In this document: positions 1-64,000 of the stretch, in pieces
Layout of the letters: each line of letters begins with the position of its first letter
How positions within the stretch are numbered: position 1 is the first letter of the stretch
NCBI RefSeq assembly: GCF_000332175.1
Contig: NZ_KB235914.1
Coordinates: 627,966-691,965, forward strand
Direction of reading: 5' to 3'
From: Pseudanabaena sp. PCC 6802
Lineage (GTDB): Bacteria; Cyanobacteriota; Cyanobacteriia; Pseudanabaenales; Pseudanabaenaceae
Length of the DNA stretch: 64,000 bases
Position numbers and translations under genes: made by a program
Notes under the pieces: model-generated
Seen by the model: the letters and a program-made list of their open reading frames with translations, nothing else
Database searches by the model: none
Told to the model about the DNA's origin: nothing

Positions 1-1
1 T

Positions 2-181
2 CATGCGATAGAAGATGCTCTGCGCGATCGCGGCTTGCTAGGCAAGGTAGCAATCGAAACTACAGGCTGTCTTAAGCGCTGTTCGTCTGGCAGTCCTAAT
101 CTCATGTTTATGCCTGGGAAAAAGCATTGTAGTGGAGTCAAATTCGGAGATATCCCAACTCTTTTAGAGAAACACCTTTAG
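2..181 (+). CDS. Thioredoxin-like [2Fe-2S] ferredoxin, C-terminal part
   Basis: Only the last 59 codons lie in the window; the 5' end is off the left edge. The visible part has a C-x3-C pair (TGCLKRC) followed by a second Cys further on, a Pro/Gly-rich strand, and a final helix (IPTLLEKHL). This is the layout of the second half of thioredoxin-fold [2Fe-2S] ferredoxins, which carry electrons. The next gene starts 45 bases downstream on the same strand and belongs to a nitrogenase-associated family, so this is probably the tail of a nif operon. That it feeds electrons to nitrogenase or its assembly is inference; the first cluster cysteines cannot be seen. Confidence 0.7.
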   Translation, partial: HAIEDALRDRGLLGKVAIETTGCLKRCSSGSPNLMFMPGKKHCSGVKFGDIPTLLEKHL

Positions 182-226
182 GTTGCGTTTGGAATATTGA
201 AGTATTGAAATATTGAAATACTAGAG

Positions 227-655
227 ATGGCAACTGTAATTTTCTACGAAAAACCTGGCTGCATCAATAATACCAAACAGAAAGCTCTACTCAAGGCGGC
301 AGGGCACGATCTGGAGGTTCGCAACTTACTCGCTGAGACCTGGACTGCCGAGAGCCTGCGATCGTTCTTCGGTCAGTTACCCGTCGCCGATTGGTTCAAT
401 CGCTCAGCTCCTAAGATAAAGTCTCAAGAAGTAATTCCCGAACAGATCGATACTGAAACTGCGCTATCATTGATGCTGCAAGATCGGTTGCTAATTCGTC
501 GACCTTTAATGCAAGTAGGCGATCGGCGCGAGGTGGGTTTTGATGTCGATCGAATAGACAAATGGATCGGTTTGCAACCTATCGATGCCTCTCAAAGATC
601 TAAAGTTGAAGATTTAACCCATCAAGACTTACAGACCTGTCCTAACAGTCATTAG
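227..655 (+). CDS. Nitrogenase-associated ArsC/Spx-like protein
   Basis: This 142-residue protein starts like an ArsC/Spx thioredoxin fold (VIFYEKPGCINNTKQKALL), with one Cys at the position of the ArsC active site. It continues with the usual SFFGQLPVADWFNRSAPKIK segment and a RLLIRRPLMQVGDRREVGF strand. This pattern is the nitrogenase-associated branch of the ArsC family, found in nif clusters of cyanobacteria and proteobacteria. Its biochemical role is not established, and arsenate reduction is unlikely. It follows the ferredoxin gene by 45 bases, probably in one transcript. The last 25 or so residues (after IGLQPI) look like a variable tail. The family call is firm, the function open. Confidence 0.85.
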   Translation: MATVIFYEKPGCINNTKQKALLKAAGHDLEVRNLLAETWTAESLRSFFGQLPVADWFNRSAPKIKSQEVIPEQIDTETALSLMLQDRLLIRRPLMQVGDRREVGFDVDRIDKWIGLQPIDASQRSKVEDLTHQDLQTCPNSH

Positions 656-694
656 ATAAGTTATTTGTGAAATCTTAGAGTTATCTGCCATCTC

Positions 695-940
695 ATACCA
701 AATCCTGGGTTGCCAACCCCCTTTTAGGAGATTTCTAGCAAATAAAATCCACTTAGGGGCAGGTTTTGCAGTTTATCTTCGGTTAAAACCATCAGGATTG
801 GGCAAAACCTGCCCCTACACCTAGGTATATTGTTTCGTAGCAATCTCCTTACTTGAAGTCCGCGCAGGCGAACTTTGTTTGTGTAGCTGCGACTTCCAGT
901 CGTCAGGCAATATTAAGGGTAATTAATGCGGATTTGGTAT
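695..940. repeat. Intergenic repeat family C, copy 1
   Basis: This 246-bp element has perfect 11-bp terminal inverted repeats (ATACCAAATCC at 695-705, GGATTTGGTAT at 930-940) and fills the gap between convergent genes. Inside are a GGGCAGGTTTTG / CAAAACCTGCCC dyad and a CTTGAAGTCCGCGCAGGC...GACTTCCAGTCG core. The left end and core recur at 10175-10270. No reading frame is evident; it resembles a MITE-like non-autonomous element. Confidence 0.65.
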
Positions 941-946
941 CGCTCT

Positions 947-1285
947 CTAATTTCGCAGTAAAAGATGCAGCTCCAACCAGAAGCGCGGGTCGGTGTACTT
1001 GAGATTAGACATTGGATCGCGTAACAGTCGCGTGGCGTTGATACAAACCACTTCGACTAATCCCATATTCTCTGCTATTTCCCTAAGGGGATACTTATGC
1101 AACTGCACGGCAGCCATCAGATCTTCGGGACAGTAAATCCCAATATATCGGAAATGTTTGCGACTAGTCTTAGAGTAGGCGTTAATCGCTCTGACGCAAC
1201 ATCTTTGTAGCAATACACCTATTTGCGGATAGAAATCCTCCACAACGGCAATGAATTCACGTGCTAGCTGTTCTGAAGTAAACAT
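947..1285 (-). CDS. Small protein of unknown function at nif margin
   Basis: I do not recognise this 112-residue protein. It appears mostly helical, with a hydrophobic aromatic C-terminus (DPRFWLELHLLLRN) and three scattered Cys, two of them adjacent (QRCCVRA). No signal peptide or membrane segment is visible. It lies 28 bases downstream of the cupin gene on the same strand, so the two probably share a transcript with the gene at 1953-2453. The trio is convergent to the nif-type genes and divergent from cnfR. A nitrogen-fixation link is inferred from position only. No clear Shine-Dalgarno sequence precedes the ATG. Confidence 0.5.
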   Translation of the reverse strand: MFTSEQLAREFIAVVEDFYPQIGVLLQRCCVRAINAYSKTSRKHFRYIGIYCPEDLMAAVQLHKYPLREIAENMGLVEVVCINATRLLRDPMSNLKYTDPRFWLELHLLLRN

Positions 1286-1313
1286 AATGAAGCGATCGCT
1301 CGACGGAGATCGA

Positions 1314-1925
1314 CTAGAAATTTCTCGCTGTATGATTCACAGGATCGAACTCAAAGCGCTGTGAGTGAGTGGTTTCACCGTAAATATTAAAGGCGATCGT
1401 AGGCTCCACAGATACTGCTTCTACACTGTGAATAGCATCAGGCGTAAAACTTATTATATCACCAGGATGCAGAATTTTCTCTTCTACAAGTTCAATTTTA
1501 CAATCGAATTCTGAGTTTGGAGTTCTGTGCCAAAATGAATTTTTCTCTTGACCTTTTAATATGGCAATTACCCCCCAGGTACCGTGATTGTGAATTGACG
1601 ATTTTTGCCCCTGCATCAATGTTTCGGTCTGTACGGTGAGGGGAAAACCTATTTCGTCATAGAGCAGCAAAATGGCATCTCCCTTTTTAGGCGAAGGTTC
1701 TAAGTATTGAGTTTGCAGCCAGTAGGAATTAATTGTCAACTTCCGCACCAGTTTGCGGATAGTGGGCAGGCAATCCACTTCGCGATCGGCAAGTTCTAGC
1801 GCATCCTCTACCTCCGTAAGGAACCTGTAGAATCGATAGTTCTCTTTGAGCAAATCCCACGATCTAGGCGATTTGCAGGCTCGACAGCAGCCATCTGCAT
1901 CTACGTGCCAGTCGCGATTTTGCAT
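1314..1925 (-). CDS. Cupin-fold metal-binding protein
   Basis: This 203-residue protein has a cupin core: the first motif is IHNHGTWGVIAILKG (His112, His114) and the second is LHPGDIISFTPDAIHSV (His166). Spacing and surrounding sequence resemble the cysteine-dioxygenase-like branch of cupins, which bind one iron through three His. The N-terminus carries four Cys in a short stretch (residues 13-52: CC, C, C), which could bind an extra metal or be redox-active. It is 27 bases downstream of the next minus-strand gene, apparently in the same operon and close to cnfR. Substrate is unknown. A role in sulfur or oxygen handling during nitrogen fixation is speculation. Confidence 0.7.
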   Translation of the reverse strand: MQNRDWHVDADGCCRACKSPRSWDLLKENYRFYRFLTEVEDALELADREVDCLPTIRKLVRKLTINSYWLQTQYLEPSPKKGDAILLLYDEIGFPLTVQTETLMQGQKSSIHNHGTWGVIAILKGQEKNSFWHRTPNSEFDCKIELVEEKILHPGDIISFTPDAIHSVEAVSVEPTIAFNIYGETTHSQRFEFDPVNHTARNF

Positions 1926-1952
1926 AGGTTCTAAAGATTTATATTTGCGTGA

Positions 1953-2453
1953 TTATTCATCTTCTTCCTCGGGCGGACGGGTCAGAATATCCAGTACGAG
2001 GGAAGCTCCAAATTCATTGCGATTGTCAACCTCTTTAACTTTATTGGCAATCTCCTTAGCTAGTTCGGGTTCCCCCAGTCTTGCCAACATAAAACCAGAG
2101 GCCGTATAGGCATTCAGGTACAGGCGGATCGCAGGATCTTCTTTGCGATCGAGCAAAATGGGTTTAAGTTCTTCCCAGCGATCGGGTAAATGCTCTGAAT
2201 TTATCACCTTGTTGATGACTCTACGAGCCATTTTAAGCGCCAGATCGTTGCTATTCTTGTAAAAAAAATAGCGATAGGCAGTTACTAAAACATCTACACT
2301 ATCGTTATTGGTAGCATTGTCGATCTCCAATGCTTGGTTAATATACTGTTCGGACAGAGTCCGATCTTCCCAAGATTCTGCTGCCAGTACCAGCAAGCGT
2401 TTGATATCTTCAGGGACTGCGTACCAGGAAAATTTTTGTTCGAGAACTTGCAT
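1953..2453 (-). CDS. Alpha-helical TPR-like protein near cnfR
   Basis: This 166-residue protein is predicted all-helical and TPR-like in rhythm (SEQYINQALEID, DLALKMARRVIN, SGFMLARLGEPELAKEIANKV). It has an acidic tail (EEEDE) and no signal peptide or membrane segment. It is the first gene of a minus-strand trio and is divergent from cnfR across 533 bases, so its promoter probably lies in that AT-rich region. Such helical-repeat proteins usually mediate protein contacts; the partner is unknown. The link to nitrogen fixation is inferred from neighbours. Confidence 0.6.
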   Translation of the reverse strand: MQVLEQKFSWYAVPEDIKRLLVLAAESWEDRTLSEQYINQALEIDNATNNDSVDVLVTAYRYFFYKNSNDLALKMARRVINKVINSEHLPDRWEELKPILLDRKEDPAIRLYLNAYTASGFMLARLGEPELAKEIANKVKEVDNRNEFGASLVLDILTRPPEEEDE

Positions 2454-2797
2454 ACCAATAAAGCATTCTATCTCTATTGTTTAATTGTAATCTAATTCTT
2501 AGCTTATAGACATTAAAAAATCCCAGATTGGCGATCGCAAAATGAGAAGAGCAATAAAATCTCTTTACTTCACAATCAAGTAATTCCGCCAGCGAATTTA
2601 AGAGCTGAAAATGTTTGCCGCAAACAAATCAATCTAAATTTATTTTGCTTTTTAACGCATTATCAAAAATGCAACCATTGTTACCAAATTCGAAGCTGAA
2701 ATGGTTATACCATATGAGTTTTAAAAATTGTTAAAAAATTATTAATTGGCTCATACTGGACAATATTACCTGCATATTTCTATTAAAAGTGTATTGT

Positions 2798-2826
2798 TAG
2801 CGATCTTAACTAAATTAAGATCGTTA
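2798..2826. promoter_or_regulatory. Inverted repeat in cnfR upstream region (distal)
   Basis: A 12-bp inverted repeat with one mismatch (TAGCGATCTTAA ... TTAAGATCGTTA) around a CTAAA spacer. It lies about 160 bases upstream of the cnfR start, in the 533-base divergent region (2454-2986), which has no gene and is AT-rich. It could be an operator or a transcript hairpin. Confidence 0.4.
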
Positions 2827-2863
2827 GCTAATTTAGAATTTTCTAGTTTTAATGTCGTGTAAT

Positions 2864-2885
2864 TATGTTATCAATCGATAACATA
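2864..2885. promoter_or_regulatory. Perfect dyad upstream of cnfR (candidate operator)
   Basis: Perfect 9-bp arms TATGTTATC and GATAACATA flank AATC and end about 100 bases before the cnfR ATG. Size and symmetry suit a site for a dimeric regulator. Which protein binds is unknown; CnfR itself and a nitrogen or redox regulator are candidates. Confidence 0.45.
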
Positions 2886-2986
2886 TAGGCTGATAGCAAA
2901 AACTTTCCAGTGACGCATCCTTCTGAGTTCAGGTTATTTTATCTTTTGTTCCAGCTTAATTCAACCGATCGAAATAGCTTAATGTC

Positions 2987-4567
2987 ATGGCTTATAGTAT
3001 TACAAACCAATGTGTTGGCTGCGATCTTTGCCGCCCGCAATGTCCCACTGGAGCTATTAAAATTGATAATGGTCAATATTGGATCGACTCCACCCTTTGC
3101 AACAACTGTGAAGGTTTTTATCCAGAACCTCAATGCTTGCTGACCTGCGAAAACGATACTCCTGTACCATATCAAGCCAAAAAAGGTAGATATAAAGCTG
3201 ATGTCAGGCCCATAACCAGTCCCGAGATTTTCTCAAATGGTGTTAATAGTCCCTTTGCCTCTGCAATTGCGATCTGGGAACTCTGTAATGTTTTGACTCA
3301 ACGGCGATCGCTGCCCTGGCAACAGGAGACAGATAACAATCTTTATTACAAGCGCTCCGTTAAACAAGGGCGTAACAAAATTGCCTTTCGAGTTACTGAC
3401 GAAGCCAGCCTCAACGCGGAAGCAGTGCTGGACGGACTTGACATCCGCTCGGCTTGCATGCATTTGATTTATGCAGCATATGCTACAAATTTAGAGAAAC
3501 CTTGGGAAGAGGAGATTATTATCAACGATCGTCAGATTGAAGAATATCTGGGATTGGACAAGCGCAAGGACTTGAGCAAAATAGCCAAATTGGCCTTGAT
3601 CAAGGAATTGGCGCAGCAACCATGCCAAATTCAGGTTAGTCTGGAATGGGCTCAACAGGGTAGAGTCCCAGGATTTTCAGTGGAGTGGAGTCATTTATGG
3701 CACATGCAAGAAATCCAGCATCACTTTCAAGAAGACGATATGGGTTGCCGACACCTGGTTGGTTTGACCTTCAGAGTAAAAGCAGGGAAATGGTCGCAAC
3801 ATTTTCTCAATCAGCAGGGGTATAAAGAGGGAAACTCTTTCTACCAGTATGGTAGTTTACCCAAGTCGCTTCTCGCAGCAGTAATGAGACTCTGGCAACA
3901 GCATGAAGGTGCAGTACGCATGATGTTATGGTTGTTGTTCAAAACCAAAATGGGTCTCGAACAGCGCATTACGGTGCCAACTCTAATGCGGGTTGCCTAT
4001 GGAGCAGATAAAATTGCACAGATAAGTGGCGATCGCGAAAGCCGCAAGCGCCTCGTTCGTGCTTTTGAAAACGATTTAGAAGCGCTCAGCCACTACGGAC
4101 TAATCCCAATATTCGATCCACTAACCTATCCAACTGAGATTCAACCACTATGGGCTAGATTGCAAGATATTCCCGACGATGCCGAGTCAGCTCTGGAGTT
4201 CTGGGTTAATGATGGGAGTAAGGATAGAAGGTTAACCGATGCTAGCCCGCGCGGTAAATGGAGTCGGTTAATGAATGCTCGCATTTTATACTTTGAGTTA
4301 CCGGAGGGATGGGAGCATCAAGCAGAGAAAGAGAAGAAGAAGCAACGCAAAGTCAGTAAACCTCACACAGTAACGTCAATAGCCGATCGGATGAGTCTTT
4401 CCAGCGAACAAATTCACATAGCACGCAAAGATTTGGGCTTGAGCCAGAGAAAGCTGGCGGAAATGACGGGTAAAAGCCAAAGTTGGATTCGCGATATTGA
4501 AAGAGGTCGCTTTAAAGTTAAGTCAGAAGATCTGGCTTTATTACAGAGAGCGCTAGGACAAGCATAA
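2987..4567 (+). CDS. cnfR: CnfR (PatB-type) transcriptional activator of nif genes
   Basis: This 526-residue protein starts with a two-cluster ferredoxin domain: Cys9, 12, 15 and 19 form C-x2-C-x2-C-x3-CP, and Cys38, 41, 50 and 54 complete the second cluster. A long central region follows, and an XRE-type helix-turn-helix closes the protein (about 470-522, LSQRKLAEMTGKSQSWIRDIERG). This domain order is that of CnfR/PatB. In Leptolyngbya boryana CnfR activates nif genes under low oxygen, with the oxygen-labile Fe-S clusters as the presumed sensor. The gene stands alone at the nif border with a 533-base upstream region containing two dyads. A palindromic repeat lies just after its stop. Length and motifs agree with the family. 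Confidence 0.93.
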   Translation: MAYSITNQCVGCDLCRPQCPTGAIKIDNGQYWIDSTLCNNCEGFYPEPQCLLTCENDTPVPYQAKKGRYKADVRPITSPEIFSNGVNSPFASAIAIWELCNVLTQRRSLPWQQETDNNLYYKRSVKQGRNKIAFRVTDEASLNAEAVLDGLDIRSACMHLIYAAYATNLEKPWEEEIIINDRQIEEYLGLDKRKDLSKIAKLALIKELAQQPCQIQVSLEWAQQGRVPGFSVEWSHLWHMQEIQHHFQEDDMGCRHLVGLTFRVKAGKWSQHFLNQQGYKEGNSFYQYGSLPKSLLAAVMRLWQQHEGAVRMMLWLLFKTKMGLEQRITVPTLMRVAYGADKIAQISGDRESRKRLVRAFENDLEALSHYGLIPIFDPLTYPTEIQPLWARLQDIPDDAESALEFWVNDGSKDRRLTDASPRGKWSRLMNARILYFELPEGWEHQAEKEKKKQRKVSKPHTVTSIADRMSLSSEQIHIARKDLGLSQRKLAEMTGKSQSWIRDIERGRFKVKSEDLALLQRALGQA

Positions 4568-4590
4568 GGGCACATATACTTCAGCGAAAA

Positions 4591-4670
4591 GTATGGCCAG
4601 GCTGAGGACGGGGTGCAGGGGTTCCACCCCTGCGTGTCGGGTAACAGCCCCCACACCCCCTGTAACCCCA
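4591..4670. repeat. Intergenic repeat family A, copy 1 (short)
   Basis: An 80-bp copy fills the gap between the convergent cnfR and epimerase genes. It contains the family hairpin GCAGGGGT-TCC-ACCCCTGC and the GCCCCCACACCCCCTGT segment, but the outer ends are degenerate. In this position the hairpin could act as a two-way terminator. Confidence 0.6.
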
Positions 4671-4674
4671 TGCT

Positions 4675-5544
4675 TTACCCAAATGTCGCCGCGAGACTAA
4701 AACTTGCATCTAGACTAGCCTGAGGCGCGAGCTGAATTAAGCGATCGCCTGTATTCATCGCATTACGGGCAGCCGTCCACGGTTCCAAGCAGTAATAGTC
4801 CTTGCCCTTGACTGTCCAAAAGACCAGGGTGGTGAAAGATGATGAGTAGTTAAGACTAAGGCTTAAATTTTGGTTGCGATCGCGCACTGTCGTTGATGTG
4901 GAGGGAAAATCGAGAAATGCCACGTCAACCTGGTCTAGATCGTAGTCGAAATAACCTGGATAAGGCTGAGCCGATTGGGTGATATGATCCCACAATTGCG
5001 TGGCGGTTAGATCGAATTGCAATTGCCGCTTATCTGCTACTGCAAAGTAGGGATGAAAACCCGCTGCAAATGGCATTACCGATTGCGAGAGGTTAGTATA
5101 TCGTTGCTGGACGGTCAGACGATTGCCCTGGAGTTGGTAAGTAAAAGCAACTTGAAAATCAAAGGGATAGTTGAGGCGCGTCTGGGCATTACTTTCCAGG
5201 ACGAGCGTCAGACTGGCGCAATCGTCAGTCGATCGCGCTGATACTTGCCAAGCTAGATCGCGAGCAAAGCCATGCTGCTTGAGCTTATATGCCTGACCGT
5301 TATAGATATAGGTATCGTTGGGCAGGTTGCCGCAAATTGGGAAGAGAATGGGGATGCCGCCTCTGATGCTGAGCGATGGGTCGGCAAATCTTTCGGTATC
5401 CATGTATAGAATGGGCTTGCCGCCTACTTGCCAACTGGTAACGATGCCACCCCGCTCTGGAACGACTTCAATGCTTGACTGCGCGCTCGGATCGGTGAGG
5501 ATATAGGTCTCGAATTGTCTTTGCTCGACTGCGATCGCAAACAT
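4675..5544 (-). CDS. Aldose 1-epimerase family protein
   Basis: A 289-residue protein of the galactose-mutarotase fold (COG0676/2017 type). Visible landmarks are VVPERGGIVTSW near the N-terminus, the GGIPILFPICGNLP segment, KQHGFARDLAW, AAGFHPYFAV with the second catalytic-type His, and a C-terminal CLEPWTAARNA, where the Glu is the usual base. Family members interconvert sugar anomers or act on hexose-6-phosphates; the substrate is not decided by sequence. I chose the ATG at 5544 (MFAIAVEQRQFETY) over the one at 5580, because cyanobacterial relatives begin with this segment; neither start has a strong Shine-Dalgarno sequence. It is convergent to cnfR. Confidence 0.85.
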   Translation of the reverse strand: MFAIAVEQRQFETYILTDPSAQSSIEVVPERGGIVTSWQVGGKPILYMDTERFADPSLSIRGGIPILFPICGNLPNDTYIYNGQAYKLKQHGFARDLAWQVSARSTDDCASLTLVLESNAQTRLNYPFDFQVAFTYQLQGNRLTVQQRYTNLSQSVMPFAAGFHPYFAVADKRQLQFDLTATQLWDHITQSAQPYPGYFDYDLDQVDVAFLDFPSTSTTVRDRNQNLSLSLNYSSSFTTLVFWTVKGKDYYCLEPWTAARNAMNTGDRLIQLAPQASLDASFSLAATFG

Positions 5545-5647
5545 AGTGTTTCTGTAATTAAGGGAATCAGGTATACCCAATCTTTAAGATTATCAACAAT
5601 TTGCCAACAAAGACTTCCAGTTGTTATTGACTCAAACAATAATTGAT

Positions 5648-5794
5648 ATGGCCGTAGACAGATCGGTTAGTACAGGGGGTGTGGGGGCTGTTCCCCCACG
5701 CAGGGGAAGCAGGGCGATCTTGGGGGTTCCCCCCTAGAGTCACTGCCGTGTTCCACTCCTGCACCCCGTCCTCAGCCTATTGGCTATAGCTATA
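5648..5794. repeat. Intergenic repeat family A, copy 2 (inverted, long)
   Basis: A 147-bp copy in the opposite orientation lies between divergent genes. Ends are ATGGCCGTAGACAGATC and GGCTATAGCTATA; the inside carries CAGGGGGTGTGGGGGC, an extra GGGGGTTCCCCCC hairpin and GCACCCCGTCCT. It ends 22 bases before the USP start, so it may influence that promoter or leader. Confidence 0.65.
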
Positions 5795-5816
5795 AAAATT
5801 CGCTAGGTGAAGACAA

Positions 5817-6647
5817 ATGTTTGAAAAAATACTATTAGCGGTAGATGGATCGGGGCGATCGCGGGAAATGATGAATATGTTGTTGCAATTACCCAGCATG
5901 CAACAGTCCCAGATCACCGTATTGCACGTCATTCCTATACCTGCTAGCCGAGACGGCTTGACCGAGTATCGTCTGGCGGGCGAGCGGGTTTTGGAAAAAG
6001 AAACCAATAGTCTTAACGTAAGTTCCGGTAACTCCTTTGTATCAGTACTCAAAGAAGGCGACCCCAAGGATGTTGTTTGTAAAGTAGCTGAAGAACTCAG
6101 CCCTAGTTTGCTGGTTATGGGTTCGCGAGGCATGGGACGTTTGCAAGCAATCCTGGCCAATTCCGTCAGCCAGTACGTGTTTCAGCTCTCGTCCACACCT
6201 ATGTTACTGGTTAAGGATGATGTTTATATCAAAAGCATCAGGAATGTAATGGTAGCAGTGGATGGAACGCCGGCTTCCGAGCAATGCCTGGATCTAGCCC
6301 TGAATATGGTTAGCGATCGGGAAGATGTTGAAATTCTCCTGGTGCGCGTCACCAAGTCAACTTCCACCAATGACTCAGATCCGGTGCTGGAGAATGCAGC
6401 GAATAAGGCGAAAAGATATAACGTGCCCTGTCGAACATTCCTGCGTAGTGGCGATCCTGGGCGCGAGATTTGCAATGCTGCTGATGAGAGTGGTGCGAGT
6501 TTGTTGATGCTGGCCTCTCCAGATCGTCGCCCCTCGATCGCCAAGAATTTACCCGATCTCGATCGATTACTCGGTTCTTCCGTATCGGACTACGTGCGCG
6601 TCAAAGCCCCTTGTCCGGTACTGCTAATCAAGCCGACCGCAGATTAG
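5817..6647 (+). CDS. Tandem-domain universal stress protein
   Basis: This 276-residue protein has two USP domains. Domain 1 (about 1-134) begins MFEKILLAVDGSGRSREMM and ends with the nucleotide-loop-like MGSRGMGRLQAILANSVSQYV. Domain 2 (about 139-276) begins IRNVMVAVDGTPASEQC and ends LGSSVSDYVRVKAPCPVLLIK. The first loop nearly fits the ATP-binding G-x2-G-x9-G-S/T pattern but has Asn for the last Gly; the second lacks the early glycines. Nucleotide binding is therefore uncertain. Members are cytoplasmic stress or dormancy proteins with varied roles. It is transcribed alone, directly after a long palindromic repeat. Confidence 0.9.
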   Translation: MFEKILLAVDGSGRSREMMNMLLQLPSMQQSQITVLHVIPIPASRDGLTEYRLAGERVLEKETNSLNVSSGNSFVSVLKEGDPKDVVCKVAEELSPSLLVMGSRGMGRLQAILANSVSQYVFQLSSTPMLLVKDDVYIKSIRNVMVAVDGTPASEQCLDLALNMVSDREDVEILLVRVTKSTSTNDSDPVLENAANKAKRYNVPCRTFLRSGDPGREICNAADESGASLLMLASPDRRPSIAKNLPDLDRLLGSSVSDYVRVKAPCPVLLIKPTAD

Positions 6648-6754
6648 TCGATCTTCGGTTGCCTCGTAAATAAAATATCCGTAGGGACAATCCCCCCGAC
6701 AGCGTTACGTACCCTGCTTACGAAGCGTTTCCGAAGGAAATAAGGAATCGCCCC

Positions 6755-6829
6755 AAGGCAGGCACAGGGGCACAAGGCAGGCACGGGGCACAGGGCAGGC
6801 ACGGGAAGCGCAGGCAGGCACGGGGGCAC
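6755..6829. repeat. Short tandem repeat, 4 units of 18-19 bp
   Basis: Four imperfect copies of an AAGGCAGGCACGGGGCAC-like unit stand in a row in the 219-base gap between the convergent USP and DUF1995 genes. The array is G-rich on this strand. No coding frame is supported. Confidence 0.6.
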
Positions 6830-6866
6830 TGCCCCTACGACGACGATCTTGCAGGAATCGACTGTG

Positions 6867-7556
6867 CTAGCGTCCTAAGGCATTGAATAGTTCCTGCATG
6901 CGATTCATAAAGGACGATCGCTTGCCGGTAGCCTTCATGAAAATGCGATCGAGATCGTCGCTGTTGGGGCGCTGTTCGCTCTCAAATATCATCTTCATTT
7001 CGGTTTCGCCGTGCTGCCACACCTGCCATACTTGAGGATAGCAACGCCATAATGCCCCTTGTTCTAGGGGTAGCACGTAATAGCAAACCTCAAAAGTAGA
7101 TAAAAAGCGATCGCGCATTTTACGCGTCGATAGCCCTAAACCCACTTCGCTATTTTCCAGGCGAGGATTGAGTAAGAGAAAGGGGCGATCGCCAGCTAGT
7201 TGTAGCAACTTCTCAACGCGATCTACTTCGACCGAGGTAGGTGCTACTAGCAAAAATGCTTCGTCCTCATCGCGGATTGCGGCTCTACCTTCATTGACAC
7301 CGCGCATGGAAATATCCATATCTGCCCAATCGCGTTTTGCTAGCGCGGCAGCACCCGCGTCGGAAAATAAGGCTTGCCATGCCTGTCCGTAACGCTCTTG
7401 CCACGCTTGCGCAAAATAGCGAGCGATCGGCATGGGTTTGAGTTCGGGGAAGTGCAGGTCTACCAGGAGGCGACGATGCCCTTCTGCAATGGCGGTAAAT
7501 GTGGCAGCGATCGCCTGTTGTGCGGCTTCTTCAATGGAATCGGGTAAGTGGGTCAT
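6867..7556 (-). CDS. DUF1995 family protein
   Basis: A 229-residue protein with the DUF1995 layout seen in cyanobacteria and plastids: an N-terminal helix with LPDSIEEAAQQAIAATFTAI, the RLLVDLHFPELKPMPIARYFAQ segment, a LVAPTSVEVDRVEKLL strand-helix unit, and FLLLNPRLEN. The C-terminal half has aromatic strands (CYYVLPLEQGALWRCYPQVWQ). Function is unknown; plant relatives sit in plastid protein complexes. No signal peptide or membrane segment is seen. It is convergent with the USP gene, and only about 50 bases separate its start from the terminator of the PhoX-like gene upstream. Confidence 0.8.
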   Translation of the reverse strand: MTHLPDSIEEAAQQAIAATFTAIAEGHRRLLVDLHFPELKPMPIARYFAQAWQERYGQAWQALFSDAGAAALAKRDWADMDISMRGVNEGRAAIRDEDEAFLLVAPTSVEVDRVEKLLQLAGDRPFLLLNPRLENSEVGLGLSTRKMRDRFLSTFEVCYYVLPLEQGALWRCYPQVWQVWQHGETEMKMIFESEQRPNSDDLDRIFMKATGKRSSFMNRMQELFNALGR

Positions 7557-7600
7557 GTTAAATCAAGCGTTAAATATTGCAATTATCGTAGTATCTACAA

Positions 7601-7634
7601 CAAAAATGGTCGAGGATTCAAACCATCCTCGACC
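7601..7634 (-). terminator. Rho-independent terminator of PhoX-like gene
   Basis: Perfect 10-bp arms GGTCGAGGAT / ATCCTCGACC with a 7-base loop (7608-7634), followed on the minus strand by ATTTTTGTTG. It lies 49 bases after the stop of the RTX phosphatase gene, in the right orientation for it. Confidence 0.8.
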
Positions 7635-7682
7635 GCAAATAAGTCTAGCAAAAGCTAGGAATTAATAAGGTGGCAACAGCCG

Positions 7683-9836
7683 CTAGATTACGACTGTTTT
7701 GAACGATGATTCATCTAATACACCGCTAGCAGGAAGTTGTAGTGTTGCTAAGACTTCGCTACCAAGCGCAATTTGGGTATTGCTACCAACTTTAGTAATC
7801 GTCAGATCTTTAAAGGTGGTGTTACCAATCAGACCAATGAAGTCCTCGCCGATCTTGAAGTCTAAGATCGCGTCCGTACCATCACCGGCACCGATGGCAA
7901 AAACATCTGCACCCCTACCGCCAAAAAGGACATCTTTGCCTTTGCCACCATAGAGCAGATCGTCACCTCTGGAGCCGTAAAGTGTATCATCTCCATCGTT
8001 GCCAAAGAGACGATCGTCACCACGCTGTCCGTCAATAAAATCATTGCCAGCTCCACCATAGAGAATATCATTATCCTCATCAGAACTGCCAAAGCCAGAA
8101 CCACCAAAAACAATATCATCTCCGCCACCGGCGAAGACAATATCGTTGCCTCGTCCGGCAATAATGGTATCCTTACCACCAGTCGCACCCTGGATGGTCA
8201 GGTCGCCCCATATAGTATTATCAGAACGATTGCCAAATAGGAAATCGCTGCCATCATTACCGCCAATTACTCCGGAATTTTTGGTAGGAAGCGCCAGGAG
8301 TAGCTGACCGCCTTCTGCTTGACCGCCAGCGAGAGCATTACCGTCGTCGGTACTTGGCGTAATACCGTGAGCCTGAACGTCGAACAGATATCCACTGTTG
8401 CCCGAACTCGTACCCGGTACTTCGACAATACCAGAGGTTTCCCATCCACCCGTACCATTATCAAACTGCTCGCCGTAAGCAAATTGATCGATCTCTCCGA
8501 TAAATTCAACGCGATCGTTACCGTTTTTACCTTCGTTAGCAGCAATGTTGTACTTGATGATGCGACCATCGCGCTTCTCTAGATCCATCTGCTGACCGCC
8601 GAAAGCAGTTTCATCTTCCATAATCAGGACATTGCCAGATTTATCGGCCACGACGTTGTCATAACTGACACCCTTTCCAGGGCCACCCACCAGCATCAGT
8701 TCAAAGTTATTGATACTCGCAGTAGGATCGGAAGCGTTTAAACTAAAGCGATAGAGTCTGCCATAGGGATTCTCAGCCGCGTCTGGAGTGGCGACATCAG
8801 GATCGGAAGGTTTCCCAAGTGGTTTTTTAGTCCCGGTAGTTACAAAATAGAAAGTTCCAGGTTTATTTGGGTCTTCCGTAATATCTTCAATCCGTTGAAA
8901 GTTTGTAGACTTGCCCGCACCATTCACGAAAGTAGAGAGATCGGCTCCGGTTGCTTTTGGAGTTCCATCAGAATTGAAGACTGCTGATTTATCAACTTTT
9001 GTCCAGGTTGCTGCTTTCTTGCTTCCTTCAGTTACTTGCCCTTCAAAATCAGCACCATCAACTTTAAGGACGTACAAATCTCCGTTTTTAAAGCCATTGG
9101 GATCTTCGGTTGTTTGTTGCCCTACCCACATGTAAAGCTCGCCATCAGCATTATCTTCTGGCGAGATCAAAACAGTTTTGGTGGAGTTAGTGGCACGATA
9201 TTGGGAAGCTGCCAGTACATTTTCTTTAGCATATCGACCCAAGCCATCCAAACCTAAGGCTTTTCCATCGGATGAGGTTACTGCCCAACCCCGACTGGAA
9301 GCACTAGACTCTTCGGGCGCAAACCAAATGGGAGTTTCCTTACCACTGCGATCGACAAAACCATTTGCAGCTAAGTAACCGGAGCAAAAGCGACCGAAGG
9401 CGCTCAATACCTTGCCGCTGGAATCCTTGTACTGTCCTGTTGTGGTATCTAATTTAAAATTGGAATTATCAGATTCAGCGGAATCAATCAGGTTTTTCCC
9501 ACCAACAATTTCCCACTCTTTGTTAAACTTCAGGAGTGAAACTCGCGCTCCGGTAATTTTCCCACCTGTGAGATCGGTTGTTGATGTCGAACCTAATTCG
9601 TGATTGACAAAAACGTAGTAGAAGCCATTAATTTCAGTAATGCCAGTACCATCAGGAATACCACTGAATGTATATGTTTTACTGCTGCTGGCTGTCTCAT
9701 TACCTAGCGCACCTTCTAGAAGAGGAATTTTGTCGCCAGTCGAAAGTAAAGGGATGATGTTGTAATCAGAACCGCCAGGAATGTTAACAAAGTACGGCGG
9801 CTGCGATGTCCGCTCGATCGCTGGATCGTTGGTCAT
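7683..9836 (-). CDS. PhoX-like (DUF839) phosphatase with C-terminal RTX repeats
   Basis: This 717-residue protein joins two parts. Residues about 10-510 resemble the PhoX/DUF839 beta-propeller: GTGITEINGFYYVFVNHELG, RFCSGYLAANGF with the typical Cys, WFAPEE, QRIEDITEDP and VLIMEDE. The acidic residues sit where PhoX binds iron and calcium. Residues about 515-670 are RTX nonapeptides (GGNDGSDFL, GRGNDIVFAGGGDD, NDGDDTLYG), ending in a serralysin-like IGAGDGTDAILDFKIGEDF block. There is no Sec or TAT signal, consistent with type I secretion, which RTX tails direct. Phosphate release from organic esters outside the cell is the likely role. One AGGTTAAG (reverse of a CTTAACCT Pho half-site) lies at 9968-9975, too little to prove Pho control. 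A strong terminator follows. Confidence 0.8.
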   Translation of the reverse strand: MTNDPAIERTSQPPYFVNIPGGSDYNIIPLLSTGDKIPLLEGALGNETASSSKTYTFSGIPDGTGITEINGFYYVFVNHELGSTSTTDLTGGKITGARVSLLKFNKEWEIVGGKNLIDSAESDNSNFKLDTTTGQYKDSSGKVLSAFGRFCSGYLAANGFVDRSGKETPIWFAPEESSASSRGWAVTSSDGKALGLDGLGRYAKENVLAASQYRATNSTKTVLISPEDNADGELYMWVGQQTTEDPNGFKNGDLYVLKVDGADFEGQVTEGSKKAATWTKVDKSAVFNSDGTPKATGADLSTFVNGAGKSTNFQRIEDITEDPNKPGTFYFVTTGTKKPLGKPSDPDVATPDAAENPYGRLYRFSLNASDPTASINNFELMLVGGPGKGVSYDNVVADKSGNVLIMEDETAFGGQQMDLEKRDGRIIKYNIAANEGKNGNDRVEFIGEIDQFAYGEQFDNGTGGWETSGIVEVPGTSSGNSGYLFDVQAHGITPSTDDGNALAGGQAEGGQLLLALPTKNSGVIGGNDGSDFLFGNRSDNTIWGDLTIQGATGGKDTIIAGRGNDIVFAGGGDDIVFGGSGFGSSDEDNDILYGGAGNDFIDGQRGDDRLFGNDGDDTLYGSRGDDLLYGGKGKDVLFGGRGADVFAIGAGDGTDAILDFKIGEDFIGLIGNTTFKDLTITKVGSNTQIALGSEVLATLQLPASGVLDESSFKTVVI

Positions 9837-10174
9837 TATTTTGAGTGACTCCTAAGTCTTAACAGTTAATTTAGGCAGCACATTCTGAGGGTAAAGGAGT
9901 GAAATATCCTTAAACTTAGAGTGTGAAGGATGCGAAAATTCGTGCCATTCAAGAGAATCGCATCTGAAGGTTAAGCCTACGTTGTGTTACTGTTAAAAAA
10001 TGAAGCAGGTTTCGTAAAATTAAGATCGCAAAAAGCGGTGAAAAATAAAAAAAGGCTAAAAATTTTAGCCTGCATTATTCATGACAATTTACAAAAAATC
10101 CTCAGAATGCCTATAGAGCAAGCAATCTGACGATTTACCCAAAATGCAATCTGTTTTTTGAATGCATTTGCGTA

Positions 10175-10270
10175 ATACCAAATCCTGGTTTGCTAACCTC
10201 TTTTTCCTTGAAGTCCGCGCAGGCGGACTTTGCTCGTATAGCAGCGACTTCCAGTCGCCAGGCAATCTTA
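10175..10270. repeat. Intergenic repeat family C, copy 2 (partial)
   Basis: Shares with 695-940 the left end ATACCAAATCCTGG and the GAAGTCCGCGCAGGCGGACTTTG...GCGACTTCCAGTCGCCAGGCAAT core. The middle of copy 1 is missing and the matching right end is not seen. It lies in the 723-base gene-free stretch 9837-10559, which also holds the PhoX-like promoter, a family B repeat and a long palindrome. Confidence 0.6.
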
Positions 10271-10273
10271 GGT

Positions 10274-10377
10274 GTATAGCGGTTTTCACTTGAGAACGGG
10301 TTTTATTTTTGGGGTGAAGGGGTTCCACCCCTTCACCCCGTTCGAGCTGTCGTGTTTACCGTTCAAATTGGTATTAT
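10274..10377. repeat. Intergenic repeat family B, copy 1 (composite)
   Basis: It begins TATAGCGGTTTTCACTTGAG and carries the family hairpin GAAGGGGT-TCC-ACCCCTTC. The right part does not end like the other B copies but with CAAATTGGTATTA, the end of the element at 28300-28413. It therefore looks like a fusion of two repeat types. No gene is present. Confidence 0.6.
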
Positions 10378-10475
10378 TTACTAACTGATGTTACGCGGAA
10401 TCCTCATCTCTTTTAACCTGCACGCATCTTTACACATAAGGGTCGCAGGGGCACAGCCCCCGCTCTGGTTTTCTT

Positions 10476-10498
10476 CCCCTCTCCCTGAGGGAGAGGGG
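10476..10498. terminator. Long palindrome downstream of hupE
   Basis: Arms CCCCTCTCCCT and AGGGAGAGGGG pair perfectly over 11 bp around one G, 62 bases after the hupE stop. This palindrome type is common between cyanobacterial genes. It could end transcription of the nitrile hydratase operon, though no clear T-tract follows. Confidence 0.45.
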
Positions 10499-10559
10499 CC
10501 AGGGGTGAGGGTTTCAGGATCTTCCGCGTAAGGTGAGTTACTAAAAGGTCATTGGCTCG

Positions 10560-11255
10560 TTAACCTTTTGGTACTGGCAGAATGGCATTAATCAGTTGCG
10601 ACGAGAAAAAAGCAGCGCCAATGCCACAGATCACTAAACCAGCCGATCGCAAGTTAGCAGGCAGCTTTTGGACTTCCTTGTCTCGAAATAGTCTTTTAGC
10701 GATCGCAAACGCACTCGCAGCCACTGCCATTTGAATCACCGTAAACCCAATCAAGTAGGCGATTAGGGGAGTCGTCTCCGCCCCAAAGATCGATTCACCA
10801 TAGGCATAGCCGTGAAATATACCCGCGATCGCTGCTAAGAGCGCGATCGCAAACGTGTTGGGACTATCTTGACTTACCAGCAGGATACCGAATAGCAAAA
10901 TCGATCCCGAGACAAACAATTCGGCTCCTGGCAACCCGAAGCCAAGCATATGGAAGCCAGTGCCCAGCATGGCAGACAAAATAAACGCACCTGGAATCAG
11001 AATGCCCTGCCGCTTAATGGCGGCTAGTAAACCAACCGCAACAATGAAAGCAAAGTGATCGGGGCCGATGAGCGGATGCGCTAACCCGGACAGAAAGCCT
11101 TCCAAGAAGTTACTCGGCATTTTGTTGCCCATGGCGTGGTGAGCCATTGCAGGAGAAGCGGACAGAAGTAAGAAAACACTCGCAACGATTGACAGAAGCT
11201 TTGTCCGCCAAAATCTTTGACCGAGATCGAGTAATGAAAATTGCTGTTGATGCAT
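10560..11255 (-). CDS. hupE: HupE/UreJ family metal permease
   Basis: This 231-residue membrane protein has a cleavable-looking signal (LLSIVASVFLLLSASPAMA) followed by HH, then about six membrane segments. The HupE/UreJ signature is clear in GLAHPLIGPDHFAFIVAVG, where the two His and the Asp bind metal; a further His appears in IAGIFHGYAYGE. The family takes up Ni2+ or Co2+. Here it closes an operon encoding a cobalt-type nitrile hydratase and a CobW GTPase, so cobalt is the likely cargo (inference). It starts 55 bases after the accessory gene. Known cyanobacterial hupE genes are often next to hydrogenase or under B12 riboswitches; neither is seen here. Confidence 0.88.
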   Translation of the reverse strand: MHQQQFSLLDLGQRFWRTKLLSIVASVFLLLSASPAMAHHAMGNKMPSNFLEGFLSGLAHPLIGPDHFAFIVAVGLLAAIKRQGILIPGAFILSAMLGTGFHMLGFGLPGAELFVSGSILLFGILLVSQDSPNTFAIALLAAIAGIFHGYAYGESIFGAETTPLIAYLIGFTVIQMAVAASAFAIAKRLFRDKEVQKLPANLRSAGLVICGIGAAFFSSQLINAILPVPKG

Positions 11256-11310
11256 GAATTAAACCCTCACAAAGAAGAACACAATTGGGGCGATCGATAG
11301 TTTAGACCAT

Positions 11311-11655
11311 CTACTCTGCTTGCGCTAAAATCTCGGCAGTGCGCCGGTCTAGTTCTACCGGATCGAGCAGGTTAGACTCTAGAGTTAGCCGCTCCAAAGC
11401 CAGCAACCAGCGCTGGTAGTAGTCCCAACTAGGATCGTCCTTACAATGGGTTGCTTCCCATTCGGCAATCGATGCAATCAGTCCCTGGCGAAAGTCTTCC
11501 CACTCATAGTGACCTTTTTTAGAGAGCGCGATCGCCATACCAAAAGCACGTCCCTCCCAAGGTCTTTGAAATAAAATCTCTCCATTGCTGCGAGGAGGGG
11601 CATTTTCATCCACCAGCATACTAGCTGCTGCAAACTGCTCGAACTTAACCTGCAT
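11311..11655 (-). CDS. Nitrile hydratase accessory protein (P14K-like)
   Basis: This 114-residue protein resembles the N-terminal half of a nitrile hydratase beta subunit: RPWEGRAFGMAIALSKKGHYEWEDFRQ matches the beta subunit's QPWEERIFGIHVAMMAL region. It continues with WEATHCKDDPSWDYYQRWLLALERL and a final helix. Homologous small proteins such as P14K of Pseudomonas putida bind the alpha subunit and load cobalt by subunit exchange. Its place directly after the alpha gene in the operon supports that job. One Cys is present (THCKDD). A 147-bp palindromic repeat occupies most of the 176-base gap between it and the alpha gene. Confidence 0.85.
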   Translation of the reverse strand: MQVKFEQFAAASMLVDENAPPRSNGEILFQRPWEGRAFGMAIALSKKGHYEWEDFRQGLIASIAEWEATHCKDDPSWDYYQRWLLALERLTLESNLLDPVELDRRTAEILAQAE

Positions 11656-11679
11656 ACTTATACCTCACTGAACTACACG

Positions 11680-11826
11680 TATAGCTATAGCCGATAGGCT
11701 TAGGACGGGGTGCAGGGGTTACACACGGCAGTGGCTCTAGCGGGGAACCCCCAAGACTGCCCTGCCTCCCCTGCGTGGGGGCGCAGCCCCCACACCCCCT
11801 GTCCTAACAGATCTGTCTACGGCTAT
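11680..11826. repeat. Intergenic repeat family A, copy 3 (inside NHase operon)
   Basis: A full-length copy: left end TATAGCTATAGCCGATAGG, right end GATCTGTCTACGGCTATA, with internal ACGGGGTGCAGGGGTT, GGGGAACCCCCAAG and GCGCAGCCCCCACACCCCC blocks. It stops 6 bases before the end of the alpha gene. As RNA it would form a long stem between alpha and accessory cistrons. Confidence 0.7.
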
Positions 11827-11831
11827 AAAAT

Positions 11832-12440
11832 CTATGCTGGTACGACAACTTTTGCCGCGCCTTGCATTGCTTCTGGCGTGACGATCGCGGCTAACTGCTC
11901 TTCCGTCCAGCCCTCTGTTCCTACCGGGCGTTCTGGCAGGACAAACCAGCGAATCTGAGCGCTCGTATCCCAGACATCTACGCGAGTTGAGGCGGGGATG
12001 TCTAGCCCAAACTCCTGCAAAACTTTGCGGGGTTCCCGAATCGCTCTAGCGCGAAATGTTGGATCTTTGAACCAGTAGGGCGGCAATCCTAACACTGGCC
12101 ACGGGTAGCACGAGCACATAGTACAAACAATTAAGTTATGCACCGCTGGGGTGTTTTCTACCGCTTTCATGTGTTCCCCTTCGGCACCTGCCATACCGCG
12201 TGGGAAATTCATTTCCGCGATCGCCGATGGCGTATCTTCCAACAACCGTTGCTTAAATGCCGGGTCAACCCATGCTTTAGCCACAATCTTGGCACCGTTA
12301 AACGGCCCCATGTCCTGCTCAAAAAACTCGATCACCTTATCGACAGTTTCGCTTGTAATAATTCCTTTCTCGATCAACAGCGACTCCAACGCTCGCACGC
12401 GAGCAGCACTATAGGTTTCGCGATCGATATTCTCAGTCAT
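11832..12440 (-). CDS. nthA: Cobalt-type nitrile hydratase, alpha subunit
   Basis: This 202-residue protein hydrates nitriles to amides together with the beta subunit. The metal-binding loop is VCTMCSC (Cys106, Cys109, Ser110, Cys111), in which Thr107 marks the cobalt type; iron enzymes have Ser there. Other landmarks are [50 protein letters not shown], and the [17 protein letters not shown] strand with [10 protein letters not shown]. The two outer Cys are expected to be oxidised to sulfinic and sulfenic forms. Met108 replaces the more common Leu. It lies 174 bases after the beta gene, with a palindromic repeat between. Length matches the family. Confidence 0.93.
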
Positions 12441-12493
12441 AACGCCATTTCCTCAATGCATCAAATCCATTTCTATCTAGTCCTATGAAATCC

Positions 12494-12606
12494 TATAGCG
12501 GTTTTTAAATTGGAAAGAGCAGGGAGTTTGGGGGCAATGTCCCCAAGAAGGGGTGGAACCCCTTCACCCCGTCAATAAAACCCGTTCTCAATTGAAAAAC
12601 CCTATA
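12494..12606. repeat. Intergenic repeat family B, copy 2 (inside NHase operon)
   Basis: Begins CTATAGCGGTTTTTAAATTGG and ends CAATTGAAAAACCCTATA. The core has TTTGGGGGCAATGTCCCCAA and the GAAGGGGT-GGA-ACCCCTTC hairpin. It stops 8 bases before the beta-gene stop codon and fills the beta-alpha gap. Confidence 0.7.
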
Positions 12607-12614
12607 TCAAGCAG

Positions 12615-13334
12615 TCAAGCAGGATCTTCTAAATACGCTTCAAAGATCTGCACGTAAATCCACGTCTTTGGCTCGGTCAGGTCACCCCAAATCTCGTGCG
12701 AATCAAATTTAACGTTGTAAATCGGCATCGGATTGCCTATCCCATCGCCAGTGGGGAAATAGTAGTTGTAAACCCCCTTGTAGACCTCATCAATTACACC
12801 TTTCTTGGTGCGCAGATACCCTGGCAGTTTACAATGGTCTACAGGAGGCGGATTTCGCACTGTCACCACATCCCCCAATTTAAATTTGGGCTGAACCTCC
12901 ACATCGCATTTGGGAGAGTCTCCTACCCGCAAATATTCCATTACCTGTGCGTCGATCGCGGGTTCTTTCCCTTGAGATAAAGGAGCTTCTAGATTTTCCA
13001 AATAGGTAGCCGTTTTTGAGTCCAGTTCTTCTTTAGAGACATATCCCGACTCCACAAAAAATCCAGAAATACCTCCCAGCCACTTCTCGTAATAGCGATA
13101 TTTGAAGTAGTCAAATGGGTTCATACCTTCAGCACCCTTGCGCAGATGCCCCCACGTCCAAAAACTTTTAAACTTAGTCGGCACCGTTTTGACAGCTTCC
13201 AAATGATTGCTTAAAGCCATCATAGCGACGTGGATGCCAAAGATGCGCTCTTCCCAAGGCTGTACGAAGACGCGCTTCTCAAACCACGATGGTTCCAACC
13301 CTTCAATGCCACCAATGTAGTGCTGTAGTTTCAT
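12615..13334 (-). CDS. nthB: Nitrile hydratase, beta subunit
   Basis: This 239-residue protein starts MKLQHYIGGIEGLEPSWF, close to the conserved start of beta subunits. QPWEERIFGIHVAMMALSNHL follows, then YYEKWLGGISGFFVESGYVSKEEL, and a C-terminal SH3-like barrel (about 145-239: FKLGDVVTVRNPPPVDHCKLPGYLRTK, YNVKFDSHEIWGD). This is the full domain order. With the alpha subunit it forms the enzyme, the active site lying at the interface. Here beta precedes alpha; in this family either gene order occurs. The 174-base gap to alpha contains a family B repeat, unusual for subunits needed in equal amounts. Confidence 0.92.
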   Translation of the reverse strand: MKLQHYIGGIEGLEPSWFEKRVFVQPWEERIFGIHVAMMALSNHLEAVKTVPTKFKSFWTWGHLRKGAEGMNPFDYFKYRYYEKWLGGISGFFVESGYVSKEELDSKTATYLENLEAPLSQGKEPAIDAQVMEYLRVGDSPKCDVEVQPKFKLGDVVTVRNPPPVDHCKLPGYLRTKKGVIDEVYKGVYNYYFPTGDGIGNPMPIYNVKFDSHEIWGDLTEPKTWIYVQIFEAYLEDPA

Positions 13335-13395
13335 TTACTAACCTCGCTAAACTGTAGAATTAAGAATGTGAGTTAAGGGAGTATGGAGATCGCGC

Positions 13396-13908
13396 CTAGA
13401 CGCGCTCCCCTATAGATGTACTTTCGCTTGTCATCGCATCGCCCCAAACTTCTGACAGATAGCCAAACACGCCACCTAAAATCATGGCGGCAGCAGCCAC
13501 CAGCGCTGGATTTTCTAAACCAGGAGTTGCGATCGCTTTGCCAGTCGCCACTGTCGTACCGACAGTAGAGGCAAATCCCCAAACAATCGCAGGAGTTGCG
13601 GCGAGTAGGGGAACTTTAGAAGCTTGCACCATTGCTGCACTACCAACCCCAACGCAGATAGCCGCCACGATCGGATTAGCATTCAACATCGCGATCGCTA
13701 ATAGCGTCAGAGATGCCAGCATAACGCCTGTCAGGTTGGAGGCAATACTTTGTTTTAAACCTGCCGACTTTCCACCCAAAATAAAGAAGGAAGCCCAGGC
13801 AATAAACGTAACCCAAACGGGTACGAGAATCCAGGTTGCGGTTACATAGGTATCAATTGCGCCCAATACACCAATACTGACACTGTAAGCATCTAATTTC
13901 TTCATCAA
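13396..13908 (-). CDS. DUF1097 family membrane protein in NHase operon
   Basis: A 170-residue integral membrane protein with about five hydrophobic segments and small-residue-rich helices (IVAAICVGVGSAAMVQ, ALVAAAAMILGGVFGYLSEVWG). The start MKKLDAYSVSIGVLGAIDTYVTATW is typical of DUF1097, the family of E. coli YcdZ. No function is established. It lies 61 bases upstream of the beta gene and downstream of cobW on the same strand, so it belongs to the same apparent operon. A channel or transporter for the nitrile, amide or metal is possible but unproven. The ATG at 13908 begins MMKKLD; the second Met may be the true start. Confidence 0.75.
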   Translation of the reverse strand: MMKKLDAYSVSIGVLGAIDTYVTATWILVPVWVTFIAWASFFILGGKSAGLKQSIASNLTGVMLASLTLLAIAMLNANPIVAAICVGVGSAAMVQASKVPLLAATPAIVWGFASTVGTTVATGKAIATPGLENPALVAAAAMILGGVFGYLSEVWGDAMTSESTSIGERV

Positions 13909-13996
13909 GGTAGCTCCTTGTCAATTCTTGACCTTAAACGATTAAAACTGATACAGCAGTATGATCTGAATCCAAGTAGGAGTGAGGCTGCGTCAC

Positions 13997-14017
13997 GCGC
14001 GGGGATTCTACCCGCGC
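13997..14017. other. GC-rich hairpin between cobW and DUF1097 gene
   Basis: Arms GCGCGGG and CCCGCGC pair over 7 bp with a 7-base loop (GATTCTA). It lies 11 bases after the cobW stop codon, inside the operon. No U-tract follows, so attenuation or RNA stability is more plausible than full termination. Confidence 0.4.
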
Positions 14018-14027
14018 ACCCCTTCAT

Positions 14028-14993
14028 CTAAACCAAACAGGACTGAAAACCCTTTCTGAGACTAGCTTCGTGCAGATCGCGCCCGATAAACACCATCTCA
14101 TTCTTGCGATTTTCATTGGGTTTCCAGGGTTTTCCCGGTCTCCCATCTAACATCATGTGAACGCCCTGCAACACAAACCGCCGATCTTCATCATCTACGT
14201 TTAAAATCCCTTTCATCCGGAAAATATTTTGTCCTTGTGCCTGTACCAATTGATTGAGCCAGGTTTCCAGCTTATCGCCATTCACGCAACCTGGTTCTGC
14301 GATCGCCACAGAAGAGACAGTCTCATCGTGTTCGTGAGCATCCTCACTCAAGAATTCAGGATCGATCGATAGCGCGTTCTTGAGATCGAAGGCTTTAACT
14401 CCCAAAATTGAGTCTATCCCTAGCTCGCAATTTTGCGTGCGGTATATCTTGGCAATGGCATTTGCGGCGCGAATCCGCTTCTCTAGAGCGTCAGCTTCCT
14501 CCGGCAAAACCAGATCCATCTTGTTGAGCAAGATCGCATCTGCAAACGCAATCTGTTCCTGAGCTTCGCTACTATCCCAATGATCTAAAATGTGCTTGAC
14601 ATCAACCACTGTGACAACAGCATCTAGCTCTGTCCTGGCATGCATGACCTCATCGACAAAGAAGGATTGAATCACTGGAGCGGGATCTGCTAAACCTGTT
14701 GTTTCAATAACAAGACGATCGAACTTCTCTCGCTTCTCTAAAAGATTGCCAACGATTCGGATTAGATCGCCTCTCACCGTGCAGCAAATACAGCCATTGT
14801 TCATCTCTAGAATTTCTTCATCTGCATTCATCACAAGCTGGCTATCGATGCCGATTTCACCAAACTCATTGACAAGCACAGCCACCTTTCTATCGTGTTC
14901 GTAAGTTAGAATACGATTCAATAATGTAGTTTTTCCAGAACCCAGGTAGCCTGTAATTACAGTGACAGGAACAGGAGAATTTGTGGCAATCAT
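14028..14993 (-). CDS. CobW/COG0523 GTPase, likely cobalt chaperone for NHase
   Basis: This 321-residue G3E GTPase has a Walker A GYLGSGKTT (15-23), the metal-binding CICC motif at residues 68-71 (NNGCICCTVRGDL), ETTGLADPAP as Walker B region, and the guanine-specificity segment LLNKMDLV. A short His/Asp stretch (DAHEHDE, near 220) precedes the CobW C-terminal domain (about 230-321, FRMKGILNVDDEDRRFVLQGVH). COG0523 members hand metals to target proteins. First place in a nitrile hydratase operon points to cobalt insertion (inference; P47K activators of iron-type NHase are relatives). It diverges from typA; its promoter must lie in 14994-15236. Confidence 0.9.
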   Translation of the reverse strand: MIATNSPVPVTVITGYLGSGKTTLLNRILTYEHDRKVAVLVNEFGEIGIDSQLVMNADEEILEMNNGCICCTVRGDLIRIVGNLLEKREKFDRLVIETTGLADPAPVIQSFFVDEVMHARTELDAVVTVVDVKHILDHWDSSEAQEQIAFADAILLNKMDLVLPEEADALEKRIRAANAIAKIYRTQNCELGIDSILGVKAFDLKNALSIDPEFLSEDAHEHDETVSSVAIAEPGCVNGDKLETWLNQLVQAQGQNIFRMKGILNVDDEDRRFVLQGVHMMLDGRPGKPWKPNENRKNEMVFIGRDLHEASLRKGFQSCLV

Positions 14994-15236
14994 AGCAAGA
15001 AGCTGCGAAAAAGAACTATATCTCTAGCCGATGGACTTTTCGCGGAATATTTGGTATTTATCGCACTAATTCACTGAAAAGAATGTAGTCCTTGAGACAA
15101 ATACGTGGCGATCGCATCTGTATCGCGACGGGCTGAAATTTAACCTGCTTAATTTTTAAGAAATGTCAAGAATTTGCGTGAAGGTGCGGCATAATAGTAA
15201 AGAAATACTAAAAAAATAAACAATCGGCATATTACT

Positions 15237-17027
15237 ATGTCTCTTCCTATTCGCAATGTTGCCATCATCGCTCACGTCGACCATGGTAAAACCACTCTCG
15301 TAGATGCTTTGTTGCAGCAAGCTGGTGCCTTTCGCCAAGGCGAAGCTGTCGTGGAATGCGTGATGGACTCTAACGAACTAGAGCGCGAGCGCGGCATTAC
15401 TATCCTGGCAAAAAACACCGCAGTTAAATACAAAGATACGTCGATCAACATTGTCGATACCCCCGGTCACGCTGACTTCGGCGGTGAGGTAGAACGCGTA
15501 TTAGGTATGGTAGAGGGCTGTCTGCTGATCGTAGACGCGAATGAAGGCCCGATGCCCCAAACCAGATTTGTGCTAAAAAAGGCGCTGGAAAAAGGTTTGC
15601 GCCCGATCGTGCTGGTAAATAAGATCGATCGCCCCTCTGCGGAACCTTATAAAGCGATCGATAAAGTATTGGATCTGTTCCTGGAGCTAGGAGCGGATGA
15701 GGATCAGTGCGATTTCCCCTACTTGTTTGCCTCTGGTCTGGCTGGCTTTGCCAAAAACGACCTCGACGACGACAGTAACGACATGGTGCCGCTGTTTGAA
15801 GCGATTTTGCGCCACGTACCGCCGCCTGTAGGCGATGCCAACAAGCCATTGCAGCTACAGGTCACGACCCTGGACTATTCCGAGTACCTCGGTCGCATTG
15901 TCATCGGTAAAATTCACAACGGAGTGATTAAAGCCAACCAGCAAGCTGCGCTAGTTACAGAAACTGGAGCGATCGTCAAAGCTAAAATTTCTAAGCTATT
16001 TGGCTTTGATGGTCTGAAGCGGATCGAACTAGAGGAAGCATCGGCTGGTAATATCGTGGCGGTGGCGGGGTTTGCCAATGCCAATATTGGCGAGACCATT
16101 ACCGATCCCAACGATCCACAGGCTTTGCCTTTGATTAAGGTAGACGAACCCACACTGCAAATGACTTTCTGCGTAAATGACTCGCCATTTGCTGGGCAGG
16201 AAGGTAAATTTGTGACTTCGCGGCAGTTGCGCGATCGCCTGATGCGAGAACTGGAAACCAACGTTGCTCTGCGGGTTGAGGAAACGGATTCTCCCGATAA
16301 GTTTGCCGTATCCGGTCGGGGCGAGCTACACCTGGGTATTTTGATCGAAACCATGCGCCGCGAGGGTTATGAGTTTCAGGTGTCACAGCCACAGGTAATT
16401 TATCGCGAGGTTAGCGGTCAGCCCTGCGAACCATTCGAGTGCTTGGTACTGGACGTACCTGAAGATGCTGTAGGTGGCTGTATCGAGCGACTGGGGCAAC
16501 GCCGCGCCGAGATGCAGGATATGCAAGTTAGTAACAATGGGCGTACGCAATTAGAGTTTGTCATCCCCGCTCGCGGTCTGGTGGGCTTTAGGGGCGAGTT
16601 TATGCGCCTTACCCGTGGCGATGGCATTATGAACCATAGCTTTTTAGACTACCGACCGTTGGCAGGGGAAGTGGAGTCGAGGCGTAATGGTGTCTTGATC
16701 TCGTTTGAAGAGGGCGATGCGACGTTCTACGCCATGAAGAACTGCGAAGATCGGGGTATCTTTTTCATTACCCCCGGTACCAGAGTTTACAAGGGCATGA
16801 TCTTAGGCGAGCACAACCGTCCTCAAGATCTCGATCTGAATGTTTGCAAAACTAAGCAGCTTACTAACCACCGTGCTTCTGGCGGCGAGGAACTGGTACA
16901 GCTCCAAGCTCCAGTAGAGATGAATCTGGAACGCGCTCTGGAATATATTGGCCCCGACGAACTTGTGGAAGTAACTCCCCAGTCGGTACGTTTGCGCAAG
17001 CTCAGCAAGAAACTAGTGCGAAGGTAG
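15237..17027 (+). CDS. typA: TypA/BipA ribosome-associated GTPase
   Basis: This 596-residue translational GTPase shows G1 [11 protein letters not shown] near the N-terminus, the G2 region RERGITI, G3 [12 protein letters not shown] and G4 [13 protein letters not shown]-like domains and the TypA-specific C-terminal part follow ([41 protein letters not shown]). It binds the 70S ribosome and supports ribosome assembly and growth under stress or cold. Length equals the family norm. It is transcribed alone and diverges from cobW. Its stop is 9 bases before a 16-bp-arm hairpin that also ends the convergent guaD. Confidence 0.97.
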
Positions 17028-17035
17028 GGAAGCTT

Positions 17036-17069
17036 TTAGCGAGCAGCTTTTAAAAAAGCTGCTCGCTAA
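17036..17069. terminator. Bidirectional terminator shared by typA and guaD
   Basis: Perfect 16-bp arms TTAGCGAGCAGCTTTT and AAAAGCTGCTCGCTAA are separated by AA. The GC-rich stem base with A/T tracts near the loop gives a U-run in either direction. The last codons and the stop of guaD lie inside it. Confidence 0.75.
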
Positions 17070-18366
17070 CTCGCGTGCCAGCAACATAGGTAGCAGCGAT
17101 CGCGCGATCGTCGCCCAAGATCGTGGTGGCGAAAATTTGTTCGGACAGCGTTTCTAAGGTCTGGGGAATACCGCCGCGATTGCGGAGTGCCATCAGGGGG
17201 GTGGCCTGCATATCCAGAACTACGAAATCCGCTTCTTTGCCAATCTCAAAGTTGCCCAGCTTATCTGCCAAAGTCAGTGCTTTTGCCGCGCCAAGGGTAG
17301 CCAGATAAAAAGCCTGGAACGGTGAGAGACTTTCCCCTTGCAATTGCGCCACTTTATAGGCATCGCACATCGTCTGGAGCATAGAGAAACTAGTGCCAGC
17401 ACCGACATCCGTTGCCAGACCGACTGGGATAGGACGATCGACCGATTTGGCTTTACCAAGTTTAAACAGCCCGCTGCCCAAAAATAGATTGGAAGTGGGA
17501 CAAAAGGCGATCGCCGCACCCACCTCAGCCAGCCGCTCGAAGGCGGAATCATCTAGATGGATGCAATGGGCGAAAATCGAGCGATCGCCTACCAGTCCAA
17601 ATTGCTCGTAGACATTGAGATAGTCTTTGCTGTGGGGGAAAAGTTCTGCGGTGAGTTCGATCTCTTTGAGATTCTCAGAGAGATGCGTATGCACGTAGAC
17701 ATCAGGAAATTCTGCCTTTAGTTTCCCAGCTAGCGCTAGTTCCTCATCTGTGGATGTAATCGCAAAGCGCGGCGTAATTGCATACAGCAATCTGCCATTG
17801 CCATGCCATTTTTGAATTTGTGCTTTCGTCTGCGCGTACGCAGTTTTCGCATCATTAATCAGGAAATCGGGAGCATTGCGTGTCATCAACATTTGCCCTG
17901 CCACGATCCGCATATGCCGCCGTTGTGCTTCCTCAAACAGTACCTCCACAGACTGTGGAAAGATTGTAGTCAGCACTACCGCTGTCGTCGTGCCATTACG
18001 CAGCAACTCATCCAGGAAAAAAGAGGCAATCTCTCGTGCATAATTCTTGTCGCGAAACTTGGCTTCGGTGGGAAAGATGTATTTGTTCAGCCATGCCAAT
18101 AATTGCTCGCCGTAAGCACCGATCGCTTCGGTTTGAGGATAGTGAACGTGCAGATCGATAAATCCAGGCAGAATCAATTTTCCCTGATAAGAAACCACCT
18201 CCAATTCAGCATACTTAGCTCCCAACGTTTCAAACGCGCCAAAATCTTTTACCATGCCATCCTCAATGACTAGCAAGCCATCCGGTAAGTAACGGACGCT
18301 TTCTGATTCCGGCACAAAGAAAGGATCGCCAACAAAATCGAGAAATGCAGCACGGATCGCCTTCAT
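17050..18366 (-). CDS. guaD: Guanine deaminase
   Basis: This 438-residue amidohydrolase converts guanine to xanthine and ammonia. The zinc site is visible as HVHYPQTEAIG (first two His), HTHLSE, HCIHLDD, and the catalytic Asp in GLATDVGAGTSFSML. The motif IDLHVHYPQTEAIGAYGEQLLAWLN is diagnostic for guanine deaminase within the family. It may recover nitrogen from purines, fitting a nitrogen-conscious genome. The C-terminus (VSEQLF and stop) is encoded within the hairpin shared with typA. Upstream (18367-18655) is a 289-base gap holding a 95-bp inverted-repeat element. Confidence 0.94.
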   Translation of the reverse strand: MKAIRAAFLDFVGDPFFVPESESVRYLPDGLLVIEDGMVKDFGAFETLGAKYAELEVVSYQGKLILPGFIDLHVHYPQTEAIGAYGEQLLAWLNKYIFPTEAKFRDKNYAREIASFFLDELLRNGTTTAVVLTTIFPQSVEVLFEEAQRRHMRIVAGQMLMTRNAPDFLINDAKTAYAQTKAQIQKWHGNGRLLYAITPRFAITSTDEELALAGKLKAEFPDVYVHTHLSENLKEIELTAELFPHSKDYLNVYEQFGLVGDRSIFAHCIHLDDSAFERLAEVGAAIAFCPTSNLFLGSGLFKLGKAKSVDRPIPVGLATDVGAGTSFSMLQTMCDAYKVAQLQGESLSPFQAFYLATLGAAKALTLADKLGNFEIGKEADFVVLDMQATPLMALRNRGGIPQTLETLSEQIFATTILGDDRAIAATYVAGTRVSEQLF

Positions 18367-18466
18367 AAATATTGCTCCTGTTTGAGGGTATTCTGGCGAT
18401 CGCTTTGATATAGCAAATACTGAGGCATTGACTTAAAGTATGATGTAGGCAATAGATATAGAATAA

Positions 18467-18561
18467 TTATTGCTCCGGCAACCTGAGATATTACAGGAGA
18501 TACGGTTGTTTCAGGGGTCACTACCTAAAAAATGCAGGCTGTATTATTGCCGGAGCAATAA
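18467..18561. repeat. 95-bp element with perfect 15-bp terminal inverted repeats
   Basis: Ends are TTATTGCTCCGGCAA (18467-18481) and TTGCCGGAGCAATAA (18547-18561), a perfect match. It lies between the guaD start and the end of the lipid operon. It could be a MITE, or a stem-loop ending the operon. No second copy was noticed in this window. Confidence 0.55.
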
Positions 18562-18655
18562 AATTTGTCAACCTCGCGCTAATTTGTAGGGTTTCATATC
18601 AGATGTTAACCTATAGCTTTAACGAGAGGTGTTGTATTACTAAAGCTCCAGATGT

Positions 18656-20389
18656 TTACGGTAGTAGCGCTTGTATTGAAGAGAGATGGTCTTGTTTGGC
18701 AGCACTGGCACAATCGAAACAAAGGGGCGGGTCGATTGTTTGGAATAGAGATTTAAATTTCAGACGAAATAGATACTTTACAGCTAACATACGCACCAGA
18801 TCCAGGAGTAAAGGTCGAATTTGAGGAACCTGTTGTTGCCACCCCAATCGTTTCATCAATTTAAACCGCATCTTCAAACGCCAGAGAAAATATCTCGACA
18901 ATTGTTGTGGAATTGAATGAATCGGGCGATCGAAGCGGCGATTGATAATCTGGTCGAAGTCAAAGGTTTGCTCGAAGTGCCTGGACTCAGCCGCTCCAAT
19001 TTGCGTTGAAGCATCTCTAAATAGATCCCAGGCAGCACGTTCGCTTTTTTCTCCACCCTGCAAAAGTCCCATCAGACCGTCGGCTCCCTGGGGATTGGTG
19101 AGAAACCCACACCACCAGAGCGGTAAAATTGCGTTCCACCAGCCGTTTAAATTCCAATATCGACGCAGATGAGCGGAAAATGGGTCGTGCATGGTGACAT
19201 ATTGATCGGTAATATCAACTTGCCGTCTTGCGGTAATTTGACACCAAAGCGAAGAGAGTGCTTCCACATCATCCATTGCTAGCGTATTAGCTAGGTCTCG
19301 TCGCACGATCTCGGTTATCTGTTGAATTTGCAACGCGGTCATGGCCAGCCCAGTGCTATAGAGTGGATCGACGGTGCGAGCGGCATTGCCAACCAAGAAC
19401 CAACCATTAGCAGAATAGACTCGATCTGCACTGTACAGATAGTTACGATAACTGTGCATATCTAAGATCTGACCGCTCCTAACCATTGCTGCAACGGCAG
19501 GATGTTCGGATTCTACGGCAGCAAGAAAATGCTCTAGAGTTTGCATAGGGCGATCGTACAAATCCGGTCGATAGGTTATCCCAACACTAATCAGATTTCT
19601 GCGATCGCTGCTTTGAAGTGGAATGCACCAAATCCAGTTAGCATGTCCCATGAAATGATGGGTAGAGTGCAAGAGGTCGTATTCATGGGGTCGCCGCATT
19701 GACAGTTCTAACTGCGGTAAAAACTCGTTAAAGTCAGCTAGCCGAAACCAGAACGCACTGCGCTGTCCTGTTTCAGGGTGGTTGTAGGTGGCGACTTTTT
19801 TGCCAATAATCCGATGGTGTCCCGTCGCATCGACGATCCATCGCGCCGATAGCTGAACGCATTCTCCGGTTGCGGTCTTCACGATCGCTTGATGATGATT
19901 TTTGCCATCACCGATGTTGACTTCCTTCACTTTTCCGTCCAGAAACTGAACGCCCATCTGAACTGCATGGTGATATAGATCGCGATCGAAGATCGGTCGG
20001 TTGAGCTGCCGAGAGTGATAGTAAAGAGATTCACCGGGGGCATGAACAGAATAACGATAGTCGTTGGGATCGTCAATCCGCAGCTTATGATAAAACGTGA
20101 GCCCATTTTTGCGATCGTGGGTGCGATCGAGATAATCCTTCAACCCAATTTCCCAGAAAAAGTGAATGCTAATTTCTGTCAGAGATTCACCAACATAAGC
20201 GCGCTTCTCCTGTTCTGGTCGAGGCCCGATCGCAAGAATATTCAGGTGAGGTAGCTTTAGTTTGAGATAGCAGGATGTCATCAATCCACTGATACTCGAT
20301 CCAACGACGATAACATCTGCCTTTATCTGTGAAATTTGAGAAACCTGAGATGAGGTTTCTGTCTCATTTTCAATCTCGTACTTCAACAT
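18656..20389 (-). CDS. FAD-dependent halogenase-like oxidoreductase
   Basis: This 577-residue protein has an N-terminal dinucleotide fold (VIVVGSSISGLMTS, about 26-38), a VGESLTE segment near 66, and near residue 253 the WxWxIP motif (WIWCIPLQ) that characterises flavin-dependent halogenases. FLVGNAARTVDPLYSTGLAM forms the second FAD site. Against a true halogenase: the first box is GSSISG rather than GGGTAG-like, and I cannot place the catalytic Lys after the GES segment. It could halogenate, epoxidise or reduce a lipid. It is the last of eight packed minus-strand genes, 42 bases after the second desaturase, with two Cys near its C-terminal end. Substrate unknown. Confidence 0.7.
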   Translation of the reverse strand: MLKYEIENETETSSQVSQISQIKADVIVVGSSISGLMTSCYLKLKLPHLNILAIGPRPEQEKRAYVGESLTEISIHFFWEIGLKDYLDRTHDRKNGLTFYHKLRIDDPNDYRYSVHAPGESLYYHSRQLNRPIFDRDLYHHAVQMGVQFLDGKVKEVNIGDGKNHHQAIVKTATGECVQLSARWIVDATGHHRIIGKKVATYNHPETGQRSAFWFRLADFNEFLPQLELSMRRPHEYDLLHSTHHFMGHANWIWCIPLQSSDRRNLISVGITYRPDLYDRPMQTLEHFLAAVESEHPAVAAMVRSGQILDMHSYRNYLYSADRVYSANGWFLVGNAARTVDPLYSTGLAMTALQIQQITEIVRRDLANTLAMDDVEALSSLWCQITARRQVDITDQYVTMHDPFSAHLRRYWNLNGWWNAILPLWWCGFLTNPQGADGLMGLLQGGEKSERAAWDLFRDASTQIGAAESRHFEQTFDFDQIINRRFDRPIHSIPQQLSRYFLWRLKMRFKLMKRLGWQQQVPQIRPLLLDLVRMLAVKYLFRLKFKSLFQTIDPPLCFDCASAAKQDHLSSIQALLP

Positions 20390-20431
20390 CGAACGTTCTC
20401 CTTTTATATTGCAAAAGTTGCGATCGCTCCA

Positions 20432-21415
20432 TTAAACAACTAATTCTTTTAAAGTTTGCCAGTAGGTGCGAGTCACATGAGCCTGTTGACGGAAGTTTTC
20501 ATCTTTCATCAGTTCAGCGTGAAGATTTGGGAGGCGATAGAAGGGAATATGAGGATAGAGGTGATGTTCGAGGTGGTAGCTAATGTGACGGGGAACGATA
20601 AAGAGTCGGTCGAACCAGGATGGCAGCGTGGTTCGGGTTAAGCAGTAAAACTCATCGGAATTGGTAATGGCACTGTGTTCTCCTGCTATTCGCAGCAGAT
20701 TGGTAAAAACGAACCAGGTGGAGAGAGGGACGAACCAGTACAACAATAAAATTTGACCGCCATGAAACCAGAGAATCAGGCCGAGGATGCTGGTATAGTA
20801 GAGCAGGTTCAATAATCGATAACGTAGTGTCCCTTTGGTGAAGAGGCGATGTATGGATCTCAGGATGTAAATGATGCCTGCAATGCCAGAGAGTCGCGGC
20901 AATACCCAAAGTGCAAAGTGGATTTTGGATTTTGGGAAATTCCAACTGGGTATTAATTCACCATCTGGTGTATGCGTGCCGTATTGGGCGCGATTCCCAT
21001 CTTTGGTAGTACCAATATGACGATGGTGCAGAAAATGATACTCGCGGAAGTATTGATTGGAAAGCAGAATCGGCCATGCCAGGAATACCTCGGCAACAAG
21101 ATCGTTCCATTTTTTGTTAGGCAAAAGTCGGAAGTGAGCGGCATCGTGTTGCAGCACCGCTAGAGCGTGTTGTCGTCCTCCAACGAACGGGATGGCGATC
21201 GCGTAAAGAAGTGGATTCCAGAAAAAATGACAAAGAGCGATCGCGCCAAAAATAGCCAGCCATTCTGAAGCGATCGCCGCTACAGTTTTCCCAACATCAA
21301 TTCGAGCCAACTCCCGCAGAATCGCTCCAGGCAGTCGCACTGTCAGGGTGCCAGCATAGATGTCGTCTCCAAACTCGGGTAGAGGTGTCGCGTGGGTTGC
21401 AGGTTGAGTAATCAT
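20432..21415 (-). CDS. Fatty acid desaturase family protein (second)
   Basis: This 327-residue membrane di-iron protein carries three His boxes: HDAAH, HHRH (YHFLHHRHIG), and HLEHHLYPH near the C-terminus. Hydrophobic pairs lie between them. The pattern is that of acyl-lipid or sphingolipid-type desaturases and related hydroxylases, acting in the membrane with ferredoxin as donor. I chose the ATG at 21415 (MITQPATHATPLPEF): it overlaps the upstream stop as ATGA and removes 54 implausible Arg/Ser-rich residues of the longer frame. Regiochemistry is unknown. It is one of two unlike desaturases in this operon. Confidence 0.85.
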   Translation of the reverse strand: MITQPATHATPLPEFGDDIYAGTLTVRLPGAILRELARIDVGKTVAAIASEWLAIFGAIALCHFFWNPLLYAIAIPFVGGRQHALAVLQHDAAHFRLLPNKKWNDLVAEVFLAWPILLSNQYFREYHFLHHRHIGTTKDGNRAQYGTHTPDGELIPSWNFPKSKIHFALWVLPRLSGIAGIIYILRSIHRLFTKGTLRYRLLNLLYYTSILGLILWFHGGQILLLYWFVPLSTWFVFTNLLRIAGEHSAITNSDEFYCLTRTTLPSWFDRLFIVPRHISYHLEHHLYPHIPFYRLPNLHAELMKDENFRQQAHVTRTYWQTLKELVV

Positions 21416-22659
21416 AATGGGTTTAGAGCTTTGACTAAACGATCTGTAAATAATTCGGGGTTTTCTAGGGGAATAAAGTGGCCGGTATCGAAGAATTCTA
21501 GAGCGACCGAGGGAGCATTTGGGAAAAACTCTTGAGCCTGCATTGGGCGATCGCAGCCAGGGATAAAAGTTCCCCAAGGTTCATATCCATCCCCAAGACC
21601 AATGCCATTGCGATCGAAAGCCCGAGATAGGAGCGTTTTGGTGCCGTTGAACGAACGGACGACTTTAAAGGCCATACCCGTCGTACCATCAAATCGCTCG
21701 GGAGGCATGGCAATATCGTGAATCCCCTGAAATAGAAATACAGGAAAGGCGTAATTTTGGTAGGCTTGCAGATTATTTTGAACGAACTGTCCGTAATCGC
21801 GATTGTGCTGGTAGAGTCCTGCCCAAGCCCCAGCAAAAATGCCGGGCTTGCCTGTTCTCGGCCCCCACTGGAAGGCATGGGATGCCTCTAGAACCGCAGA
21901 GGCTAGAACAGAATCTGGTAGAGGTTGCTTTGTCCTTTTCATTTGTCGATCCAGAACAGACCACCCAGTTCTCCCGTAAAGGATGCGCAATAAGATGCTG
22001 GGATCTGACTCCAACATCGCCGCGAACATCCTGGCTCCTCTCTTTCTGCGTAAGATTGCCCCTTGCGGGATCGACGATCTAAAGTGTCCGACTAAAGGTT
22101 GCTGACAGCGAATATAGCGCAGAATGCGATCGCTGTATTTACCAGCGAGAATATCACTAATGATGGTTCCCAGATCGAGCGCGACTAAATTGAACTGCTT
22201 GATGCCAAGCGTTTCTAATGCCGTCACGATCTCATCGGCTTGCATTTCCAAGCTATAGTCACCACCTGGATCGTTGACTTCAGGGAATAGGTTCCGAGGA
22301 TAATTCATCGACGACTGACCGCATCCTTTGAGATCGAAGGCGATCGCGTAGTAGCGATCGCTGAGAAATTCAAGCTGGTGCTGCCACAACCGCCAGGTAT
22401 CCATCAGTCCGTGCAGGAAAACGATACATTCTCGTTCCCGATCGGCTGACTCAACATAGTGAAATTTCACATCAGTAAGCTTGCCGCTAATCGTCTTTTC
22501 TATCCTGATGTACCTGTGAACGAGCGAACCACAGCAGCCGAAGGCATTCGGAACGAAATCGCCCTCAGCGTTGGCGATCGCCTGAAGGGATTTTCGATTT
22601 ATGAAGCTGAGAATCCAGCGACTGATGATATATAAAATCGCGATCGCAAATAATTTCAT
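21412..22659 (-). CDS. Alpha/beta hydrolase with Asp nucleophile
   Basis: This 415-residue protein has an N-terminal membrane anchor (about 4-20) and an alpha/beta-hydrolase fold. Landmarks are the oxyanion strand VFLHGLMDTWRLWQHQLEFL, the DLKGCGQS segment, a nucleophile elbow VALDLGT with Asp162 rather than Ser, and a late FDTGHFIPLENPELF with the catalytic His. Asp in the elbow is typical of haloalkane dehalogenases, epoxide hydrolases and OleB-type beta-lactone decarboxylases. It overlaps both neighbours by 4 bases (ATGA at each end), so it is translationally coupled to the two desaturases. Dehalogenation, epoxide opening or an OleB-like step all remain possible. Confidence 0.8.
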   Translation of the reverse strand: MKLFAIAILYIISRWILSFINRKSLQAIANAEGDFVPNAFGCCGSLVHRYIRIEKTISGKLTDVKFHYVESADRERECIVFLHGLMDTWRLWQHQLEFLSDRYYAIAFDLKGCGQSSMNYPRNLFPEVNDPGGDYSLEMQADEIVTALETLGIKQFNLVALDLGTIISDILAGKYSDRILRYIRCQQPLVGHFRSSIPQGAILRRKRGARMFAAMLESDPSILLRILYGRTGWSVLDRQMKRTKQPLPDSVLASAVLEASHAFQWGPRTGKPGIFAGAWAGLYQHNRDYGQFVQNNLQAYQNYAFPVFLFQGIHDIAMPPERFDGTTGMAFKVVRSFNGTKTLLSRAFDRNGIGLGDGYEPWGTFIPGCDRPMQAQEFFPNAPSVALEFFDTGHFIPLENPELFTDRLVKALNPL

Positions 22660-24014
22660 GGTGCATGTTTCGCCAAATAATCTTTACGATATTGATAGCG
22701 GCGATAAACCCACCGGAAGTACGTGTTGGGATTGGATGCCTGACGATAGCGTTCTTCCAGATTGAGGCGATCCCAAAAGGCAACAACGTTAGCATAGCGT
22801 TCGGCTTTCGTAGATGACCGTAGAACTCGATAATCTACCAGTAAGAGTTCGAGCATGTTTGGCGGAAACGGCGCGCCCGCAACTGTAATCATTGCAGCTA
22901 CTAATGCCAGAATGGAAAGGAAAAAGGTGACAATGTAGTCGAATAGATTTGGCGGCGGTAGTCGATCTAGCAAATTCTTATGCATGACCATACTCAACAC
23001 CGAATTGTAGCGGACATTTGTATAGCGCTCCAGAATGTGCCGATTGAGCCGCTGATAATCCTGGTTAATTAAATCCAGAGGTACTTGGGGATAGGCATGA
23101 TGAATGCCGTGATTGATAATCCCACCATTACCCAGCACGCTATATAACCACAAAGGCACTTTAAATAATCCCTGACAAGTGCGATAGTCAAAAATGCCAT
23201 TGCTCTCAAAACTATTGCGGCGATCGATGCCAGAGTGAACGATGACCGCACTCAAAATTTGCACGCCAGCTAAAACATTGAGCGGAATCAGGTGAAAAGC
23301 TAACAGGAAATAGGAACCATGAAACAGTTCCGTAACTAAAGCTGCTATATACGCGTAGAATCCAATGATTTCGATCGCTAACTTCCGTCGATTAATCATT
23401 TCCTGCTGGCAAAACTGCCGATCGCGCAGAAATTTGAGCAAAATCCAGGGACGCACGAAATAGTTGACGGGGATCTGGTCGAACGTCAGCCAAACCTCGG
23501 AAAAGATCCGCGAGACGTTGCCAATATCGTTATAGTGGGCGGCACAGTGGCGACGCTTAAACAAGGCGGGAGAAATTCCCGTGAGCGGCAACCCAAAGCG
23601 ATCGACGCTCGTATCTATCCAGCCAACTCCTGTGAGATTGCTGGGAGAATGCGCCCGCATGTGCATGACTTCTCCCTTTTGCACGACAAATAGAGCGGCA
23701 ATAAATAAAGGAATTCCCCACCCAAAGGCGTATTGGGGAAAGTTTGCGTGCAGGTAAAGATAGCAAACTAATAGAGCGAGGTATCCTGCGATAAACTGAG
23801 CTAGATCTTTGCGCTCGATCGCTTGGAAATCTTTGCGAGAATAACGACTGTGGATGTCTTTTTTGAACCATTTCATGAAGTCCATGAATTGCTCGTCAAA
23901 CATCTCTTGCTTGTTGAGACGTTGGTGCGATTGAAAGTCTTGATAGTCGTCAAAATCCTTGTAGACAGAAGGCTGTTTAGGCTCAGATAGTTTAGACTCA
24001 GATAGTTTAGACAT
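22656..24014 (-). CDS. Fatty acid desaturase/hydroxylase family protein (first)
   Basis: A 452-residue membrane protein with the di-iron His boxes HMRAH (118-122), HCAAH (156-160) and a later HGIHHAYPQ. Hydrophobic segments near 72-112, 215-255 and 360-380 would span the membrane. It is only distantly like the second desaturase and has a long C-terminal extension after the last box (WDRLNLEERYRQASNPNTYF). The reaction could be desaturation or hydroxylation. The N-terminus contains a short tandem duplication (SKLSESKLSEP). It lies 55 bases after the sulfotransferase gene and overlaps the hydrolase gene by 4 bases. Confidence 0.8.
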   Translation of the reverse strand: MSKLSESKLSEPKQPSVYKDFDDYQDFQSHQRLNKQEMFDEQFMDFMKWFKKDIHSRYSRKDFQAIERKDLAQFIAGYLALLVCYLYLHANFPQYAFGWGIPLFIAALFVVQKGEVMHMRAHSPSNLTGVGWIDTSVDRFGLPLTGISPALFKRRHCAAHYNDIGNVSRIFSEVWLTFDQIPVNYFVRPWILLKFLRDRQFCQQEMINRRKLAIEIIGFYAYIAALVTELFHGSYFLLAFHLIPLNVLAGVQILSAVIVHSGIDRRNSFESNGIFDYRTCQGLFKVPLWLYSVLGNGGIINHGIHHAYPQVPLDLINQDYQRLNRHILERYTNVRYNSVLSMVMHKNLLDRLPPPNLFDYIVTFFLSILALVAAMITVAGAPFPPNMLELLLVDYRVLRSSTKAERYANVVAFWDRLNLEERYRQASNPNTYFRWVYRRYQYRKDYLAKHAP

Positions 24015-24069
24015 TAGTATGCTCCAAATTGCAATAACTTCAATTGTCGATCGGTAAATTTTTCCTCCT

Positions 24070-25209
24070 TTAAATTTGCTCGCCTAGAGTATTGGCATAG
24101 CCAAGTTTTTGAAAAGCAAATGCCCAGCGACGATCTATGAGTTCTCGCTCCTGGGCAGATAGCTGAAACTGATTTTTCTGATAAGCCCGTTGCGAGGAAA
24201 TATAAGATGCAAATGCTGGTAATGCCTCGTTAAAACCTGGCAAGCCAAGTTCCTTGTAAACAAGCTGTAAGACTTGTAGCGGATCGCGCTCTAGATCTGC
24301 AAAGCTTACTTCAACGATCTGACCGGATGGGATCGAGGGGCGATCGCGAAAGAACTGCTGCATCATATCTTCATACAGTTCGAGGATCGTGCGATCGACA
24401 TTGGTTGGATCGATAGACTGCAGCGTCGTTAAGGACAGTAAACTATGACGGAGACTGCGCGTGGAGGCAAAGACATCGTAGGGACAACGGTGAATGTGGA
24501 TAAATTTTGCCCCTGGGAACAACTCCAACAGCAAACGAATCCTGGCAGTGTTGACTGGATTTTTTAAGACGAGTTGCTTCCCATGCGCGTGAATAGTGGC
24601 AATTTGGAGCAGTCGGTAATACTTGCGTTTAAACTCCCGAATAAATGACTCAGAGGCACCCTGCAATAACACGAACTGCTTAAAGAGGTTTAGCGTTCTG
24701 TGGGGAAATAGAAACTGGGTATAAAAGGAATGGGGCATGGTCTTCGCCAGGGGAATTTCTTCCTCTTGGGGAGAATCAATCGGCCAAGTCATATTATCCA
24801 TCGGTCGTTTGAGCGGTACGATTTTTGATAACAAAGATTTGAGCCAAATTCCGCCCACTAGCGAGCAATCGGGAACCATTGACTGATACATAGACAGATA
24901 GCCAAATGCTGGATCCTGAGCGATCAGATTGTGCAGGTGTGTCGTACCGCTGCGCCAATGGCCGATAATAAAGATTGGGGGGTGCGCAATGGTGGTGTTG
25001 ATAATCCGCTGCTCCCACACAATCTTTTCCCACAGGCGCAGAGGCAAGGTACAGATACTTGTAATCGAAATTAGCAGCAGGCGTAACGCATAGCGGGGAT
25101 GAATCCCGATCGCATAGTGGGTTAGCCGCAGGATGTTACTCAGTCGCGTAAATCCGATTAATCCGATTTGATAACCGAGTTGACTGTTCGTGAATGGGTT
25201 TGCGTTCAT
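24070..25209 (-). CDS. Sulfotransferase family protein
   Basis: This 379-residue protein has the PAPS-binding 5'-phosphosulfate loop HPPIFIIGHWRSGTTHLHNLI and a downstream FIHIHRCPYDVFASTRSLRHSL segment that fits the 3'-phosphate site. The C-terminal part has VEVSFADLERDPLQVL, common in bacterial sulfotransferases. It would move sulfate from PAPS to a hydroxyl. In this operon the acceptor may be a hydroxylated fatty chain made by the AlkB-like enzyme (inference). The N-terminal region has one amphipathic or hydrophobic helix (about 45-60). It starts 6 bases after the SDR gene, so the two are tightly linked. Confidence 0.87.
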   Translation of the reverse strand: MNANPFTNSQLGYQIGLIGFTRLSNILRLTHYAIGIHPRYALRLLLISITSICTLPLRLWEKIVWEQRIINTTIAHPPIFIIGHWRSGTTHLHNLIAQDPAFGYLSMYQSMVPDCSLVGGIWLKSLLSKIVPLKRPMDNMTWPIDSPQEEEIPLAKTMPHSFYTQFLFPHRTLNLFKQFVLLQGASESFIREFKRKYYRLLQIATIHAHGKQLVLKNPVNTARIRLLLELFPGAKFIHIHRCPYDVFASTRSLRHSLLSLTTLQSIDPTNVDRTILELYEDMMQQFFRDRPSIPSGQIVEVSFADLERDPLQVLQLVYKELGLPGFNEALPAFASYISSQRAYQKNQFQLSAQERELIDRRWAFAFQKLGYANTLGEQI

Positions 25210-25215
25210 GGCGTG

Positions 25216-25995
25216 CTATCTATCAATTACGATTGGACGTGGGAACCACCGTTCGGCGACGTAATTTAAAATAGAGCCTCGAACGACGTTAGGCAGAATG
25301 TTCAGCATGTTTAAGAAGTGATAAGACCAGTAGGGGAAGCAGTAAAAGCGCCGTCGCTGCTCGATCGCTCGCACAATTTTGGCGATCGCAACTTCCCGCT
25401 GCATGCACAGATGAGCGGGCACCTGTTCCTTGACAGTCATGTCTGTATCGATAAAGCTGGGGCAAATAGTGGTGACGTGAATGCCATGCGGCTTTAAGTC
25501 CCTGTACAGCCCCTCTAATAGATAATTCAGAGCTACTTTGGAGGCACTATAAGCACTAATTCGAGGCATAGCGTGCAAGGCCGCCATACTGGAAATCCCG
25601 ACGATTTGACCGCGACCTCGTAATAGCATGGCATCAATTACAGGAGCGATGGTATTGGCAACCCCCATGACATTGGTTTTCACGATCTGTTCAAAACGGT
25701 CGAGATCGAATTTAGCCTCCAGGTTTTGCGCAGTAATCCCAGCGTTGGCGATCGCTAGCTCGATTGGCCCCAGGTCTTTTTCAGCCATCGCCACAACATC
25801 GGCGATCGCCTGTTTTTGGGTAACATCGGCGGCGTAAATTTTCAGATGTCCGTAGCGACATTGCGGTTCTTGATAAAGAGCCTGAAGTTTTGTCTCGCGA
25901 CGGGCGATCGCCGCAACGCTACAGCCATGTTTGAGATAGTGCAGCGTCAGTGCATATCCAATCCCAGATGAGGCTCCTGTAATTAACACGTTCAT
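25216..25995 (-). CDS. Short-chain dehydrogenase/reductase
   Basis: This 259-residue SDR shows the cofactor loop TGASSGIGYAL, NAGI in the expected strand, catalytic Ser in VGISSMAAL and YSASK as the Tyr-x3-Lys pair. The absence of an acidic residue after the second strand but AIARRETK there suggests NADP(H). C-terminal YCFPYWSYHFLNMLNILPNVV is hydrophobic, as in lipid-active SDRs. It may reduce a beta-keto product of the KASIII-like enzyme or oxidise an alcohol. Its ATG overlaps the AlkB-like stop by 4 bases, and the sulfotransferase follows after 6. Confidence 0.9.
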   Translation of the reverse strand: MNVLITGASSGIGYALTLHYLKHGCSVAAIARRETKLQALYQEPQCRYGHLKIYAADVTQKQAIADVVAMAEKDLGPIELAIANAGITAQNLEAKFDLDRFEQIVKTNVMGVANTIAPVIDAMLLRGRGQIVGISSMAALHAMPRISAYSASKVALNYLLEGLYRDLKPHGIHVTTICPSFIDTDMTVKEQVPAHLCMQREVAIAKIVRAIEQRRRFYCFPYWSYHFLNMLNILPNVVRGSILNYVAERWFPRPIVIDR

Positions 25996-27110
25996 GGGGA
26001 AATTTCCTGCTGAGCTTCAAATTGTTCCAGACAAGGATGGACGACTCGCTGAAACACAGGTGGTATCAATGCTAGAAAAAACATCGCGACATGTTGGTAT
26101 GGGTATACTGGCGATCGGTTCTCGCTCCTTAAGTAGGGATAGGGACAATTGGGGGCAGCATGATGCTCCCCGTGGCGAAACAGATTCAAGAGTGCGAAGT
26201 CATGGATAAATAGAGCCTGCGACCAGGCATGATGGGTGCCAACTGGCTCGTATTTGCCTGAAGCATCAACGGTTCGCATCAAACCATAATGTTGGATGTA
26301 ATTCGTCCAATCGAGTTTCAAGATAGCGATCGCGCTTTGCAAAATAAAAAATACCCCCCCTTTCCCCCCCCACAGCCAAACCGTCAGGGACAACCAGAGC
26401 AGGCTAAAGCCATACCAGATTAGCAACTCGCTTTGCCAAAAAGACTTACCCGCTTTGGCGAGGCACTCTCGTTCGCAGCGGAGCGCCCCGCTAAAATTAC
26501 CGACAAGGCTCTGCCACCAAAAACTATAGAGACTTTGCCCCCGTCGGGCGGTAGCAAAATCTAGAGGGGTGCCAACATGGCAATGATGAATCTGGAGATG
26601 GACGACTTTGAACGTGCCAAAGCTAACGGTTGAGAGTAACAGCCCACCCAGAAATCGGTCGAATTGCTGAGGCCGATGGATTAATTCATGCCCTAGGGTG
26701 ATGGCGAAAATCCCGCTCAAAACCCCTGTTGATAATAGATAGCCCAGACTCCCCCAACCATTCAAGCTGCTACCGCACCAGTAATGCGTCGTAACCGCCA
26801 GCATCGCCAGTTGGGCGGGCACTCCTCCAAACAGCAGCAAGCGGAAATAGAGCGGCGATCGCTTTGGGATCGCGGCGGCATCAAACCGAGCGGGTACCGG
26901 ATAGGGCCAGAGCCATTGGAGAAAGGCAACAAGACCATAGGCGATCGCGAGCGGTGCAAAGGCGAACAAATTGGGACGAGCGCTTACTTCTCCGAGCCAG
27001 GCACTCAAAATCGGTAGAGCCGGAATCGCATAGGCGAGCAAATATCCCAGGCTACTCAAAATTGGAAAGCGATTATCTTGGGGATTCGTTCCGCCACTAT
27101 TCTGAGTCAT
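25992..27110 (-). CDS. AlkB-like membrane di-iron monooxygenase
   Basis: This 372-residue membrane protein has the alkane-hydroxylase pattern: HELIHR (His141, His145), HLQIHHCHVGT (171-178), NYIQHYGLMR (His274), and FRHGEHHAAPNCPYPYLR (His313, 316, 317). Six or so hydrophobic segments fit the AlkB/xylene-monooxygenase fold. It would hydroxylate a terminal or methyl position of a long chain, using rubredoxin or ferredoxin; no rubredoxin gene is next to it. The coding strand has a G8-A3-G7 run (window 26354-26371) around residues 248-252, a possible slippage site. It lies 18 bases after the KASIII-like gene and overlaps the SDR gene. Confidence 0.88.
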   Translation of the reverse strand: MTQNSGGTNPQDNRFPILSSLGYLLAYAIPALPILSAWLGEVSARPNLFAFAPLAIAYGLVAFLQWLWPYPVPARFDAAAIPKRSPLYFRLLLFGGVPAQLAMLAVTTHYWCGSSLNGWGSLGYLLSTGVLSGIFAITLGHELIHRPQQFDRFLGGLLLSTVSFGTFKVVHLQIHHCHVGTPLDFATARRGQSLYSFWWQSLVGNFSGALRCERECLAKAGKSFWQSELLIWYGFSLLWLSLTVWLWGGKGGVFFILQSAIAILKLDWTNYIQHYGLMRTVDASGKYEPVGTHHAWSQALFIHDFALLNLFRHGEHHAAPNCPYPYLRSENRSPVYPYQHVAMFFLALIPPVFQRVVHPCLEQFEAQQEISP

Positions 27111-27128
27111 AATCCACTTCTCTCAACT

Positions 27129-28166
27129 TCAATACGTCAACTGGACAACCGAAGCAACCAGTCCGGCACTAACAGGCACAAATGCAATAGAATCTCCTCT
27201 CCGAAGTACCCCTTCATCTTCGGCAAGACAAAGTCCTACCGGAATGCTTGCTGAAACCACGTTGCCAAATTCTGGGTAAACCTTCAAGTAGACTTTCTCA
27301 ATCGGGACTCCATATGTGGGCATGTATTCTTCATAAATTGCCTTGGAAGGGGTATGGGGAAAGTACCAAACCGGATGGCTGACATCGTCGATCGACTCAG
27401 CAATGACTTTCCCTAAGGATTTACTGCCTTCACGAAAGAGATCTCTACCATAGGATACAAATCGATTAATGCCATTCAGTTCCATGCGATCGCTTGCTTC
27501 CACAAAGTTAGCATAGCCAGGAAGCGGTATCGTACAGAGATCGGCGAACTCGGGTCTCGATAGATAGGAAAAGTTCCAGGGGCGATCGCTGGGTAACAGA
27601 ATCGTGGCTGTTGCTGCCTCGCCAATGGTGTACATCGGAAACGAATATTCCAGAGCGCGGATATCGCGGATTTCCCAGTTATCGTGCAGCCCTAAATGGA
27701 ATTCTCCATTCACGATCATTGCGGCTTTGAACGCACCCGACTGCAACATTAAACCTGCGATGTGAGCCGCCCGCACCCAACTCATGCAGGCATCCGTAAC
27801 ATCAAAACAGTTAGCCAGATGCATCCCCTTCGCCTTGGCATAAAAATAGGCATTGGCAGGCTCTAAAAAACCGCGCCCCACGCCGCAATAAATCAATAAA
27901 TCGATATCTGTTGGAGCCATGTTCGCTTTCTCTAAAGCACCATCGATTGCTGAAAAAATCGAGTCTGATGCCTTCTCCCCCGCCTCAATATCGCGAAGAT
28001 ACCGAGTTTTCGCTCCTGTTTGACTTAACAACTTTTCAACGATTTTGAGGTATGGAGCTTTCTTAATGGGGGAAACTTTAGGGTTGCTCCGCTCCATATA
28101 ATCCAGCAGATCGCTATTGGTTAATTTTTGAGAAGGTACGCGGTAAGATATAGAAGCGATTTTCAT
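27129..28166 (-). CDS. KASIII (FabH/OleA-like) condensing enzyme
   Basis: This 345-residue thiolase-fold enzyme carries the KASIII triad: Cys127 in DACMSW, His271 in FPHTPSKA and Asn302 in EFGNVVSASIP. The YCGVGRGFLEPANAYF and YTIGEAATATIL stretches mark a FabH-like group apart from housekeeping FabH. It would condense an acyl thioester with malonyl-ACP or a second acyl-CoA, starting the pathway. As first gene of the eight-gene operon it lies behind a 496-base region containing two TGA(T/C)AAATGTCA sites and a palindromic repeat. No acyl carrier protein or acyl ligase is encoded nearby, so these must come from elsewhere. Confidence 0.88.
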   Translation of the reverse strand: MKIASISYRVPSQKLTNSDLLDYMERSNPKVSPIKKAPYLKIVEKLLSQTGAKTRYLRDIEAGEKASDSIFSAIDGALEKANMAPTDIDLLIYCGVGRGFLEPANAYFYAKAKGMHLANCFDVTDACMSWVRAAHIAGLMLQSGAFKAAMIVNGEFHLGLHDNWEIRDIRALEYSFPMYTIGEAATATILLPSDRPWNFSYLSRPEFADLCTIPLPGYANFVEASDRMELNGINRFVSYGRDLFREGSKSLGKVIAESIDDVSHPVWYFPHTPSKAIYEEYMPTYGVPIEKVYLKVYPEFGNVVSASIPVGLCLAEDEGVLRRGDSIAFVPVSAGLVASVVQLTY

Positions 28167-28299
28167 GGTTTAGGCGTTCCAGTTGAATATGGAGCTCAGA
28201 TTCAGAACGCAAATCCTCTAAACTCGCGCTCTGGCATCTTAAGAGCACCTCTAAAAACTCAAAATTATTGAGAGTATAGATTTCGCAATCAAGTTTTTA

Positions 28300-28413
28300 A
28301 TACCAATTTAAATGGTTAGCTTCCCAGATCGGGGTGTGAGGATCTTGCCCCCAGAAAGGGGTGGGAACCTTTCACTTCGCTCGATCTGTCCCGTCGATAG
28401 TGCAAATTGGTAT
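28300..28413. repeat. Palindromic repeat upstream of lipid operon (family D)
   Basis: The 114-bp element has ends ATACCAATTTAAA and CAAATTGGTAT, and an inner TTGCCCCCAGAAAGGGG stretch. The right end recurs in the composite repeat at 10274-10377 and as a lone CAAATTGGTATAG at 45876-45888. It lies within the gene-free region 28167-28662, between divergent genes. Confidence 0.55.
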
Positions 28414-28496
28414 AACTCCATGCTATTAAGCATAAGGCAATTGTTCGAGATGCTCTATAAATTGTAGACTAACTTAATGAAGAGTTAAACGTCATC

Positions 28497-28531
28497 TGAT
28501 AAATGTCACTACCTGCACGTGACAAATGTCA
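28497..28531. promoter_or_regulatory. Paired TGA(T/C)AAATGTCA sites (candidate operators)
   Basis: TGATAAATGTCA (28497-28508) and TGACAAATGTCA (28520-28531) are spaced 23 bp centre to centre, about two helical turns. The second is a palindrome. They lie between the divergent lipid operon and DUF6916 genes, 132 bases before the latter. Similar AAATGTCATG dyads occur at 40641-40676. Confidence 0.5.
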
Positions 28532-28662
28532 TCAGCGTTCGCAAATAGTTTGTAAATAAGGGGTGTAGTGGCTTTACCCCAGCCAGGTTTACATTCTTAA
28601 ATGCAGCTAGATATTCGCAATCTTTAGTTGCGATCGACACTAAGAAAAAGAAGGAGACTACC

Positions 28663-28974
28663 ATGCCAGAAGACTTGACCTGCGATCTGTTCTCAAAATA
28701 TCTGGGGAGCGTGTTTCAACTGCCCGTACCGTCGGTAGCACCACTAGAGTTACAGCTTGTAGAAGTCGTGCCACATACAGCACATCCTTTGCCTGAGAAT
28801 CGGGGGGTATTACAACGCATCCCCTTTTCGTTAATATTCCAGGGACCGCTAGAGACAGCACTACCGCAACGCACCTACACCTTGGAACATGCGGAAATGG
28901 GTAAATTGGATATCTTTTTAGTTCCCGTGGCCCGCCGCCAGGATGGCATGCAATACGAAGCGGTTTTCACTTAA
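28663..28974 (+). CDS. DUF6916-like small protein of tail-collar module
   Basis: This 103-residue protein is predicted mostly beta and compact. Landmarks are CDLFSKYLGSVFQLP, LELQLVEVVPH, PFSLIFQGPLETALPQRTYTLEHAEMG and LDIFLVPVARRQDGMQYEAVF. From memory this matches the DUF6916 family, seen next to phage-tail-collar genes and a GNAT gene in other bacteria, as here. Function is unknown; the fold may be a structural or assembly module. A good Shine-Dalgarno sequence (AAGGAG, 28651-28656) precedes the ATG by 6 bases. The GNAT gene starts 4 bases after its stop, so the pair is one operon. Confidence 0.65.
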   Translation: MPEDLTCDLFSKYLGSVFQLPVPSVAPLELQLVEVVPHTAHPLPENRGVLQRIPFSLIFQGPLETALPQRTYTLEHAEMGKLDIFLVPVARRQDGMQYEAVFT

Positions 28975-28978
28975 ACTT

Positions 28979-29506
28979 ATGGCAGATAAACTATCTCACC
29001 AACTATCTCATCAAGCCTTAAGCGATCGCGGTGTAACCTTTCGCGACATTACACCTGAGGATCTTCCGTTTCTCCAAAGGCTCTATGCCAGTACCCGCGA
29101 AGAGGAAATGGCAATGGTGGATTGGAGCGATCGCGCCAAAGCAGATTTCCTGCAAATGCAATTTGAAGCCCAGCATAAGTATTACCAGGCAAACTACGCG
29201 CAAACATCTTTTCAGATAATTCTTTTACATGAAGAACCGATCGGTCGCCTGTACGTGGCGCGATGGGAGCAAGAGATTCGCATTGTCGATCTGGCGATCC
29301 TGCCAGAGCATCGCGATCGCGGGATTGGCTCCCAAATACTCCAGGATCTGCTAGCAGAAGCAACGCGGCGAGGTTTACCTCTACGAATTCACGTGGAGCA
29401 GTACAACCGCGCCCTGCGGCTCTATCAGCGCCTGGGTTTTCAAAAGATTGGAGAGCATGGGGTATACTGGTTGATGGAATGCACTCCTGGTGAAGTTTTA
29501 CTGTAG
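28979..29506 (+). CDS. GNAT family N-acetyltransferase
   Basis: This 175-residue protein has the GNAT fold. FRDITPEDLPFLQRLYASTR is the N-terminal strand-helix unit, RIVDLAILPEHRDRGIGSQILQDLL holds the acetyl-CoA pyrophosphate loop (R-G-I-G), and YQRLGFQKIGEHGVYWLME is the C-terminal part. The ATG at 28979 is preferred over the one at 28943, which lies inside the DUF6916 gene. It could acetylate a surface-protein residue or a sugar; the target is unknown. Its stop overlaps the end of the convergent DUF4058 fragment by 9 bases. Its link to the collar genes is inferred from conserved neighbourhood as I recall it. Confidence 0.85.
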   Translation: MADKLSHQLSHQALSDRGVTFRDITPEDLPFLQRLYASTREEEMAMVDWSDRAKADFLQMQFEAQHKYYQANYAQTSFQIILLHEEPIGRLYVARWEQEIRIVDLAILPEHRDRGIGSQILQDLLAEATRRGLPLRIHVEQYNRALRLYQRLGFQKIGEHGVYWLMECTPGEVLL

Positions 29507-29755
29507 GATCGATGGCTGGGACAACCCCGATCGCGAGCGCACCCAGTCCCAATCTTCATCCTTCAACTTTACCCGTGGCGGACAGGTATAGTCGATCGCC
29601 AGATCCAGTGCTGCTTCTTCATACACCCGATCCAATAGTGCTTTCAAATCGATCTGCGGTTCGCAATCGCTTGGTTCCAAGGGCAATGGGAATACGGGAA
29701 TGCGATCGCGAACGAATTCAATCGTAAGGGGCGATCGCTCCCAGGATAGCTCCAT
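29498..29755 (-). pseudogene. C-terminal fragment of a DUF4058 protein
   Basis: These 85 codons match only the end of DUF4058 proteins, which are normally about 250 residues: IPVFPLPLEPSDCEPQIDLKALLDRVYEEAALDLAIDY is the characteristic last block, followed by PP and a terminal DWDWVRS helix. The rest of the family domain is absent because the tail-collar gene stops 6 bases upstream. It could be a relic or a small protein still translated from the collar mRNA. The reading frame is intact, with an ATG at 29755. Confidence 0.6.
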
Positions 29756-29761
29756 ACTACT

Positions 29762-30289
29762 TCAGGTGCGAGGTGGATATACTCCCTGTAAGGCAATGCA
29801 GAAATAGAAGGTTAAGTAGGGCTGCATGTTATTGTGCGGTGCGTCGCCGCCGGATGGGGCGAGAGCGGAATCTGACATTGGCTGCAAGCCAGAGGATATT
29901 GAATTCTGGTACAAAAAGCCATTTGCCGACCGTGCCAACACGCGGTTAGATGTGGGAGCTTTTAGATCGCCATCGTCCGAAGAGGCCATTAAGGAATGGC
30001 TGTGAGATGGTATCTCCGACTCCAACAGCGTTACTGTTTCGGAGCCTCCAGTTTCGCCCAGATCGTGCAACGAAAGCCCTGGCCCTTGTCCTGGGTGCAT
30101 GGGAGCGCGTCCTTGTAAATCGGGTAGACCAAAATTCGATTTACCATTTCCTCCGTAGGTAGTTCCCAACAACGAAAACAGCGCCGTGTTCTGGGACAGC
30201 GGCAATAACTGACCATCGCACCACGCCCAGCCTTTGGGTGGAAAGTTAAATGGGAAAATTCTGATCTCAGCCACAAATGGGTCGGCCAT
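29762..30289 (-). CDS. Phage-tail-collar (MdpB-like) protein 3
   Basis: A 175-residue protein. The N-terminal tail-collar domain has VAEIRIFPFNFPPKGWAWCDGQLLPLSQN and ALFSLLGTTYGGNGKSNFGLPDLQGR. The middle (about 85-150) is variable, with SHSHSLMAS, and the end is NMQPYLTFYFCIALQGVYPP. The family (COG4675) includes the microcystin-dependent protein MdpB; in phages this domain forms trimeric fibre tips that bind receptors. Three paralogues stand in a row, with no phage structural genes, so a host surface role is likelier than a prophage. It is 55 bases after collar protein 2. Confidence 0.88.
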   Translation of the reverse strand: MADPFVAEIRIFPFNFPPKGWAWCDGQLLPLSQNTALFSLLGTTYGGNGKSNFGLPDLQGRAPMHPGQGPGLSLHDLGETGGSETVTLLESEIPSHSHSLMASSDDGDLKAPTSNRVLARSANGFLYQNSISSGLQPMSDSALAPSGGDAPHNNMQPYLTFYFCIALQGVYPPRT

Positions 30290-30344
30290 ATTTATTCTCC
30301 TAAATACTGAAATCTAAAAGCTGAAAGCTAAATACTCCTCTCAA

Positions 30345-30848
30345 TCATGTCGGGCTTGGGAAAATCCCCAATAGAGAAATGATGAAGTCAACGCAGAGAT
30401 AGGGTTGAAAATTGGTGTGTGGCTGGCTACCACCGATCGCTGACACCACTGCTGAATTCATATTGCTGTTGGCGGTGTCTTCAATAAAGGGACTAATCGC
30501 TACCGACTCAGCTAAGAGGTTTTTGCTCGGGGTTGCGAGGGTTGCCGCTGAGGTGGATGCCAACAGAGGGTGACTATGAGATGGAATCTGACTTACCGTC
30601 AACGCAATCTCTTCGGCTCCCCCTGTCTCCGCCAGGATAAAACCGTTGCCCATGTGTACGGGCAAGCGACCGCGCAAATCGGGTAAAGCAAAGTTAGATT
30701 GACCGTCACCGCCATAGGTCGTACCGATCAATTGGAAGAGGGCTTCGTTTTCCGCAATCGATATTAGTTGTCCCTCGCAGAACATCCACCCCGCAGGGGC
30801 GAAGTTGCCCGCGAACATGCGAATTTCGCCAATATAAGGCTGTGCCAT
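30345..30848 (-). CDS. Phage-tail-collar (MdpB-like) protein 2
   Basis: A 167-residue paralogue of its neighbours. It shares IGEIRMFAGNFAPAGWMFCEGQLISIAEN, LFQLIGTTYGGDGQSNFALPDLRGR, LTVSQIPSHSHPLLAS and the C-terminal FQPYLCVDFIISLLGIFP. The central variable stretch (about 95-145) differs from the other two, as expected if each copy forms a different tip. The paired His of SHSH may bind a metal in the trimer. It starts 9 bases after collar protein 1, so these two are co-translated. Confidence 0.88.
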   Translation of the reverse strand: MAQPYIGEIRMFAGNFAPAGWMFCEGQLISIAENEALFQLIGTTYGGDGQSNFALPDLRGRLPVHMGNGFILAETGGAEEIALTVSQIPSHSHPLLASTSAATLATPSKNLLAESVAISPFIEDTANSNMNSAVVSAIGGSQPHTNFQPYLCVDFIISLLGIFPSPT

Positions 30849-30857
30849 AGATGTCTC

Positions 30858-31355
30858 CTAGTTTGGACTTGGGAAAATGCCCTGGAGGGCGATTGAGAAG
30901 TTTAAGGTTAGAAAAGGCTGCATGTTAAGATGTGCCTGCGACCCTCCAACGTTGGCGATCGCGCTAGGACTAAGCGAAGTCAAATTTGTGGGAGGATTGT
31001 AAACATTGTTGGCAGCAGCCAAAATATTACCAACCGCGACCGGAACGTTTGCATTTGAGGGCGATCCCGACAAAACGTGGGTATGGGTGGGAATCTCGGT
31101 GATCGAGAGGGTGTGTGCTTGTTCGCCGCCCCGTTCGCCAAGCGTGTGACTGCCGCCAACATGAATCGGTGTCCGGGCGCGCAAGTCGGGCAACGCAAAG
31201 TTCACGCGCCCATCGCCGCCGAAGGTCGTTCCGAGCAATGAGAAGAGACCCTGATTCTGATTGATGGGCAAAAGCTGTCCATCGCAGAGCGCCCACCCCC
31301 TCGGGGCGAAGCCAAAGCTCATGATGCGGATTTCTGAAAGGAAAGGTTCGGCCAT
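30858..31355 (-). CDS. Phage-tail-collar (MdpB-like) protein 1
   Basis: A 165-residue paralogue: LSEIRIMSFGFAPRGWALCDGQLLPINQN, LFSLLGTTFGGDGRVNFALPDLRAR, ITEIPTHTHVLSGS and NMQPFLTLNFSIALQGIFP. It is the first collar gene, 248 bases after the stop of the 2821-residue surface protein on the same strand. No signal peptide is visible, so export, if any, would need a dedicated route. The three proteins may form a heterotrimer or separate homotrimers; sequence cannot tell. Confidence 0.88.
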   Translation of the reverse strand: MAEPFLSEIRIMSFGFAPRGWALCDGQLLPINQNQGLFSLLGTTFGGDGRVNFALPDLRARTPIHVGGSHTLGERGGEQAHTLSITEIPTHTHVLSGSPSNANVPVAVGNILAAANNVYNPPTNLTSLSPSAIANVGGSQAHLNMQPFLTLNFSIALQGIFPSPN

Positions 31356-31603
31356 TAGGCATCTCCTTCGCGCCTAGCGCGATAAAAAATAATTAACAAA
31401 TGTTGATGGGATAGGCATCGCGCTCCGCCGACGCTAGGTTACTCCAATAAATCAGCGATGTAATCCCAATTCTTATCCAAAAACTATTGTATTGCATAAA
31501 AGTCGGCAAATCTAGACGAGAATCGATGAAATTACGAACAGTAGGGGTGGTGTCGATCGCTGAGATGAGATATTCCGCACCTCTTAGGAAAGCATCCACA
31601 GGA

Positions 31604-34600
31604 CTAGAACGGAGTCGGTGTCGGCACCGTACCGCCGAAAAAGCCGTCCGTCGTTACTGTTGCGGAATCGTTTGCCGTGGCGCTGCCAGGTTCACCTGCA
31701 CTGCCAGTGTTGCGACCCTGAATATAGGTAACCACGGCTGCAGTGTCAAAGGGAGTTCCTGAGTAACCGGGCATCTCGATGCGCGAGTTAAAGCGTTGGC
31801 GGATGCGGAAGTCGTCGGTCGTGCCGGCACTATTCGTGAGTGTATTGGCAAGCGCTCCAGCCCCGCCGAAGTTGAGACGAACGGTATGGCTATCGACCGC
31901 ACCAAAGACGTTGGTCGTAGTTGATGCATTATTTAGGAAGAATGATTGGAGGGATAACGGATTGGTTGAAACCGACTGATCGAGATCGTTGCTTTGCACT
32001 GTCAGATTGAGGACGCCGTTGCCGTCGTTCGCCTGGACGGAAATCCCACGTTCTAAGGCATTGATAACAGTGTTGCCCGTAACTGACGAGGTGTGAGTGC
32101 CGTTGCCGTGGGCTTCAACGACGATCCCGCTCGCTTGGGTTGAACCGGAAAGCGGCGTGCCTGCCGTGCCAATGTTGTTGTTACGGATGAAGCCATTGAA
32201 CGTCCCGGCAGCACCTGAGGTGCCGAGATTGGCCGTAATCGCACTCAGAATTGCTCCGTTAATCGTGTTGCTGTCGATATCGTAGTTGACCCGCCCGGTG
32301 TAGCCACCGAACGCCACGCCAGTAGCTGCGTTGATCGTGATGCCCTGCCCAAGTGCGGTGGGATGACCGCCGGAGAGTGTATTATTGGTGAATTTCACGT
32401 TGAGATTTGCCGAATTGCTGGCAGCGGCCTGGAAGTGGTCGCCTCGATTGGCGGTAAACGTGTTGCCAGTGAGGGTTGCCGTCATGGTGGCAGTTCCAGA
32501 CGCATCCATCAGGAAGCCGTCGTTACCGATCGCCGAGTTGTTGCTGAAGGTACTACCAGTTACGGTGAGGTTGGTCAGCGTGCCGCTGGAATTGCGGATG
32601 ACGGCGTTGTCCTCCGCCGAGCCACTGACGGTAATGCCCGACCAGGTCGAGGTACCGAACAGGTTGGTCAGATCGATACCTGCCTCGCCAGCGGCATTGC
32701 CGTTGTTCGTTACTCGCACGCCCGTAAGCGAGAGTCCGGTAACCGTCGTACCGCGAATACCGTCATCTCCACCGCCTGAAATGTTCATGTTGGAGAGATT
32801 GACATTTGCCGTATTGGTAAGCAAAATGCCCGCGTCCGTTGAGTTTTGAATTGTGCCGCCCGATCCAGCCGTCGAACCGGTGCCCGTGACGGTTAATCCA
32901 CCACTCGTACCCGTGTTGTTGAGTACGATGCCGTTAGTGGCTCCATTAGAACTGATGCTGCGGAAGTTCAGGTTACTCGCGCCAATTGTGGTGTTCGCGA
33001 CATTGAGGGCTGTGCCGGTGGTGGAAGTAATTGTATTCGTGCCAGTAGCCGATACTGTACCGCCACCCGTGGCGTTGAAGCCCACACCGCTAGTCGTGTT
33101 GAGCGTCAATCCACCCGTGAAGTTGACCGTGCCGCCTGTGTTGGTCAGGTCGATCGCATTGGCAGTCGTCGTCGTGCCAGTAATCTGACCGTTAAACGTT
33201 GTGGTGCCTCCGGTCTTTGCATTGATATTGACGGCATTATTGGCATTGTTGGTCTTAGTAATTGTGCCGTTATAGGTCACGTTTGCCGTGCTCGTATCTT
33301 CGTTGTAAGCGATGCCAGATGGGTTATTGATGGATGTATTCGCGCTGAATGCAAACGTTCCGCCCGAACCACCGATGATATCGATTCCCGCATCGCCGCC
33401 ATTCAGCGTCGCGGTGCCGTTGAAATTGTACGTACCGTCGGCGTTGTTGAACTGCAATCCCGTACCGTTGGTCGCGTTAATCGTTCCCGTTTGGAACGTA
33501 GCAGTTCCCGTGTGACCTCCAGATACGGAGACCGCTGCGGCATTGTTTGCCTGGGTAATGTTGCCAGAATAGGTAGTATTTACGCTGCCGCCATTGATAT
33601 TGAAGGCTGCACCCGTGGGGCTGGTAATAGTACCGCCATTGGCAGTAAACGTACCCGAGCTACCGACCAGATTGACACCATTCGTACCGCCGCTAGAAGA
33701 GAGACTGCCCAGAACGACATTCAAAGCACCGGAAGTACCGACATTGAAACCGCCACCCGTGGTGTTATTGATGATGGCCTCGCTAATTGTCAGGTTGCCG
33801 ACTGCGCCACCAGTAATGCTAAATCCACTGGCATTGCCCGCATTTAGCCCCCGCAGCGTATTGTTTGAACCCAGGGTAATTCCTCCAGCGATGTTGGGTC
33901 TGTTACCCGAGAACGCATCCAGACTGTTAAAGCTGCCCAGCGTAATGCCAGTAAGCGCTGCCAGCGTAGTACCTGTTGTGCCGTCGCCAATCAGTTTCTG
34001 ATCGTTTCGCAGCGTAATCCCACCTGCATAGGTACCCGCGCCATCAGCATTTGCATTGGTGGCATCGTCATCGATAAAGATAAAATCGGTGTTTGCAGGG
34101 AGATTGCCAACACCAGTATTTGCCGCATTAAAGGCTGCCAAAGTCCTGAATGGATCGGCCTGAGTGCCTAAATTAGCCGAATCAATGGCATCCTCATCGA
34201 TGAACCACAACACGCTGTTCCCAGCACCAGCACCATCGAGATCGGTGACGTTAATCGTTGCGGTTATATTTGCCGTCGCAGGAGGCAGAGGCGTACCGCT
34301 ATCCTGAATTTGATAGACAAACGTATCGCTGCCAACAAAGCCAGCTACAGCATTATAGGTAAAGCTACCATCAGCATTCACCGTCACGTTGTTATCGTCC
34401 GCAGTTGTTGCCGTGGCTGCCGCTGCTGCACTTGTCAGCGTAGCTGCCACCACACTCACCGTTGTGCCATCGGGGTCTGTCGCTCCCGTCAGCAGATCGC
34501 TCGCACCATCAGGGACAGTCAGGGTCAAGTTAGCATTGCTGGTATAAGTCGGAGCGGGGGTGAGGGCAGGCGGATCGTTGACGGGTTGCACGTTAATATC

Positions 34601-37600
34601 CCGCGTTACCGTATTGCTGTTGACATCGCCATCATTCACCGTGTAGCTGACCGTGCGCGTAGCAGTATTGGGGTTATCGCTGGTGTTGGTGTAGGCAATT
34701 TGGTGCAAAGCCGTCGAGTAGTTGGCGAGCGATGCCGACCCCGTAAGGGTTATCGTACCTGGCACGGAAGTATTGGCGACAATCCCACCTGGAAGAGCGC
34801 CGACTACCGAGAGGACATCCTGTCCAGCCACGAACCCACTCGTAATACTAATCGTGGCACTTTCTGCGTTTGGCTCGTCGTCTGTAATCCCCAATCCGGT
34901 AGGACTGATTATTGTTTGCGTTTGCTCGTTAATCGTAATGGCACCCACAGCAGCCGCGCCCAAAACTGGTGGTGCGTTGACAACTCCGGTAATCGCGAAG
35001 TTGTAGGGGTTCTCATTGCTGTCGTTGTTCGGAATGGTGATGTCGCCGCCAAACGTACCAGAGGCAGCAGCAGTTAGCTGTACCGTTATTGTGGTGCTAG
35101 CTCCCGGCGTTACCGTTGCAGATGGCAATGTCGTAATTGTGTAACCAGTTGGTACGGTAATGCTGCCGGTTGTGAGATTGAGCGGAGCTGAACCAGTATT
35201 CTCAATTGTGAAGGTGCGGGACACGGTAGCACCAACGTTAGTTCTGCCATAGTCGGTGCCATCGGTTGTACTCGGCGTGGTATCGCCATCGGCAATGTTG
35301 TCAGTCGTACCGCCAAAGCCGCCATCGGTGACGTTAATCTCTGGCGCGACAACGCTACCAGTAATGGCAAAGTTATAGGGATTCTCATCGCTGTCGTCGT
35401 TCGGAATTGAGATATCCCCAGCAAACGTACCGGCAGTTGCAGCGGTGAGCTGTACGCCAATTGTGGTGCTGCCTCCTGGTGCTACTGTTGCGGCTGGCGT
35501 GGTGGTAATCGTGTAACCAGCGGGTACGGTGATGCTACCAGTCGTGAGGTTGAGGGTGCCTGTACCCGTGTTCTCAATCGTAAACGTGCGAGTTACAGCA
35601 GTACCAACTGGAGTACTGCCATAGTCGGTGCCGTCTGTAGTACTCGGCGTGGCATCGCCATCTGCAATGTTGTCAGTTGTACCGCCAAAGCCACCATCCG
35701 TGACGTTAATCTCCGGCGCAGTAACCGTACCTGTAATGGCAAAGTTGTAAGGATTCTCATCGCTGTCGTTGTTCGGGATGACGATGTCGCCAGCAAACGT
35801 ACCAAGGGCACCAGCAGTAAGCTGTACCGTAATCGTGGTACTGGCTCCTGGTGCTACGGTGGCGGCTGGTGTACTTGTAATCATGTAACCCGTGGGAACG
35901 GTAATACTACCCGTTGTGAGATTGAGCGTAGCCGTACCAGTGTTCGCGATCGCAAAGGTGCGACTCACGGCTGTACCCAGCAAAGTCGTACCGTAATCGG
36001 TACCGTCGGTCGTACTTGGTGTGGTGTCGCCATCCGCGATACTGTCAGTTGCTCCACCAAAGCCACCATCGGTGACATTGATTTCCGGAGCGGTAACAAT
36101 GCCTGCGATCGCGAAGTTGTAGGGATTCTCGTCGCTGTCGTTGTTGCCAAAGCTGATTTCACCGTTAAAGGTACCTGGTGTTGTGGCATCCAGTTGAACG
36201 GTAAAGGCAGCGTTACTTCCTGCTGCAATACTGGTTGGGAATGCGCCGACCAAACTGAAACCCGTTGGTAAGGTGGGTGCGCCTAGAGTTAATGCTGCTG
36301 TACCGAGATTTTCAATCGTAAACGTTTGAGTCAGGGCTGTTCCAACTGTGGTCGTACCGTAATCAGTGCGATCGTCAACGCTCGGCGTGGTATCGCCATC
36401 GAGAATGCTGGTAGGACGACCGTTAATATCGTCAACAGTGACATTAATCTCTGGAGCGACAACGCTGCCAGTAATGGCAAAGTTGTAGGGGTTTTCATTG
36501 CTGTCGTCGTTTGGAATTGAGATATCGCCCGCAAACGTGCCGACGGTGGTGGCGGTAAGCTGTACCTCGATTGTGGTGCTGGCTCCTGGTGCTACTGTTG
36601 CCGATGGCAGGGTGGCGATCGTATAGCCAGTTGGTACGGTAATGCTACCAGTCGTGAGGTTGAGGTTGGCGGTGCCGGTGTTCTCAATTGTAAAGGTGCG
36701 GGTTAGGGCAGTGCCAAGGGGAGTGGAGCCATAGTCGGTGCCGTCGGTTGTGCTCGGTGTGGTGTCGCCATCGAGGATGTTGTCGGTCGTACCACCAAAG
36801 CCGCCATCGTTAACGTTAATTTCTGGAGCAATTACAGTGCCCGTAATCGCAAAGTTGTAGGGGTTCTCGTCACTGTCATCGTTCGGGATCGCGATATCGC
36901 CCGCAAACGTGCCAGCAGCAGTAGCTGTAAGCTGTACTTCAATTGTGGTGCTGGCTCCTGGTGCTACAGTTGCCGATGGCAGGGTCGCAATCGTATAGCC
37001 AGCAGGCACGGTAATGCTGCCAGTCGTGAGGTTGAGATCGGACGTGCCAGTATTCGCGATCGTAAAGGTGCGAGTTATAGCAGTACCGAGGGGAGTGGAA
37101 CCATAGTCGGTGCCATCGGTGGTGCTTGGCGTGGTGTCGCCGTCAGTAATATTGTCGGTTGTGCCGCCGAAACCGCCATCGGTGACGTTAATCTCTGGGG
37201 CGGTAACGGTACCTGTAATGGCAAAGTTGTAAGGATTCTCATCGCTGTCGTCGTTCGGAATTGAGATATCCCCAGCAAACGTACCGGCAGTTGCAGCGGT
37301 GAGCTGTACGCCAATTGTGGTGCTGCCTCCTGGTGCTACCGTTGCAGATGGTGTAGTGGTAATCGTGTAACCAGCGGGTACGGTGATGCTGCCAGTGGTG
37401 AGATTGAGATCGGACGTACCAGTGTTCGCGATCGCAAACGTGCGGGTCACCGCCGTGCCGACCAGGGTGCTGCCATAGTCGGTGCCGTCCGTAGCGCTCG
37501 GCGTGGTATCGCCATCGGCGATGCTGTCAGTTGTACCGCCAAACCCACCATCAGTCACGTCGATCTCTGGTGCGGTAACCGTGCCTGTAATGGCAAAGTT

Positions 37601-40069
37601 ATAGGGATTCTCGTCGCTGTCGTTGTTCGGAATGACGATGTCGCCAGCAAACGTACCAGTGGCAGCCGCTGTAAGCTGTACGCCAATTGTGGTGCTAGCT
37701 CCCGGCGCTACCGTTGCAGATGGAGTAGTGGTAATCGTGTAACCGGCGGGTATGGTGATGCTGCCAGTCGTGAGATTGAGATTGGCCGTACCCGTATTCG
37801 CGATCGTAAACGTGCGCGTTACGCTATTTCCAACAAGAGTTGTGCCATAGTCGGTACCATCGTCAGTGCTTGGCGCAGCGTCACCATCAGCAATGCTGTC
37901 TGTCGTACCGCCAAACCCGCCATCGGTCACATTTATCTCTGGGGCAATAACGGTGCCTGTAATGGCAAAGTTGTAGGGGTTTTCATTGCTGTCGTTGTTG
38001 CCAAAACTAATTTCACCGCTGAAAATACCGCCTGTCGTGGCATCCAGTTGCACGGTAAATGTAGCATTGCCCCCCGCAGCGATGCTGGTTGGGAACCCAC
38101 CAACCAGGCTAAAGCCTGTTGGTAAGGTGGGCGCGCTCAAAGTTAATTCAGCCGTACCAGTATTTTGAATTGTAAATGTGCGAGACAGGGTTGCGCCAAG
38201 CGCGGTCGAACCGTAATCGGTGCCATCGGCAGTACTGGGCGTGGTGTCGCCGTCAGTAATGTTGTTGGTCGCGCCGCCAAAGCCACCATCGGTAACGTTA
38301 ATTTCTGGAGTAGGAGCTGGACCAACTACTCCTGTAATCGCAAAGTTGTAGGGATTTTCATTACTGTCGTTGTTGCCGAAGCTGATATTACCGCTGAAAG
38401 TACCTACTGCCGTGGCATCCAGTTGCACGGTAAACGTGGCGTTACTGCCCGCTGCCACACTGGCCGGGAATCCACCAACCAGGCTGAAGCCTGTAGGTAA
38501 GGTAGGCGCGCTTAAGGTGAGATCGGCTGTGCCCGCGTTCTCAATCGTAAACGTGCGGGTTACAGCCGTACCAGCCGTAGTACTGCCGAAGTTGGTGCCA
38601 TCTGTAGTGCTTGGTGTGGTATCGCCATCGGCGATATTGTCAGTCGTACCGCCAAAGCCACCATCGGTAACGTTAATCTCTGGGGTAGGGGCAGCACTAA
38701 CTGCTCCTGTAACAGCAAAGTTGTAGGGATTTTCATTACTGTCGTTGTTGCCGAAGCTAATATTACCGCTGAAAGTACCGGCGGTTGTGGCATTCAGTCT
38801 GACCGTAAATGTGGCATTGTTCCCTGCTGGGATACTGGTGGGGAACGCGCCGATCGGGCTGAAGCCAGTAGGCAAGGTAGGCGCGCTTAAGGTGAGAGCG
38901 CCCGTACCGGTATTCTCGATCGTAAACGTGCGGGTTACGGGCGTGCCCACTACGGTACTGCCGTAATCGGTGCCGTCAGCAGAGATCGGCGTGGTATCGC
39001 CATCGGTAATATTGTCAGTCGTACCGCCAAAGCCGCCATCGGTAACGTTAATCTCTGGGGTCAGTGCTGGTGCCGCGTCTACTCTTGTGGTTTCCGTGAC
39101 GCTGTTGTTGGTTTCGTTGCTCTCGGCGATCGCATTTAGCGGATCTACCCTGGCAGTATTACTTTTTGTACCTACCGTGGCGGTGGTAGTAGACACAGCG
39201 ATCGTCAGCGTGGTACTGCCGCCTGCGGCAATGCTTCCACCCGTAAAGGTAACGGTTTGCCCTGACGTACTGGCAGTGAACCCATTGGATACAGTTGTGG
39301 CTCCAGGCACGAATCCTGTGGGTAAGGTGTCCTGCACCGTAACGTTGCTGGCGGCGGCGGTGCCGTTATTGCTGACAGTTAACGTGTAGACGAGCGGATC
39401 GCCAACTCTAATGGGATCGGCACTATCTCTCTTGGCGATCGTTAAGTCGGGTCTAAACGTGCCTACGGGGGTAAGATCTGTAGTGAAATCGCTCTCCGTT
39501 AATTGGTTGGGTTGGATTGCTCGCAGAACTCCTAAATATTCCCCAGTCAACCTGTCCCGAATTACGGTTGAATTGACGAAAGTACCTGTAGAATCGAGCG
39601 CTCTTGTTACCAGGATAAAGTCTAGATCTTGAAAGCTCAGTCCTCCTCCCAGTCCAATTAGATCGGAACCCTTGGTGAAATCCATAATTCGATCGGCATC
39701 GGAGAAGTTAGGGCCGCCAGTTGTGCTTGTGGCTGCGCCTGACACTCGCTCGAACACGAACTTATCCGCACCTGCCCCACCTGTAAGCTTATCGGATCCG
39801 AGATCGCCGAATATAACATCGTTATCCTGACTGCCAAAGATTTCGTCTGCATCTTCACCGCCATGAAGGATGTCGTTGCCTATACCGCCATTAATAATAT
39901 CTATCCCCTGGCCGCCATCGATGAGGTCGTTCCCATCACCACCAGAGAGCTGATCGGCTCCCTGGTTTCCGAATATTGTATCCGCACCTCCTAGACCCGA
40001 AATAATACTGTTGATAGGCAAGCCGTTAAGCAGGTCGGGGTTGGGCGTACCGAAAATAAATTCATCCAT
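31604..40069 (-). CDS. Giant repeat-rich surface/adhesin-like protein (2821 residues)
   Basis: Order of parts: RTX nonapeptides at about 15-110 (GGADTIFGNQGADQLSGGDGN) followed by a serralysin-like block to about 195; a DUF11/CARDB-type domain at about 205-330 (DPIRVGDPLVYTLTVSNNG); eleven tandem repeats of about 124 residues at 338-1698 (EINVTDGGFGG...NENPYNFAI); cadherin-like or Ig-like domains to about 1950; and a Gly/Asn/Thr-rich right-handed beta-helix to the C-terminus. No Sec signal, membrane anchor or sortase motif is visible. RTX repeats usually lie at the C-terminus, so an N-terminal position is odd. Cell-surface adhesion or fibre formation is the likely role. Three collar genes follow on the same strand. 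The 920-base upstream region has no gene. Confidence 0.85.
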   Translation of the reverse strand: MDEFIFGTPNPDLLNGLPINSIISGLGGADTIFGNQGADQLSGGDGNDLIDGGQGIDIINGGIGNDILHGGEDADEIFGSQDNDVIFGDLGSDKLTGGAGADKFVFERVSGAATSTTGGPNFSDADRIMDFTKGSDLIGLGGGLSFQDLDFILVTRALDSTGTFVNSTVIRDRLTGEYLGVLRAIQPNQLTESDFTTDLTPVGTFRPDLTIAKRDSADPIRVGDPLVYTLTVSNNGTAAASNVTVQDTLPTGFVPGATTVSNGFTASTSGQTVTFTGGSIAAGGSTTLTIAVSTTTATVGTKSNTARVDPLNAIAESNETNNSVTETTRVDAAPALTPEINVTDGGFGGTTDNITDGDTTPISADGTDYGSTVVGTPVTRTFTIENTGTGALTLSAPTLPTGFSPIGAFPTSIPAGNNATFTVRLNATTAGTFSGNISFGNNDSNENPYNFAVTGAVSAAPTPEINVTDGGFGGTTDNIADGDTTPSTTDGTNFGSTTAGTAVTRTFTIENAGTADLTLSAPTLPTGFSLVGGFPASVAAGSNATFTVQLDATAVGTFSGNISFGNNDSNENPYNFAITGVVGPAPTPEINVTDGGFGGATNNITDGDTTPSTADGTDYGSTALGATLSRTFTIQNTGTAELTLSAPTLPTGFSLVGGFPTSIAAGGNATFTVQLDATTGGIFSGEISFGNNDSNENPYNFAITGTVIAPEINVTDGGFGGTTDSIADGDAAPSTDDGTDYGTTLVGNSVTRTFTIANTGTANLNLTTGSITIPAGYTITTTPSATVAPGASTTIGVQLTAAATGTFAGDIVIPNNDSDENPYNFAITGTVTAPEIDVTDGGFGGTTDSIADGDTTPSATDGTDYGSTLVGTAVTRTFAIANTGTSDLNLTTGSITVPAGYTITTTPSATVAPGGSTTIGVQLTAATAGTFAGDISIPNDDSDENPYNFAITGTVTAPEINVTDGGFGGTTDNITDGDTTPSTTDGTDYGSTPLGTAITRTFTIANTGTSDLNLTTGSITVPAGYTIATLPSATVAPGASTTIEVQLTATAAGTFAGDIAIPNDDSDENPYNFAITGTVIAPEINVNDGGFGGTTDNILDGDTTPSTTDGTDYGSTPLGTALTRTFTIENTGTANLNLTTGSITVPTGYTIATLPSATVAPGASTTIEVQLTATTVGTFAGDISIPNDDSNENPYNFAITGSVVAPEINVTVDDINGRPTSILDGDTTPSVDDRTDYGTTTVGTALTQTFTIENLGTAALTLGAPTLPTGFSLVGAFPTSIAAGSNAAFTVQLDATTPGTFNGEISFGNNDSDENPYNFAIAGIVTAPEINVTDGGFGGATDSIADGDTTPSTTDGTDYGTTLLGTAVSRTFAIANTGTATLNLTTGSITVPTGYMITSTPAATVAPGASTTITVQLTAGALGTFAGDIVIPNNDSDENPYNFAITGTVTAPEINVTDGGFGGTTDNIADGDATPSTTDGTDYGSTPVGTAVTRTFTIENTGTGTLNLTTGSITVPAGYTITTTPAATVAPGGSTTIGVQLTAATAGTFAGDISIPNDDSDENPYNFAITGSVVAPEINVTDGGFGGTTDNIADGDTTPSTTDGTDYGRTNVGATVSRTFTIENTGSAPLNLTTGSITVPTGYTITTLPSATVTPGASTTITVQLTAAASGTFGGDITIPNNDSNENPYNFAITGVVNAPPVLGAAAVGAITINEQTQTIISPTGLGITDDEPNAESATISITSGFVAGQDVLSVVGALPGGIVANTSVPGTITLTGSASLANYSTALHQIAYTNTSDNPNTATRTVSYTVNDGDVNSNTVTRDINVQPVNDPPALTPAPTYTSNANLTLTVPDGASDLLTGATDPDGTTVSVVAATLTSAAAAATATTADDNNVTVNADGSFTYNAVAGFVGSDTFVYQIQDSGTPLPPATANITATINVTDLDGAGAGNSVLWFIDEDAIDSANLGTQADPFRTLAAFNAANTGVGNLPANTDFIFIDDDATNANADGAGTYAGGITLRNDQKLIGDGTTGTTLAALTGITLGSFNSLDAFSGNRPNIAGGITLGSNNTLRGLNAGNASGFSITGGAVGNLTISEAIINNTTGGGFNVGTSGALNVVLGSLSSSGGTNGVNLVGSSGTFTANGGTITSPTGAAFNINGGSVNTTYSGNITQANNAAAVSVSGGHTGTATFQTGTINATNGTGLQFNNADGTYNFNGTATLNGGDAGIDIIGGSGGTFAFSANTSINNPSGIAYNEDTSTANVTYNGTITKTNNANNAVNINAKTGGTTTFNGQITGTTTTANAIDLTNTGGTVNFTGGLTLNTTSGVGFNATGGGTVSATGTNTITSTTGTALNVANTTIGASNLNFRSISSNGATNGIVLNNTGTSGGLTVTGTGSTAGSGGTIQNSTDAGILLTNTANVNLSNMNISGGGDDGIRGTTVTGLSLTGVRVTNNGNAAGEAGIDLTNLFGTSTWSGITVSGSAEDNAVIRNSSGTLTNLTVTGSTFSNNSAIGNDGFLMDASGTATMTATLTGNTFTANRGDHFQAAASNSANLNVKFTNNTLSGGHPTALGQGITINAATGVAFGGYTGRVNYDIDSNTINGAILSAITANLGTSGAAGTFNGFIRNNNIGTAGTPLSGSTQASGIVVEAHGNGTHTSSVTGNTVINALERGISVQANDGNGVLNLTVQSNDLDQSVSTNPLSLQSFFLNNASTTTNVFGAVDSHTVRLNFGGAGALANTLTNSAGTTDDFRIRQRFNSRIEMPGYSGTPFDTAAVVTYIQGRNTGSAGEPGSATANDSATVTTDGFFGGTVPTPTPF
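34976..39058 (-). repeat. Eleven tandem ~370-bp repeats inside the giant gene
   Basis: Units begin PEINVTDGG and end NPYNFAITG; eleven NPYNFA blocks can be counted. Two subtypes alternate in blocks. Type A (LTLSAPTLPTGF, ISFGNND) forms units 1, 2, 3 and 8; type B (LNLTTGSITVPAGY, IPNND) forms units 4-7 and 9-11. Unit 8 is the most divergent (VTVDDINGRPTS for the VTDGGFGG stretch). DNA similarity is high enough for recombination or assembly collapse. Confidence 0.9.
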
Positions 40070-40640
40070 GGAGTGGGATACCTCTATCCAAAATTCAGGT
40101 GTTTTATTGTGAGATTTTGTGCGAGACCGTAGGATCGGCGAAATGGTTCAGGATAACTCTATCCAAAACTCAGACACTCCACTCTACATGATGTGAGATT
40201 TTGTGAGATTTTGTGAGATCGGCAACGTGCGATTAGCGATCGCACAGACTACTTAGCTACTCAGTCGGTACTAACCCTAGCCCATTCCGCTTTTTCAGAT
40301 TGCTTTTCTACTTAAGAACTGATAGGAAAATTAAGATAACCGCGATGCGTTACGGCTAATGCCTAAGACACCCTAACAATTGCGACATTTACAATTGCGA
40401 CATTATTTAATTTAAACGTTAGTCCTTTACCTTGCCACCCTGGATAAATTTTTCTCTCTTACCCATATATAAGCTTTAATTTTATCTCTATTAATAGATT
40501 TGGTAAATTACGTTACATTAAGCAAATCCTTAACGGAATATTACGCTGAGTACATATCGTGCATTTTTGGTTGAACCTCGTAAATTTAAATCGTTCGGTA
40601 GCATCACTTTAACGAAATGAGTTTTTGGGAAACATCGTAT

Positions 40641-40676
40641 AAATGTCATGAGTCAGACATGATATTTGTCATGACA
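40641..40676. promoter_or_regulatory. AAATGTCATG / TGTCATGACA dyads upstream of giant gene
   Basis: AAATGTCATG-AGTCAGA-CATGATATTT (one mismatch) is followed without a gap by the perfect palindrome TGTCATGACA (40667-40676). They lie 570 bases before the giant-gene start and abut a family B repeat. The core matches the sites at 28497-28531. In the same gene-free region, 40080-40220 has direct repeats of CTCTATCCAAAA and GTGAGATTTTGTG. Confidence 0.45.
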
Positions 40677-40790
40677 TATAGCGGTTTTGACTTGAGAACG
40701 GGTTTTATTGACGGGGTGAAGGGGTTCTACCCCTTCCTGGGGCAACGCCCCCAAACTCCCTGCTCTTTACCGATCTGAAAACCGCTATAG
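40677..40790. repeat. Intergenic repeat family B, copy 3 (best ends)
   Basis: Ends TATAGCGGTTTTGACTTGAG and CTGAAAACCGCTATAG form a clean terminal inverted repeat. Inside are GGGTGAAGGGGTTCTACCCCTTC and GGGGCAACGCCCCC. It lies in the gene-free stretch 40070-40989. A degenerate family A-like element follows at about 40805-40890, ending GGCTTAGCTATA. Confidence 0.7.
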
Positions 40791-40915
40791 TTCTTTCGTT
40801 ATCCGTTAGTAAAGGAGGTGTAGGGTGCGCTCCCGCGCAAGGAGCTTCTACCCCTGCCACCTATCCTAAGCTTGTTGGCTTAGCTATACTTTAAAACGAA
40901 TGATTCAAGAAGTCT

Positions 40916-40957
40916 TGGGGAAGTTATGAGGAAATTATGGGGAAATTATGGGGAAGT
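40916..40957. repeat. Short tandem repeat of ~12 bp
   Basis: Four imperfect copies of a GGGGAAATTAT-like unit (GGGGAAGTTAT, GAGGAAATTAT, GGGGAAATTAT, GGGGAAGTTCT) stand in a row, 32 bases after the end of the next minus-strand gene. Confidence 0.55.
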
Positions 40958-40989
40958 TCTTGCCTGAAATATTTAATATCTTGACGTAC

Positions 40990-41535
40990 TTACAATCCCT
41001 GGGGCTGAGACGCTGCTAATAGAGCCATGTCGATCGCTGCCCTTTGCTCGGCATCATAGCCCCACTTTTGCAAGAAATCAGCATACTCCCCCTCACTGGT
41101 TTGCGCGGAGTATTGCATCTGTGCGGCAATGCGTTCGATCTCCTCTAAATTAGCCGATCGTATTAATGCAGTACTGCGACGAGCCACCCGATCTGAGCCT
41201 TCAGCCTGACTGTCGTTGCCCGCGCGGCGATGCGCGATCGCCATGGCTGTAGACATTGACAAGTTTTTAACCAGCAGTTCTGAGGCTGGGAAAGGCACGG
41301 ATTCAATCGCTGCAATAATTGCGTTAATTTGCCGATCGCTTATTTCCCAATCTTCCGTGAGGTAACCGACAAAGAATCCCCTCGCACCATTGGCAGAGTC
41401 AATCAGGTCGGCAATCGCCCGTTGGAATTCGCGATCGCTAAGTTCGTCCGCTCGCAAGAGTAGCGTGTGGGTATAAGCGATCGCCTCTTCAAAGGAGATC
41501 GAGCTAAGCTCGGTGGGTGAAAGGAGGAAAGTCAT
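40990..41535 (-). CDS. Conserved-looking helical protein of unknown function
   Basis: This 181-residue acidic protein appears all-helical (SFEEAIAYTHTLLLRADELSDREFQRAIADLI, EGEYADFLQKWGYDAEQRAAIDMALL). It carries a central SANGARGFFVGYLTEDW block that looks like a conserved signature, which I have a vague memory of in other cyanobacteria. No membrane segment, signal peptide or catalytic motif is seen. It starts 8 bases after the ABC permease gene and so is probably co-transcribed with it and the radical SAM gene. I checked the orange-carotenoid-protein idea and it does not hold. Confidence 0.55.
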   Translation of the reverse strand: MTFLLSPTELSSISFEEAIAYTHTLLLRADELSDREFQRAIADLIDSANGARGFFVGYLTEDWEISDRQINAIIAAIESVPFPASELLVKNLSMSTAMAIAHRRAGNDSQAEGSDRVARRSTALIRSANLEEIERIAAQMQYSAQTSEGEYADFLQKWGYDAEQRAAIDMALLAASQPQGL

Positions 41536-41543
41536 AGCAGCGA

Positions 41544-42566
41544 TTAATCCATGTTTTCTAGACGAATGCGCGGATCGACAGCTTTGAGCATCAAATCCGC
41601 CAGCAGATTACCGATGACAAGCATGACCGTGCCGAGCATCAAACCTGCCATCACCAGATTGACATCCTTTTCCAAAATGCCCTGTAACATTAATTTCCCT
41701 AACCCCGGCCAGTTAAAGAAATACTCCGTAATAAAAGCGCCGCTAAGCAACCCAGCAAACTCAAATCCCAGTAATGTAATCATGGGGTTAACTGCATTAC
41801 GCAGTGCGTGCACGTAGATCACCCGATTCTCCGGTAAACCTTTAGCTCGCGCCGTTTTGATATAGTCCTGCCGCAACACGTCTAGTAAATTAGCACGCAT
41901 GAGCCGCTGCAAGCCTGCCAAGCTAATCACTGTAAGGGTCATGGTTGGTAAAATCAGGTGATAGCCAATATCGAGGATTTTGCCCCACCAGCTTAGATCG
42001 TTGTGATTGATGCTAGTCATACCCCCCACGGGAAACAGCGAAGTATTCTGCGCCACCATCAGGAAAATAATGGCTAAGACGAAGCTGGGGAAAGCCTGCA
42101 AACCGTAGCTCGACACCTGCACTGCCCGATCCGAGAAAGTATTTTGCCTGACCGCACTGGCAATGCCCAACGGAATCGCGATCGCCCAGGTCGTAATGAA
42201 TGAAGCGATCGCCATCAGCAAAGTGTTGCCCGCCCGCTCCATAATTAATGGCGCGACGGGTGAAAAGCCTTGGCAGCGAACCCCTAAATTGCCGCGTAGG
42301 GTATTGCCCAACCACAGGAAATACTGCTCGAGTATTGGTTTGTCGTACCCCAACCTTTCTCGTATTTGGGCAATTACCGCCTTTGGCGTGCTGGGATTAG
42401 CCAGCAACTCCGTGAAACAGTCGCCAGGCGATAACTTGAGCATAATGAAGCTCAAGACCGACACTAAGAACAGCACGATCGCTGCCTGCGCCAATCGCTT
42501 GGTGATGTAGGCAAATGTATCGCTAGCCAGAATAGACTGAAGTGGAGATGCGGTTTGGGTTGCCAT
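41544..42566 (-). CDS. DppB/OppB-type ABC transporter permease (orphan)
   Basis: This 340-residue permease has six membrane segments and the binding-protein-dependent EAA loop (DYIKTARAKGLPENRVIYVHALRNA). The N-terminal region has the typical DppB pattern (FLVSVLSFIMLKLSPGD, IRERLGYDKPILEQYFLWLGN). Such permeases pair with a DppC-type partner, two ATPases and a binding protein to import peptides or, in some cases, nickel. None of these partners is encoded in the window. It lies 41 bases after the radical SAM gene and 8 before the unknown helical gene. Substrate cannot be told. Confidence 0.9.
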   Translation of the reverse strand: MATQTASPLQSILASDTFAYITKRLAQAAIVLFLVSVLSFIMLKLSPGDCFTELLANPSTPKAVIAQIRERLGYDKPILEQYFLWLGNTLRGNLGVRCQGFSPVAPLIMERAGNTLLMAIASFITTWAIAIPLGIASAVRQNTFSDRAVQVSSYGLQAFPSFVLAIIFLMVAQNTSLFPVGGMTSINHNDLSWWGKILDIGYHLILPTMTLTVISLAGLQRLMRANLLDVLRQDYIKTARAKGLPENRVIYVHALRNAVNPMITLLGFEFAGLLSGAFITEYFFNWPGLGKLMLQGILEKDVNLVMAGLMLGTVMLVIGNLLADLMLKAVDPRIRLENMD

Positions 42567-42607
42567 AAATAAACCAAGTACATAGGCAGAATTAATTACA
42601 TACTTTA

Positions 42608-45202
42608 TCAGCTACGAGCTTGCTGTAGAATCAGGCGATCGCGATGGACGTGCGAGATCTGCCAGGGTGTACCTTCTACAAATTGATGCAACATGAATAA
42701 CACGTATTCGGGTTTGAGGGTATTCCCATCCGCAAAACAAGTACCCACATACTTAATTGCGAGCGGATCGCGATCGATGAGTTCCAATTCCGTCAAGCGA
42801 TCGCATAACTCCAGTATCTGTAAGTTGCCGGATTTCGATGTTTTGGGCATGGGAATAGAATTTGCGGACTTGACAGCGGCGATCGCCTCTGCGATATCAG
42901 GTATGAAATCGCGATGCCATTCCTCTTTCAGCTTTAATGTTAGCGTGTAGGCAGCCTGTGCGAGCAACAAAGCCGCCGATGCCGACTTCAAGTCGATTTC
43001 CTCAATGGCGTAGATGGGAATTTCCGCTGGGAGTTGCGCGGCTAATCGGGACTGAAATTCTATTACGGGTAGGGCATTAGTAAGCTCGAAATCAGCTAAT
43101 TCACCGCTACTGGTGCATCCTAACGATAAAGCATTGGCAGCGGCAATGCGAGGCATGGGATGAAATCCACCTGTAAAGGAGAGAGGAATAGCAGCGCGCC
43201 GGGCGGCGCGCTCGAACAGGCGCATCAGATCGAGGTGCGAAATCAGAGCCATACTCCCCAGCTTGCCAAAGGTAATCCGCAATCTCTGAACGCTAGGGGG
43301 ATTCGCCGCACCCAGATCGCCGATAAATTGAGGAATTGGTGGCGGCGGCACGATCTCGTTATGCCCGAAATCGGGACCGCAGATGCCGCATCTGGAACAC
43401 CCGTGAAACGAGCAGTCCGGCACGGTTTTTGCCGCGATCGCCCTGTGCCAATCATCAATTAGCCATTGCTTGTCAATACCCGTATCGATGTGATCCCAGG
43501 CAAGGGCTTGTTCGACTCGGGGCGATGGCATCTGCCATTGCAGGCGAGCAGACTCAATCGCCTCTGCCCATGCCTGAAACGCCCGATCGGCACTCTCAAA
43601 CCAGGCATCCATTCCAGCCCCTAATTCCCAAGCGCGTTGAATGACGGCACCGAGGCGGCGATCGCCCCGACCGATAAAATCCTCCATTGCTGAGATGCGC
43701 ACGTCGGTAAAGTTGGCTTTAACGCTTTTCAGACGGCGCAATTCAGCTTTTAACAATTCTTGCTTGTGGATAAAATCTGCCGTGGAAACGCTATGCCATT
43801 GGAAAGGTGTATGCGGCTTGGGCGTGAAATTGGAAATCGTCACGGTTACGCCCAAACGCTTGCGCCCTGGGATGTGACATTGCTGCTGCAACCAGGCGAT
43901 CGTGCGGGCGATGCCTGCCACATCCTCCTCGGTTTCCGTTGGCAAGCCGATCATGAAGTAGAGCTTGACCCGATCCCATCCCTGCTCGTAGGCAGTTTTA
44001 ACACCGCGCAATAACTCTTCATCGGTTAATCCCTTGTTAATTACATCCCGCAATCGCTGCGTTCCTGCTTCCGGTGCAAAGGTCAGCCCCTGGTGCCTGC
44101 CTTCACCTTTGAGGATATTGGCAATGTTTTCGTCGAAGCGATCGACTCTCTGGCTGGGTAGTGACAGGGAGACGCGCTCGTCTTTGAGGCGATTTTTAAT
44201 TTCTATACCTACGGCAGGCAAAGCCAGGTAATCCGAGCAAGAAAGGGAAAGTAAAGAAAATTCGTTATATCCAGTCTCGCGCACCGCCTTCTCAATTGTG
44301 TTAACCACATCTTCAGGCTTAACGTCGCGGGCGGGACGGGTCAGCATCCCCGGCTGGCAAAACCGACAGCCGCGCGTGCAGCCTCGTCGGATCTCGATCG
44401 TGAGGCGATCGTGCACGGTTTCTATCAGGGGGACTAAACCAATACTATGCTCTGGCATGGGTGGAGCGACGCGGCGCAAAATCCGATGGGGAACATCATC
44501 GCGATTGCGCTGAACGGAACCGTCTTCAGGGTTCATGTCGTAGAACTGCGGTACGTATACACCTGGTACGTTTGCCAAATCTAGCAAAGTTTCCACGCGA
44601 GACTTTCCTGCTAACTTTGCCGCTTTCACAACTTCGCCAATTTCGGGCAATACCTCTTCACCATCACCCAAAGCAAAAAAATCAAAGAAGTCAGCAAAAG
44701 GCTCGGTATTCGAGGTTGCAGTTTGTCCGCCAGCAAAGATGAGGGGATAAGAAGATGCGAGGGAATCGGAGGGATTGGAGGCGTTGCGAGCTTGCCAGGT
44801 GAGGGGGCTATTAGCTAAATCGAGCATTTCCAGGATGTTGGTGGCTCCAAGTTCGTAGCTGAGGCTAAAGCCCAAGATGTCGAAATCGAGGAGCGATCGC
44901 TTGGATTCAACCGCAAATAAGGGGGTTTGGGTAGCGCGTAGTTTAGCTGCGAGATCGGGAGCGGGCAGGTAGGCGCGATCGCACAACTGGTTGTTTTGGG
45001 CGTTGAGGATGCTGTAGAGAATAATATGGCCCAGGTTAGAAGCCCCTACTTCGTATAACTCGGGGTAGGTCAGGCACCAACGCACCATCATTTCATTTTT
45101 TGGGTGATGCCAAGGCTTATGCACTGCCCCTAGCTCGTTACCAAGATAACGTGCTGGTTTGAGGATTTCTGGCGTAATTAACCGATCTACTGATACGGGC
45201 AT
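42608..45202 (-). CDS. Radical SAM protein with C-terminal DUF2344 domain
   Basis: This 864-residue protein joins two families, TIGR03960-type radical SAM and DUF2344 (TIGR03936). The N-terminus (ARYLGNELGAVHKPW, LTYPELYEVGASNLGHIILY) is a degenerate B12-binding-like domain. The [4Fe-4S] motif is CTRGCRFC near 273-280, followed by FAPEAGTQRLRDVINKG. A Cys group CSFHGCSRCGICG precedes the C-terminal DUF2344 part (about 660-850, RLRITFGKLGSMALISHLDLMRLFERAARRA). The function is not established; RNA modification has been suggested for relatives. I chose the ATG at 45202 (MPVSVDRLITPEILKPARYLG), the usual family start, over 45259. It heads a likely three-gene operon. Confidence 0.85.
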   Translation of the reverse strand: MPVSVDRLITPEILKPARYLGNELGAVHKPWHHPKNEMMVRWCLTYPELYEVGASNLGHIILYSILNAQNNQLCDRAYLPAPDLAAKLRATQTPLFAVESKRSLLDFDILGFSLSYELGATNILEMLDLANSPLTWQARNASNPSDSLASSYPLIFAGGQTATSNTEPFADFFDFFALGDGEEVLPEIGEVVKAAKLAGKSRVETLLDLANVPGVYVPQFYDMNPEDGSVQRNRDDVPHRILRRVAPPMPEHSIGLVPLIETVHDRLTIEIRRGCTRGCRFCQPGMLTRPARDVKPEDVVNTIEKAVRETGYNEFSLLSLSCSDYLALPAVGIEIKNRLKDERVSLSLPSQRVDRFDENIANILKGEGRHQGLTFAPEAGTQRLRDVINKGLTDEELLRGVKTAYEQGWDRVKLYFMIGLPTETEEDVAGIARTIAWLQQQCHIPGRKRLGVTVTISNFTPKPHTPFQWHSVSTADFIHKQELLKAELRRLKSVKANFTDVRISAMEDFIGRGDRRLGAVIQRAWELGAGMDAWFESADRAFQAWAEAIESARLQWQMPSPRVEQALAWDHIDTGIDKQWLIDDWHRAIAAKTVPDCSFHGCSRCGICGPDFGHNEIVPPPPIPQFIGDLGAANPPSVQRLRITFGKLGSMALISHLDLMRLFERAARRAAIPLSFTGGFHPMPRIAAANALSLGCTSSGELADFELTNALPVIEFQSRLAAQLPAEIPIYAIEEIDLKSASAALLLAQAAYTLTLKLKEEWHRDFIPDIAEAIAAVKSANSIPMPKTSKSGNLQILELCDRLTELELIDRDPLAIKYVGTCFADGNTLKPEYVLFMLHQFVEGTPWQISHVHRDRLILQQARS

Positions 45203-45576
45203 AGCTTCATCTTTAACGGGGATATCAAAAAATCTATAGATAAAGAATTCGGATCGCAATCCGGTCTTGGGGCGCTTACATAACAGGTTGCAATTTACTG
45301 CCGAAAGCCGATCGCCATAATAAGGCTACGCCAAGAAGATAAGTTATGGGTGGCAGCAAAGTTAAATATTTATGTGTTTTATTCTTCTTGATGTTAAGCC
45401 AACTGCCTAAATCAACCAGGAGTAGCATCCTTGCGCCATACAATGCGATGCCCTTGAATTCTTAAACAGGCTCTAAGAACTCATTTAAGAAAGTATAAAT
45501 ACTTAGTATTTTTTGCTGCTTCAGGGGATGTATGGTACTGAAATGCTGACTTCTTACATGGTAGCAATGTGACTAA

Positions 45577-45714
45577 AAGAAGCTTTTCTTGACTTCCCAA
45601 ATGGGTTCTAAGGCGGGTGCAATCCGCATTATTGCGAAAGCGAGGGATGCAACGGGGAATGAGGGTAGCGATTCTCTTTCTGTGACTGTGTTTGACCCTA
45701 TGGATGTGGTATAG
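45577..45714 (+). pseudogene. Relic of an Ig-like surface domain
   Basis: A 45-codon open stretch encodes GAIRIIAKARDATGNEGSDS followed by LSVTVFDP, the end of a bacterial Ig-like or cadherin-like domain. It has no gene context and stops at once. It lies in the 805-base gap 45203-46007, which otherwise holds a family A repeat and no gene. Confidence 0.4.
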
Positions 45715-45882
45715 GCTTTGACTGCCAGCGTTGTCGATCTAGAAGACTGGTTGCGCGATCGCGCATAAAATTTGTCGAACTCAAGCGCTTGGCTCCGCCA
45801 TAGGCGATCGCCAAGCAAGGGCTGACTTTGAAGATAATTGCTTCACCCCATGAGATCCGTTCTGTATTGCTTTTCAAATTGG

Positions 45883-45965
45883 TATAGCTGTAGCCACTAG
45901 GCTTAGGACGGGGTGCAGGGGTTCTACCCCTGCACCCCGTCCTAACAGATCTGTCTATAGCTATA
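45883..45965. repeat. Intergenic repeat family A, copy 4 (deleted form)
   Basis: This 83-bp copy keeps both ends (TATAGCTGTAGCCACTAGG and GATCTGTCTATAGCTATA) and the CAGGGGTTCTACCCCTG hairpin, flanked by ACGGGGTG and CACCCCGT, but lacks the CCCCCACACCCCC block. A lone CAAATTGGTAT end of another repeat family abuts it on the left. Confidence 0.65.
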
Positions 45966-46007
45966 TTAAAATCCTATAGGTAAGAAAGCAGGACTAAGAA
46001 TAAGTTT

Positions 46008-46958
46008 ATGAAAATTTTGGTTATGGGTGGCACGCGCTTTATGGGCGTGGCGTTGACAAAGAAACTGGTAGACCGGGGACACGAGGTCGTGCTATTCAAT
46101 CGCGGTAACAAACCTGCACCAGTAGAAGGAGTGAGAGTAATTAAGGGAGATCGCACCGATGCCCAACAACTCAAGGACAAACTCAGCGGCGAGCAGTTTG
46201 ATGCCATATTTGACAATAACGCGCGGGAACTGACCGATACGCAACCACTGGTAGAAATTTTCCGCGATCGCATCCAGCACTTTGTCTACATGAGTTCGGC
46301 GGGTGTATATCTGGAATCGGATGTATTGCCTTACATCGAAGGCGATGCGATCGATCCCAAAAGCCGCCATAAGGGCAAATTACATACCGAAGCATATCTA
46401 GCAGAAGCCTACGCCAATTATGCTTTTCCCTACACGTCAATTCGCCCCACGTATATCTATGGGCCGCAGAACTATAACGATTTAGAAGCCTGGTTCTTCG
46501 ACCGCATAGTGCGCGATCGTCCGATTCCCATTCCTGGCAATGGTAAATTCATCACTCAATTAGGCCACGTTGAAGATCTCGTTGCAGCAATGGCAGCGGT
46601 CTTGGGTAAACCGCAGGCAGTTAATCAAATCTATAACGTATCCGATACGCGCTTCGTCACATTTGATGGACTGGCCAAACTCTGCGCCACCGCCGCCGGA
46701 AAGTCGGCTTCCGATCTGGAAATCGTGCGCTACAATCCCAAAGAATTTGATTTCGGCAAGCAAAAAGCTTTCCCCTTCCGCCTGCAACACTTCTTCACAT
46801 CCGTCGATAAAGCCATGCAGGATTTGAACTGGAAGCCAAAGTTCGATTTGCTAGCAGGTTTGGAAACTTCATTTCAGCAAGATTATCTGGCATCAGGTCG
46901 CCAACAGGCTTACGTTGATTTTGCGATCGACGACACGATCCTTGCCAAGTCAAAATAA
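46008..46958 (+). CDS. NAD-dependent epimerase/dehydratase, CSP41-like
   Basis: This 316-residue extended SDR begins MKILVMGGTRFMGVALTKKLV, a GGTRFxG form of the Rossmann loop. It continues with FDAIFDNNARE, FVYMSSAGVYL and IRPTYIYGPQNYNDLEAWFFDRI. The pattern resembles the cyanobacterial homologues of plant CSP41 stem-loop-binding proteins; the usual YxxxK is not seen (HTEAYLAEAYANY). A role in RNA binding or sugar-nucleotide chemistry cannot be decided. Two small genes follow after 22 bases on the same strand. A repeat ends 42 bases upstream of its start. Confidence 0.85.
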   Translation: MKILVMGGTRFMGVALTKKLVDRGHEVVLFNRGNKPAPVEGVRVIKGDRTDAQQLKDKLSGEQFDAIFDNNARELTDTQPLVEIFRDRIQHFVYMSSAGVYLESDVLPYIEGDAIDPKSRHKGKLHTEAYLAEAYANYAFPYTSIRPTYIYGPQNYNDLEAWFFDRIVRDRPIPIPGNGKFITQLGHVEDLVAAMAAVLGKPQAVNQIYNVSDTRFVTFDGLAKLCATAAGKSASDLEIVRYNPKEFDFGKQKAFPFRLQHFFTSVDKAMQDLNWKPKFDLLAGLETSFQQDYLASGRQQAYVDFAIDDTILAKSK

Positions 46959-46980
46959 TCTAAACTATTGAAACCTTACT

Positions 46981-47325
46981 ATGGCCGATCTACCTCAAGA
47001 TATGGCAGACATCATCTGGCATTTGAAGCGAGAATTGCTAAGTCTTGTCAATGATACAACAGCTACTGAGTTCATGGTTTTAGAGCTTTTCGGTGAAAAT
47101 GAGCTGACGGAGGTTATTTTTGGCGAGTTGTCTAATGTTAGGGAAAAAGCCAGTAGCTGGTTTGAGCGCCTGTCAAGTTTGCAACTGCTTTCTGCGGACA
47201 GTCAACCAGTAATTGCTTCTGATATGCTGTATTTAATTGAACGCTCAATCGAACAGATCCAAGCTAATCTGCCTGCAATGAAACAAAGTATTCAAGAAGT
47301 GAAGAAGGATTGGGATTTAATATGA
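46981..47325 (+). CDS. Small helical protein of unknown function (pair, gene 1)
   Basis: I do not recognise this 114-residue acidic protein. It seems helical with a possible coiled-coil C-terminus (IERSIEQIQANLPAMKQSIQEVKKDWD). Its stop overlaps the next ATG as ATGA, so the two genes are translationally coupled. It lies 22 bases after the CSP41-like gene. An overlapping acidic-then-basic pair is reminiscent of toxin-antitoxin or of partner subunits, but no known motif supports either. Confidence 0.6.
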   Translation: MADLPQDMADIIWHLKRELLSLVNDTTATEFMVLELFGENELTEVIFGELSNVREKASSWFERLSSLQLLSADSQPVIASDMLYLIERSIEQIQANLPAMKQSIQEVKKDWDLI

Positions 47326-47513
47326 AAGTGCAAAAGCCTATGCCAGATATGGAAACAGTGAAAAGATCGGTTGTTAAACTGCGTAGAATTTCGGCAAAGA
47401 TTGAGGCTGCTATGCTTGAAATTGATGGGGTTGTTGCTGCTTTGGGACAAAGTAGTCGGCAAAGAAGATTAGACAGGCTAGAAAGATCGTTAAGTAGATA
47501 TGAAAAAATGTAG
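47322..47513 (+). CDS. Small basic helical protein of unknown function (pair, gene 2)
   Basis: A 63-residue basic protein, rich in Arg and Lys (KRSVVKLRRISAKIEAAMLEID, RQRRLDRLERSLSRYEKM), probably two helices. The start at 47322 is chosen because it forms an ATGA overlap with the gene before; the longer frame from 47310 would overlap by 16 bases. It may bind gene 1's product or nucleic acid. No family is recognised. Confidence 0.55.
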   Translation: MKVQKPMPDMETVKRSVVKLRRISAKIEAAMLEIDGVVAALGQSSRQRRLDRLERSLSRYEKM

Positions 47514-47643
47514 GGTCACTTCTAATAGCCGAGCATATTCTCAATAAGGGACTGTCAAGAAAATAATATACCCTACGATTGGGACATTATTTAACCGCAA
47601 GTCCCTAACATGGACTGAAAGCTTCGATGTCAGTCTATTCAAA

Positions 47644-48723
47644 CTATACAGCGTTTATCCTGAAGATATCGCCGCTAAAGTAGTCTGCGACATACAGGTT
47701 ACCTGCTTCATCTTCGCCAAAGGTGGAAATCCCATAGTCGGTATCGAGCAGTAGTTTATTTTCCCACGTGCCATTGTTGAGGGCTAATCCCCACAGTCTA
47801 CCATCAACAAAATCACCATAGAAGTATATCCCATTCAAACTCTCTTACCTACCACGATAGACTAATCCACCTGTAATGGAAGCGCTGGCTCCAGGATGTT
47901 CGTATTCTGCTACAGGAAACATCAGACCTTCATTAACTGGATCGTCTGCAAAGCGACTAGATCCTTCAAATATTCTCCAGCCATAATTTTCTCCACCAGT
48001 ACTGAAAAAGGGTTGGAAATTAATCTCTTCCACCGCGCCCTGACCGACATCGCCGATGTATAGATCGCCAGTCAGCCTGTCAAACGAAAATCGCCAGGGA
48101 TTGCGCAGGCCGCTTGCCCAAACTTCATCGCGGATGGCATTGTTTGGGTCAGATTGACTCGGAAAGGGATTGCTAGCTGGAATCGCGTAGGGAAATACAC
48201 CAGACTCCACATCAATGCGGAGGAGTTTTCCTAAAAGCGATCCGGGATTTTGAGCTAAATTGGATGGGTCACCGCCACCACCGCCGTCTCCCATGCCAAT
48301 ATAGAGATATCCATCGGGGCCAAAGGCTAACTGCCCGCCATTGTGATTGTCAAATGGTTGGTCGATGGTGAGGATAATTTCTGCGCTATTGGGATCTGCA
48401 ACGTTTCGGTCTCCACTAATGCGATAGCGAGATACAACGGTATCGCCATTGATATCCGTATAGTTGACGTAGAAATAGCCTTTACTGGCATATTCAGGGG
48501 GAAATGCCATACTCAGCAGCCCCTGTTCTCCCCCTGTGCTGATGCGATCGGAAATATCCAGAAAAGGCGTTGGTAGCAAGCTACCATTCTCGACAACCCG
48601 AATTTCGCCCCCTTGCTGCACGATAAACAGGCGATCGCTGCCATCGCCTGCATTAGTAATATGGACTGGACTGGTTAGCCCACTCACTTGGGGTATGAAC
48701 CCGATACTCAGATTGTCAAGCAT
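47644..48723 (-). pseudogene. PQQ-type sugar dehydrogenase gene with in-frame stop
   Basis: The frame encodes a glucose/sorbosone-dehydrogenase-like six-blade propeller (Yli/HHIP family): RLFIVQQGGEIRVVENG, EQGLLSMAFPP, DNHNGGQLAFGPDGYLYIGMGDGGGGGDP, WASGLRNPWRFSFDR and GENYGWRIFEG. At 47845-47847 a TAA interrupts YRGR-stop-ESLNGIYFYGDF. The reading frame is the same on both sides, and the last 67 codons complete the family's usual end (LWGLALNNG, FGEDEAGNLYVADYFSGDIFRI). One base change from a Tyr codon would explain it. It may be an inactivated gene, a shortened 292-residue protein, or a sequencing error. No signal peptide is present. Confidence 0.75.
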
Positions 48724-48746
48724 GATTTACAACTTGCGGAAGCTAG

Positions 48747-49406
48747 TTACTGAGCCTTTGCCATACGCGCCTGCATCATTGCTTTTAGCTGTGCCAGCAT
48801 CTCTGGTGTGGGCTGGGTAGCTTGCCAAGCAGGGCGACTTTGCAGGCGATCGCACCAGGCTTGTACCCTAGTATAGCTATCGATCGGTATTCCTAGTTTG
48901 GGCAGCCAGGGAATGGAAACGCCAGCGGTAATATCGGCTAGAGATACCTGCTCCCCGCCAAAGAAGGCATTGTCTCCCAGCAGGCGATCGAAGAGTTGCA
49001 GAATTATGGCAAATTTTTGCTTGGACTGCTCCGCCTTCTCAGGATCGGGTGCACCCATTCCCATCATCTGTCCGACAAAGGGACTCATTGCCGGAGACAA
49101 CTCATTAATTGTCACCATCCGCACCATTTGTACGATCCCTAAGGATTTAGGATCTTTTGGTTGTAAAGCATGTTCTGGGTACTTAGCTTCCAGATAATCC
49201 AAGATGGCTTGGGATTCGACAATACTGAAATCATCATCCACAAGTGCGGGAATGTGATGAAAAGGGCTGATCGCCATAAATTCAGGCGTAAACTGATCGC
49301 CATCGAGTTTGAGCGCGATTAGCTCAAAGGTCAGTTCTTTCTCTAACAAGGCAATCCATACGCGCCGCGAGTTGGGCGATAGGGGTTGGTGATAAAGCTT
49401 CAACAT
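48747..49406 (-). CDS. Glutathione S-transferase family protein
   Basis: This 219-residue GST has the thioredoxin-like N-domain (MLKLYHQPLSPNSRRVWIALLEKEL), the cis-Pro and Ser site HHIPALVDDDFSIVESQAILDYL, and a helical C-domain with the conserved DITAGVSIPWLPKLG cap. The Ser of SPNSRR is the likely catalytic residue. Substrate is unknown; detoxification or redox repair is typical. It lies 23 bases upstream of the broken sugar-dehydrogenase gene on the same strand, though no joint role is obvious. Confidence 0.92.
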   Translation of the reverse strand: MLKLYHQPLSPNSRRVWIALLEKELTFELIALKLDGDQFTPEFMAISPFHHIPALVDDDFSIVESQAILDYLEAKYPEHALQPKDPKSLGIVQMVRMVTINELSPAMSPFVGQMMGMGAPDPEKAEQSKQKFAIILQLFDRLLGDNAFFGGEQVSLADITAGVSIPWLPKLGIPIDSYTRVQAWCDRLQSRPAWQATQPTPEMLAQLKAMMQARMAKAQ

Positions 49407-49548
49407 GGGTTGTCTCCATAGTTTAAGTCGCCTGCTCTACCATATACCAAAAAGACTGCCCTCAAGGTAGCCAAATCCTTTGCAGAATTTGGCACGATCG
49501 AAAGATCGGTTGTCTGGGAGCGCGATGAGATTGCTGAACCAGCATAAT

Positions 49549-50082
49549 TTAGCCTTTAATTTTTAGATCCAGGATTGGCTGCTGAGTAAGGCAGAGCCAA
49601 TGGCAGGCGAACAGGTTGGGTTCCTGTACGCCAATGCTGGCGATCGCGGGTTCGTCGGGAAAGGGAATCAGGCGATCGAAGAGGATTGGGGGTGGATGCA
49701 GGGGTTTAGCATTTGGTATGGATTCTTGCGTTTGATGCGGAGATTGACTGCCAAATGCTAAACCCTTACTATCGGTGAAACCGATGGTTGGGGGTTGGGG
49801 TGTGAATTGGATTAGATAAACGGCAGGGGGGGCTGAGAGGGAAGTGAGGAGGCTATAGGCGAAATGGTAAAGTGGCTGCTTGAAGCGATCGCTAAGGTGA
49901 AACGGCTGATGGTAGCGACCGTCCGATCGGCGAGTAATTACTTCAGCGTACAAAGGCCCCCGCACAGTCCAGACCACGGGTAACCAGAAGTTGCCCGTGT
50001 CGATCGCGTCAATGCCATGTATTTGTTTCGCCCAGATGCGCCTACCTTCGAGATCGGCACAAGCGGCGACGATTTCAAGCAT
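49549..50082 (-). CDS. Conserved-looking protein of unknown function
   Basis: A 177-residue protein, unrecognised, with a beta-rich N-terminal half (MLEIVAACADLEGRRIWAKQI, FWLPVVWTVRGPLYAEVITR) and a Pro-rich middle. The C-terminus (LDLKIKG) is plain. I start at 50082, because the longer start at 50109 lies deeper in the upstream gene. It overlaps that coiled-coil gene by 8 bases, so the pair is probably co-translated. No membrane segment or catalytic motif is seen. Confidence 0.55.
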   Translation of the reverse strand: MLEIVAACADLEGRRIWAKQIHGIDAIDTGNFWLPVVWTVRGPLYAEVITRRSDGRYHQPFHLSDRFKQPLYHFAYSLLTSLSAPPAVYLIQFTPQPPTIGFTDSKGLAFGSQSPHQTQESIPNAKPLHPPPILFDRLIPFPDEPAIASIGVQEPNLFACHWLCLTQQPILDLKIKG

Positions 50083-50605
50083 TACTGAAACCTGGCAAAC
50101 TAGGCCCATTATTCATCATTTGGGGTAGCTCTACCCTTTTTTGGGGCTTGCTGCGGATGGCCAAACGATAACTGAGGCTTTGTAACTCCATGTGCAGTTG
50201 GCGATTTTCCTTTTGCAACAGTTCTATCTTGTTTTTGATCGGCACCATGCGCTCGGCAAACTTGGCACGATAAACCTGCGGTAACTCCTGCACTACTTGC
50301 TCTAAAGTGCGCGCGCGATCGGTTAGCTCCTGGCAAGTTTTACGCAACTCGACTGCCTCCAGTTCGCGCTCTTCCATTTGATCCTGCGATCGCGACAGTT
50401 TTTCCTCTGTAGCAGCTAGCTTATGAGAAAGCGCCAGGAGTTCTTCTTGATGCTGATGCGAAACCTCCTGGGGAGTTACGAAAACATTATTACCCTTGAT
50501 CAGCCTGAACAGTTCCTCAGACAGTTGTTGTACTAGCAAATCTTTTTGCTGTAACTCCTGTTTAAGTTGACCGATTTCCTCACTTAGCAATTCAACCGTT
50601 GGCAT
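50075..50605 (-). CDS. Coiled-coil protein of unknown function
   Basis: A 176-residue protein dominated by heptad-like helices from residue 3 to about 155 (IGQLKQELQQKDLLVQQLSEEL, HKLAATEEKLSRSQDQMEER, IKNKIELLQKENRQLHMEL), with a short polar tail. It probably dimerises. No known domain is recognised. It is followed with an 8-base overlap by the gene at 49549-50082 and preceded by the flavoprotein gene 70 bases away. Structural or scaffold roles are likely, but there is no specific evidence. Confidence 0.65.
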   Translation of the reverse strand: MPTVELLSEEIGQLKQELQQKDLLVQQLSEELFRLIKGNNVFVTPQEVSHQHQEELLALSHKLAATEEKLSRSQDQMEERELEAVELRKTCQELTDRARTLEQVVQELPQVYRAKFAERMVPIKNKIELLQKENRQLHMELQSLSYRLAIRSKPQKRVELPQMMNNGPSLPGFSNA

Positions 50606-50675
50606 AACTACACCTACTTTTAGGATTTAGGGACTTAAGTTTGCGATCGCACGAGATTGGGTTCCAGATTTAGTT

Positions 50676-51683
50676 CTAGATTAAGCTCAGGTCGCGCTGC
50701 TTGACATTTTCTGTCCAAATTCTGGGGGGCGAACTCCGACGAATTTCCCGCCAAATTGCAGTTGCGGCTAATGTACCATCTGCCACCGCAATTGACACCT
50801 GATTTAACCCTTGTTTTAGATCGCCAAGGGCAAAGATGCGGGGATGCGAGGTGCGGCACATTTCATCCGTTACTAAGTTGTTGCCATCGCGCTTGAGGTC
50901 AAAGTCTTGCAGGTACTCGCTAAAATAGTGAGATCCCATTGCCACCAGACCAGTTTCTAACTCCAATACGGAACCGTCGGTAAATTCTACACCAGTCATC
51001 TCATGGTTGCGACCTAAAAATTTTGCAATTGGTTGTTCGTACAGGGGATAGCCATGTTTGGCTAGTTTGGCACGCATTTCTTCGCCTACCGTACAGGTAC
51101 CGCCAGTGACGATGCTGATGTAGGGCGTAAACCAATTCAGTACAAATGCTGTATTGATGGCACCTTCGGAATTCACAAACAGCCCGCAACGCTTGTCGCT
51201 CATTTCATAACCATCGCAGATCAAGCAAACGTGGAGATTGTAGCCCGCGTAGTTGTAGACGTTCTGCATGTCACCCAGTTGGGGCAGGTTGTCGATAATC
51301 CCACTGGCAGCAACCAGGTACTTGCAGCGAAACACGGGATAAATGCTATCTTTCTTGCCCACTTTGACCTGAACCGCAAACGTATCGCCTTCGTCCGTTA
51401 CACGTTCGACGTAGCCATTCAGGTAGTCTGCACCCACTGAAAGAGCGTGTTCCTGCCCCTGCTTGAGCATGTCTCTACCTGGTGTATCCGGTGGCAGACC
51501 TAAGTAATTGGTTAAGTGTTGCATCCATAGCGATCGCCCTCTGCCTTTTTCAATCACGAGGCAAGAGAGGCGATACCGTGCTAAATAAATGGCAGCTGAC
51601 AACCCACCCGCACCTCCGCCGACGATAATGGCATCATAGGTATGGTTCAGTCTTTCATCCAGGTTTTTCTTTGCCAGTTTCAT
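50676..51683 (-). CDS. Thioredoxin-reductase-like FAD oxidoreductase
   Basis: This 335-residue flavoprotein has an FAD loop VGGGAGGLSAA (21-31), a C-x2-C pair at Cys153/Cys156 (VCLICDGYE) and the final GDLKQGLNQVSIAVADGTLAA FAD site. The second nucleotide loop is degenerate (GLFVNSEGAINTAF) rather than GxGxxA, so NADPH binding is doubtful. Cyanobacteria have such divergent enzymes (DDOR type, Synechocystis Slr0600), which may take electrons from a source other than NADPH; the match is from memory. It diverges from the legumain-like gene. A C-terminal extension of about 30 residues follows. Confidence 0.8.
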   Translation of the reverse strand: MKLAKKNLDERLNHTYDAIIVGGGAGGLSAAIYLARYRLSCLVIEKGRGRSLWMQHLTNYLGLPPDTPGRDMLKQGQEHALSVGADYLNGYVERVTDEGDTFAVQVKVGKKDSIYPVFRCKYLVAASGIIDNLPQLGDMQNVYNYAGYNLHVCLICDGYEMSDKRCGLFVNSEGAINTAFVLNWFTPYISIVTGGTCTVGEEMRAKLAKHGYPLYEQPIAKFLGRNHEMTGVEFTDGSVLELETGLVAMGSHYFSEYLQDFDLKRDGNNLVTDEMCRTSHPRIFALGDLKQGLNQVSIAVADGTLAATAIWREIRRSSPPRIWTENVKQRDLSLI

Positions 51684-51835
51684 AGCGCTTGCGTACTCCG
51701 TGCTCGTAAAGGCTGTTCGAGTTTAGACAATTTAGATGCGATCGCATACTTTATCGCCACGCATCCCTCAATAAATTAATTATTTAAATTTAAGTGGTTA
51801 ACCATTGTCATGTCATCGACCCCAGGTAGTTTTCC

Positions 51836-53092
51836 ATGCTGCAACAATTTTTTTCGTTAAGTCTGACTTATGCTGCGATTCTGGTTTCCCAGTCACTACC
51901 TCTGACGAGCGATCGCCTTAGCGTGGCGCAAAAATTGATAACTGGCGATCGCGTTGCCAAGCAAGCATCTAAACCAGGTATTACCTTTCTCGCTTTTGGT
52001 GGTGGCGGCTCGCCTGCCAATAACGAAATTGCCCTGGAGAAAAACCTGCTCTACTTTCAGCGCACTTTAAAAAGTCTGGGGTTTAATCCAGCGGAAGCAT
52101 CGATTTTCTTTGCGAATGGCAACGACCGCTCCGCCACTATCCGCTATGTAGATAACCATGATAAGGAGAAATTCAAGCCGCCGGAAATTCCCCATCTCAA
52201 GGGATCTGCGACGCTCGCCAACCTGAGGTCATGGTTCGGTCAATATGTCCAGACTAATCCCCACAACAAACAGCTTTTCTTTTATTTTACAGGTCATGGG
52301 ATTTTGAACGAGCAAAATCCCGATGATAACTCGCTCCTACTGTGGCAAGAGCAGCACATTAGCGTGAGGGAATTTTCGCAATTGCTCGATCTCCTGCCCG
52401 CCCAGACACTGATCGCGATGATGATGGCCCAGTGCTATTCCGGTTCGTTTGCCAATATTATTTACGCCGATGGCGATCCCGAAAAGCCATTAGCGAAACA
52501 GAACCGCTGTGGCTTCTACGCTACGATTAAGACTCTACCGTCAGTGGGCTGTACGGCAGAGGTAAATGAATCCGATTACCGCGACTATAGCTCCAGTTTC
52601 TTTGCGGGTTTGAGCGGACGCAGCCGCACTGGCGAGGCAGTACCCTCAGCGGACTACAACAAGGATGGCAAAGTTTCCTATCTCGAAGCCCATGCCTTTG
52701 CCAAGGTTGACGAAAAATCTACCGATCTTCCTGTATCGACTTCTGAGGTGTGGTTGCAGGGGCAATCATCCCGGCAACTGCGCGATCGCACCTTCAGCCA
52801 ACCGATCGCGGCGCTGCTGCAAACCGCCCGTCCCGAACAGCGCTATGTTGTCAATTCTCTGATCGAGAAACTGAATCTGAACCCTAGCTTCTCATTTAAA
52901 AAGAATAGAGAAAATCTAATCTTTGCCCAACCTGGTTTAGATTCACCTGAGGAAAAAGCATATTTAACTCGCTTGCAAATGGAGTTGATTTCAATTAGCG
53001 TGGAAAGTAAAATTCGCAGTTCGCAAAATCCTACTCAGATCGCTACTCTCGATCGCCTCTTAAAATGCGAGCAGGGACATTGGCGCATGTAG
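51836..53092 (+). CDS. Legumain/caspase-fold (C13-like) peptidase with EF-hand
   Basis: A 418-residue protein with an N-terminal signal-like segment (about 5-25). The caspase-fold catalytic pair is visible as His154 in FFYFTGHG and Cys200 in MMMAQCYSGSF. This resembles legumain (C13) and related C14 families. A calcium-binding EF-hand-like loop (DYNKDGKVSYLEA, about 268-280) lies after the core. Export to the periplasm is probable. Calcium-dependent proteolysis could serve cell-envelope turnover or stress responses; the target is unknown. It diverges from the flavoprotein gene with 152 bases between them. Confidence 0.82.
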   Translation: MLQQFFSLSLTYAAILVSQSLPLTSDRLSVAQKLITGDRVAKQASKPGITFLAFGGGGSPANNEIALEKNLLYFQRTLKSLGFNPAEASIFFANGNDRSATIRYVDNHDKEKFKPPEIPHLKGSATLANLRSWFGQYVQTNPHNKQLFFYFTGHGILNEQNPDDNSLLLWQEQHISVREFSQLLDLLPAQTLIAMMMAQCYSGSFANIIYADGDPEKPLAKQNRCGFYATIKTLPSVGCTAEVNESDYRDYSSSFFAGLSGRSRTGEAVPSADYNKDGKVSYLEAHAFAKVDEKSTDLPVSTSEVWLQGQSSRQLRDRTFSQPIAALLQTARPEQRYVVNSLIEKLNLNPSFSFKKNRENLIFAQPGLDSPEEKAYLTRLQMELISISVESKIRSSQNPTQIATLDRLLKCEQGHWRM

Positions 53093-53194
53093 AAACCCTT
53101 GTTTGGATTTTTCGCTGGAGACCTCCTTCAACAAAACTCATGAAAACCATCTTGTTTCTCTGTAGAAGTATTTGAGATCGGACGATCGCAAATC

Positions 53195-53914
53195 CTAATC
53201 GAGCGATTCTCCTTCGGAGATTTCTAGCGAACGCAGTCGCGCCAACAATGACTCCACCTGTCTTTGAGCCATATCTGCCCGCTGTCGTTCTGCATCTGCT
53301 CGTTCATCTGCACTGAGATAGCGATCGCCCCGTTCGTCAAACCATGCCAGTTGCTCCTGCGACAGATTGCTAAACACTGTCTGATTGCGGCCAATGCCTA
53401 ATCCTACTTCTGCCATCCAATAGGGTTCGCCTCTTTGTAACTCGTATTTGCCATCCACCAGCTTATACATCTCAAACGGTTGATGTCCGTCCCGCTGCCA
53501 AAATTCTGGATTGTAGATCGCGTAGTACAGTACCCCCAAGCGAGCGTAAATTGCCATCTTCTCGTCATACTCCCCACCCGGTTTATGGGACACCATCTCT
53601 AGAGTGAAAATGGGCACAATTCCCTGCTCTTCCCAAACCACATAGCTGCGACGCGACTTACCACCCTTTTTGCGCTCTACACCCAAGCTTAAAAAGGCAT
53701 CAGGCACGACAGGGACGCGCGGATTTAGCCCTGTGGTGTGATACACCGCCATATCGACACCGAAGTACCAATCCATGCGCTCTGCCCAAATCGAACTGAG
53801 CAAAAACAGCAGAATGTTGGGCAATAGATTCTGGTCTTCGTTATCCACAGGTGTGTCGTCCGAATCTGGTAATTCGTCACTGGTGGGCAGTTGGTTTAGA
53901 TCTATTTGAAGCAT
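53195..53914 (-). CDS. Uma2 family (DUF820) endonuclease-like protein
   Basis: This 239-residue protein has the Uma2/DUF820 pattern of the PD-(D/E)xK nuclease fold: VPVVPDAFLSLGVERK, EEQGIVPIFTLEMVSHKPGGEYDEKMAIYARLGVLYYAIYNPE and the C-terminal RYLSADERADAERQRADMAQRQVESLLARL coiled segment. Cyanobacteria carry dozens of these genes; their roles are unclear, and some are thought to be transposon-linked. The usual E-V-L-S-P site is E-M-V-S-H here, which may affect activity. It is convergent with the legumain-like gene. Confidence 0.88.
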   Translation of the reverse strand: MLQIDLNQLPTSDELPDSDDTPVDNEDQNLLPNILLFLLSSIWAERMDWYFGVDMAVYHTTGLNPRVPVVPDAFLSLGVERKKGGKSRRSYVVWEEQGIVPIFTLEMVSHKPGGEYDEKMAIYARLGVLYYAIYNPEFWQRDGHQPFEMYKLVDGKYELQRGEPYWMAEVGLGIGRNQTVFSNLSQEQLAWFDERGDRYLSADERADAERQRADMAQRQVESLLARLRSLEISEGESLD

Positions 53915-54076
53915 GGGAAAACCTCAAAAGCGTTCTAGCTGTATTGTAAGCGATCGCGCCGATCGCGAGACTACTCTGTCAAGAATTCTGTCATAAAGCG
54001 ATCGGTGCGGAAAACTGAGAGTATTCTGAATGAGGTAATTATTACAGTAATTAAAACTATAAATACCCTTCTTTAA

Positions 54077-54214
54077 CTTATTTTGTACGAGCGCGGAATG
54101 TCGCTCTTTGCGATGAAGAGATATCAGGATGCGGCATCTTCTTTTGATAAAGCGATCGCCCTGCGCTCTGATTTTGCCGATGCCATTAAGGCTCGTCAGG
54201 ATGCCCAAAAATAG
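54077..54214 (+). pseudogene. Relic of a TPR protein
   Basis: The frame opens after a stop at 54074-54076 and encodes YERGMSLFAMKRYQDAASSF followed by DKAIALRSDFADAIKAR, then stops. That is the last 1.2 repeats of a tetratricopeptide protein. No upstream part is seen, and the ATG at 54098 has no Shine-Dalgarno sequence. Probably the scar of a lost gene. Confidence 0.5.
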
Positions 54215-54343
54215 TTGCGATAATGGGGTGGGAAATATCTAGGGCGTGAAGCTAGCGATCGCCAGCTTCACATTATTTGACGATCGCTTGAGATTGCTTG
54301 TGTTATACCAGAATTGTTAGCGTTTGATGACTGAGGAGGGACT

Positions 54344-54583
54344 ATGTTCTTACAGCACAAACGAAGCGGCGATCTGGTAGAAGTACTTACACTACAGGAA
54401 CTTTACAACCCTTGCCAGCACGCAATTGTCGGTAGAATGCATGCTGGCGAAGAGATGCAAGACCCTGAGTCTTTTGATAAGTTAGATATGGTTTTCCCAT
54501 CAGGAGAACCGCTACCTCGTTGCTGGTTGGATCCGAATTATCGGGTTCAAGCTGCTCAAATTCTTGTTTCCGCTACAAGCTAA
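54344..54583 (+). CDS. Small cyanobacterial protein of unknown function
   Basis: A 79-residue protein, MFLQHKRSGDLVEVLTLQEL onward, with DPESFDKLDMVFPSGEPLPRCWLDPNYR at its centre. I recall very similar cyanobacterial proteins, some labelled acetyltransferase, but nothing here supports an acetyltransferase fold. A good SD-like GGAGGGAC (54333-54340) precedes the ATG. It stands alone on the plus strand; the DUF2808 gene follows after 96 bases. No signal or membrane segment is present. Confidence 0.65.
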   Translation: MFLQHKRSGDLVEVLTLQELYNPCQHAIVGRMHAGEEMQDPESFDKLDMVFPSGEPLPRCWLDPNYRVQAAQILVSATS

Positions 54584-54679
54584 GTAGAATATAGGAAACA
54601 TGCTGGGGCGATCTTTACCTGGAGAAAGGTTGTCCTAGCATTTTTGGCAAAATTATAGTTGCCGAGCGAGAGGTAGCCT

Positions 54680-55276
54680 ATGTCAAACTTCACGGGGATT
54701 TCAATATTGCTATTAGCAACGGTAACAAGCGTGCTGCTGGTCGATATACCAACTGGGGCAATTTCCGATCGCACTGCTGGAGCCGTACGACTCCGCGATG
54801 GCAGGACTTACTTCGATCGTCCACCCACTTTAGTCGATGCGGAAACAACTGTTAATTCCGTCTATGCGTGGGGGGCAACTTACTATTTCAACCTGAGACT
54901 TCCAGAGAATGCTGGCGAGCCACTGCAAAGGGTAACTATTAGCCAGTATGAGGGCACTGACAAAATTGCATTCGATCGCAACGAGAGCTTGGCACTCGCG
55001 ATCGCGCCATCGGGCGAGCGCACCAGGTTAAATGCAGCGATCGCAATAACCGACACCGAACCGCAACAGGTAACAGTTGACTTTACTCCTCCCATTCCTC
55101 CTGGCAGTACGATCTCGATTGGGTTGCGCCCTTACAACAATCCCAGATACGGCGGCGTTTATTTATTTGGCGTTACCGCCTTCCCATTAGGGGAAAAGCC
55201 TCACGGTCAGTTCCTGGGCTACGCACGCTTGCACTTCTACGATCGCAGCGATCGCAGCGGCATATTTCGCCGCTAG
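54680..55276 (+). CDS. DUF2808 family exported protein
   Basis: A 198-residue protein with an N-terminal hydrophobic signal (ISILLLATVTSVLLV), a YFDRPPTLVDAETTVNSVYAW block, LPENAGEPLQRVTISQYEG, and a C-terminal beta-rich part ending GVYLFGVTAFPLGEKPHGQFLGYARLHFYDRS. This is the DUF2808 pattern of cyanobacteria. The fold is expected to be a periplasmic or cell-surface beta-sandwich; function is unknown. It is monocistronic as far as can be seen. Confidence 0.82.
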   Translation: MSNFTGISILLLATVTSVLLVDIPTGAISDRTAGAVRLRDGRTYFDRPPTLVDAETTVNSVYAWGATYYFNLRLPENAGEPLQRVTISQYEGTDKIAFDRNESLALAIAPSGERTRLNAAIAITDTEPQQVTVDFTPPIPPGSTISIGLRPYNNPRYGGVYLFGVTAFPLGEKPHGQFLGYARLHFYDRSDRSGIFRR

Positions 55277-55445
55277 TCCAATAGCGCGCATCACGCGGCG
55301 ACATGTTGGATAATTGCGGTAAAATTCTCATATAATTGCTAAATCTCTCACATGACCTGAGAGTCTTTGACTGCGGCAAAAATGCAGGATCGGCGTAATG
55401 GGATCGATACGTATCTCGAGCTAGAATTTTCCAATTGGGAGATCG

Positions 55446-57329
55446 ATGTATCAGCATATTTCAAGAAACACGGAGACACAGCTAAATCGTTTATCCGATC
55501 TTGTAGATCGGTACCGAAATCAGCCAAGCGATCGCGAGGTGATCGCCTCTCTGCGCGATGCCCGTCAGCAGTTAGCACACAGATGGATTGATATTCCCGA
55601 GGACTTGCTGGAGAGTTCATATGCAGGCTATTTGGGGAAAGCGCATCAGACTCTCCTGCAAAGCGGTCTCAAATACGAACTGCTAACTGATGTCGAAACG
55701 CATTTTTTAGAGCAGGAAGTTTTACCTCAACTGCAAAACAATCATCAGAAACCAGGAGCGATCGGGTATCTCTTGACCTTCATGCTCTACTTGTATCCGC
55801 ACGAGTTACCATTGCGATGGCATGGAAAAGTCGATGTTCCAGACTGGTTTATGCACGACTATCTGAGATTCATCCTCGCCAGTCCCAATTACTTCCGAAC
55901 TGTCGGCGAATCTCAACGGTATTTCCAATTCATGCAGACTACGATCGATGCGCTGTATAACGCGATTTTTACCGATCGCAACTCAAAGATCGGACAGGAC
56001 ACCTTAGCGATCGCGCAGCAAATAAATCCCATTCAACTATACTTTACCCAAGAAAACCTGAGAGATATTCAGAGCAAGCGAGGCGATATCATTGAACTTG
56101 CATTAAGGCAAAAAGGCGCTCAAATCGAGCACGATTTCTCTATCCCTCCCCCTAATCGTCAAAAGATTCGACTGGGCATATTGCTGAAATCATGCAACCC
56201 ATCACCTGAGACTTATTTAGCGCTCCCAATTGTCGAACACTTAGATCGCGATCGATTTGAAATTATCCTGTACGTGTTGCAAATTGCGGGACATCAACTG
56301 GAAGACTACTGTCGAGAACGCACGGCTAAACTGATTCAGTTACCTAACGATGGACTTAACCAACAAGCTGAAGCAATTCGCAGCGACGATCTAGACATCC
56401 TCCTGGTTGGTGCAAATATTACTGCTGCAATCCATCAAGTGACAATGCTTGCCAACTATCGACTAGCCAGAGTCCAGCTAACTAACTTTGCTTCTCCCAT
56501 TACAACTGGCATCAAAAATATCGACTACTATATTGCCGGGAAGTTGATGGAGCCACTGCCCGACGCTCAAGCTCACTATCGCGAGCGATCGATCGCCATA
56601 GATGGTACTGGTTTTTGCTTTAGCTATGGCGTGGAGCCGCCTGCAACTCAATATCGCATTAATAGAGAAAAGTTGAGAATTCCCGACAGTGCGATCGTGT
56701 TTGCTTCCACAGCTAATCTATTCAAACTCGTGCCCGAATTGAGGGCAACCTGGGCAAAGATCTTAGCCACCGTGCCCAATTCTATGTTGATGCTCATGCC
56801 CTTTGGTCCAAACTGGATGAGCTATTATCCAGGAATTACGTTTGTGGATGATATGAATGCCGTATTGGCAAAGTATGGTGTGAGTGGCGATCGCCTGCGC
56901 GTTTTAAAAGCACTTCCGCATCGCGCTGATGTGAAGGAGGCATTAAAGGTGTCCGATATTTATCTGGACTCTTTTCCTTATGCGGGTACGACTTCTCTCA
57001 TCGATGCTTTGGAAGTTGGCTTGCCGACGATCGCGTGGGAGGGCAATACACTGCGATCGCGCATGGGAGCAGCGATTTTGAAATCTCTTTCCATGCAGGA
57101 TCTAATTGCCCGTCGCGAGGAAACGTATGTAGAACTAGCCGTGGCTCTAGCGGAGAACCCCGATCTCCGCAGGCAAAAGAATCGGGAAATTCTGCAAAAA
57201 ATGCAACAAAATCCTGACTTCTTGGACGGTCGAGCTTATGTCGCACAGCTTCAACCCATACTTCTCAATCTGTACGAGAAATGGCGATCGTTATCGATAC
57301 TATCCAACTTTTATAGCTATAGCCAATAG
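55446..57329 (+). CDS. OGT/SPINDLY-type O-linked glycosyltransferase (GT41-like)
   Basis: This 627-residue protein has a helical N-terminal part (about 1-220; no clean TPRs visible) and a GT41-like catalytic region (about 240-600). Landmarks are KIRLGILLKSCNPSPETYL, a Rossmann-like VQLTNFASPITTGIKNIDYYI and YLDSFPYAGTTSLIDALEVGLPTIAWEGNTLRSR, which is strongly conserved in OGT and SPINDLY proteins. It would attach sugars to protein Ser/Thr or act on a surface glycan. Its last codons (YSYSQ and stop) come from a family A repeat that begins at 57312, so the native C-terminus has probably been replaced. A GGGAG sequence lies just before the ATG. Confidence 0.85.
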   Translation: MYQHISRNTETQLNRLSDLVDRYRNQPSDREVIASLRDARQQLAHRWIDIPEDLLESSYAGYLGKAHQTLLQSGLKYELLTDVETHFLEQEVLPQLQNNHQKPGAIGYLLTFMLYLYPHELPLRWHGKVDVPDWFMHDYLRFILASPNYFRTVGESQRYFQFMQTTIDALYNAIFTDRNSKIGQDTLAIAQQINPIQLYFTQENLRDIQSKRGDIIELALRQKGAQIEHDFSIPPPNRQKIRLGILLKSCNPSPETYLALPIVEHLDRDRFEIILYVLQIAGHQLEDYCRERTAKLIQLPNDGLNQQAEAIRSDDLDILLVGANITAAIHQVTMLANYRLARVQLTNFASPITTGIKNIDYYIAGKLMEPLPDAQAHYRERSIAIDGTGFCFSYGVEPPATQYRINREKLRIPDSAIVFASTANLFKLVPELRATWAKILATVPNSMLMLMPFGPNWMSYYPGITFVDDMNAVLAKYGVSGDRLRVLKALPHRADVKEALKVSDIYLDSFPYAGTTSLIDALEVGLPTIAWEGNTLRSRMGAAILKSLSMQDLIARREETYVELAVALAENPDLRRQKNREILQKMQQNPDFLDGRAYVAQLQPILLNLYEKWRSLSILSNFYSYSQ

Positions 57330-57415
57330 GCTTAGGACGGGGTGCAGGGGTTCCACCCCTGCGTGGGGGCGTACCCCCCACACCCCCTGTCCTGATAGAT
57401 TCTGTCTATGGCTAT
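57312..57415. repeat. Intergenic repeat family A, copy 5
   Basis: Ends TATAGCTATAGCCAATAGG and GATTCTGTCTATGGCTAT; contains GCAGGGGT-TCC-ACCCCTGC and GCGTACCCCCCACACCCCC. It overlaps the end of the glycosyltransferase gene and stops 10 bases before the convergent mgtE gene, where its hairpins could end both transcripts. Confidence 0.7.
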
Positions 57416-57424
57416 GACATCTCA

Positions 57425-58771
57425 TCAAACTCGAAATACATGCAGAAACAGAGAGGTTAAACTTAAAAAAGTTAAGAATCCAACTGTATCTAGAATTGTA
57501 GTGAGCAAAGGGCCGCTAATCAAGGCAGGATCTAGCTTCAAGCGCTTTAAGCCCATCGGGAGTAACGTACCCAGGGTGGCAGCAACCAGTACGTTAATCG
57601 CCATGACCAGGCCAGCCACCAGAGCCACCCAACGATTTACAGCAGAAGACCAGATCAAAGACAGAACTGCCAGTGCCAGACCCAACGCGAGGGCAGTACC
57701 TAAACCTGCCAAAATTTCCTTGCGCAGGATCGCCAAAGTATCCTGGGGTGTCACTTCCCCTACACCTAAACCTCGCACGGTTACTGATAGAGCTTGAATG
57801 CCGACGTTACCACTCGTGTTAGATAGGATGGGCATAATTACGGCCAGGACTGGGACAAGCGCAATCGTGCCCTGAAATGGGGCGATCGCGCTGGCGGCAC
57901 CCACATACAAACCGATGTTACCTAACAACCAGGGCAAACGTTTTTGGATTGTAATTAGTGGTGGTGACAGCGCTTCCTCGTCGCCGCTAACCCCTGCCAG
58001 CTTTTGAATATCTTCGGTGGCTTCTTCTTCGAGAATATCAACCACATCGTCGATGGTGACGATGCCTACAAGCCGATCTTCGCGGTCTACCACTGGTAAT
58101 GCCAGCAGGTCGTAGCGCTTCATCAGTTGCGCCACCTCTTCTTGGGGCATATCAGTACGGGCTTTGATCGCGCGATCGCTGGCAATGTCCTTAACTAGGG
58201 CATTAGGTAAAGAGAATAGAAGCTGCCGCAGCGAGACAATTTGCTTGAGCTTGCGGTTGTCGTCAGTAACGTAAGCGTAGTAGATCGTTTCTTTGTCCTT
58301 ATCGTTCAGGCGGATTTTGCCGATCGCTTCTTCGACAGTCAGTCCCTGTCGCAGTCGCACGTACTCGGTGGTCATTACCCGACCTGCCGTACCCTCGGCA
58401 TAACCGAGAATTGTGGCGGTGGCATGTCTTTCTTCGGGGCTGAGTTGCTGGAGAAGGCGCTTTACTACACCGGCGGGCAGCTCGTCCAGCAGTTCGGCGC
58501 GATCGTCAGGTCGCATCGACTCGATAATTTGCTGTACGTGGATGTCGTGCAGCGACCCTAGTAATTCCTCGCGGGACTTTTGCGGCAGATACTCAAATAC
58601 ATCTGTGGCGTTGGACTTATTGAGAAGGCGAAAGGCGATCGCTTTTTGCTCGGAAGGAAGCTCGTCAATGTAGTCACCTACATCGATAGCTGGCATCGCA
58701 TTGAGTTCCGATTTGAGTTGATTCCAGTCGGTAATATCCGACAGTGAAGTCAGAGCTTCCTGGGTGAGCAT
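57425..58771 (-). CDS. mgtE: MgtE magnesium transporter
   Basis: This 448-residue protein shows the MgtE order: N-terminal helical domain (PSEQKAIAFRLLNKSNATDVFEYL, QIIESMRPDDRAELLDELP), a CBS pair (about 135-255, RQGLTVEEAIGKI, LPVVDREDRLVGIVTIDDVVDILEEEA), and five membrane segments. The pore helix has the characteristic PILSNTSGNVGIQALSVTVRGL. CBS and N-domains close the channel when Mg2+ is high. A perfect AGGAGG (58776-58781) precedes the ATG by 4 bases. The leader upstream has four hairpins, two of which overlap, which suggests RNA-level control. Confidence 0.96.
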   Translation of the reverse strand: MLTQEALTSLSDITDWNQLKSELNAMPAIDVGDYIDELPSEQKAIAFRLLNKSNATDVFEYLPQKSREELLGSLHDIHVQQIIESMRPDDRAELLDELPAGVVKRLLQQLSPEERHATATILGYAEGTAGRVMTTEYVRLRQGLTVEEAIGKIRLNDKDKETIYYAYVTDDNRKLKQIVSLRQLLFSLPNALVKDIASDRAIKARTDMPQEEVAQLMKRYDLLALPVVDREDRLVGIVTIDDVVDILEEEATEDIQKLAGVSGDEEALSPPLITIQKRLPWLLGNIGLYVGAASAIAPFQGTIALVPVLAVIMPILSNTSGNVGIQALSVTVRGLGVGEVTPQDTLAILRKEILAGLGTALALGLALAVLSLIWSSAVNRWVALVAGLVMAINVLVAATLGTLLPMGLKRLKLDPALISGPLLTTILDTVGFLTFLSLTSLFLHVFRV

Positions 58772-58783
58772 TGAACCTCCTAC

Positions 58784-58922
58784 ATCTCCCGACGCGCTGG
58801 GAGATACTCACACCATTGCATCGGAACCTAACTAAAATAACCAGATGGACTGGGGTCCATGAGATCCTTAAAACACGACATCGGCATTGCTGGTAAATGC
58901 CGCTAATCTACAATCTTAGCGG
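58784..58922 (-). promoter_or_regulatory. Structured mgtE leader (candidate riboswitch/attenuator)
   Basis: Reading towards mgtE there are four perfect stems. H1 is CCGCTAA/TTAGCGG (58900-58922). H2 is CGGCATT/AATGCCG (58882-58902). H3 is ATGGAC/GTCCAT (58845-58860). H4 is ATCTCCC/GGGAGAT (58784-58805), 2 bases from the Shine-Dalgarno sequence. H1 and H2 share bases 58900-58902, so they compete. I do not see the known Mg-sensing M-box consensus. A promoter inside this stretch is possible. Confidence 0.45.
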
Positions 58923-59058
58923 TTAGAGTACCTGATGCAAATACTTTTTGGCGATCGCGGTGACTACGATAAATGCGCCTCCAGGCTATAAGATAACAAA
59001 TGTGTCAAAATGTAAAGCATGATGAGTCAATTCTGCCAAATATAAACCTAATATAAGC

Positions 59059-59985
59059 GTGCTAGTTATTTCCGATCTAAGTAAAGCCAGTACCCCAACA
59101 GCGATCGCCATGGGTAACTTTGACGGCATACATCGAGGACACCAATGTGTAATTGCTCCAGTAGTTGGCAATACAGAGAATTTGGTTTCGACAGTCTTAA
59201 CTTTCAATCCACACCCGCAGGAGTTTTTTACAGGTACTTCGCGGCTGCTACTAACACCGATTGCGGAGAAAGTCGTTCAACTAGAGGCTCTGGGCGTGCA
59301 ACAGCTAGTTCTACTGCCTTTCGACCGCGAGATCGCCAAGCTTACGCCGCAGGAATTTATGCAACAAATCCTGATCGAGAGACTCCAGGCACGTTCGATT
59401 AGTGTTGGCTTTAATTTTCGGTTTGGCTGTCAGCGCTGCGGCTCGGTGGAAGATTTAAGAGCCATGTGGGGCGATCGCTTGCATATTGTCTCTGAGCAAC
59501 TCATGCACGATGTATGTGACACGAGCGATCCATCAATTCGGATTAGCAGTTCGGCGATTCGTCGCGCTTTGGAGCAGGGGGAGATCGACGCTGCTCGCAC
59601 TCTGCTAGGTCGCCCCTATAGCCTGATTGGTAATGTAGTGGCGGGGCAGCAGATGGGGCGGAAGTTAGGTTTCCCTACGGCTAATCTCCAGCTACCCCCC
59701 CAGAAATTCCTACCGAGAGATGGCGTTTATGCCGTACAGGTTCTGCGATTGGGGGATAAGCCGCTCCCTGCGGTGATGAATATTGGTATGCGCCCGACCG
59801 TCACCGGCGATCGCGCGCGCACGATTGAGGTACATCTATTAGACTGGGATGGCGATCTCTACGGTCGAGAGCTATGCGTCAATTTAGTCAAATTTCTGCG
59901 CCCCGAACAGAAATTTGAGTCCTTAGAAGCACTGAAACAACAAATTACTATTGACTGCGAGCTAGCTACAAAGCTTCTATTCTGA
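59059..59985 (+). CDS. ribF: Bifunctional riboflavin kinase/FAD synthetase
   Basis: This 308-residue enzyme phosphorylates riboflavin to FMN and adenylates it to FAD. The N-terminal FAD synthetase domain has AMGNFDGIHRGHQ, FNPHPQEFF and VGFNFRFGCQRCGSVEDL, then ISSSAIRRAL. The C-terminal kinase domain has LGRPYSLIGNVVAGQQMGRKLGFPTANL and VMNIGMRPTV. The start is GTG at 59059; it gives the usual short N-terminus before the nucleotide site, and the next in-frame ATG is too late, within AMGNFDG. It diverges from mgtE. Length is normal. Confidence 0.95.
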   Translation: MLVISDLSKASTPTAIAMGNFDGIHRGHQCVIAPVVGNTENLVSTVLTFNPHPQEFFTGTSRLLLTPIAEKVVQLEALGVQQLVLLPFDREIAKLTPQEFMQQILIERLQARSISVGFNFRFGCQRCGSVEDLRAMWGDRLHIVSEQLMHDVCDTSDPSIRISSSAIRRALEQGEIDAARTLLGRPYSLIGNVVAGQQMGRKLGFPTANLQLPPQKFLPRDGVYAVQVLRLGDKPLPAVMNIGMRPTVTGDRARTIEVHLLDWDGDLYGRELCVNLVKFLRPEQKFESLEALKQQITIDCELATKLLF

Positions 59986-60003
59986 TAATGCCGTCTCATT
60001 CAG

Positions 60004-60108
60004 TATGGCTATAGCCAATAGGCTTAGGACGGGGTGCAGGTGTGGAACCCCTGCGTGGGGACGCAGCCCTCACACTCCCCGTAATAGCCGATGATCTGTC
60101 TGCGGCTA
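60004..60108. repeat. Intergenic repeat family A, copy 6
   Basis: Begins TATGGCTATAGCCAATAGG and ends GATCTGTCTGCGGCTA. The core hairpin is altered (GTGCAGGTGTGGAACCCCTGC), and CCCTCACACTCCCC replaces the C-run. It lies between the convergent ribF and caspase-like genes. Confidence 0.6.
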
Positions 60109-60118
60109 GACTGGAGCT

Positions 60119-62347
60119 TCAAGATACGCGATAGGTAAAGCTAAGAGTTGCCCAATCATTCACATCCAGCGTCCACATATCGTCTGGCTTAGTAGAAGCA
60201 GGAATGTCCAGCTCGCTATGGAGATCTGACAATAGGGCTTGAGCTACTTGTAAGGGATTGGATACTGCGACCATTCCGGCTGGGGATGTGGCTTGTCGTG
60301 AAGATTGTTCCAGGAGTTTAGTGGTCTCGGTCAGAGGGAACCGGCTTACCACCAGGTGAATCTCAAATAGTCCTTGTGGAGCCGAGGCTACCCAATCGAA
60401 TGGTGCTGCTGGGTGCGGAATCAGCAACTCTTGTTGGGCTGGCACCACGCTGTCAAGAGCATAGGGACTGGTGAAGAAGTGGGGAGTCATGATCTTGCCA
60501 CGCGGATCGAAGCTGAAAATACGCACGTAGAGAGGACTGTCTGTAAAGTTCTCCAACCGACAACAGAGGCGATCGCCAATCGCGATCGCCTTATTTAAAA
60601 TATTTGGTGATGGTAAAGCGTTTCTACCGCTAGCTGCCAAAGGAGCGGACTGATTCCCAGACCGCTGTGTAGCTTGAGCCGCGATCGCAACTGGAGCGGT
60701 ACTCGTTGGACTCATAGTCATCAAGGTAGCTCTCAATCCTAAAGTTGAAGAGCCTTGATTAGCAGTCAGATAAATCAACTTGGTTGCGAGCAAGCCTTCC
60801 AACAAAGGCTGTAGGCGGCGGAGGGCAGCACCTACCGACTCGCCCACCGAACCAAAGGAACCGAGAATGGGACTGCGTCCCACCGTAAACAGACCGTAGC
60901 TAGTCGCCTGGACTCCAAACAAACAGTCAGCAAACTGTTCCGTCGCATTTACACCTAACATTCCTGGCATTGCCGATATGGCACTGGTGGCATCCACCCG
61001 TTCGATTTTGCTCAGATTTAGATCCAGAGCGACAATCAAAGTCATGTTGCGCGGCAAAGCCCTTACTCGCTCCTGCAATAGTTGGTTGACGCGCAGTCCG
61101 CTCTGCCCTGGTAGAGCTTCTACTTTAGCGGTCAAGCCATTGTGCGATCGCAGTTGAACCAAGGTTTCATCTGGGGTCGATAGGATCGAACCAACACCAT
61201 AGTAGCCTAGCGGTACAATTGGCAGACCGGCCAGCCAGATATCCCCTATCCGACTATTGTTTACAGTTCTGATGATTCCATCGGCACCATCAAGTAACTC
61301 CTTCGTTGCGGAGGGAGATGCCATCAGTAGATCGTCAAAACTGGTGGTGTAAGTAGCCTGAGTCGTGGTTTTGCGATCGGTATTGCGATCGATCTTACTA
61401 CCAGAGACGAGAGAGGTTAATTGTTGTTCTGGGGTGAGAGATGGAGATGCAAATGCCTTTTGCTCCAACGTAGCGATCGCGCGATCTATTACCACGTAAA
61501 GAGATGTGGCGGGCATCATTTGCCATAGTTGTTGGGTCAGTGCGTAGGTGAACGCACCACTGCTAAATCCCGGCCATAGGGCATCGGCGCATAAGCGATC
61601 GCCGCTAGCAGCACGCAGCAACATTCCTGGCATTGATACTTTTGACGATCGCGCGTTTAACTTATCCCCTTTAGCTAAAACTTGCCTAGAATCGCTCTGT
61701 TCTCTGAGATGGCGTTGCAGTTCGATTTCCTCTGGATCGATCTGCCAATCGTGACGGCTGGGGCGCGAACGAATGCGAAAGTTACCCACTACAGGCGTGC
61801 CCGGGTAGTTATGACCGATATCGAGGATGCAGGTCGTATTCTCTGTGGCGATCGCTTGCAACCATAACGCGATCGTGTCTTCCATGAAATCTTTAACGAG
61901 CATGCCTGTTTCAGGCATGCCGCTATCCACTGGCACAAAGGTATTATTCTGCCCCAATTTAGAGCCATGACCGCTGAAATGCACTACCACTACATCACCG
62001 GGCAAGGCTTGAGCGATCAAGTGTTCTGTAAATGCCTCGGCGATCGCGGCTCGGGTCGCTTCTCGATCGATCAATGTGAGGATATCAGCAGGATTAAAGC
62101 CAAATCGGTGCATGAGTAACTCGCGCTGTAGATCTACGTCAGTCACGCAGCCATTGAGGGGCAACCAATCACCCTTAGCATCGTACTGATTGATGCCAAT
62201 CAGCAGTGCTAGCTTGCGTTTGGTAGATTGGTTCAATTTTTTAGCGTACAACTCGGCTGCCCTAGCCATTTGCTGCGGTGGCACGATCTGCCAGCCTAAG
62301 AGGCCAGCCGAAACCATTTGTAAGAACTGCCGCCGCGCAAGTCCCAT
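60119..62347 (-). CDS. TAT-exported caspase-fold protein without catalytic Cys
   Basis: A 742-residue protein. The start at 62347 (MGLARRQFLQMVSAGLLGWQIV) places a twin-arginine signal at the very N-terminus, better than the longer frame to 62422. The caspase-fold core follows: RKLALLIGINQYDAKGDWLPLNGCVTDVDLQRELL and VVVVHFSGHGS with a His. Where active caspases have Cys in a D-x-C context, it reads ILDIGHNYPG: Gly instead of Cys. Cyanobacterial YS-type orthocaspase homologues have Tyr and Ser at the two sites; this one has His and Gly. It is probably a non-proteolytic binding or scaffold protein. The long C-terminal part (about 230-742) includes an LRLNQLLQERV-like helical region and a beta-rich end (DSPLYVRIFSFDPRGK). 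Confidence 0.8.
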   Translation of the reverse strand: MGLARRQFLQMVSAGLLGWQIVPPQQMARAAELYAKKLNQSTKRKLALLIGINQYDAKGDWLPLNGCVTDVDLQRELLMHRFGFNPADILTLIDREATRAAIAEAFTEHLIAQALPGDVVVVHFSGHGSKLGQNNTFVPVDSGMPETGMLVKDFMEDTIALWLQAIATENTTCILDIGHNYPGTPVVGNFRIRSRPSRHDWQIDPEEIELQRHLREQSDSRQVLAKGDKLNARSSKVSMPGMLLRAASGDRLCADALWPGFSSGAFTYALTQQLWQMMPATSLYVVIDRAIATLEQKAFASPSLTPEQQLTSLVSGSKIDRNTDRKTTTQATYTTSFDDLLMASPSATKELLDGADGIIRTVNNSRIGDIWLAGLPIVPLGYYGVGSILSTPDETLVQLRSHNGLTAKVEALPGQSGLRVNQLLQERVRALPRNMTLIVALDLNLSKIERVDATSAISAMPGMLGVNATEQFADCLFGVQATSYGLFTVGRSPILGSFGSVGESVGAALRRLQPLLEGLLATKLIYLTANQGSSTLGLRATLMTMSPTSTAPVAIAAQATQRSGNQSAPLAASGRNALPSPNILNKAIAIGDRLCCRLENFTDSPLYVRIFSFDPRGKIMTPHFFTSPYALDSVVPAQQELLIPHPAAPFDWVASAPQGLFEIHLVVSRFPLTETTKLLEQSSRQATSPAGMVAVSNPLQVAQALLSDLHSELDIPASTKPDDMWTLDVNDWATLSFTYRVS

Positions 62348-62461
62348 TTTTGCTACCCAAACTTTTGTATGCCTATCAAGACTATTAAAACCCAAACCGA
62401 TAGCCACTAACCAAGAAATCAATTATTTCAGGGCAGGCACGGAGGTACCAATCAGATGTTG

Positions 62462-63082
62462 TTAATCCGATCCCAAGTTGCTTGCTAAATTGGACTCTAC
62501 AAATCGTAAGTCGCGTTTTAAAAAAGTTTGCTCGCCCGCATCCGTCTGCACAGTTGCTCTGATTATCCCTACGGCGCTTATACGCAGGTGTTCCATATAG
62601 TGCGGGCTATCAGGATCCCTTACTTGCACGAGATCGCCGATTTGTAGTTGCCTAATCTGGGAAGATGAAGCAGTTTCTGCCTTCTTCCGATCGCATGACA
62701 CAGCAGAAGTATCTGCTACCCCTGACTCCACGATCGGTGCGGGGTTAGCTGGCTCGGCTTTAAGGTTAGCTTGAAGATTGGCGATCGCTTCTAACTGCGA
62801 TTTCATATGACTTTGAAGGTTCTGTAACAGCGATCGCATTGGCTGCATTTGCGCTTCAACTTGAGCCTGGACTCGTTGCATAATCGCGGACTCTAGTTCT
62901 GCCAAACGAGTCTCGATCTGGTTCGGCGCATCGTTACCACAGCCAAGGTAGCTGCAAAGACTTTGTTGGACCAGTTCGCTAGCACTACTGCCAGATAATT
63001 GTGCCCGAGCCATTAAGGCATCGTAAATTTCTGCAGTTAACTCGATCTGCAAAAACTTTGTCCCTCGGTCTGTTGGTGGCAT
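62462..63082 (-). CDS. RHH-like and coiled-coil protein of unknown function
   Basis: A 206-residue protein. The N-terminus (TKFLQIELTAEIYDALMARAQLSGSSASELVQQSLCSYL) resembles a ribbon-helix-helix DNA-binding fold. A coiled-coil (about 58-110, LAELESAIMQRVQAQVEAQM) follows, then a Pro/Ala linker and a C-terminal beta segment with LQIGDLVQVRDPDSPHYMEHLRISAVG. The end part looks like a small KOW/SH3-like barrel. It could be a DNA-binding regulator or chromosome-associated protein. It diverges from guaA. No family is recognised. Confidence 0.6.
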   Translation of the reverse strand: MPPTDRGTKFLQIELTAEIYDALMARAQLSGSSASELVQQSLCSYLGCGNDAPNQIETRLAELESAIMQRVQAQVEAQMQPMRSLLQNLQSHMKSQLEAIANLQANLKAEPANPAPIVESGVADTSAVSCDRKKAETASSSQIRQLQIGDLVQVRDPDSPHYMEHLRISAVGIIRATVQTDAGEQTFLKRDLRFVESNLASNLGSD

Positions 63083-63191
63083 TATGCGATCGCTCGCTCA
63101 AAACAACACAGATATTAATGATACCTAATATGTCAGGTTTGCTAGGATTGTGGGAATAACTTTTGCTCTCTGGTACGCGAGGGTTTAAATT

Positions 63192-64000
63192 TTGGTTTCT
63201 ACTACACAAGCTCCATCCATAATTAATAGCAATTTGGGCAGCAATATGTCTGCCCCTGGGAATCGTCCCACGATCGCTATTCTTGACTTTGGCTCCCAGT
63301 ACTCTGAACTGATTGCTAGGCGCATTCGCGAGACCAAGGTTTATTCCGAGGTATTGCCCTATTACACGGAGATCGAGCACATTGTCCAGCTCAATCCCAA
63401 AGGCATTATCCTCTCTGGCGGGCCTAATTCCGTCTACGATGAGGGTGCTCCCACTTGTCACCCGGCTATCTTCGATCTAGGCATTCCTATCCTGGGCGTT
63501 TGCTATGGGATGCAACTGATGGTGAAGCAACTGGGGGGCGTAGTAGAACGTGCCGAGCATGGCGAGTACGGCAAAGCCGAACTGATTATCGACGACCCTA
63601 CGGATCTGCTCACTAACGTAGAGGATGGCACGACCATGTGGATGAGTCACGGTGACTCTGTCTTGAGGACACCATCGGGCTTCTCCACCTTAGCGCATAC
63701 CGCGAATACCCCCTGCGCCGCCATCGCCGATCCGTTACGACGCATCTATGGCGTGCAATTTCACCCCGAGGTAGTTCACTCTATTGGCGGTATTGCCTTG
63801 ATTCGCAACTTTGTCTACCACATCTGCGAGTGCGAGCCGACCTGGACGACCGACACGTTTATCGAAGAAGCGATCCGCGAGGTGCGGGCGCAGGTGGGAC
63901 ATAAAAGAGTCCTGCTGGCGTTGTCCGGTGGTGTGGACTCTTCTACCCTGGCGTTTTTGTTACATAAGGCGATTGGAGAGCAGCTTACCTGCATGTTTAT
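63192..64000 (+). CDS. guaA: GMP synthase (glutamine-hydrolysing), 5' part
   Basis: The gene runs off the right edge. Visible are the amidotransferase domain, with [20 protein letters not shown], the catalytic Cys in [10 protein letters not shown] and the His of [11 protein letters not shown], and the start of the ATP-pyrophosphatase domain with [17 protein letters not shown]. The enzyme converts XMP to GMP, completing guanine synthesis. I place the start at TTG 63192: GAGGG at 63179-63183 is 8 bases away, and it gives the 27-residue N-terminal extension usual in cyanobacteria. An ATG at 63246 is the alternative. The last codon in the window is incomplete. Confidence 0.93.

Follow-up and report, generated by a model that had tools for sequence, protein, structure and literature searches.

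We describe an eight-gene operon of Pseudanabaena sp. PCC 6802 that may constitute a horizontally mobile secondary-metabolite cassette for a sulfated, oxidised long-chain lipid, a reading to which we give a probability of about 0.5. The operon was found in the window, as we call the whole stretch of 64,000 nucleotides that was analysed, and its predicted enzymes would most likely yield a long-chain secondary alcohol or hydroxy-lipid that is oxidised and sulfated. Judging from the encoded proteins, the pathway appears about as likely as not to end in a sulfated lipid. According to the open reading frames of the window, the eight genes occupy positions 18656-28166 of the minus strand, with the beta-ketoacyl synthase (KAS) first and the flavoprotein (FAD) last. 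The families given below are those assigned by Pfam and PDB matches:

28167..28662, minus strand: non-coding region of ~500 bp upstream of KAS, the likely promoter region
27129..28166, minus strand: KAS, OleA-like beta-ketoacyl synthase III, 345 aa, first gene, with E102/C127/H271/N302
25992..27110, minus strand: AlkB-family membrane di-iron monooxygenase, 372 aa, with HELIH, HxxIHH, QHYG and RHGEHHA boxes
25216..25995, minus strand: SDR, classical short-chain dehydrogenase/reductase, 259 aa, with TGASSGIG and YSASK
24070..25209, minus strand: ST, sulfotransferase (Sulfotransfer_3), 379 aa, with PAPS-binding WRSGTT
22656..24014, minus strand: Des1, membrane di-iron enzyme of the FA_desaturase superfamily, 452 aa, with His boxes at 118, 156 and 302
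21412..22659, minus strand: ABH, alpha/beta hydrolase, 415 aa, with a hydrophobic N-terminus, Asp162 as nucleophile and His394
20432..21415, minus strand: Des2, membrane di-iron enzyme of the FA_desaturase superfamily, 327 aa from the ATG at 21415
18656..20389, minus strand: FAD, PltA/CmlS-like flavoprotein, 577 aa, with WIWCIP at 252, the Lys of RKNGLTF at 93-99 and TVDPLYSTG at 339-347

The first-pass annotation had described eight genes on one strand, with gaps of 55 bases or less and three 4-base overlaps, and the coordinates bear this out. The computed spacings are 18 (KAS-AlkB), -4 (AlkB-SDR), 6 (SDR-ST), 55 (ST-Des1), -4 (Des1-ABH), -4 (ABH-Des2) and 42 bases (Des2-FAD), the ABH-Des2 overlap holding if Des2 starts at the ATG at 21415, as its homologue in genome L013 supports, and not at an upstream TTG (21577). 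In a motif scan of the operon region, promoter-like sites, including those upstream of KAS, were no more frequent than expected by chance, and terminator-like sites were located inside genes.

The operon is rare but real, being carried by a few unrelated cyanobacteria. Homologues that never cluster had been named beforehand as evidence against a single pathway; instead, the gene set recurs together in four other cyanobacterial genomes (L011+L047, L012, L013 and L067), as expected of one conserved operon. The order KAS-AlkB-SDR(-ST) is kept wherever it is visible, and in L013 the remaining genes are rearranged and lie on the opposite strand. A search of the L013 genome did not recover Des1, so not every step of the pathway need be universal. 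A search of 58 relatives found KAS missing in 56, among them every other member of the window genome's family, and ABH occurs only together with the cluster in a sample of 386 genomes. When the window genome was compared with the metagenome-assembled genome Thermosynechococcaceae MS004, dS was 0.48-0.81 for seven operon genes and the synonymous sites of TypA were saturated in the same pair. Alignable DNA ends at 28180 and 18684, near the operon edges, with only 14 bp of homology extending into the non-coding region upstream of KAS. Since dS lies far below that of saturated TypA and homology stops at the operon edges, the operon probably moved horizontally between cyanobacteria as one unit, a comparison to be read with the caution that all cluster-bearing comparators are metagenome-assembled genomes or short contigs, in which binning errors could mimic transfer. 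Values of dN/dS between 0.09 and 0.20 denote purifying selection on all seven comparable genes of this pair, and this selection, together with the recurrence in four other genomes, indicates that the gene set is more than a chance grouping. More distant KAS relatives in Nostocales (L014-L018, ~40%) and on a Paraburkholderia plasmid (L061, 38%) were not assigned to this pathway because their neighbours are other genes; distant relatives of the flavoprotein (~30%), present as tandem copies beside PKS-type genes, were not counted either.

The AlkB-like protein is a true relative of AlkB, as had been proposed, with a profile match of 9e-60 to a solved alkane monooxygenase and with the His boxes and HYG motif present. 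The sulfotransferase carries the canonical PAPS loop, its WRSGTT (5'-phosphosulfate loop) being invariant in four homologues, in agreement with its first assignment. For the two putative desaturases, membership of the FA_desaturase superfamily held, the name being only that of the Pfam superfamily; profile searches of Des1 and Des2 against solved structures gave no match, and since the best NCBIfam match of Des2, far below the cut-off, is an arginine hydroxylase, both enzymes could equally be hydroxylases. ABH has Asp162 at the nucleophile elbow and belongs to the superfamily of epoxide hydrolases, haloalkane dehalogenases and OleB; an AlphaFold model built from three sequences was too poor to use (mean pLDDT 36).

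The flavoprotein contains W252-I-W-C-I-P, which matches the WxWxIP motif of flavin-dependent halogenases, whose role has been described (PMC12871659). PltA and CmlS halogenases are its best structural relatives by sequence; in contrast to them, it shows TVDPLYSTG at the FxxPxxSxG site (F replaced) and GSSISG in place of a strict GxGxxG, and its C-terminal ~220 residues have no match in PltA. In two sister clusters (L012 and L013) a ninth gene encodes a PhyH protein resembling the Fe/2OG enzymes SyrB2 and CytC3, with SyrB2 as best PDB match (1e-29) and 'chlorinating enzyme' (TIGR01762) as best-matching NCBIfam family, although scores remain below the cut-off (149-152 vs 226 bits). These two proteins (P0003 and P0004) align with SyrB2/CytC3 over ~300 residues and carry HQA at the metal site, as SyrB2 and CytC3 do, that is, HxG/A instead of HxD/E. 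They differ from SyrB2/CytC3 by an extra N-terminal ~80 residues including a hydrophobic stretch, and by lying in a lipid operon that encodes no carrier protein. In Fe/2OG enzymes HxG/A serves as a criterion for halogenation, and HctB is the only fatty-acid-acting member of the SyrB2-type family listed in a 2026 preprint (PMC12871659). The sister-cluster gene thus supports a family of halogenated lipids, and the product of L012 and L013 is, by these motifs, rather probably halogenated. Genome searches found no Fe/2OG halogenase in the window's genome or in MS004, and the gene is missing from three of the five cluster-bearing genomes, so that the window strain would depend on its flavoprotein for halogenation. 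In this sense, the suggested link to halogenation is strengthened at the level of the cluster family, whereas for the window's own flavoprotein it keeps WxWxIP in its favour against the imperfect motifs and the missing Fe/2OG enzyme; a halogenated end product in this strain is doubtful. An oxidised, sulfated lipid without any halogen, with the flavoprotein and the PhyH protein acting as hydroxylases, overlaps with our main reading and is itself somewhat unlikely. The incomplete flavoprotein motifs, the patchy occurrence of the Fe/2OG gene and the HQE or HQV found at the same site of related PhyH proteins speak for it, but HQA is the exact motif of SyrB2 and CytC3, the former also being the best structural match.

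Regarding the first step, alignment places KAS E102, C127, H271 and N302 at E117, C143, H285 and N315 of OleA. The catalytic Cys/His/Asn triad of thiolase and KASIII enzymes is therefore complete, and E102, within FLEP, aligns to YLEP of XcOleA. A Glu117 equivalent is present in 14 of 14 KAS family members examined and has no counterpart in the window genome's own FabH. By these four residues, the glutamate included, KAS points to a head-to-head joining of two acyl chains. The nearest PDB entry by sequence is also OleA, with only 26% identity to XcOleA. The best KASIII model of KAS is NCBIfam PRK09258, which we take to stand for OleA; KAS falls below its cut-off (112.5 vs 285 bits), and none of 14 control genomes reaches it. 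It is quite unlikely that KAS acts instead as a FabH-like enzyme that starts or extends a chain from malonyl-ACP, yielding a sulfated hydroxy fatty acid or a short polyketide. The KASIII fold and the ACP_syn_III domains found by Pfam would fit such an activity, and the fold comparison, with OleA on top but tied with FabH (Z 30.1 vs 29.5), was given no weight because of this tie. However, the conserved glutamate argues against it, as does an operon without a dedicated carrier protein or any other PKS part.

The resemblance to OleA, OleB and OleD noted in the first-pass annotation stood for KAS and failed for the SDR, which is classical (adh_short 7e-50, 259 aa). OleD is an extended SDR. ABH has Asp162 and His394, but its nearest solved relatives are epoxide hydrolases. 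An OleC ligase, already reported as missing, was found neither in the operon nor in a scan of the large window ORFs; together with the SDR type, this sets the operon apart from the Ole pathway. CurM and cyanobacterial Ols are known to sulfate first and decarboxylate afterwards, and sulfate might likewise serve as a transient leaving group in an Ole pathway where sulfation replaces OleC, in the manner of the ST-TE step of Ols. KAS and the SDR would then form a beta-hydroxy acid, ST would sulfate the beta-hydroxyl, and sulfate loss would give a beta-lactone, or an olefin by decarboxylation, with the OleB-like hydrolase acting next. We consider this decidedly improbable: the OleA residues, the Asp-nucleophile hydrolase in the same operon and the lack of an AMP-ligase there and among large window ORFs are consistent with it, but ST bears little resemblance to the polyketide type (E 0.026 for 4gox_A), the SDR is not of OleD type, and hydrocarbon formation would leave several oxygenase-type enzymes and the halogenases unexplained. 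Chance adjacency or ordinary housekeeping lipid metabolism, for which only the chance frequency of promoter-like sites could be invoked, is hardly credible and was rejected, as KAS occurs in only 2 of 58 relatives while the conserved set turns up again in distant families, in one case rearranged.

For the sulfated, oxidised lipid, we propose that the OleA-like KAS would join two fatty-acyl thioesters head to head into a beta-keto acid, either kept as such or decarboxylated to a mid-chain ketone, which the SDR may reduce to a secondary alcohol. PAPS-dependent sulfation would act on this alcohol or on one made by the oxygenases. AlkB and the two membrane di-iron enzymes might hydroxylate, desaturate or epoxidise the chains, ABH may open an epoxide, halide or lactone, and the PltA/CmlS-like flavoprotein could halogenate or hydroxylate an activated carbon, e.g. 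the one alpha to the keto group of the intermediate. In sister clusters, the SyrB2-type enzyme would add halogen at an unactivated carbon. A bacterial, horizontally spread chlorosulfolipid-like pathway combining OleA-type head-to-head joining of two fatty chains, sulfation and, in some lineages, chlorination by a SyrB2-type halogenase that needs no dedicated carrier protein, remains an unlikely proposal.

In the literature searched, we came across no description of a cluster with these genes, nor of biosynthetic genes for chlorosulfolipids, which precludes a gene-level comparison with the latter. With OleABCD, the operon shares a KAS with the OleA quartet, an Asp-nucleophile hydrolase (as OleB) and an SDR; it differs in the absence of OleC from the operon and the large window ORFs, in the SDR type and in its further enzymes, namely a flavoprotein, a sulfotransferase and three di-iron membrane proteins. 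As in cyanobacterial Ols and CurM, a lipid-like hydroxyl would be sulfated near a hydrolase, but here ST is a stand-alone Sulfotransfer_3 protein, very weakly similar to 4gox, and no modular PKS is present. Sulfated, chlorinated lipids are known chemically from algae. Algal chlorosulfolipids (danicalipin, malhamensilipin and mytilipin) share with our prediction the long chain, the alcohol sulfation and, in the sister clusters, the aliphatic halogenation, whereas the window strain has no Fe/2OG halogenase. If the proposal is correct, it would offer a compact, defined operon for testing how such lipids could arise in bacteria. OleA-type condensation would then supply a pathway that lacks OleC, a SyrB2-type halogenase would be at work in a lipid operon that encodes no carrier protein, and the sulfated halogenated lipids of cyanobacteria would gain a first point of access at the gene level.

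The eight operon genes all lie on the minus strand at the positions first read from the sequence, with the KAS gene leading (28166) and the flavoprotein gene last (18656), and the computed spacing agreed as well: three 4-base overlaps and remaining gaps of 18, 6, 55 and 42 bases. The start of the second desaturase gene, Des2, was moved from TTG at 21577 to ATG at 21415, because its homologue in the cluster of the Richelia sp. CSU_2_1 MAG (L013) starts at the matching methionine. Encoded in a 5.62 Mb genome (99.7% complete), the proteins belong to the Pfam families KASIII, FA_desaturase (three, one being AlkB), SDR, Sulfotransfer_3, alpha/beta hydrolase and a Trp_halogenase/FAD_binding_3 flavoprotein. 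AlkB matches solved alkane 1-monooxygenases (9e-60) and has the His boxes and the HYG motif. The PAPS loop of the sulfotransferase, WRSGTT, is invariant across four homologues, and this protein only very weakly resembles 4gox, a polyketide-synthase structure (E 0.026). The hydrolase has a hydrophobic N-terminus and, in both sequences long enough to cover the nucleophile elbow, an Asp there. Elsewhere in the window, a 2821-residue protein (31604-40069) carries many near-identical 'EINVTDGGFGGTTD' repeats, with RTX-like repeats at its N-terminal end, and is adjoined by three similar tail-collar-like proteins of ~170 residues (29762-31355).

A 17-sequence alignment shows OleA-like catalytic residues in the KAS: C127, H271 and N302 correspond to the OleA triad, and E102 aligns to OleA Glu117, in an LEP context common to both (Glu117 being printed chain position 103 plus 14, an offset identical for the triad). 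Xanthomonas OleA is also its best PDB match by sequence. The Glu117 equivalent is kept in 14/14 family members examined and missing from the genome's own FabH; a title in the reference list of PMC7064751 names Glu117 as key for condensing two acyl-CoAs. Since OleA and FabH fit the predicted fold (pLDDT 75) about equally, the argument rests on residues and not on fold. The same genome encodes a second, diverged KASIII (C5:4476804-4477871) within a 648-residue ORF whose C-terminal half is extra.

In a sample of 386 cyanobacterial genomes, the window's genome and the Thermosynechococcaceae MAG MS004 alone had close homologues of the KAS, and those two alone had homologues of the hydrolase. Across 84,980 species genomes scanned, the close relatives were MS004 (L011), a Chroococcidiopsidaceae MAG (L012) and L013, while a search of relatives recovered G426 (L067) and no cluster in other members of the window's family; the gene set, which the first-pass annotation proposed to seek in other cyanobacteria, does recur in these four genomes. 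The operon forms a unit. The order KAS-AlkB-SDR is conserved in 5/5 loci, with the sulfotransferase next in the 4/4 long enough to show it. L013 differs in having four genes (flavoprotein, Des2, hydrolase and an additional one) on the other strand, where they face the first four genes; gene order is broken there and the neighbourhood kept. The window's strain and MS004 belong to different families. Synonymous sites of TypA are saturated between them (pS 0.78), but seven operon genes show dS of 0.48-0.81 with dN/dS of 0.09-0.20, and alignable DNA stops 14 bases before KAS and, at its other limit, ~30 bases from the flavoprotein gene end; transfer as a discrete, functional cassette would fit, with the caveat that MS004 is a MAG in which two short contigs share the cluster. 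Nostocales KAS homologues (L014, L008, L010, also L015-L018; ~40% identity) have other neighbours, alike in the three loci with ORFs listed: a fatty-acyl-AMP ligase, a protein resembling an oxygenase, and one of 872 residues that resembles an AarF kinase fused to an aminotransferase. These genes may belong to a further undescribed lipid pathway.

From these families and motifs we infer a putative order in which two chains are condensed head to head, the ketone is reduced, sulfate is added and oxidation follows on the membrane side, with halogenation as an option, towards an equally putative product. The flavoprotein, sole candidate halogenase within the window's operon, carries WxWxIP and a Lys that aligns with one in PltA, and deviates with TVDPLYSTG where FxxPxxSxG is expected and GSSISG where GxGxxG is expected; it may halogenate an activated carbon (e.g. 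next to a ketone) or hydroxylate. Its distant (~30%) relatives at L051:4326-9807, L052:7662-11564 and L053:9291-13212 stand in tandem pairs or triples beside PKS-type genes. Two sister clusters hold a ninth gene:

L012, 6954-8183: PhyH-family protein inside the cluster
L013, 18956-20155: PhyH-family protein inside the cluster

The best solved relative of this protein is SyrB2 (1e-29), with CytC3 next, and its metal site is HQA as in both. Among NCBIfam families it matches TIGR01762 'chlorinating enzyme' best, at a score below cut-off. Ala/Gly replacing the metal-binding carboxylate (HXG/A) is the accepted halogenase mark in the Fe/2OG family (PMC12871659). Searches for this ninth gene found no copy in the window's genome, in MS004 or in G426. 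PhyH-family relatives at L020, L024, L025 and L026 have HQE or HQV instead of HQA, and HQV is not the motif usual in either hydroxylases or halogenases. At L048:7035-10783, a second SyrB2-type HQA protein adjoins guanitoxin GntB and GntC homologues together with an NRPS-like gene, a setting suggestive of an arginine-derived, halogenated natural product.

The OleABCD comparison of the first-pass annotation stood for the OleA-like KAS residues and for the missing OleC, and failed for the SDR, which is not OleD-type; because OleC is missing from the operon and the SDR is of another type, the operon, as tested, is not an OleABCD pathway. In the main rival to the proposed scheme, the sulfate would be a leaving group, standing in for OleC. 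The gene content of the operon is similar to that expected of a chlorosulfolipid pathway; the literature searched held no genes for any such pathway. Eusebio et al. (PMC8406957) describe one unrelated cyanobacterial cluster where a halogenase of a different kind (CylC) is paired with a sulfotransferase and a P450.

Follow-up and report, generated by a model that had tools for sequence, protein, structure and literature searches.

A widespread bacterial gene set centred on three conserved types of phage tail-tip-like collar protein

Introduction

Bacterial collar-domain proteins carry the annotation 'tail fiber protein' in the records examined here, a name that invites their dismissal as phage debris. 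A locus of Pseudanabaena sp. PCC 6802 raises the question of whether such genes may instead serve the cell that carries them. Within the 64,000-nucleotide stretch of DNA analysed in this study (hereafter, the window), three collar genes lie in a row between the gene of a giant repeat protein and a pair of genes encoding a DUF6916 protein and a GNAT acetyltransferase. An initial annotation of the window took these genes for a self-contained, widespread surface fibre or adhesion system, with the collar proteins as exchangeable tips and the GNAT as a modifier. The findings below bear on a large class of collar-domain proteins, which belongs to a conserved cellular gene set with nameable parts. 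They also gather three unknowns, namely DUF6916, the GNAT and the C-terminal domain of the giant, into one testable complex.

The gene set in Pseudanabaena sp. PCC 6802

The genes named in the initial annotation were all found at their place and on their strand, and the collar and DUF6916 proteins matched their Pfam families above cut-off (Table 1). On the minus strand, the giant gene is followed after 248 bp by C1, which is separated by 9 bp from C2, which in turn lies 55 bp from C3. The DUF6916/GNAT pair, on the plus strand, is convergent with the collars across 255 bp, and the GNAT reading frame probably starts directly after the DUF6916 stop. In each of the three collar proteins (165-175 aa), the PF07484 domain begins at residue 7 or 8, and no shaft is present in the same chain. 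Across the whole 5.62-Mb genome, whose 17 phycobilisome-family matches mark it as cyanobacterial, C1, C2 and C3 are the only PF07484 matches at E 0.001 or better, and DUF6916 occurs once.

Table 1. Features of the gene set in the window, with the evidence for each
Feature	Position	Strand	Evidence and remarks
DUF6916 protein, 103 aa	28663..28974	+	PF21880 102 bits (cut-off 27); this copy without visible signal peptide
GNAT acetyltransferase	28979..29506 (likely start; longest ORF from 28943)	+	PF00583 50 bits
C3 collar protein, 175 aa, N-terminus MADP, HSH motif	29762..30289	-	PF07484 94 bits (cut-off 24)
C2 collar protein, 167 aa, N-terminus MAQP, HSH motif	30345..30848	-	PF07484 103 bits (cut-off 24)
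C1 collar protein, 165 aa, N-terminus MAEP, HTH motif	30858..31355	-	PF07484 91 bits (cut-off 24)
Giant repeat protein, 2,821 aa	31604..40069	-	RTX, DUF11/CARDB, choice-of-anchor-D Ig domains, C-terminal beta-helix
Last 420 residues of the giant: beta-helix with conserved 'PGYxG ... helix ... GRN' end cap	31607..32866	-	Alignment and model

Scans of the window for terminator-like motifs (4, against 3.9 expected) and promoter-like motifs (9, against 4.2 expected) were uninformative. Adjoining the module, a minus-strand run at 18656-28166 encodes a halogenase/FAD-binding protein, a hydrolase, two fatty-acid desaturase-like proteins, a sulfotransferase, an SDR and a KAS III-like enzyme; by these contents, it looks like a lipid or natural-product cluster.

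Recurrence across bacteria

An alignment of C3 alone was scanned against 84,980 species genomes, so that nothing about the partner genes was selected. The scan returned at least 562 confirmed relatives, and the best 80 loci were fetched, with 35 from Pseudomonadota, 15 from Acidobacteriota, 10 from Chloroflexota, 8 from Bacteroidota, 6 from Actinomycetota, 5 from Verrucomicrobiota and 1 from Thermomicrobiota. The 7 phyla of these best 80 loci become 10 when the window's own phylum and plasmid records of Deinococcota and Bacillota are included. The Deinococcota locus (L015) has a giant and three collars, with neither GNAT nor DUF6916 seen, and the Bacillota locus (L017) has a giant, a GNAT and three collars of greater divergence.

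C1, C2 and C3 were found on one strand and in this fixed order in 75 of the 80 C3-selected loci and in reverse order in 1, and the remaining 4 are contigs of 3.3-8.8 kb without the full set. A GNAT relative was present in 67 of the 80 and DUF6916 in 68; among the 50 loci of at least 15 kb, the ordered triplet was found in 49, the GNAT in 44 and DUF6916 in 46. Because the same set recurs across phyla, its presence in the window is not due to chance. The claim of a self-contained, widespread gene set outside phage genomes is borne out by these counts, and a widespread, undescribed module is strongly supported. In the open-licence PMC papers searched, the term 'DUF6916' is absent, and no paper naming the gene set was found among the matches listed.

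The association was also approached from DUF6916. In the window's own phylum, collars occur in 22 of 244 genomes and DUF6916 in 2. Carriers numbered 19 of 247 genomes in Acidobacteriota (the phylum of L061), 8 of 240 in the class of the Mesorhizobium locus L037 (one match being below the family cut-off) and 8 of 247 in the phylum of the Flavobacterium locus L079. Collars lay beside DUF6916 in 2/2, 17/19, 8/8 and 8/8 of these genomes, respectively, giving 35/37, or 31/33 once the window's genome and the three centre genomes, whose collars were known beforehand, are set aside. The two exceptions are G431, where the contig is 9.9 kb long, and G267. The initial annotation had staked its case on the enrichment of these families side by side, and such enrichment was found. 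Similarly, in 16 chosen module genomes, 21 of 23 DUF6916 copies map inside the fetched collar locus; in G259, both copies lie outside its fetched collar locus (L100).

Regions of at most 18 kb were then taken around 37 DUF6916 matches from the phylum of L061, the class of L037 and the phylum of L079. Collars were present in 32 of them, numbering exactly three in 30 and two in 2; among these 32, a GNAT was found in 28 and a low-arginine ORF of at least 700 aa in 25. In the Mesorhizobium class, a large ORF was present in 3 of 9 regions, and none is shown in the other 6. The five regions with no collars nearby are L128, L133, L137, L138 and L146. The fetched stretches of L128, L133 and L137 hold DUF6916 and a GNAT and are free of collars, and in G505 and G310 other DUF6916 matches (L147, L166) do adjoin collars.

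The link between DUF6916 and collars is one-way, since most collar genomes are without DUF6916: in the window's phylum, 20 of the 22 collar genomes lack it, and in the phylum of L079 a collar match was found in 63 of 247 genomes against 8 with DUF6916. Collar triplets with no DUF6916 or GNAT nearby also occur (L196-L199). An apparent anticorrelation between DUF6916 and signal-bearing collars was discarded: DUF6916 is absent from all 11 genomes picked because their collars bear signals, are fused or are DUF6916-less, a figure that is not evidence because most collar genomes of L079's phylum lack this gene anyway. Three genomes from the window's phylum that lie outside its class (G134, G136 and G154) have 5 to 10 collar matches, several of them in runs. 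In G143 (L005, L008), the other DUF6916 genome of the 244, DUF6916, a GNAT and a single collar stand in a row on one strand.

Three conserved collar types

Profiles for the three collar types, built from six loci, separated 230 collar ORFs of 80 loci by a median of 75 bits (5-95%: 52-93). The window collars were assigned in the same way, with 296 bits against 200 for the next type (C1), 306 against 204 (C2) and 328 against 216 (C3). A tree was built of 108 collars drawn from 36 chosen loci. Position labels required 17 changes on it, whereas shuffled labels required 51 on average. Collars of the third position alone made up a clade of 26 rows, those of the first a clade of 20 and those of the second a clade of 19, each spanning several phyla. 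Even where the first two positions are swapped (L132, L136, L159), one of each type is present. In L152 and L165, the three collars of each locus lie nearer to one another than to any type clade, divergent rows (L018, L150, L151, L156) fall outside these clades, and many forks of the tree have weak support. On these sequence comparisons, C1, C2 and C3 are conserved orthologs by position, one of each of three types.

The initial description of three collar genes in a row thus stands with a correction, in that they are one each of three conserved types and not copies of one. The idea of exchangeable tips is not supported: one of each conserved type is kept, and the C3 proteins fetched are 66-84% identical to that of the window over the best segment. 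The interpretation first put forward is partly supported, the widespread set being the part that holds and the mechanism holding only in part.

The types also differ in their first residues. With the start taken as the Met directly before the collar, the C1 N-terminus reads MAEP in 60 of 83 proteins and MSEP in 15, the C2 N-terminus reads MAQP in 70 of 84, and the C3 N-terminus reads MADP in 62 of 89 and MDPF in 17. An H-x-H motif is common to all three, being present in 82/83 C1, 82/84 C2 and 89/89 C3 proteins (253/256, including all three window collars); of the three exceptions, two appear to have misassigned starts, and the third, the C2 protein of L038, is real. In the phage T4 short tail fibre protein gp12, His445 and His447 from each of three chains hold an axial metal (PMC3004832), and by analogy the collar motif probably corresponds to this pair. 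Conservation along the collars, expressed as the majority fraction, is 0.85-0.91 at residues 1-100, drops to 0.39-0.45 across the following 35-45 residues and recovers in the final 30, as expected for a conserved frame with a variable tip loop.

Fusions provide a further clue to stoichiometry. Among 474 collar ORFs, some of them counted twice, a single collar domain was found in 470 and three domains in the other 4; no ORF had two. These 4 represent 2 distinct ORFs, each present in two loci. One, of 547 aa (G908; L186 1513-3156, the same gene as L188 7175-8818), carries one H-x-H per domain. The other, of 333 aa (G024, from the window's class; L012 1288-2289, the same gene as L189 7264-8265), lacks H-x-H and the second half of each collar and has a hydrophobic end.

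Because one of each type is conserved and fusions comprise three domains, a heterotrimeric tip appears to be the simplest reading of the collar sequences. The main competing account, that the three collars form separate homotrimeric tips with differing specificities, each displayed alone, draws on the homotrimeric nature of T4 gp12 (PMC3004832), on the pronounced variability of the loop region past residue 100 and on the single-collar locus of G143. Separate tips should nevertheless vary more in number than the DUF6916 regions allow, in which 30 of the 32 with collars have exactly three, and they would explain neither the retention of one of each type despite order changes nor fusions of three domains and never two. 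We therefore regard separate tips as unlikely, albeit as a serious contender to the heterotrimer.

The giant protein

The window giant opens with N-terminal RTX repeats (PF00353, 53.8 bits) and contains DUF11/CARDB domains and 11 choice-of-anchor-D stretches (NF012200, 542 bits). A further match, to Beta_helix, is weak (25.5 bits, against a cut-off of 25.9), and no Pfam matches are found beyond residue 2565. The last 420 residues were modelled as a beta-helix whose cap includes a short helix (pLDDT 84, pTM 0.89); beta-helix proteins top the list of a PDB fold search, none of them at E 0.001 or better. This segment aligns across 13 giants, with the window protein 62% identical to that of L022 (Acidobacteriota) and 30-41% identical to 11 others.

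A profile of the last 117 residues, made from 12 of the 13 giants (L065 omitted), found matches in 3 genomes out of 247 from Acidobacteriota, each of them one of the 19 DUF6916 carriers; at most 18 candidates were scored per genome, so this count may include misses. The cap lies near the module in G411 and G416 and on another contig in G310. Because the other 16 of the 19 DUF6916 genomes gave no match, this end is one variant among several.

Giants were counted as repeat-like ORFs low in arginine, 800 aa or longer and lying within 4 kb; 42 of the 50 C3 loci of at least 15 kb had one, 41 of the 42 on the collar strand, and 8 of the 50 failed the filter. By a simple rule, 22 of the 31 giants with a complete start have a Sec-like segment. 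Big_9 and Cadherin_5 each occur in 17 of 20 chosen giants, in place of which the window giant has choice-of-anchor-D and RTX domains. Giants sit on either side of the collars, and their ends differ: Por_Secre_tail was found in 2 of the 20, and inspection by eye revealed SLH-like repeats in Paenibacillus and autotransporter-like ends in Ruegeria and Pontibrevibacter.

The GNAT and DUF6916 proteins

The solved chains nearest to the window GNAT are an N-terminal acetyltransferase (E 1.8e-8), followed by an N-acetyltransferase, a diamine acetyltransferase and RimI (1.8e-5); against the RimI model TIGR01575, it scored 39 bits, below the cut-off of 86.4. The role of modifier given to the GNAT in the initial annotation is plausible. 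Because the conserved collar N-termini would expose Ala or Ser after removal of Met, N-terminal acetylation of the collars is a reasonable guess, and no more.

DUF6916 was modelled as a small beta-barrel (pLDDT 88) from an alignment of 55 of the 74 listed stretches. Fold searches against PDB, VIA and viral structures gave no confident match. The best Z score, 7.9, was obtained with MrkH, of the YcgR-N/PilZ-type fold (rmsd 2.5 over 82 residues), and the best PDB Foldseek hit, at E 0.29, was another protein. A DUF6916 paralog with a twin-arginine motif was noticed in L014, L023, L029, L030, L040, L043, L046, L061, L063, L067, L075, L083 and L086, mostly beside a signal-less copy.

Location and export

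Among the window collars, no signal peptide and no adjacent Tat partner were found, its DUF6916 is of the signal-less type, and neither a Sec nor a Tat signal was seen by eye at the N-terminus of the giant. In the first 385 distinct collar ORFs, a Sec-like extension was present in 3, all of them from L102 (2099-5166), an IMG/VR contig on which three collars, each with a Sec-like signal, accompany a secreted large ORF. By eye, a draw of Bacteroidota loci yielded further collars with Sec-like extensions (L192, L193, L194) and others with a twin-arginine motif followed by a hydrophobic stretch (L177, L190, L191, L195). ORFs with Tat-like starts numbered 59 in 781 kb around collars against 25 in 1,001 kb farther off, a threefold higher density, and 51 of 112 loci have one near the collars; the count relies on motif and hydrophobicity and includes false matches, some of them giant ORFs. 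Together with the Tat-signal DUF6916 paralogs, this density suggests that the collars may be exported in folded form, possibly by piggyback on a Tat-signal partner. The surface location proposed in the initial annotation is thus supported by relatives, with their signal-bearing collars and Tat-like partners, and not by the window genes themselves.

These observations could also fit a complex of collars, GNAT and DUF6916 in the cytoplasm or periplasm, with the giant as no more than a frequent neighbour. Such a complex would account for the 382 of 385 collar ORFs without a signal-like extension, for the 7 of 32 collar-bearing DUF6916 regions that show no large ORF and for the differing ends and sides of the giants, as well as for the lack of a clear signal in that of the window. 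It sits poorly, however, with the near-uniform placement of giants on the collar strand, with the restriction of the giant's C-terminal domain to DUF6916 carriers among the Acidobacteriota genomes and with the existence of collars that have signals of their own. On balance, we find a complex unrelated to the giant unlikely, to about the same degree as separate tips.

In soil metaproteomes, COG4675 proteins of Pedobacter, Acidithrix and Ramlibacter are reported as differentially abundant (PMC5579227), and these may belong to other collar loci.

A proposed working of the module

The reading that we prefer, to which we give slightly less than an even chance, is that of a horizontally spread surface-fibre module in which C1, C2 and C3 form one metal-centred heterotrimeric tip that works with the giant outside the cytoplasm. 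C1, C2 and C3 would be dedicated paralogs of the phage tail-tip fold, assembling 1:1:1 into a single heterotrimer to which each chain contributes its H-x-H pair for an axial metal, as in T4 gp12. The variable loops, at about residues 100-140, would form the binding face. As the tip is shaftless, length and anchoring to the surface would come from the neighbouring giant, where present. Folding of the tip is probably completed in the cytoplasm, and in many lineages the folded tip would leave via Tat together with a Tat-signal partner. A probable part for DUF6916 is that of an adaptor in assembly or export, and the probable targets of the GNAT are the conserved N-termini of the collars (MAEP, MAQP, MADP), which it would acetylate.

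Of this reading, the gene content and its conservation, the orthology by type, the H-x-H pair, the fusions of three domains and the signal peptides of certain relatives are observed. We infer the heterotrimer, its contact with the giant, the Tat route, the roles of the GNAT and DUF6916, and the adhesive function; the giant as carrier, Tat export and adhesion are plausible in decreasing strength. A more elaborate version envisages a surface organelle not described before: a single-chain giant ends in a three-sided beta-helix, and a phage-type heterotrimer locked by metal sits on that end as its tip. This tip would be exported already folded, by Tat piggyback on a signal-bearing partner (often a DUF6916 protein), and acetylated at its N-termini by its own GNAT, and the organelle would have been passed among at least 10 phyla. 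With all of these parts taken together, this version is improbable.

If the heterotrimer is correct, the module would provide a tail-tip fold built from three different chains. To the best of our knowledge, no such fold has been described. If the Tat route is correct, it would provide a folded extracellular adhesin exported by Tat.

Relation to known systems

Module collars share with COG4675 the family label 'microcystin-dependent protein', which we take to be the same as MdpB and MrpB; the label carries no mechanism. Giant RTX/cadherin/Ig surface adhesins are a known class, and the module giants resemble them in their long Ig or cadherin repeats; the window giant also has the RTX repeats by which RTX adhesins are recognised. 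Unlike these adhesins, module giants often partner three collars, and some share the C-terminal beta-helix cap.

A close likeness is to T4 gp12 and other collar-domain tail fibres, with which the collars have in common a PF07484 match over cut-off and an H-x-H pair of presumed correspondence (PMC3004832). Unlike gp12, module collars are stand-alone, shaftless proteins of 165-175 aa that occur as three distinct paralogs, and, unlike phage tail fibres, they belong to a chromosomal set with GNAT, DUF6916 and giant, the scanned flanks of which are free of phage genes. The mosaic adhesive trimer (MAT) fibres of Bdellovibrio are likewise phage-fibre-like adhesive proteins on a bacterial surface (PMC10769870). 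MAT proteins are described as having a signal peptide, a beta-rich N-terminal domain, a trimeric shaft and a tip on one chain (PMC10769870), whereas the window collars consist of the collar domain only and have no N-terminal extension; the word 'collar' is absent from the main text of the MAT paper (PMC10769870). RhiB, from the rhiABC operon of Rhizobium, is another cellular COG4675 collar-domain protein of a non-phage operon (PMC13133039; PMC6969944). By description, to which this likeness is confined, its operon differs from the module in having rhiA and rhiC beside rhiI and rhiR (PMC13133039; PMC6969944).

An improbable phage origin and probable horizontal transfer

The tip fold is that of phage receptor binders, and the gene set is patchily distributed, with DUF6916 in only 2 of 244 genomes of the window's phylum. 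Both features would suit a masking or decoy layer, in which phage-like tips attach to glycans of the cell's own surface and keep phages from adsorbing; PADLOC matched none of the six proteins, and such a layer seems very improbable. A defence system, considered as a candidate, was rejected on the same 0/6 result.

A domesticated phage or tailocin remnant, whose collars are used only with phage tail genes, is scarcely credible either: its collar fold is of phage type, all three window collars match PHROG tail families and 162 phage records match C1, but the identity is about 36% or less in the 20 rows listed, and the flanks scanned are not those of a phage. Of the 14 flanking proteins scanned (18.6-28.2 kb and 41.0-49.4 kb), 12 belong to families of metabolism or transport and 2 match nothing in Pfam; none is phage-like, and the window has no tRNA. 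The window DUF6916 gave 0 matches in 50,697 phage records and no PHROG match. A pattern-led C3 scan of viral contigs found 22 loci, the best full-length one of which (L102, 46%) is a bacterial-looking module; the match of C3 to L103, another viral contig, reaches 58% over 59 residues only.

Horizontal spread, as supposed in the preferred reading of a surface-fibre module, is suggested by the neighbours of the window proteins. In the collar tree, those nearest to the window C1 and C2 are from L022 (Acidobacteriota; 85% and 82%) and that nearest to C3 is from L023 (Verrucomicrobiota; 85%); these neighbours and the likeness of the giant's C-terminus to that of L022 point to transfer. Base composition was set aside as a weak indicator, the module having a GC content of 0.534 against 0.481 for the rest of the window and a GC3 that overlaps its neighbours.

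Annotated plasmids of Aminobacter, Comamonas, Ruegeria and Pontibrevibacter carry the set, and those of Paenibacillus, Deinococcus, Spirosoma and Azospirillum carry part of it. In the Azospirillum oryzae locus (L020), three collars, a GNAT and DUF6916, with no annotated giant, lie amid glycosyltransferases and PqqD-like, lasso B2-like and 2OG-Fe oxygenase peptide-modification genes. An extra gene with a median length of about 430 aa, propeller-like by eye, is common to 12 loci (L013, L016, L026, L028, L033, L035, L037, L039, L045, L048, L066 and L072), and in L013 and L016 it sits between C3 and the GNAT.
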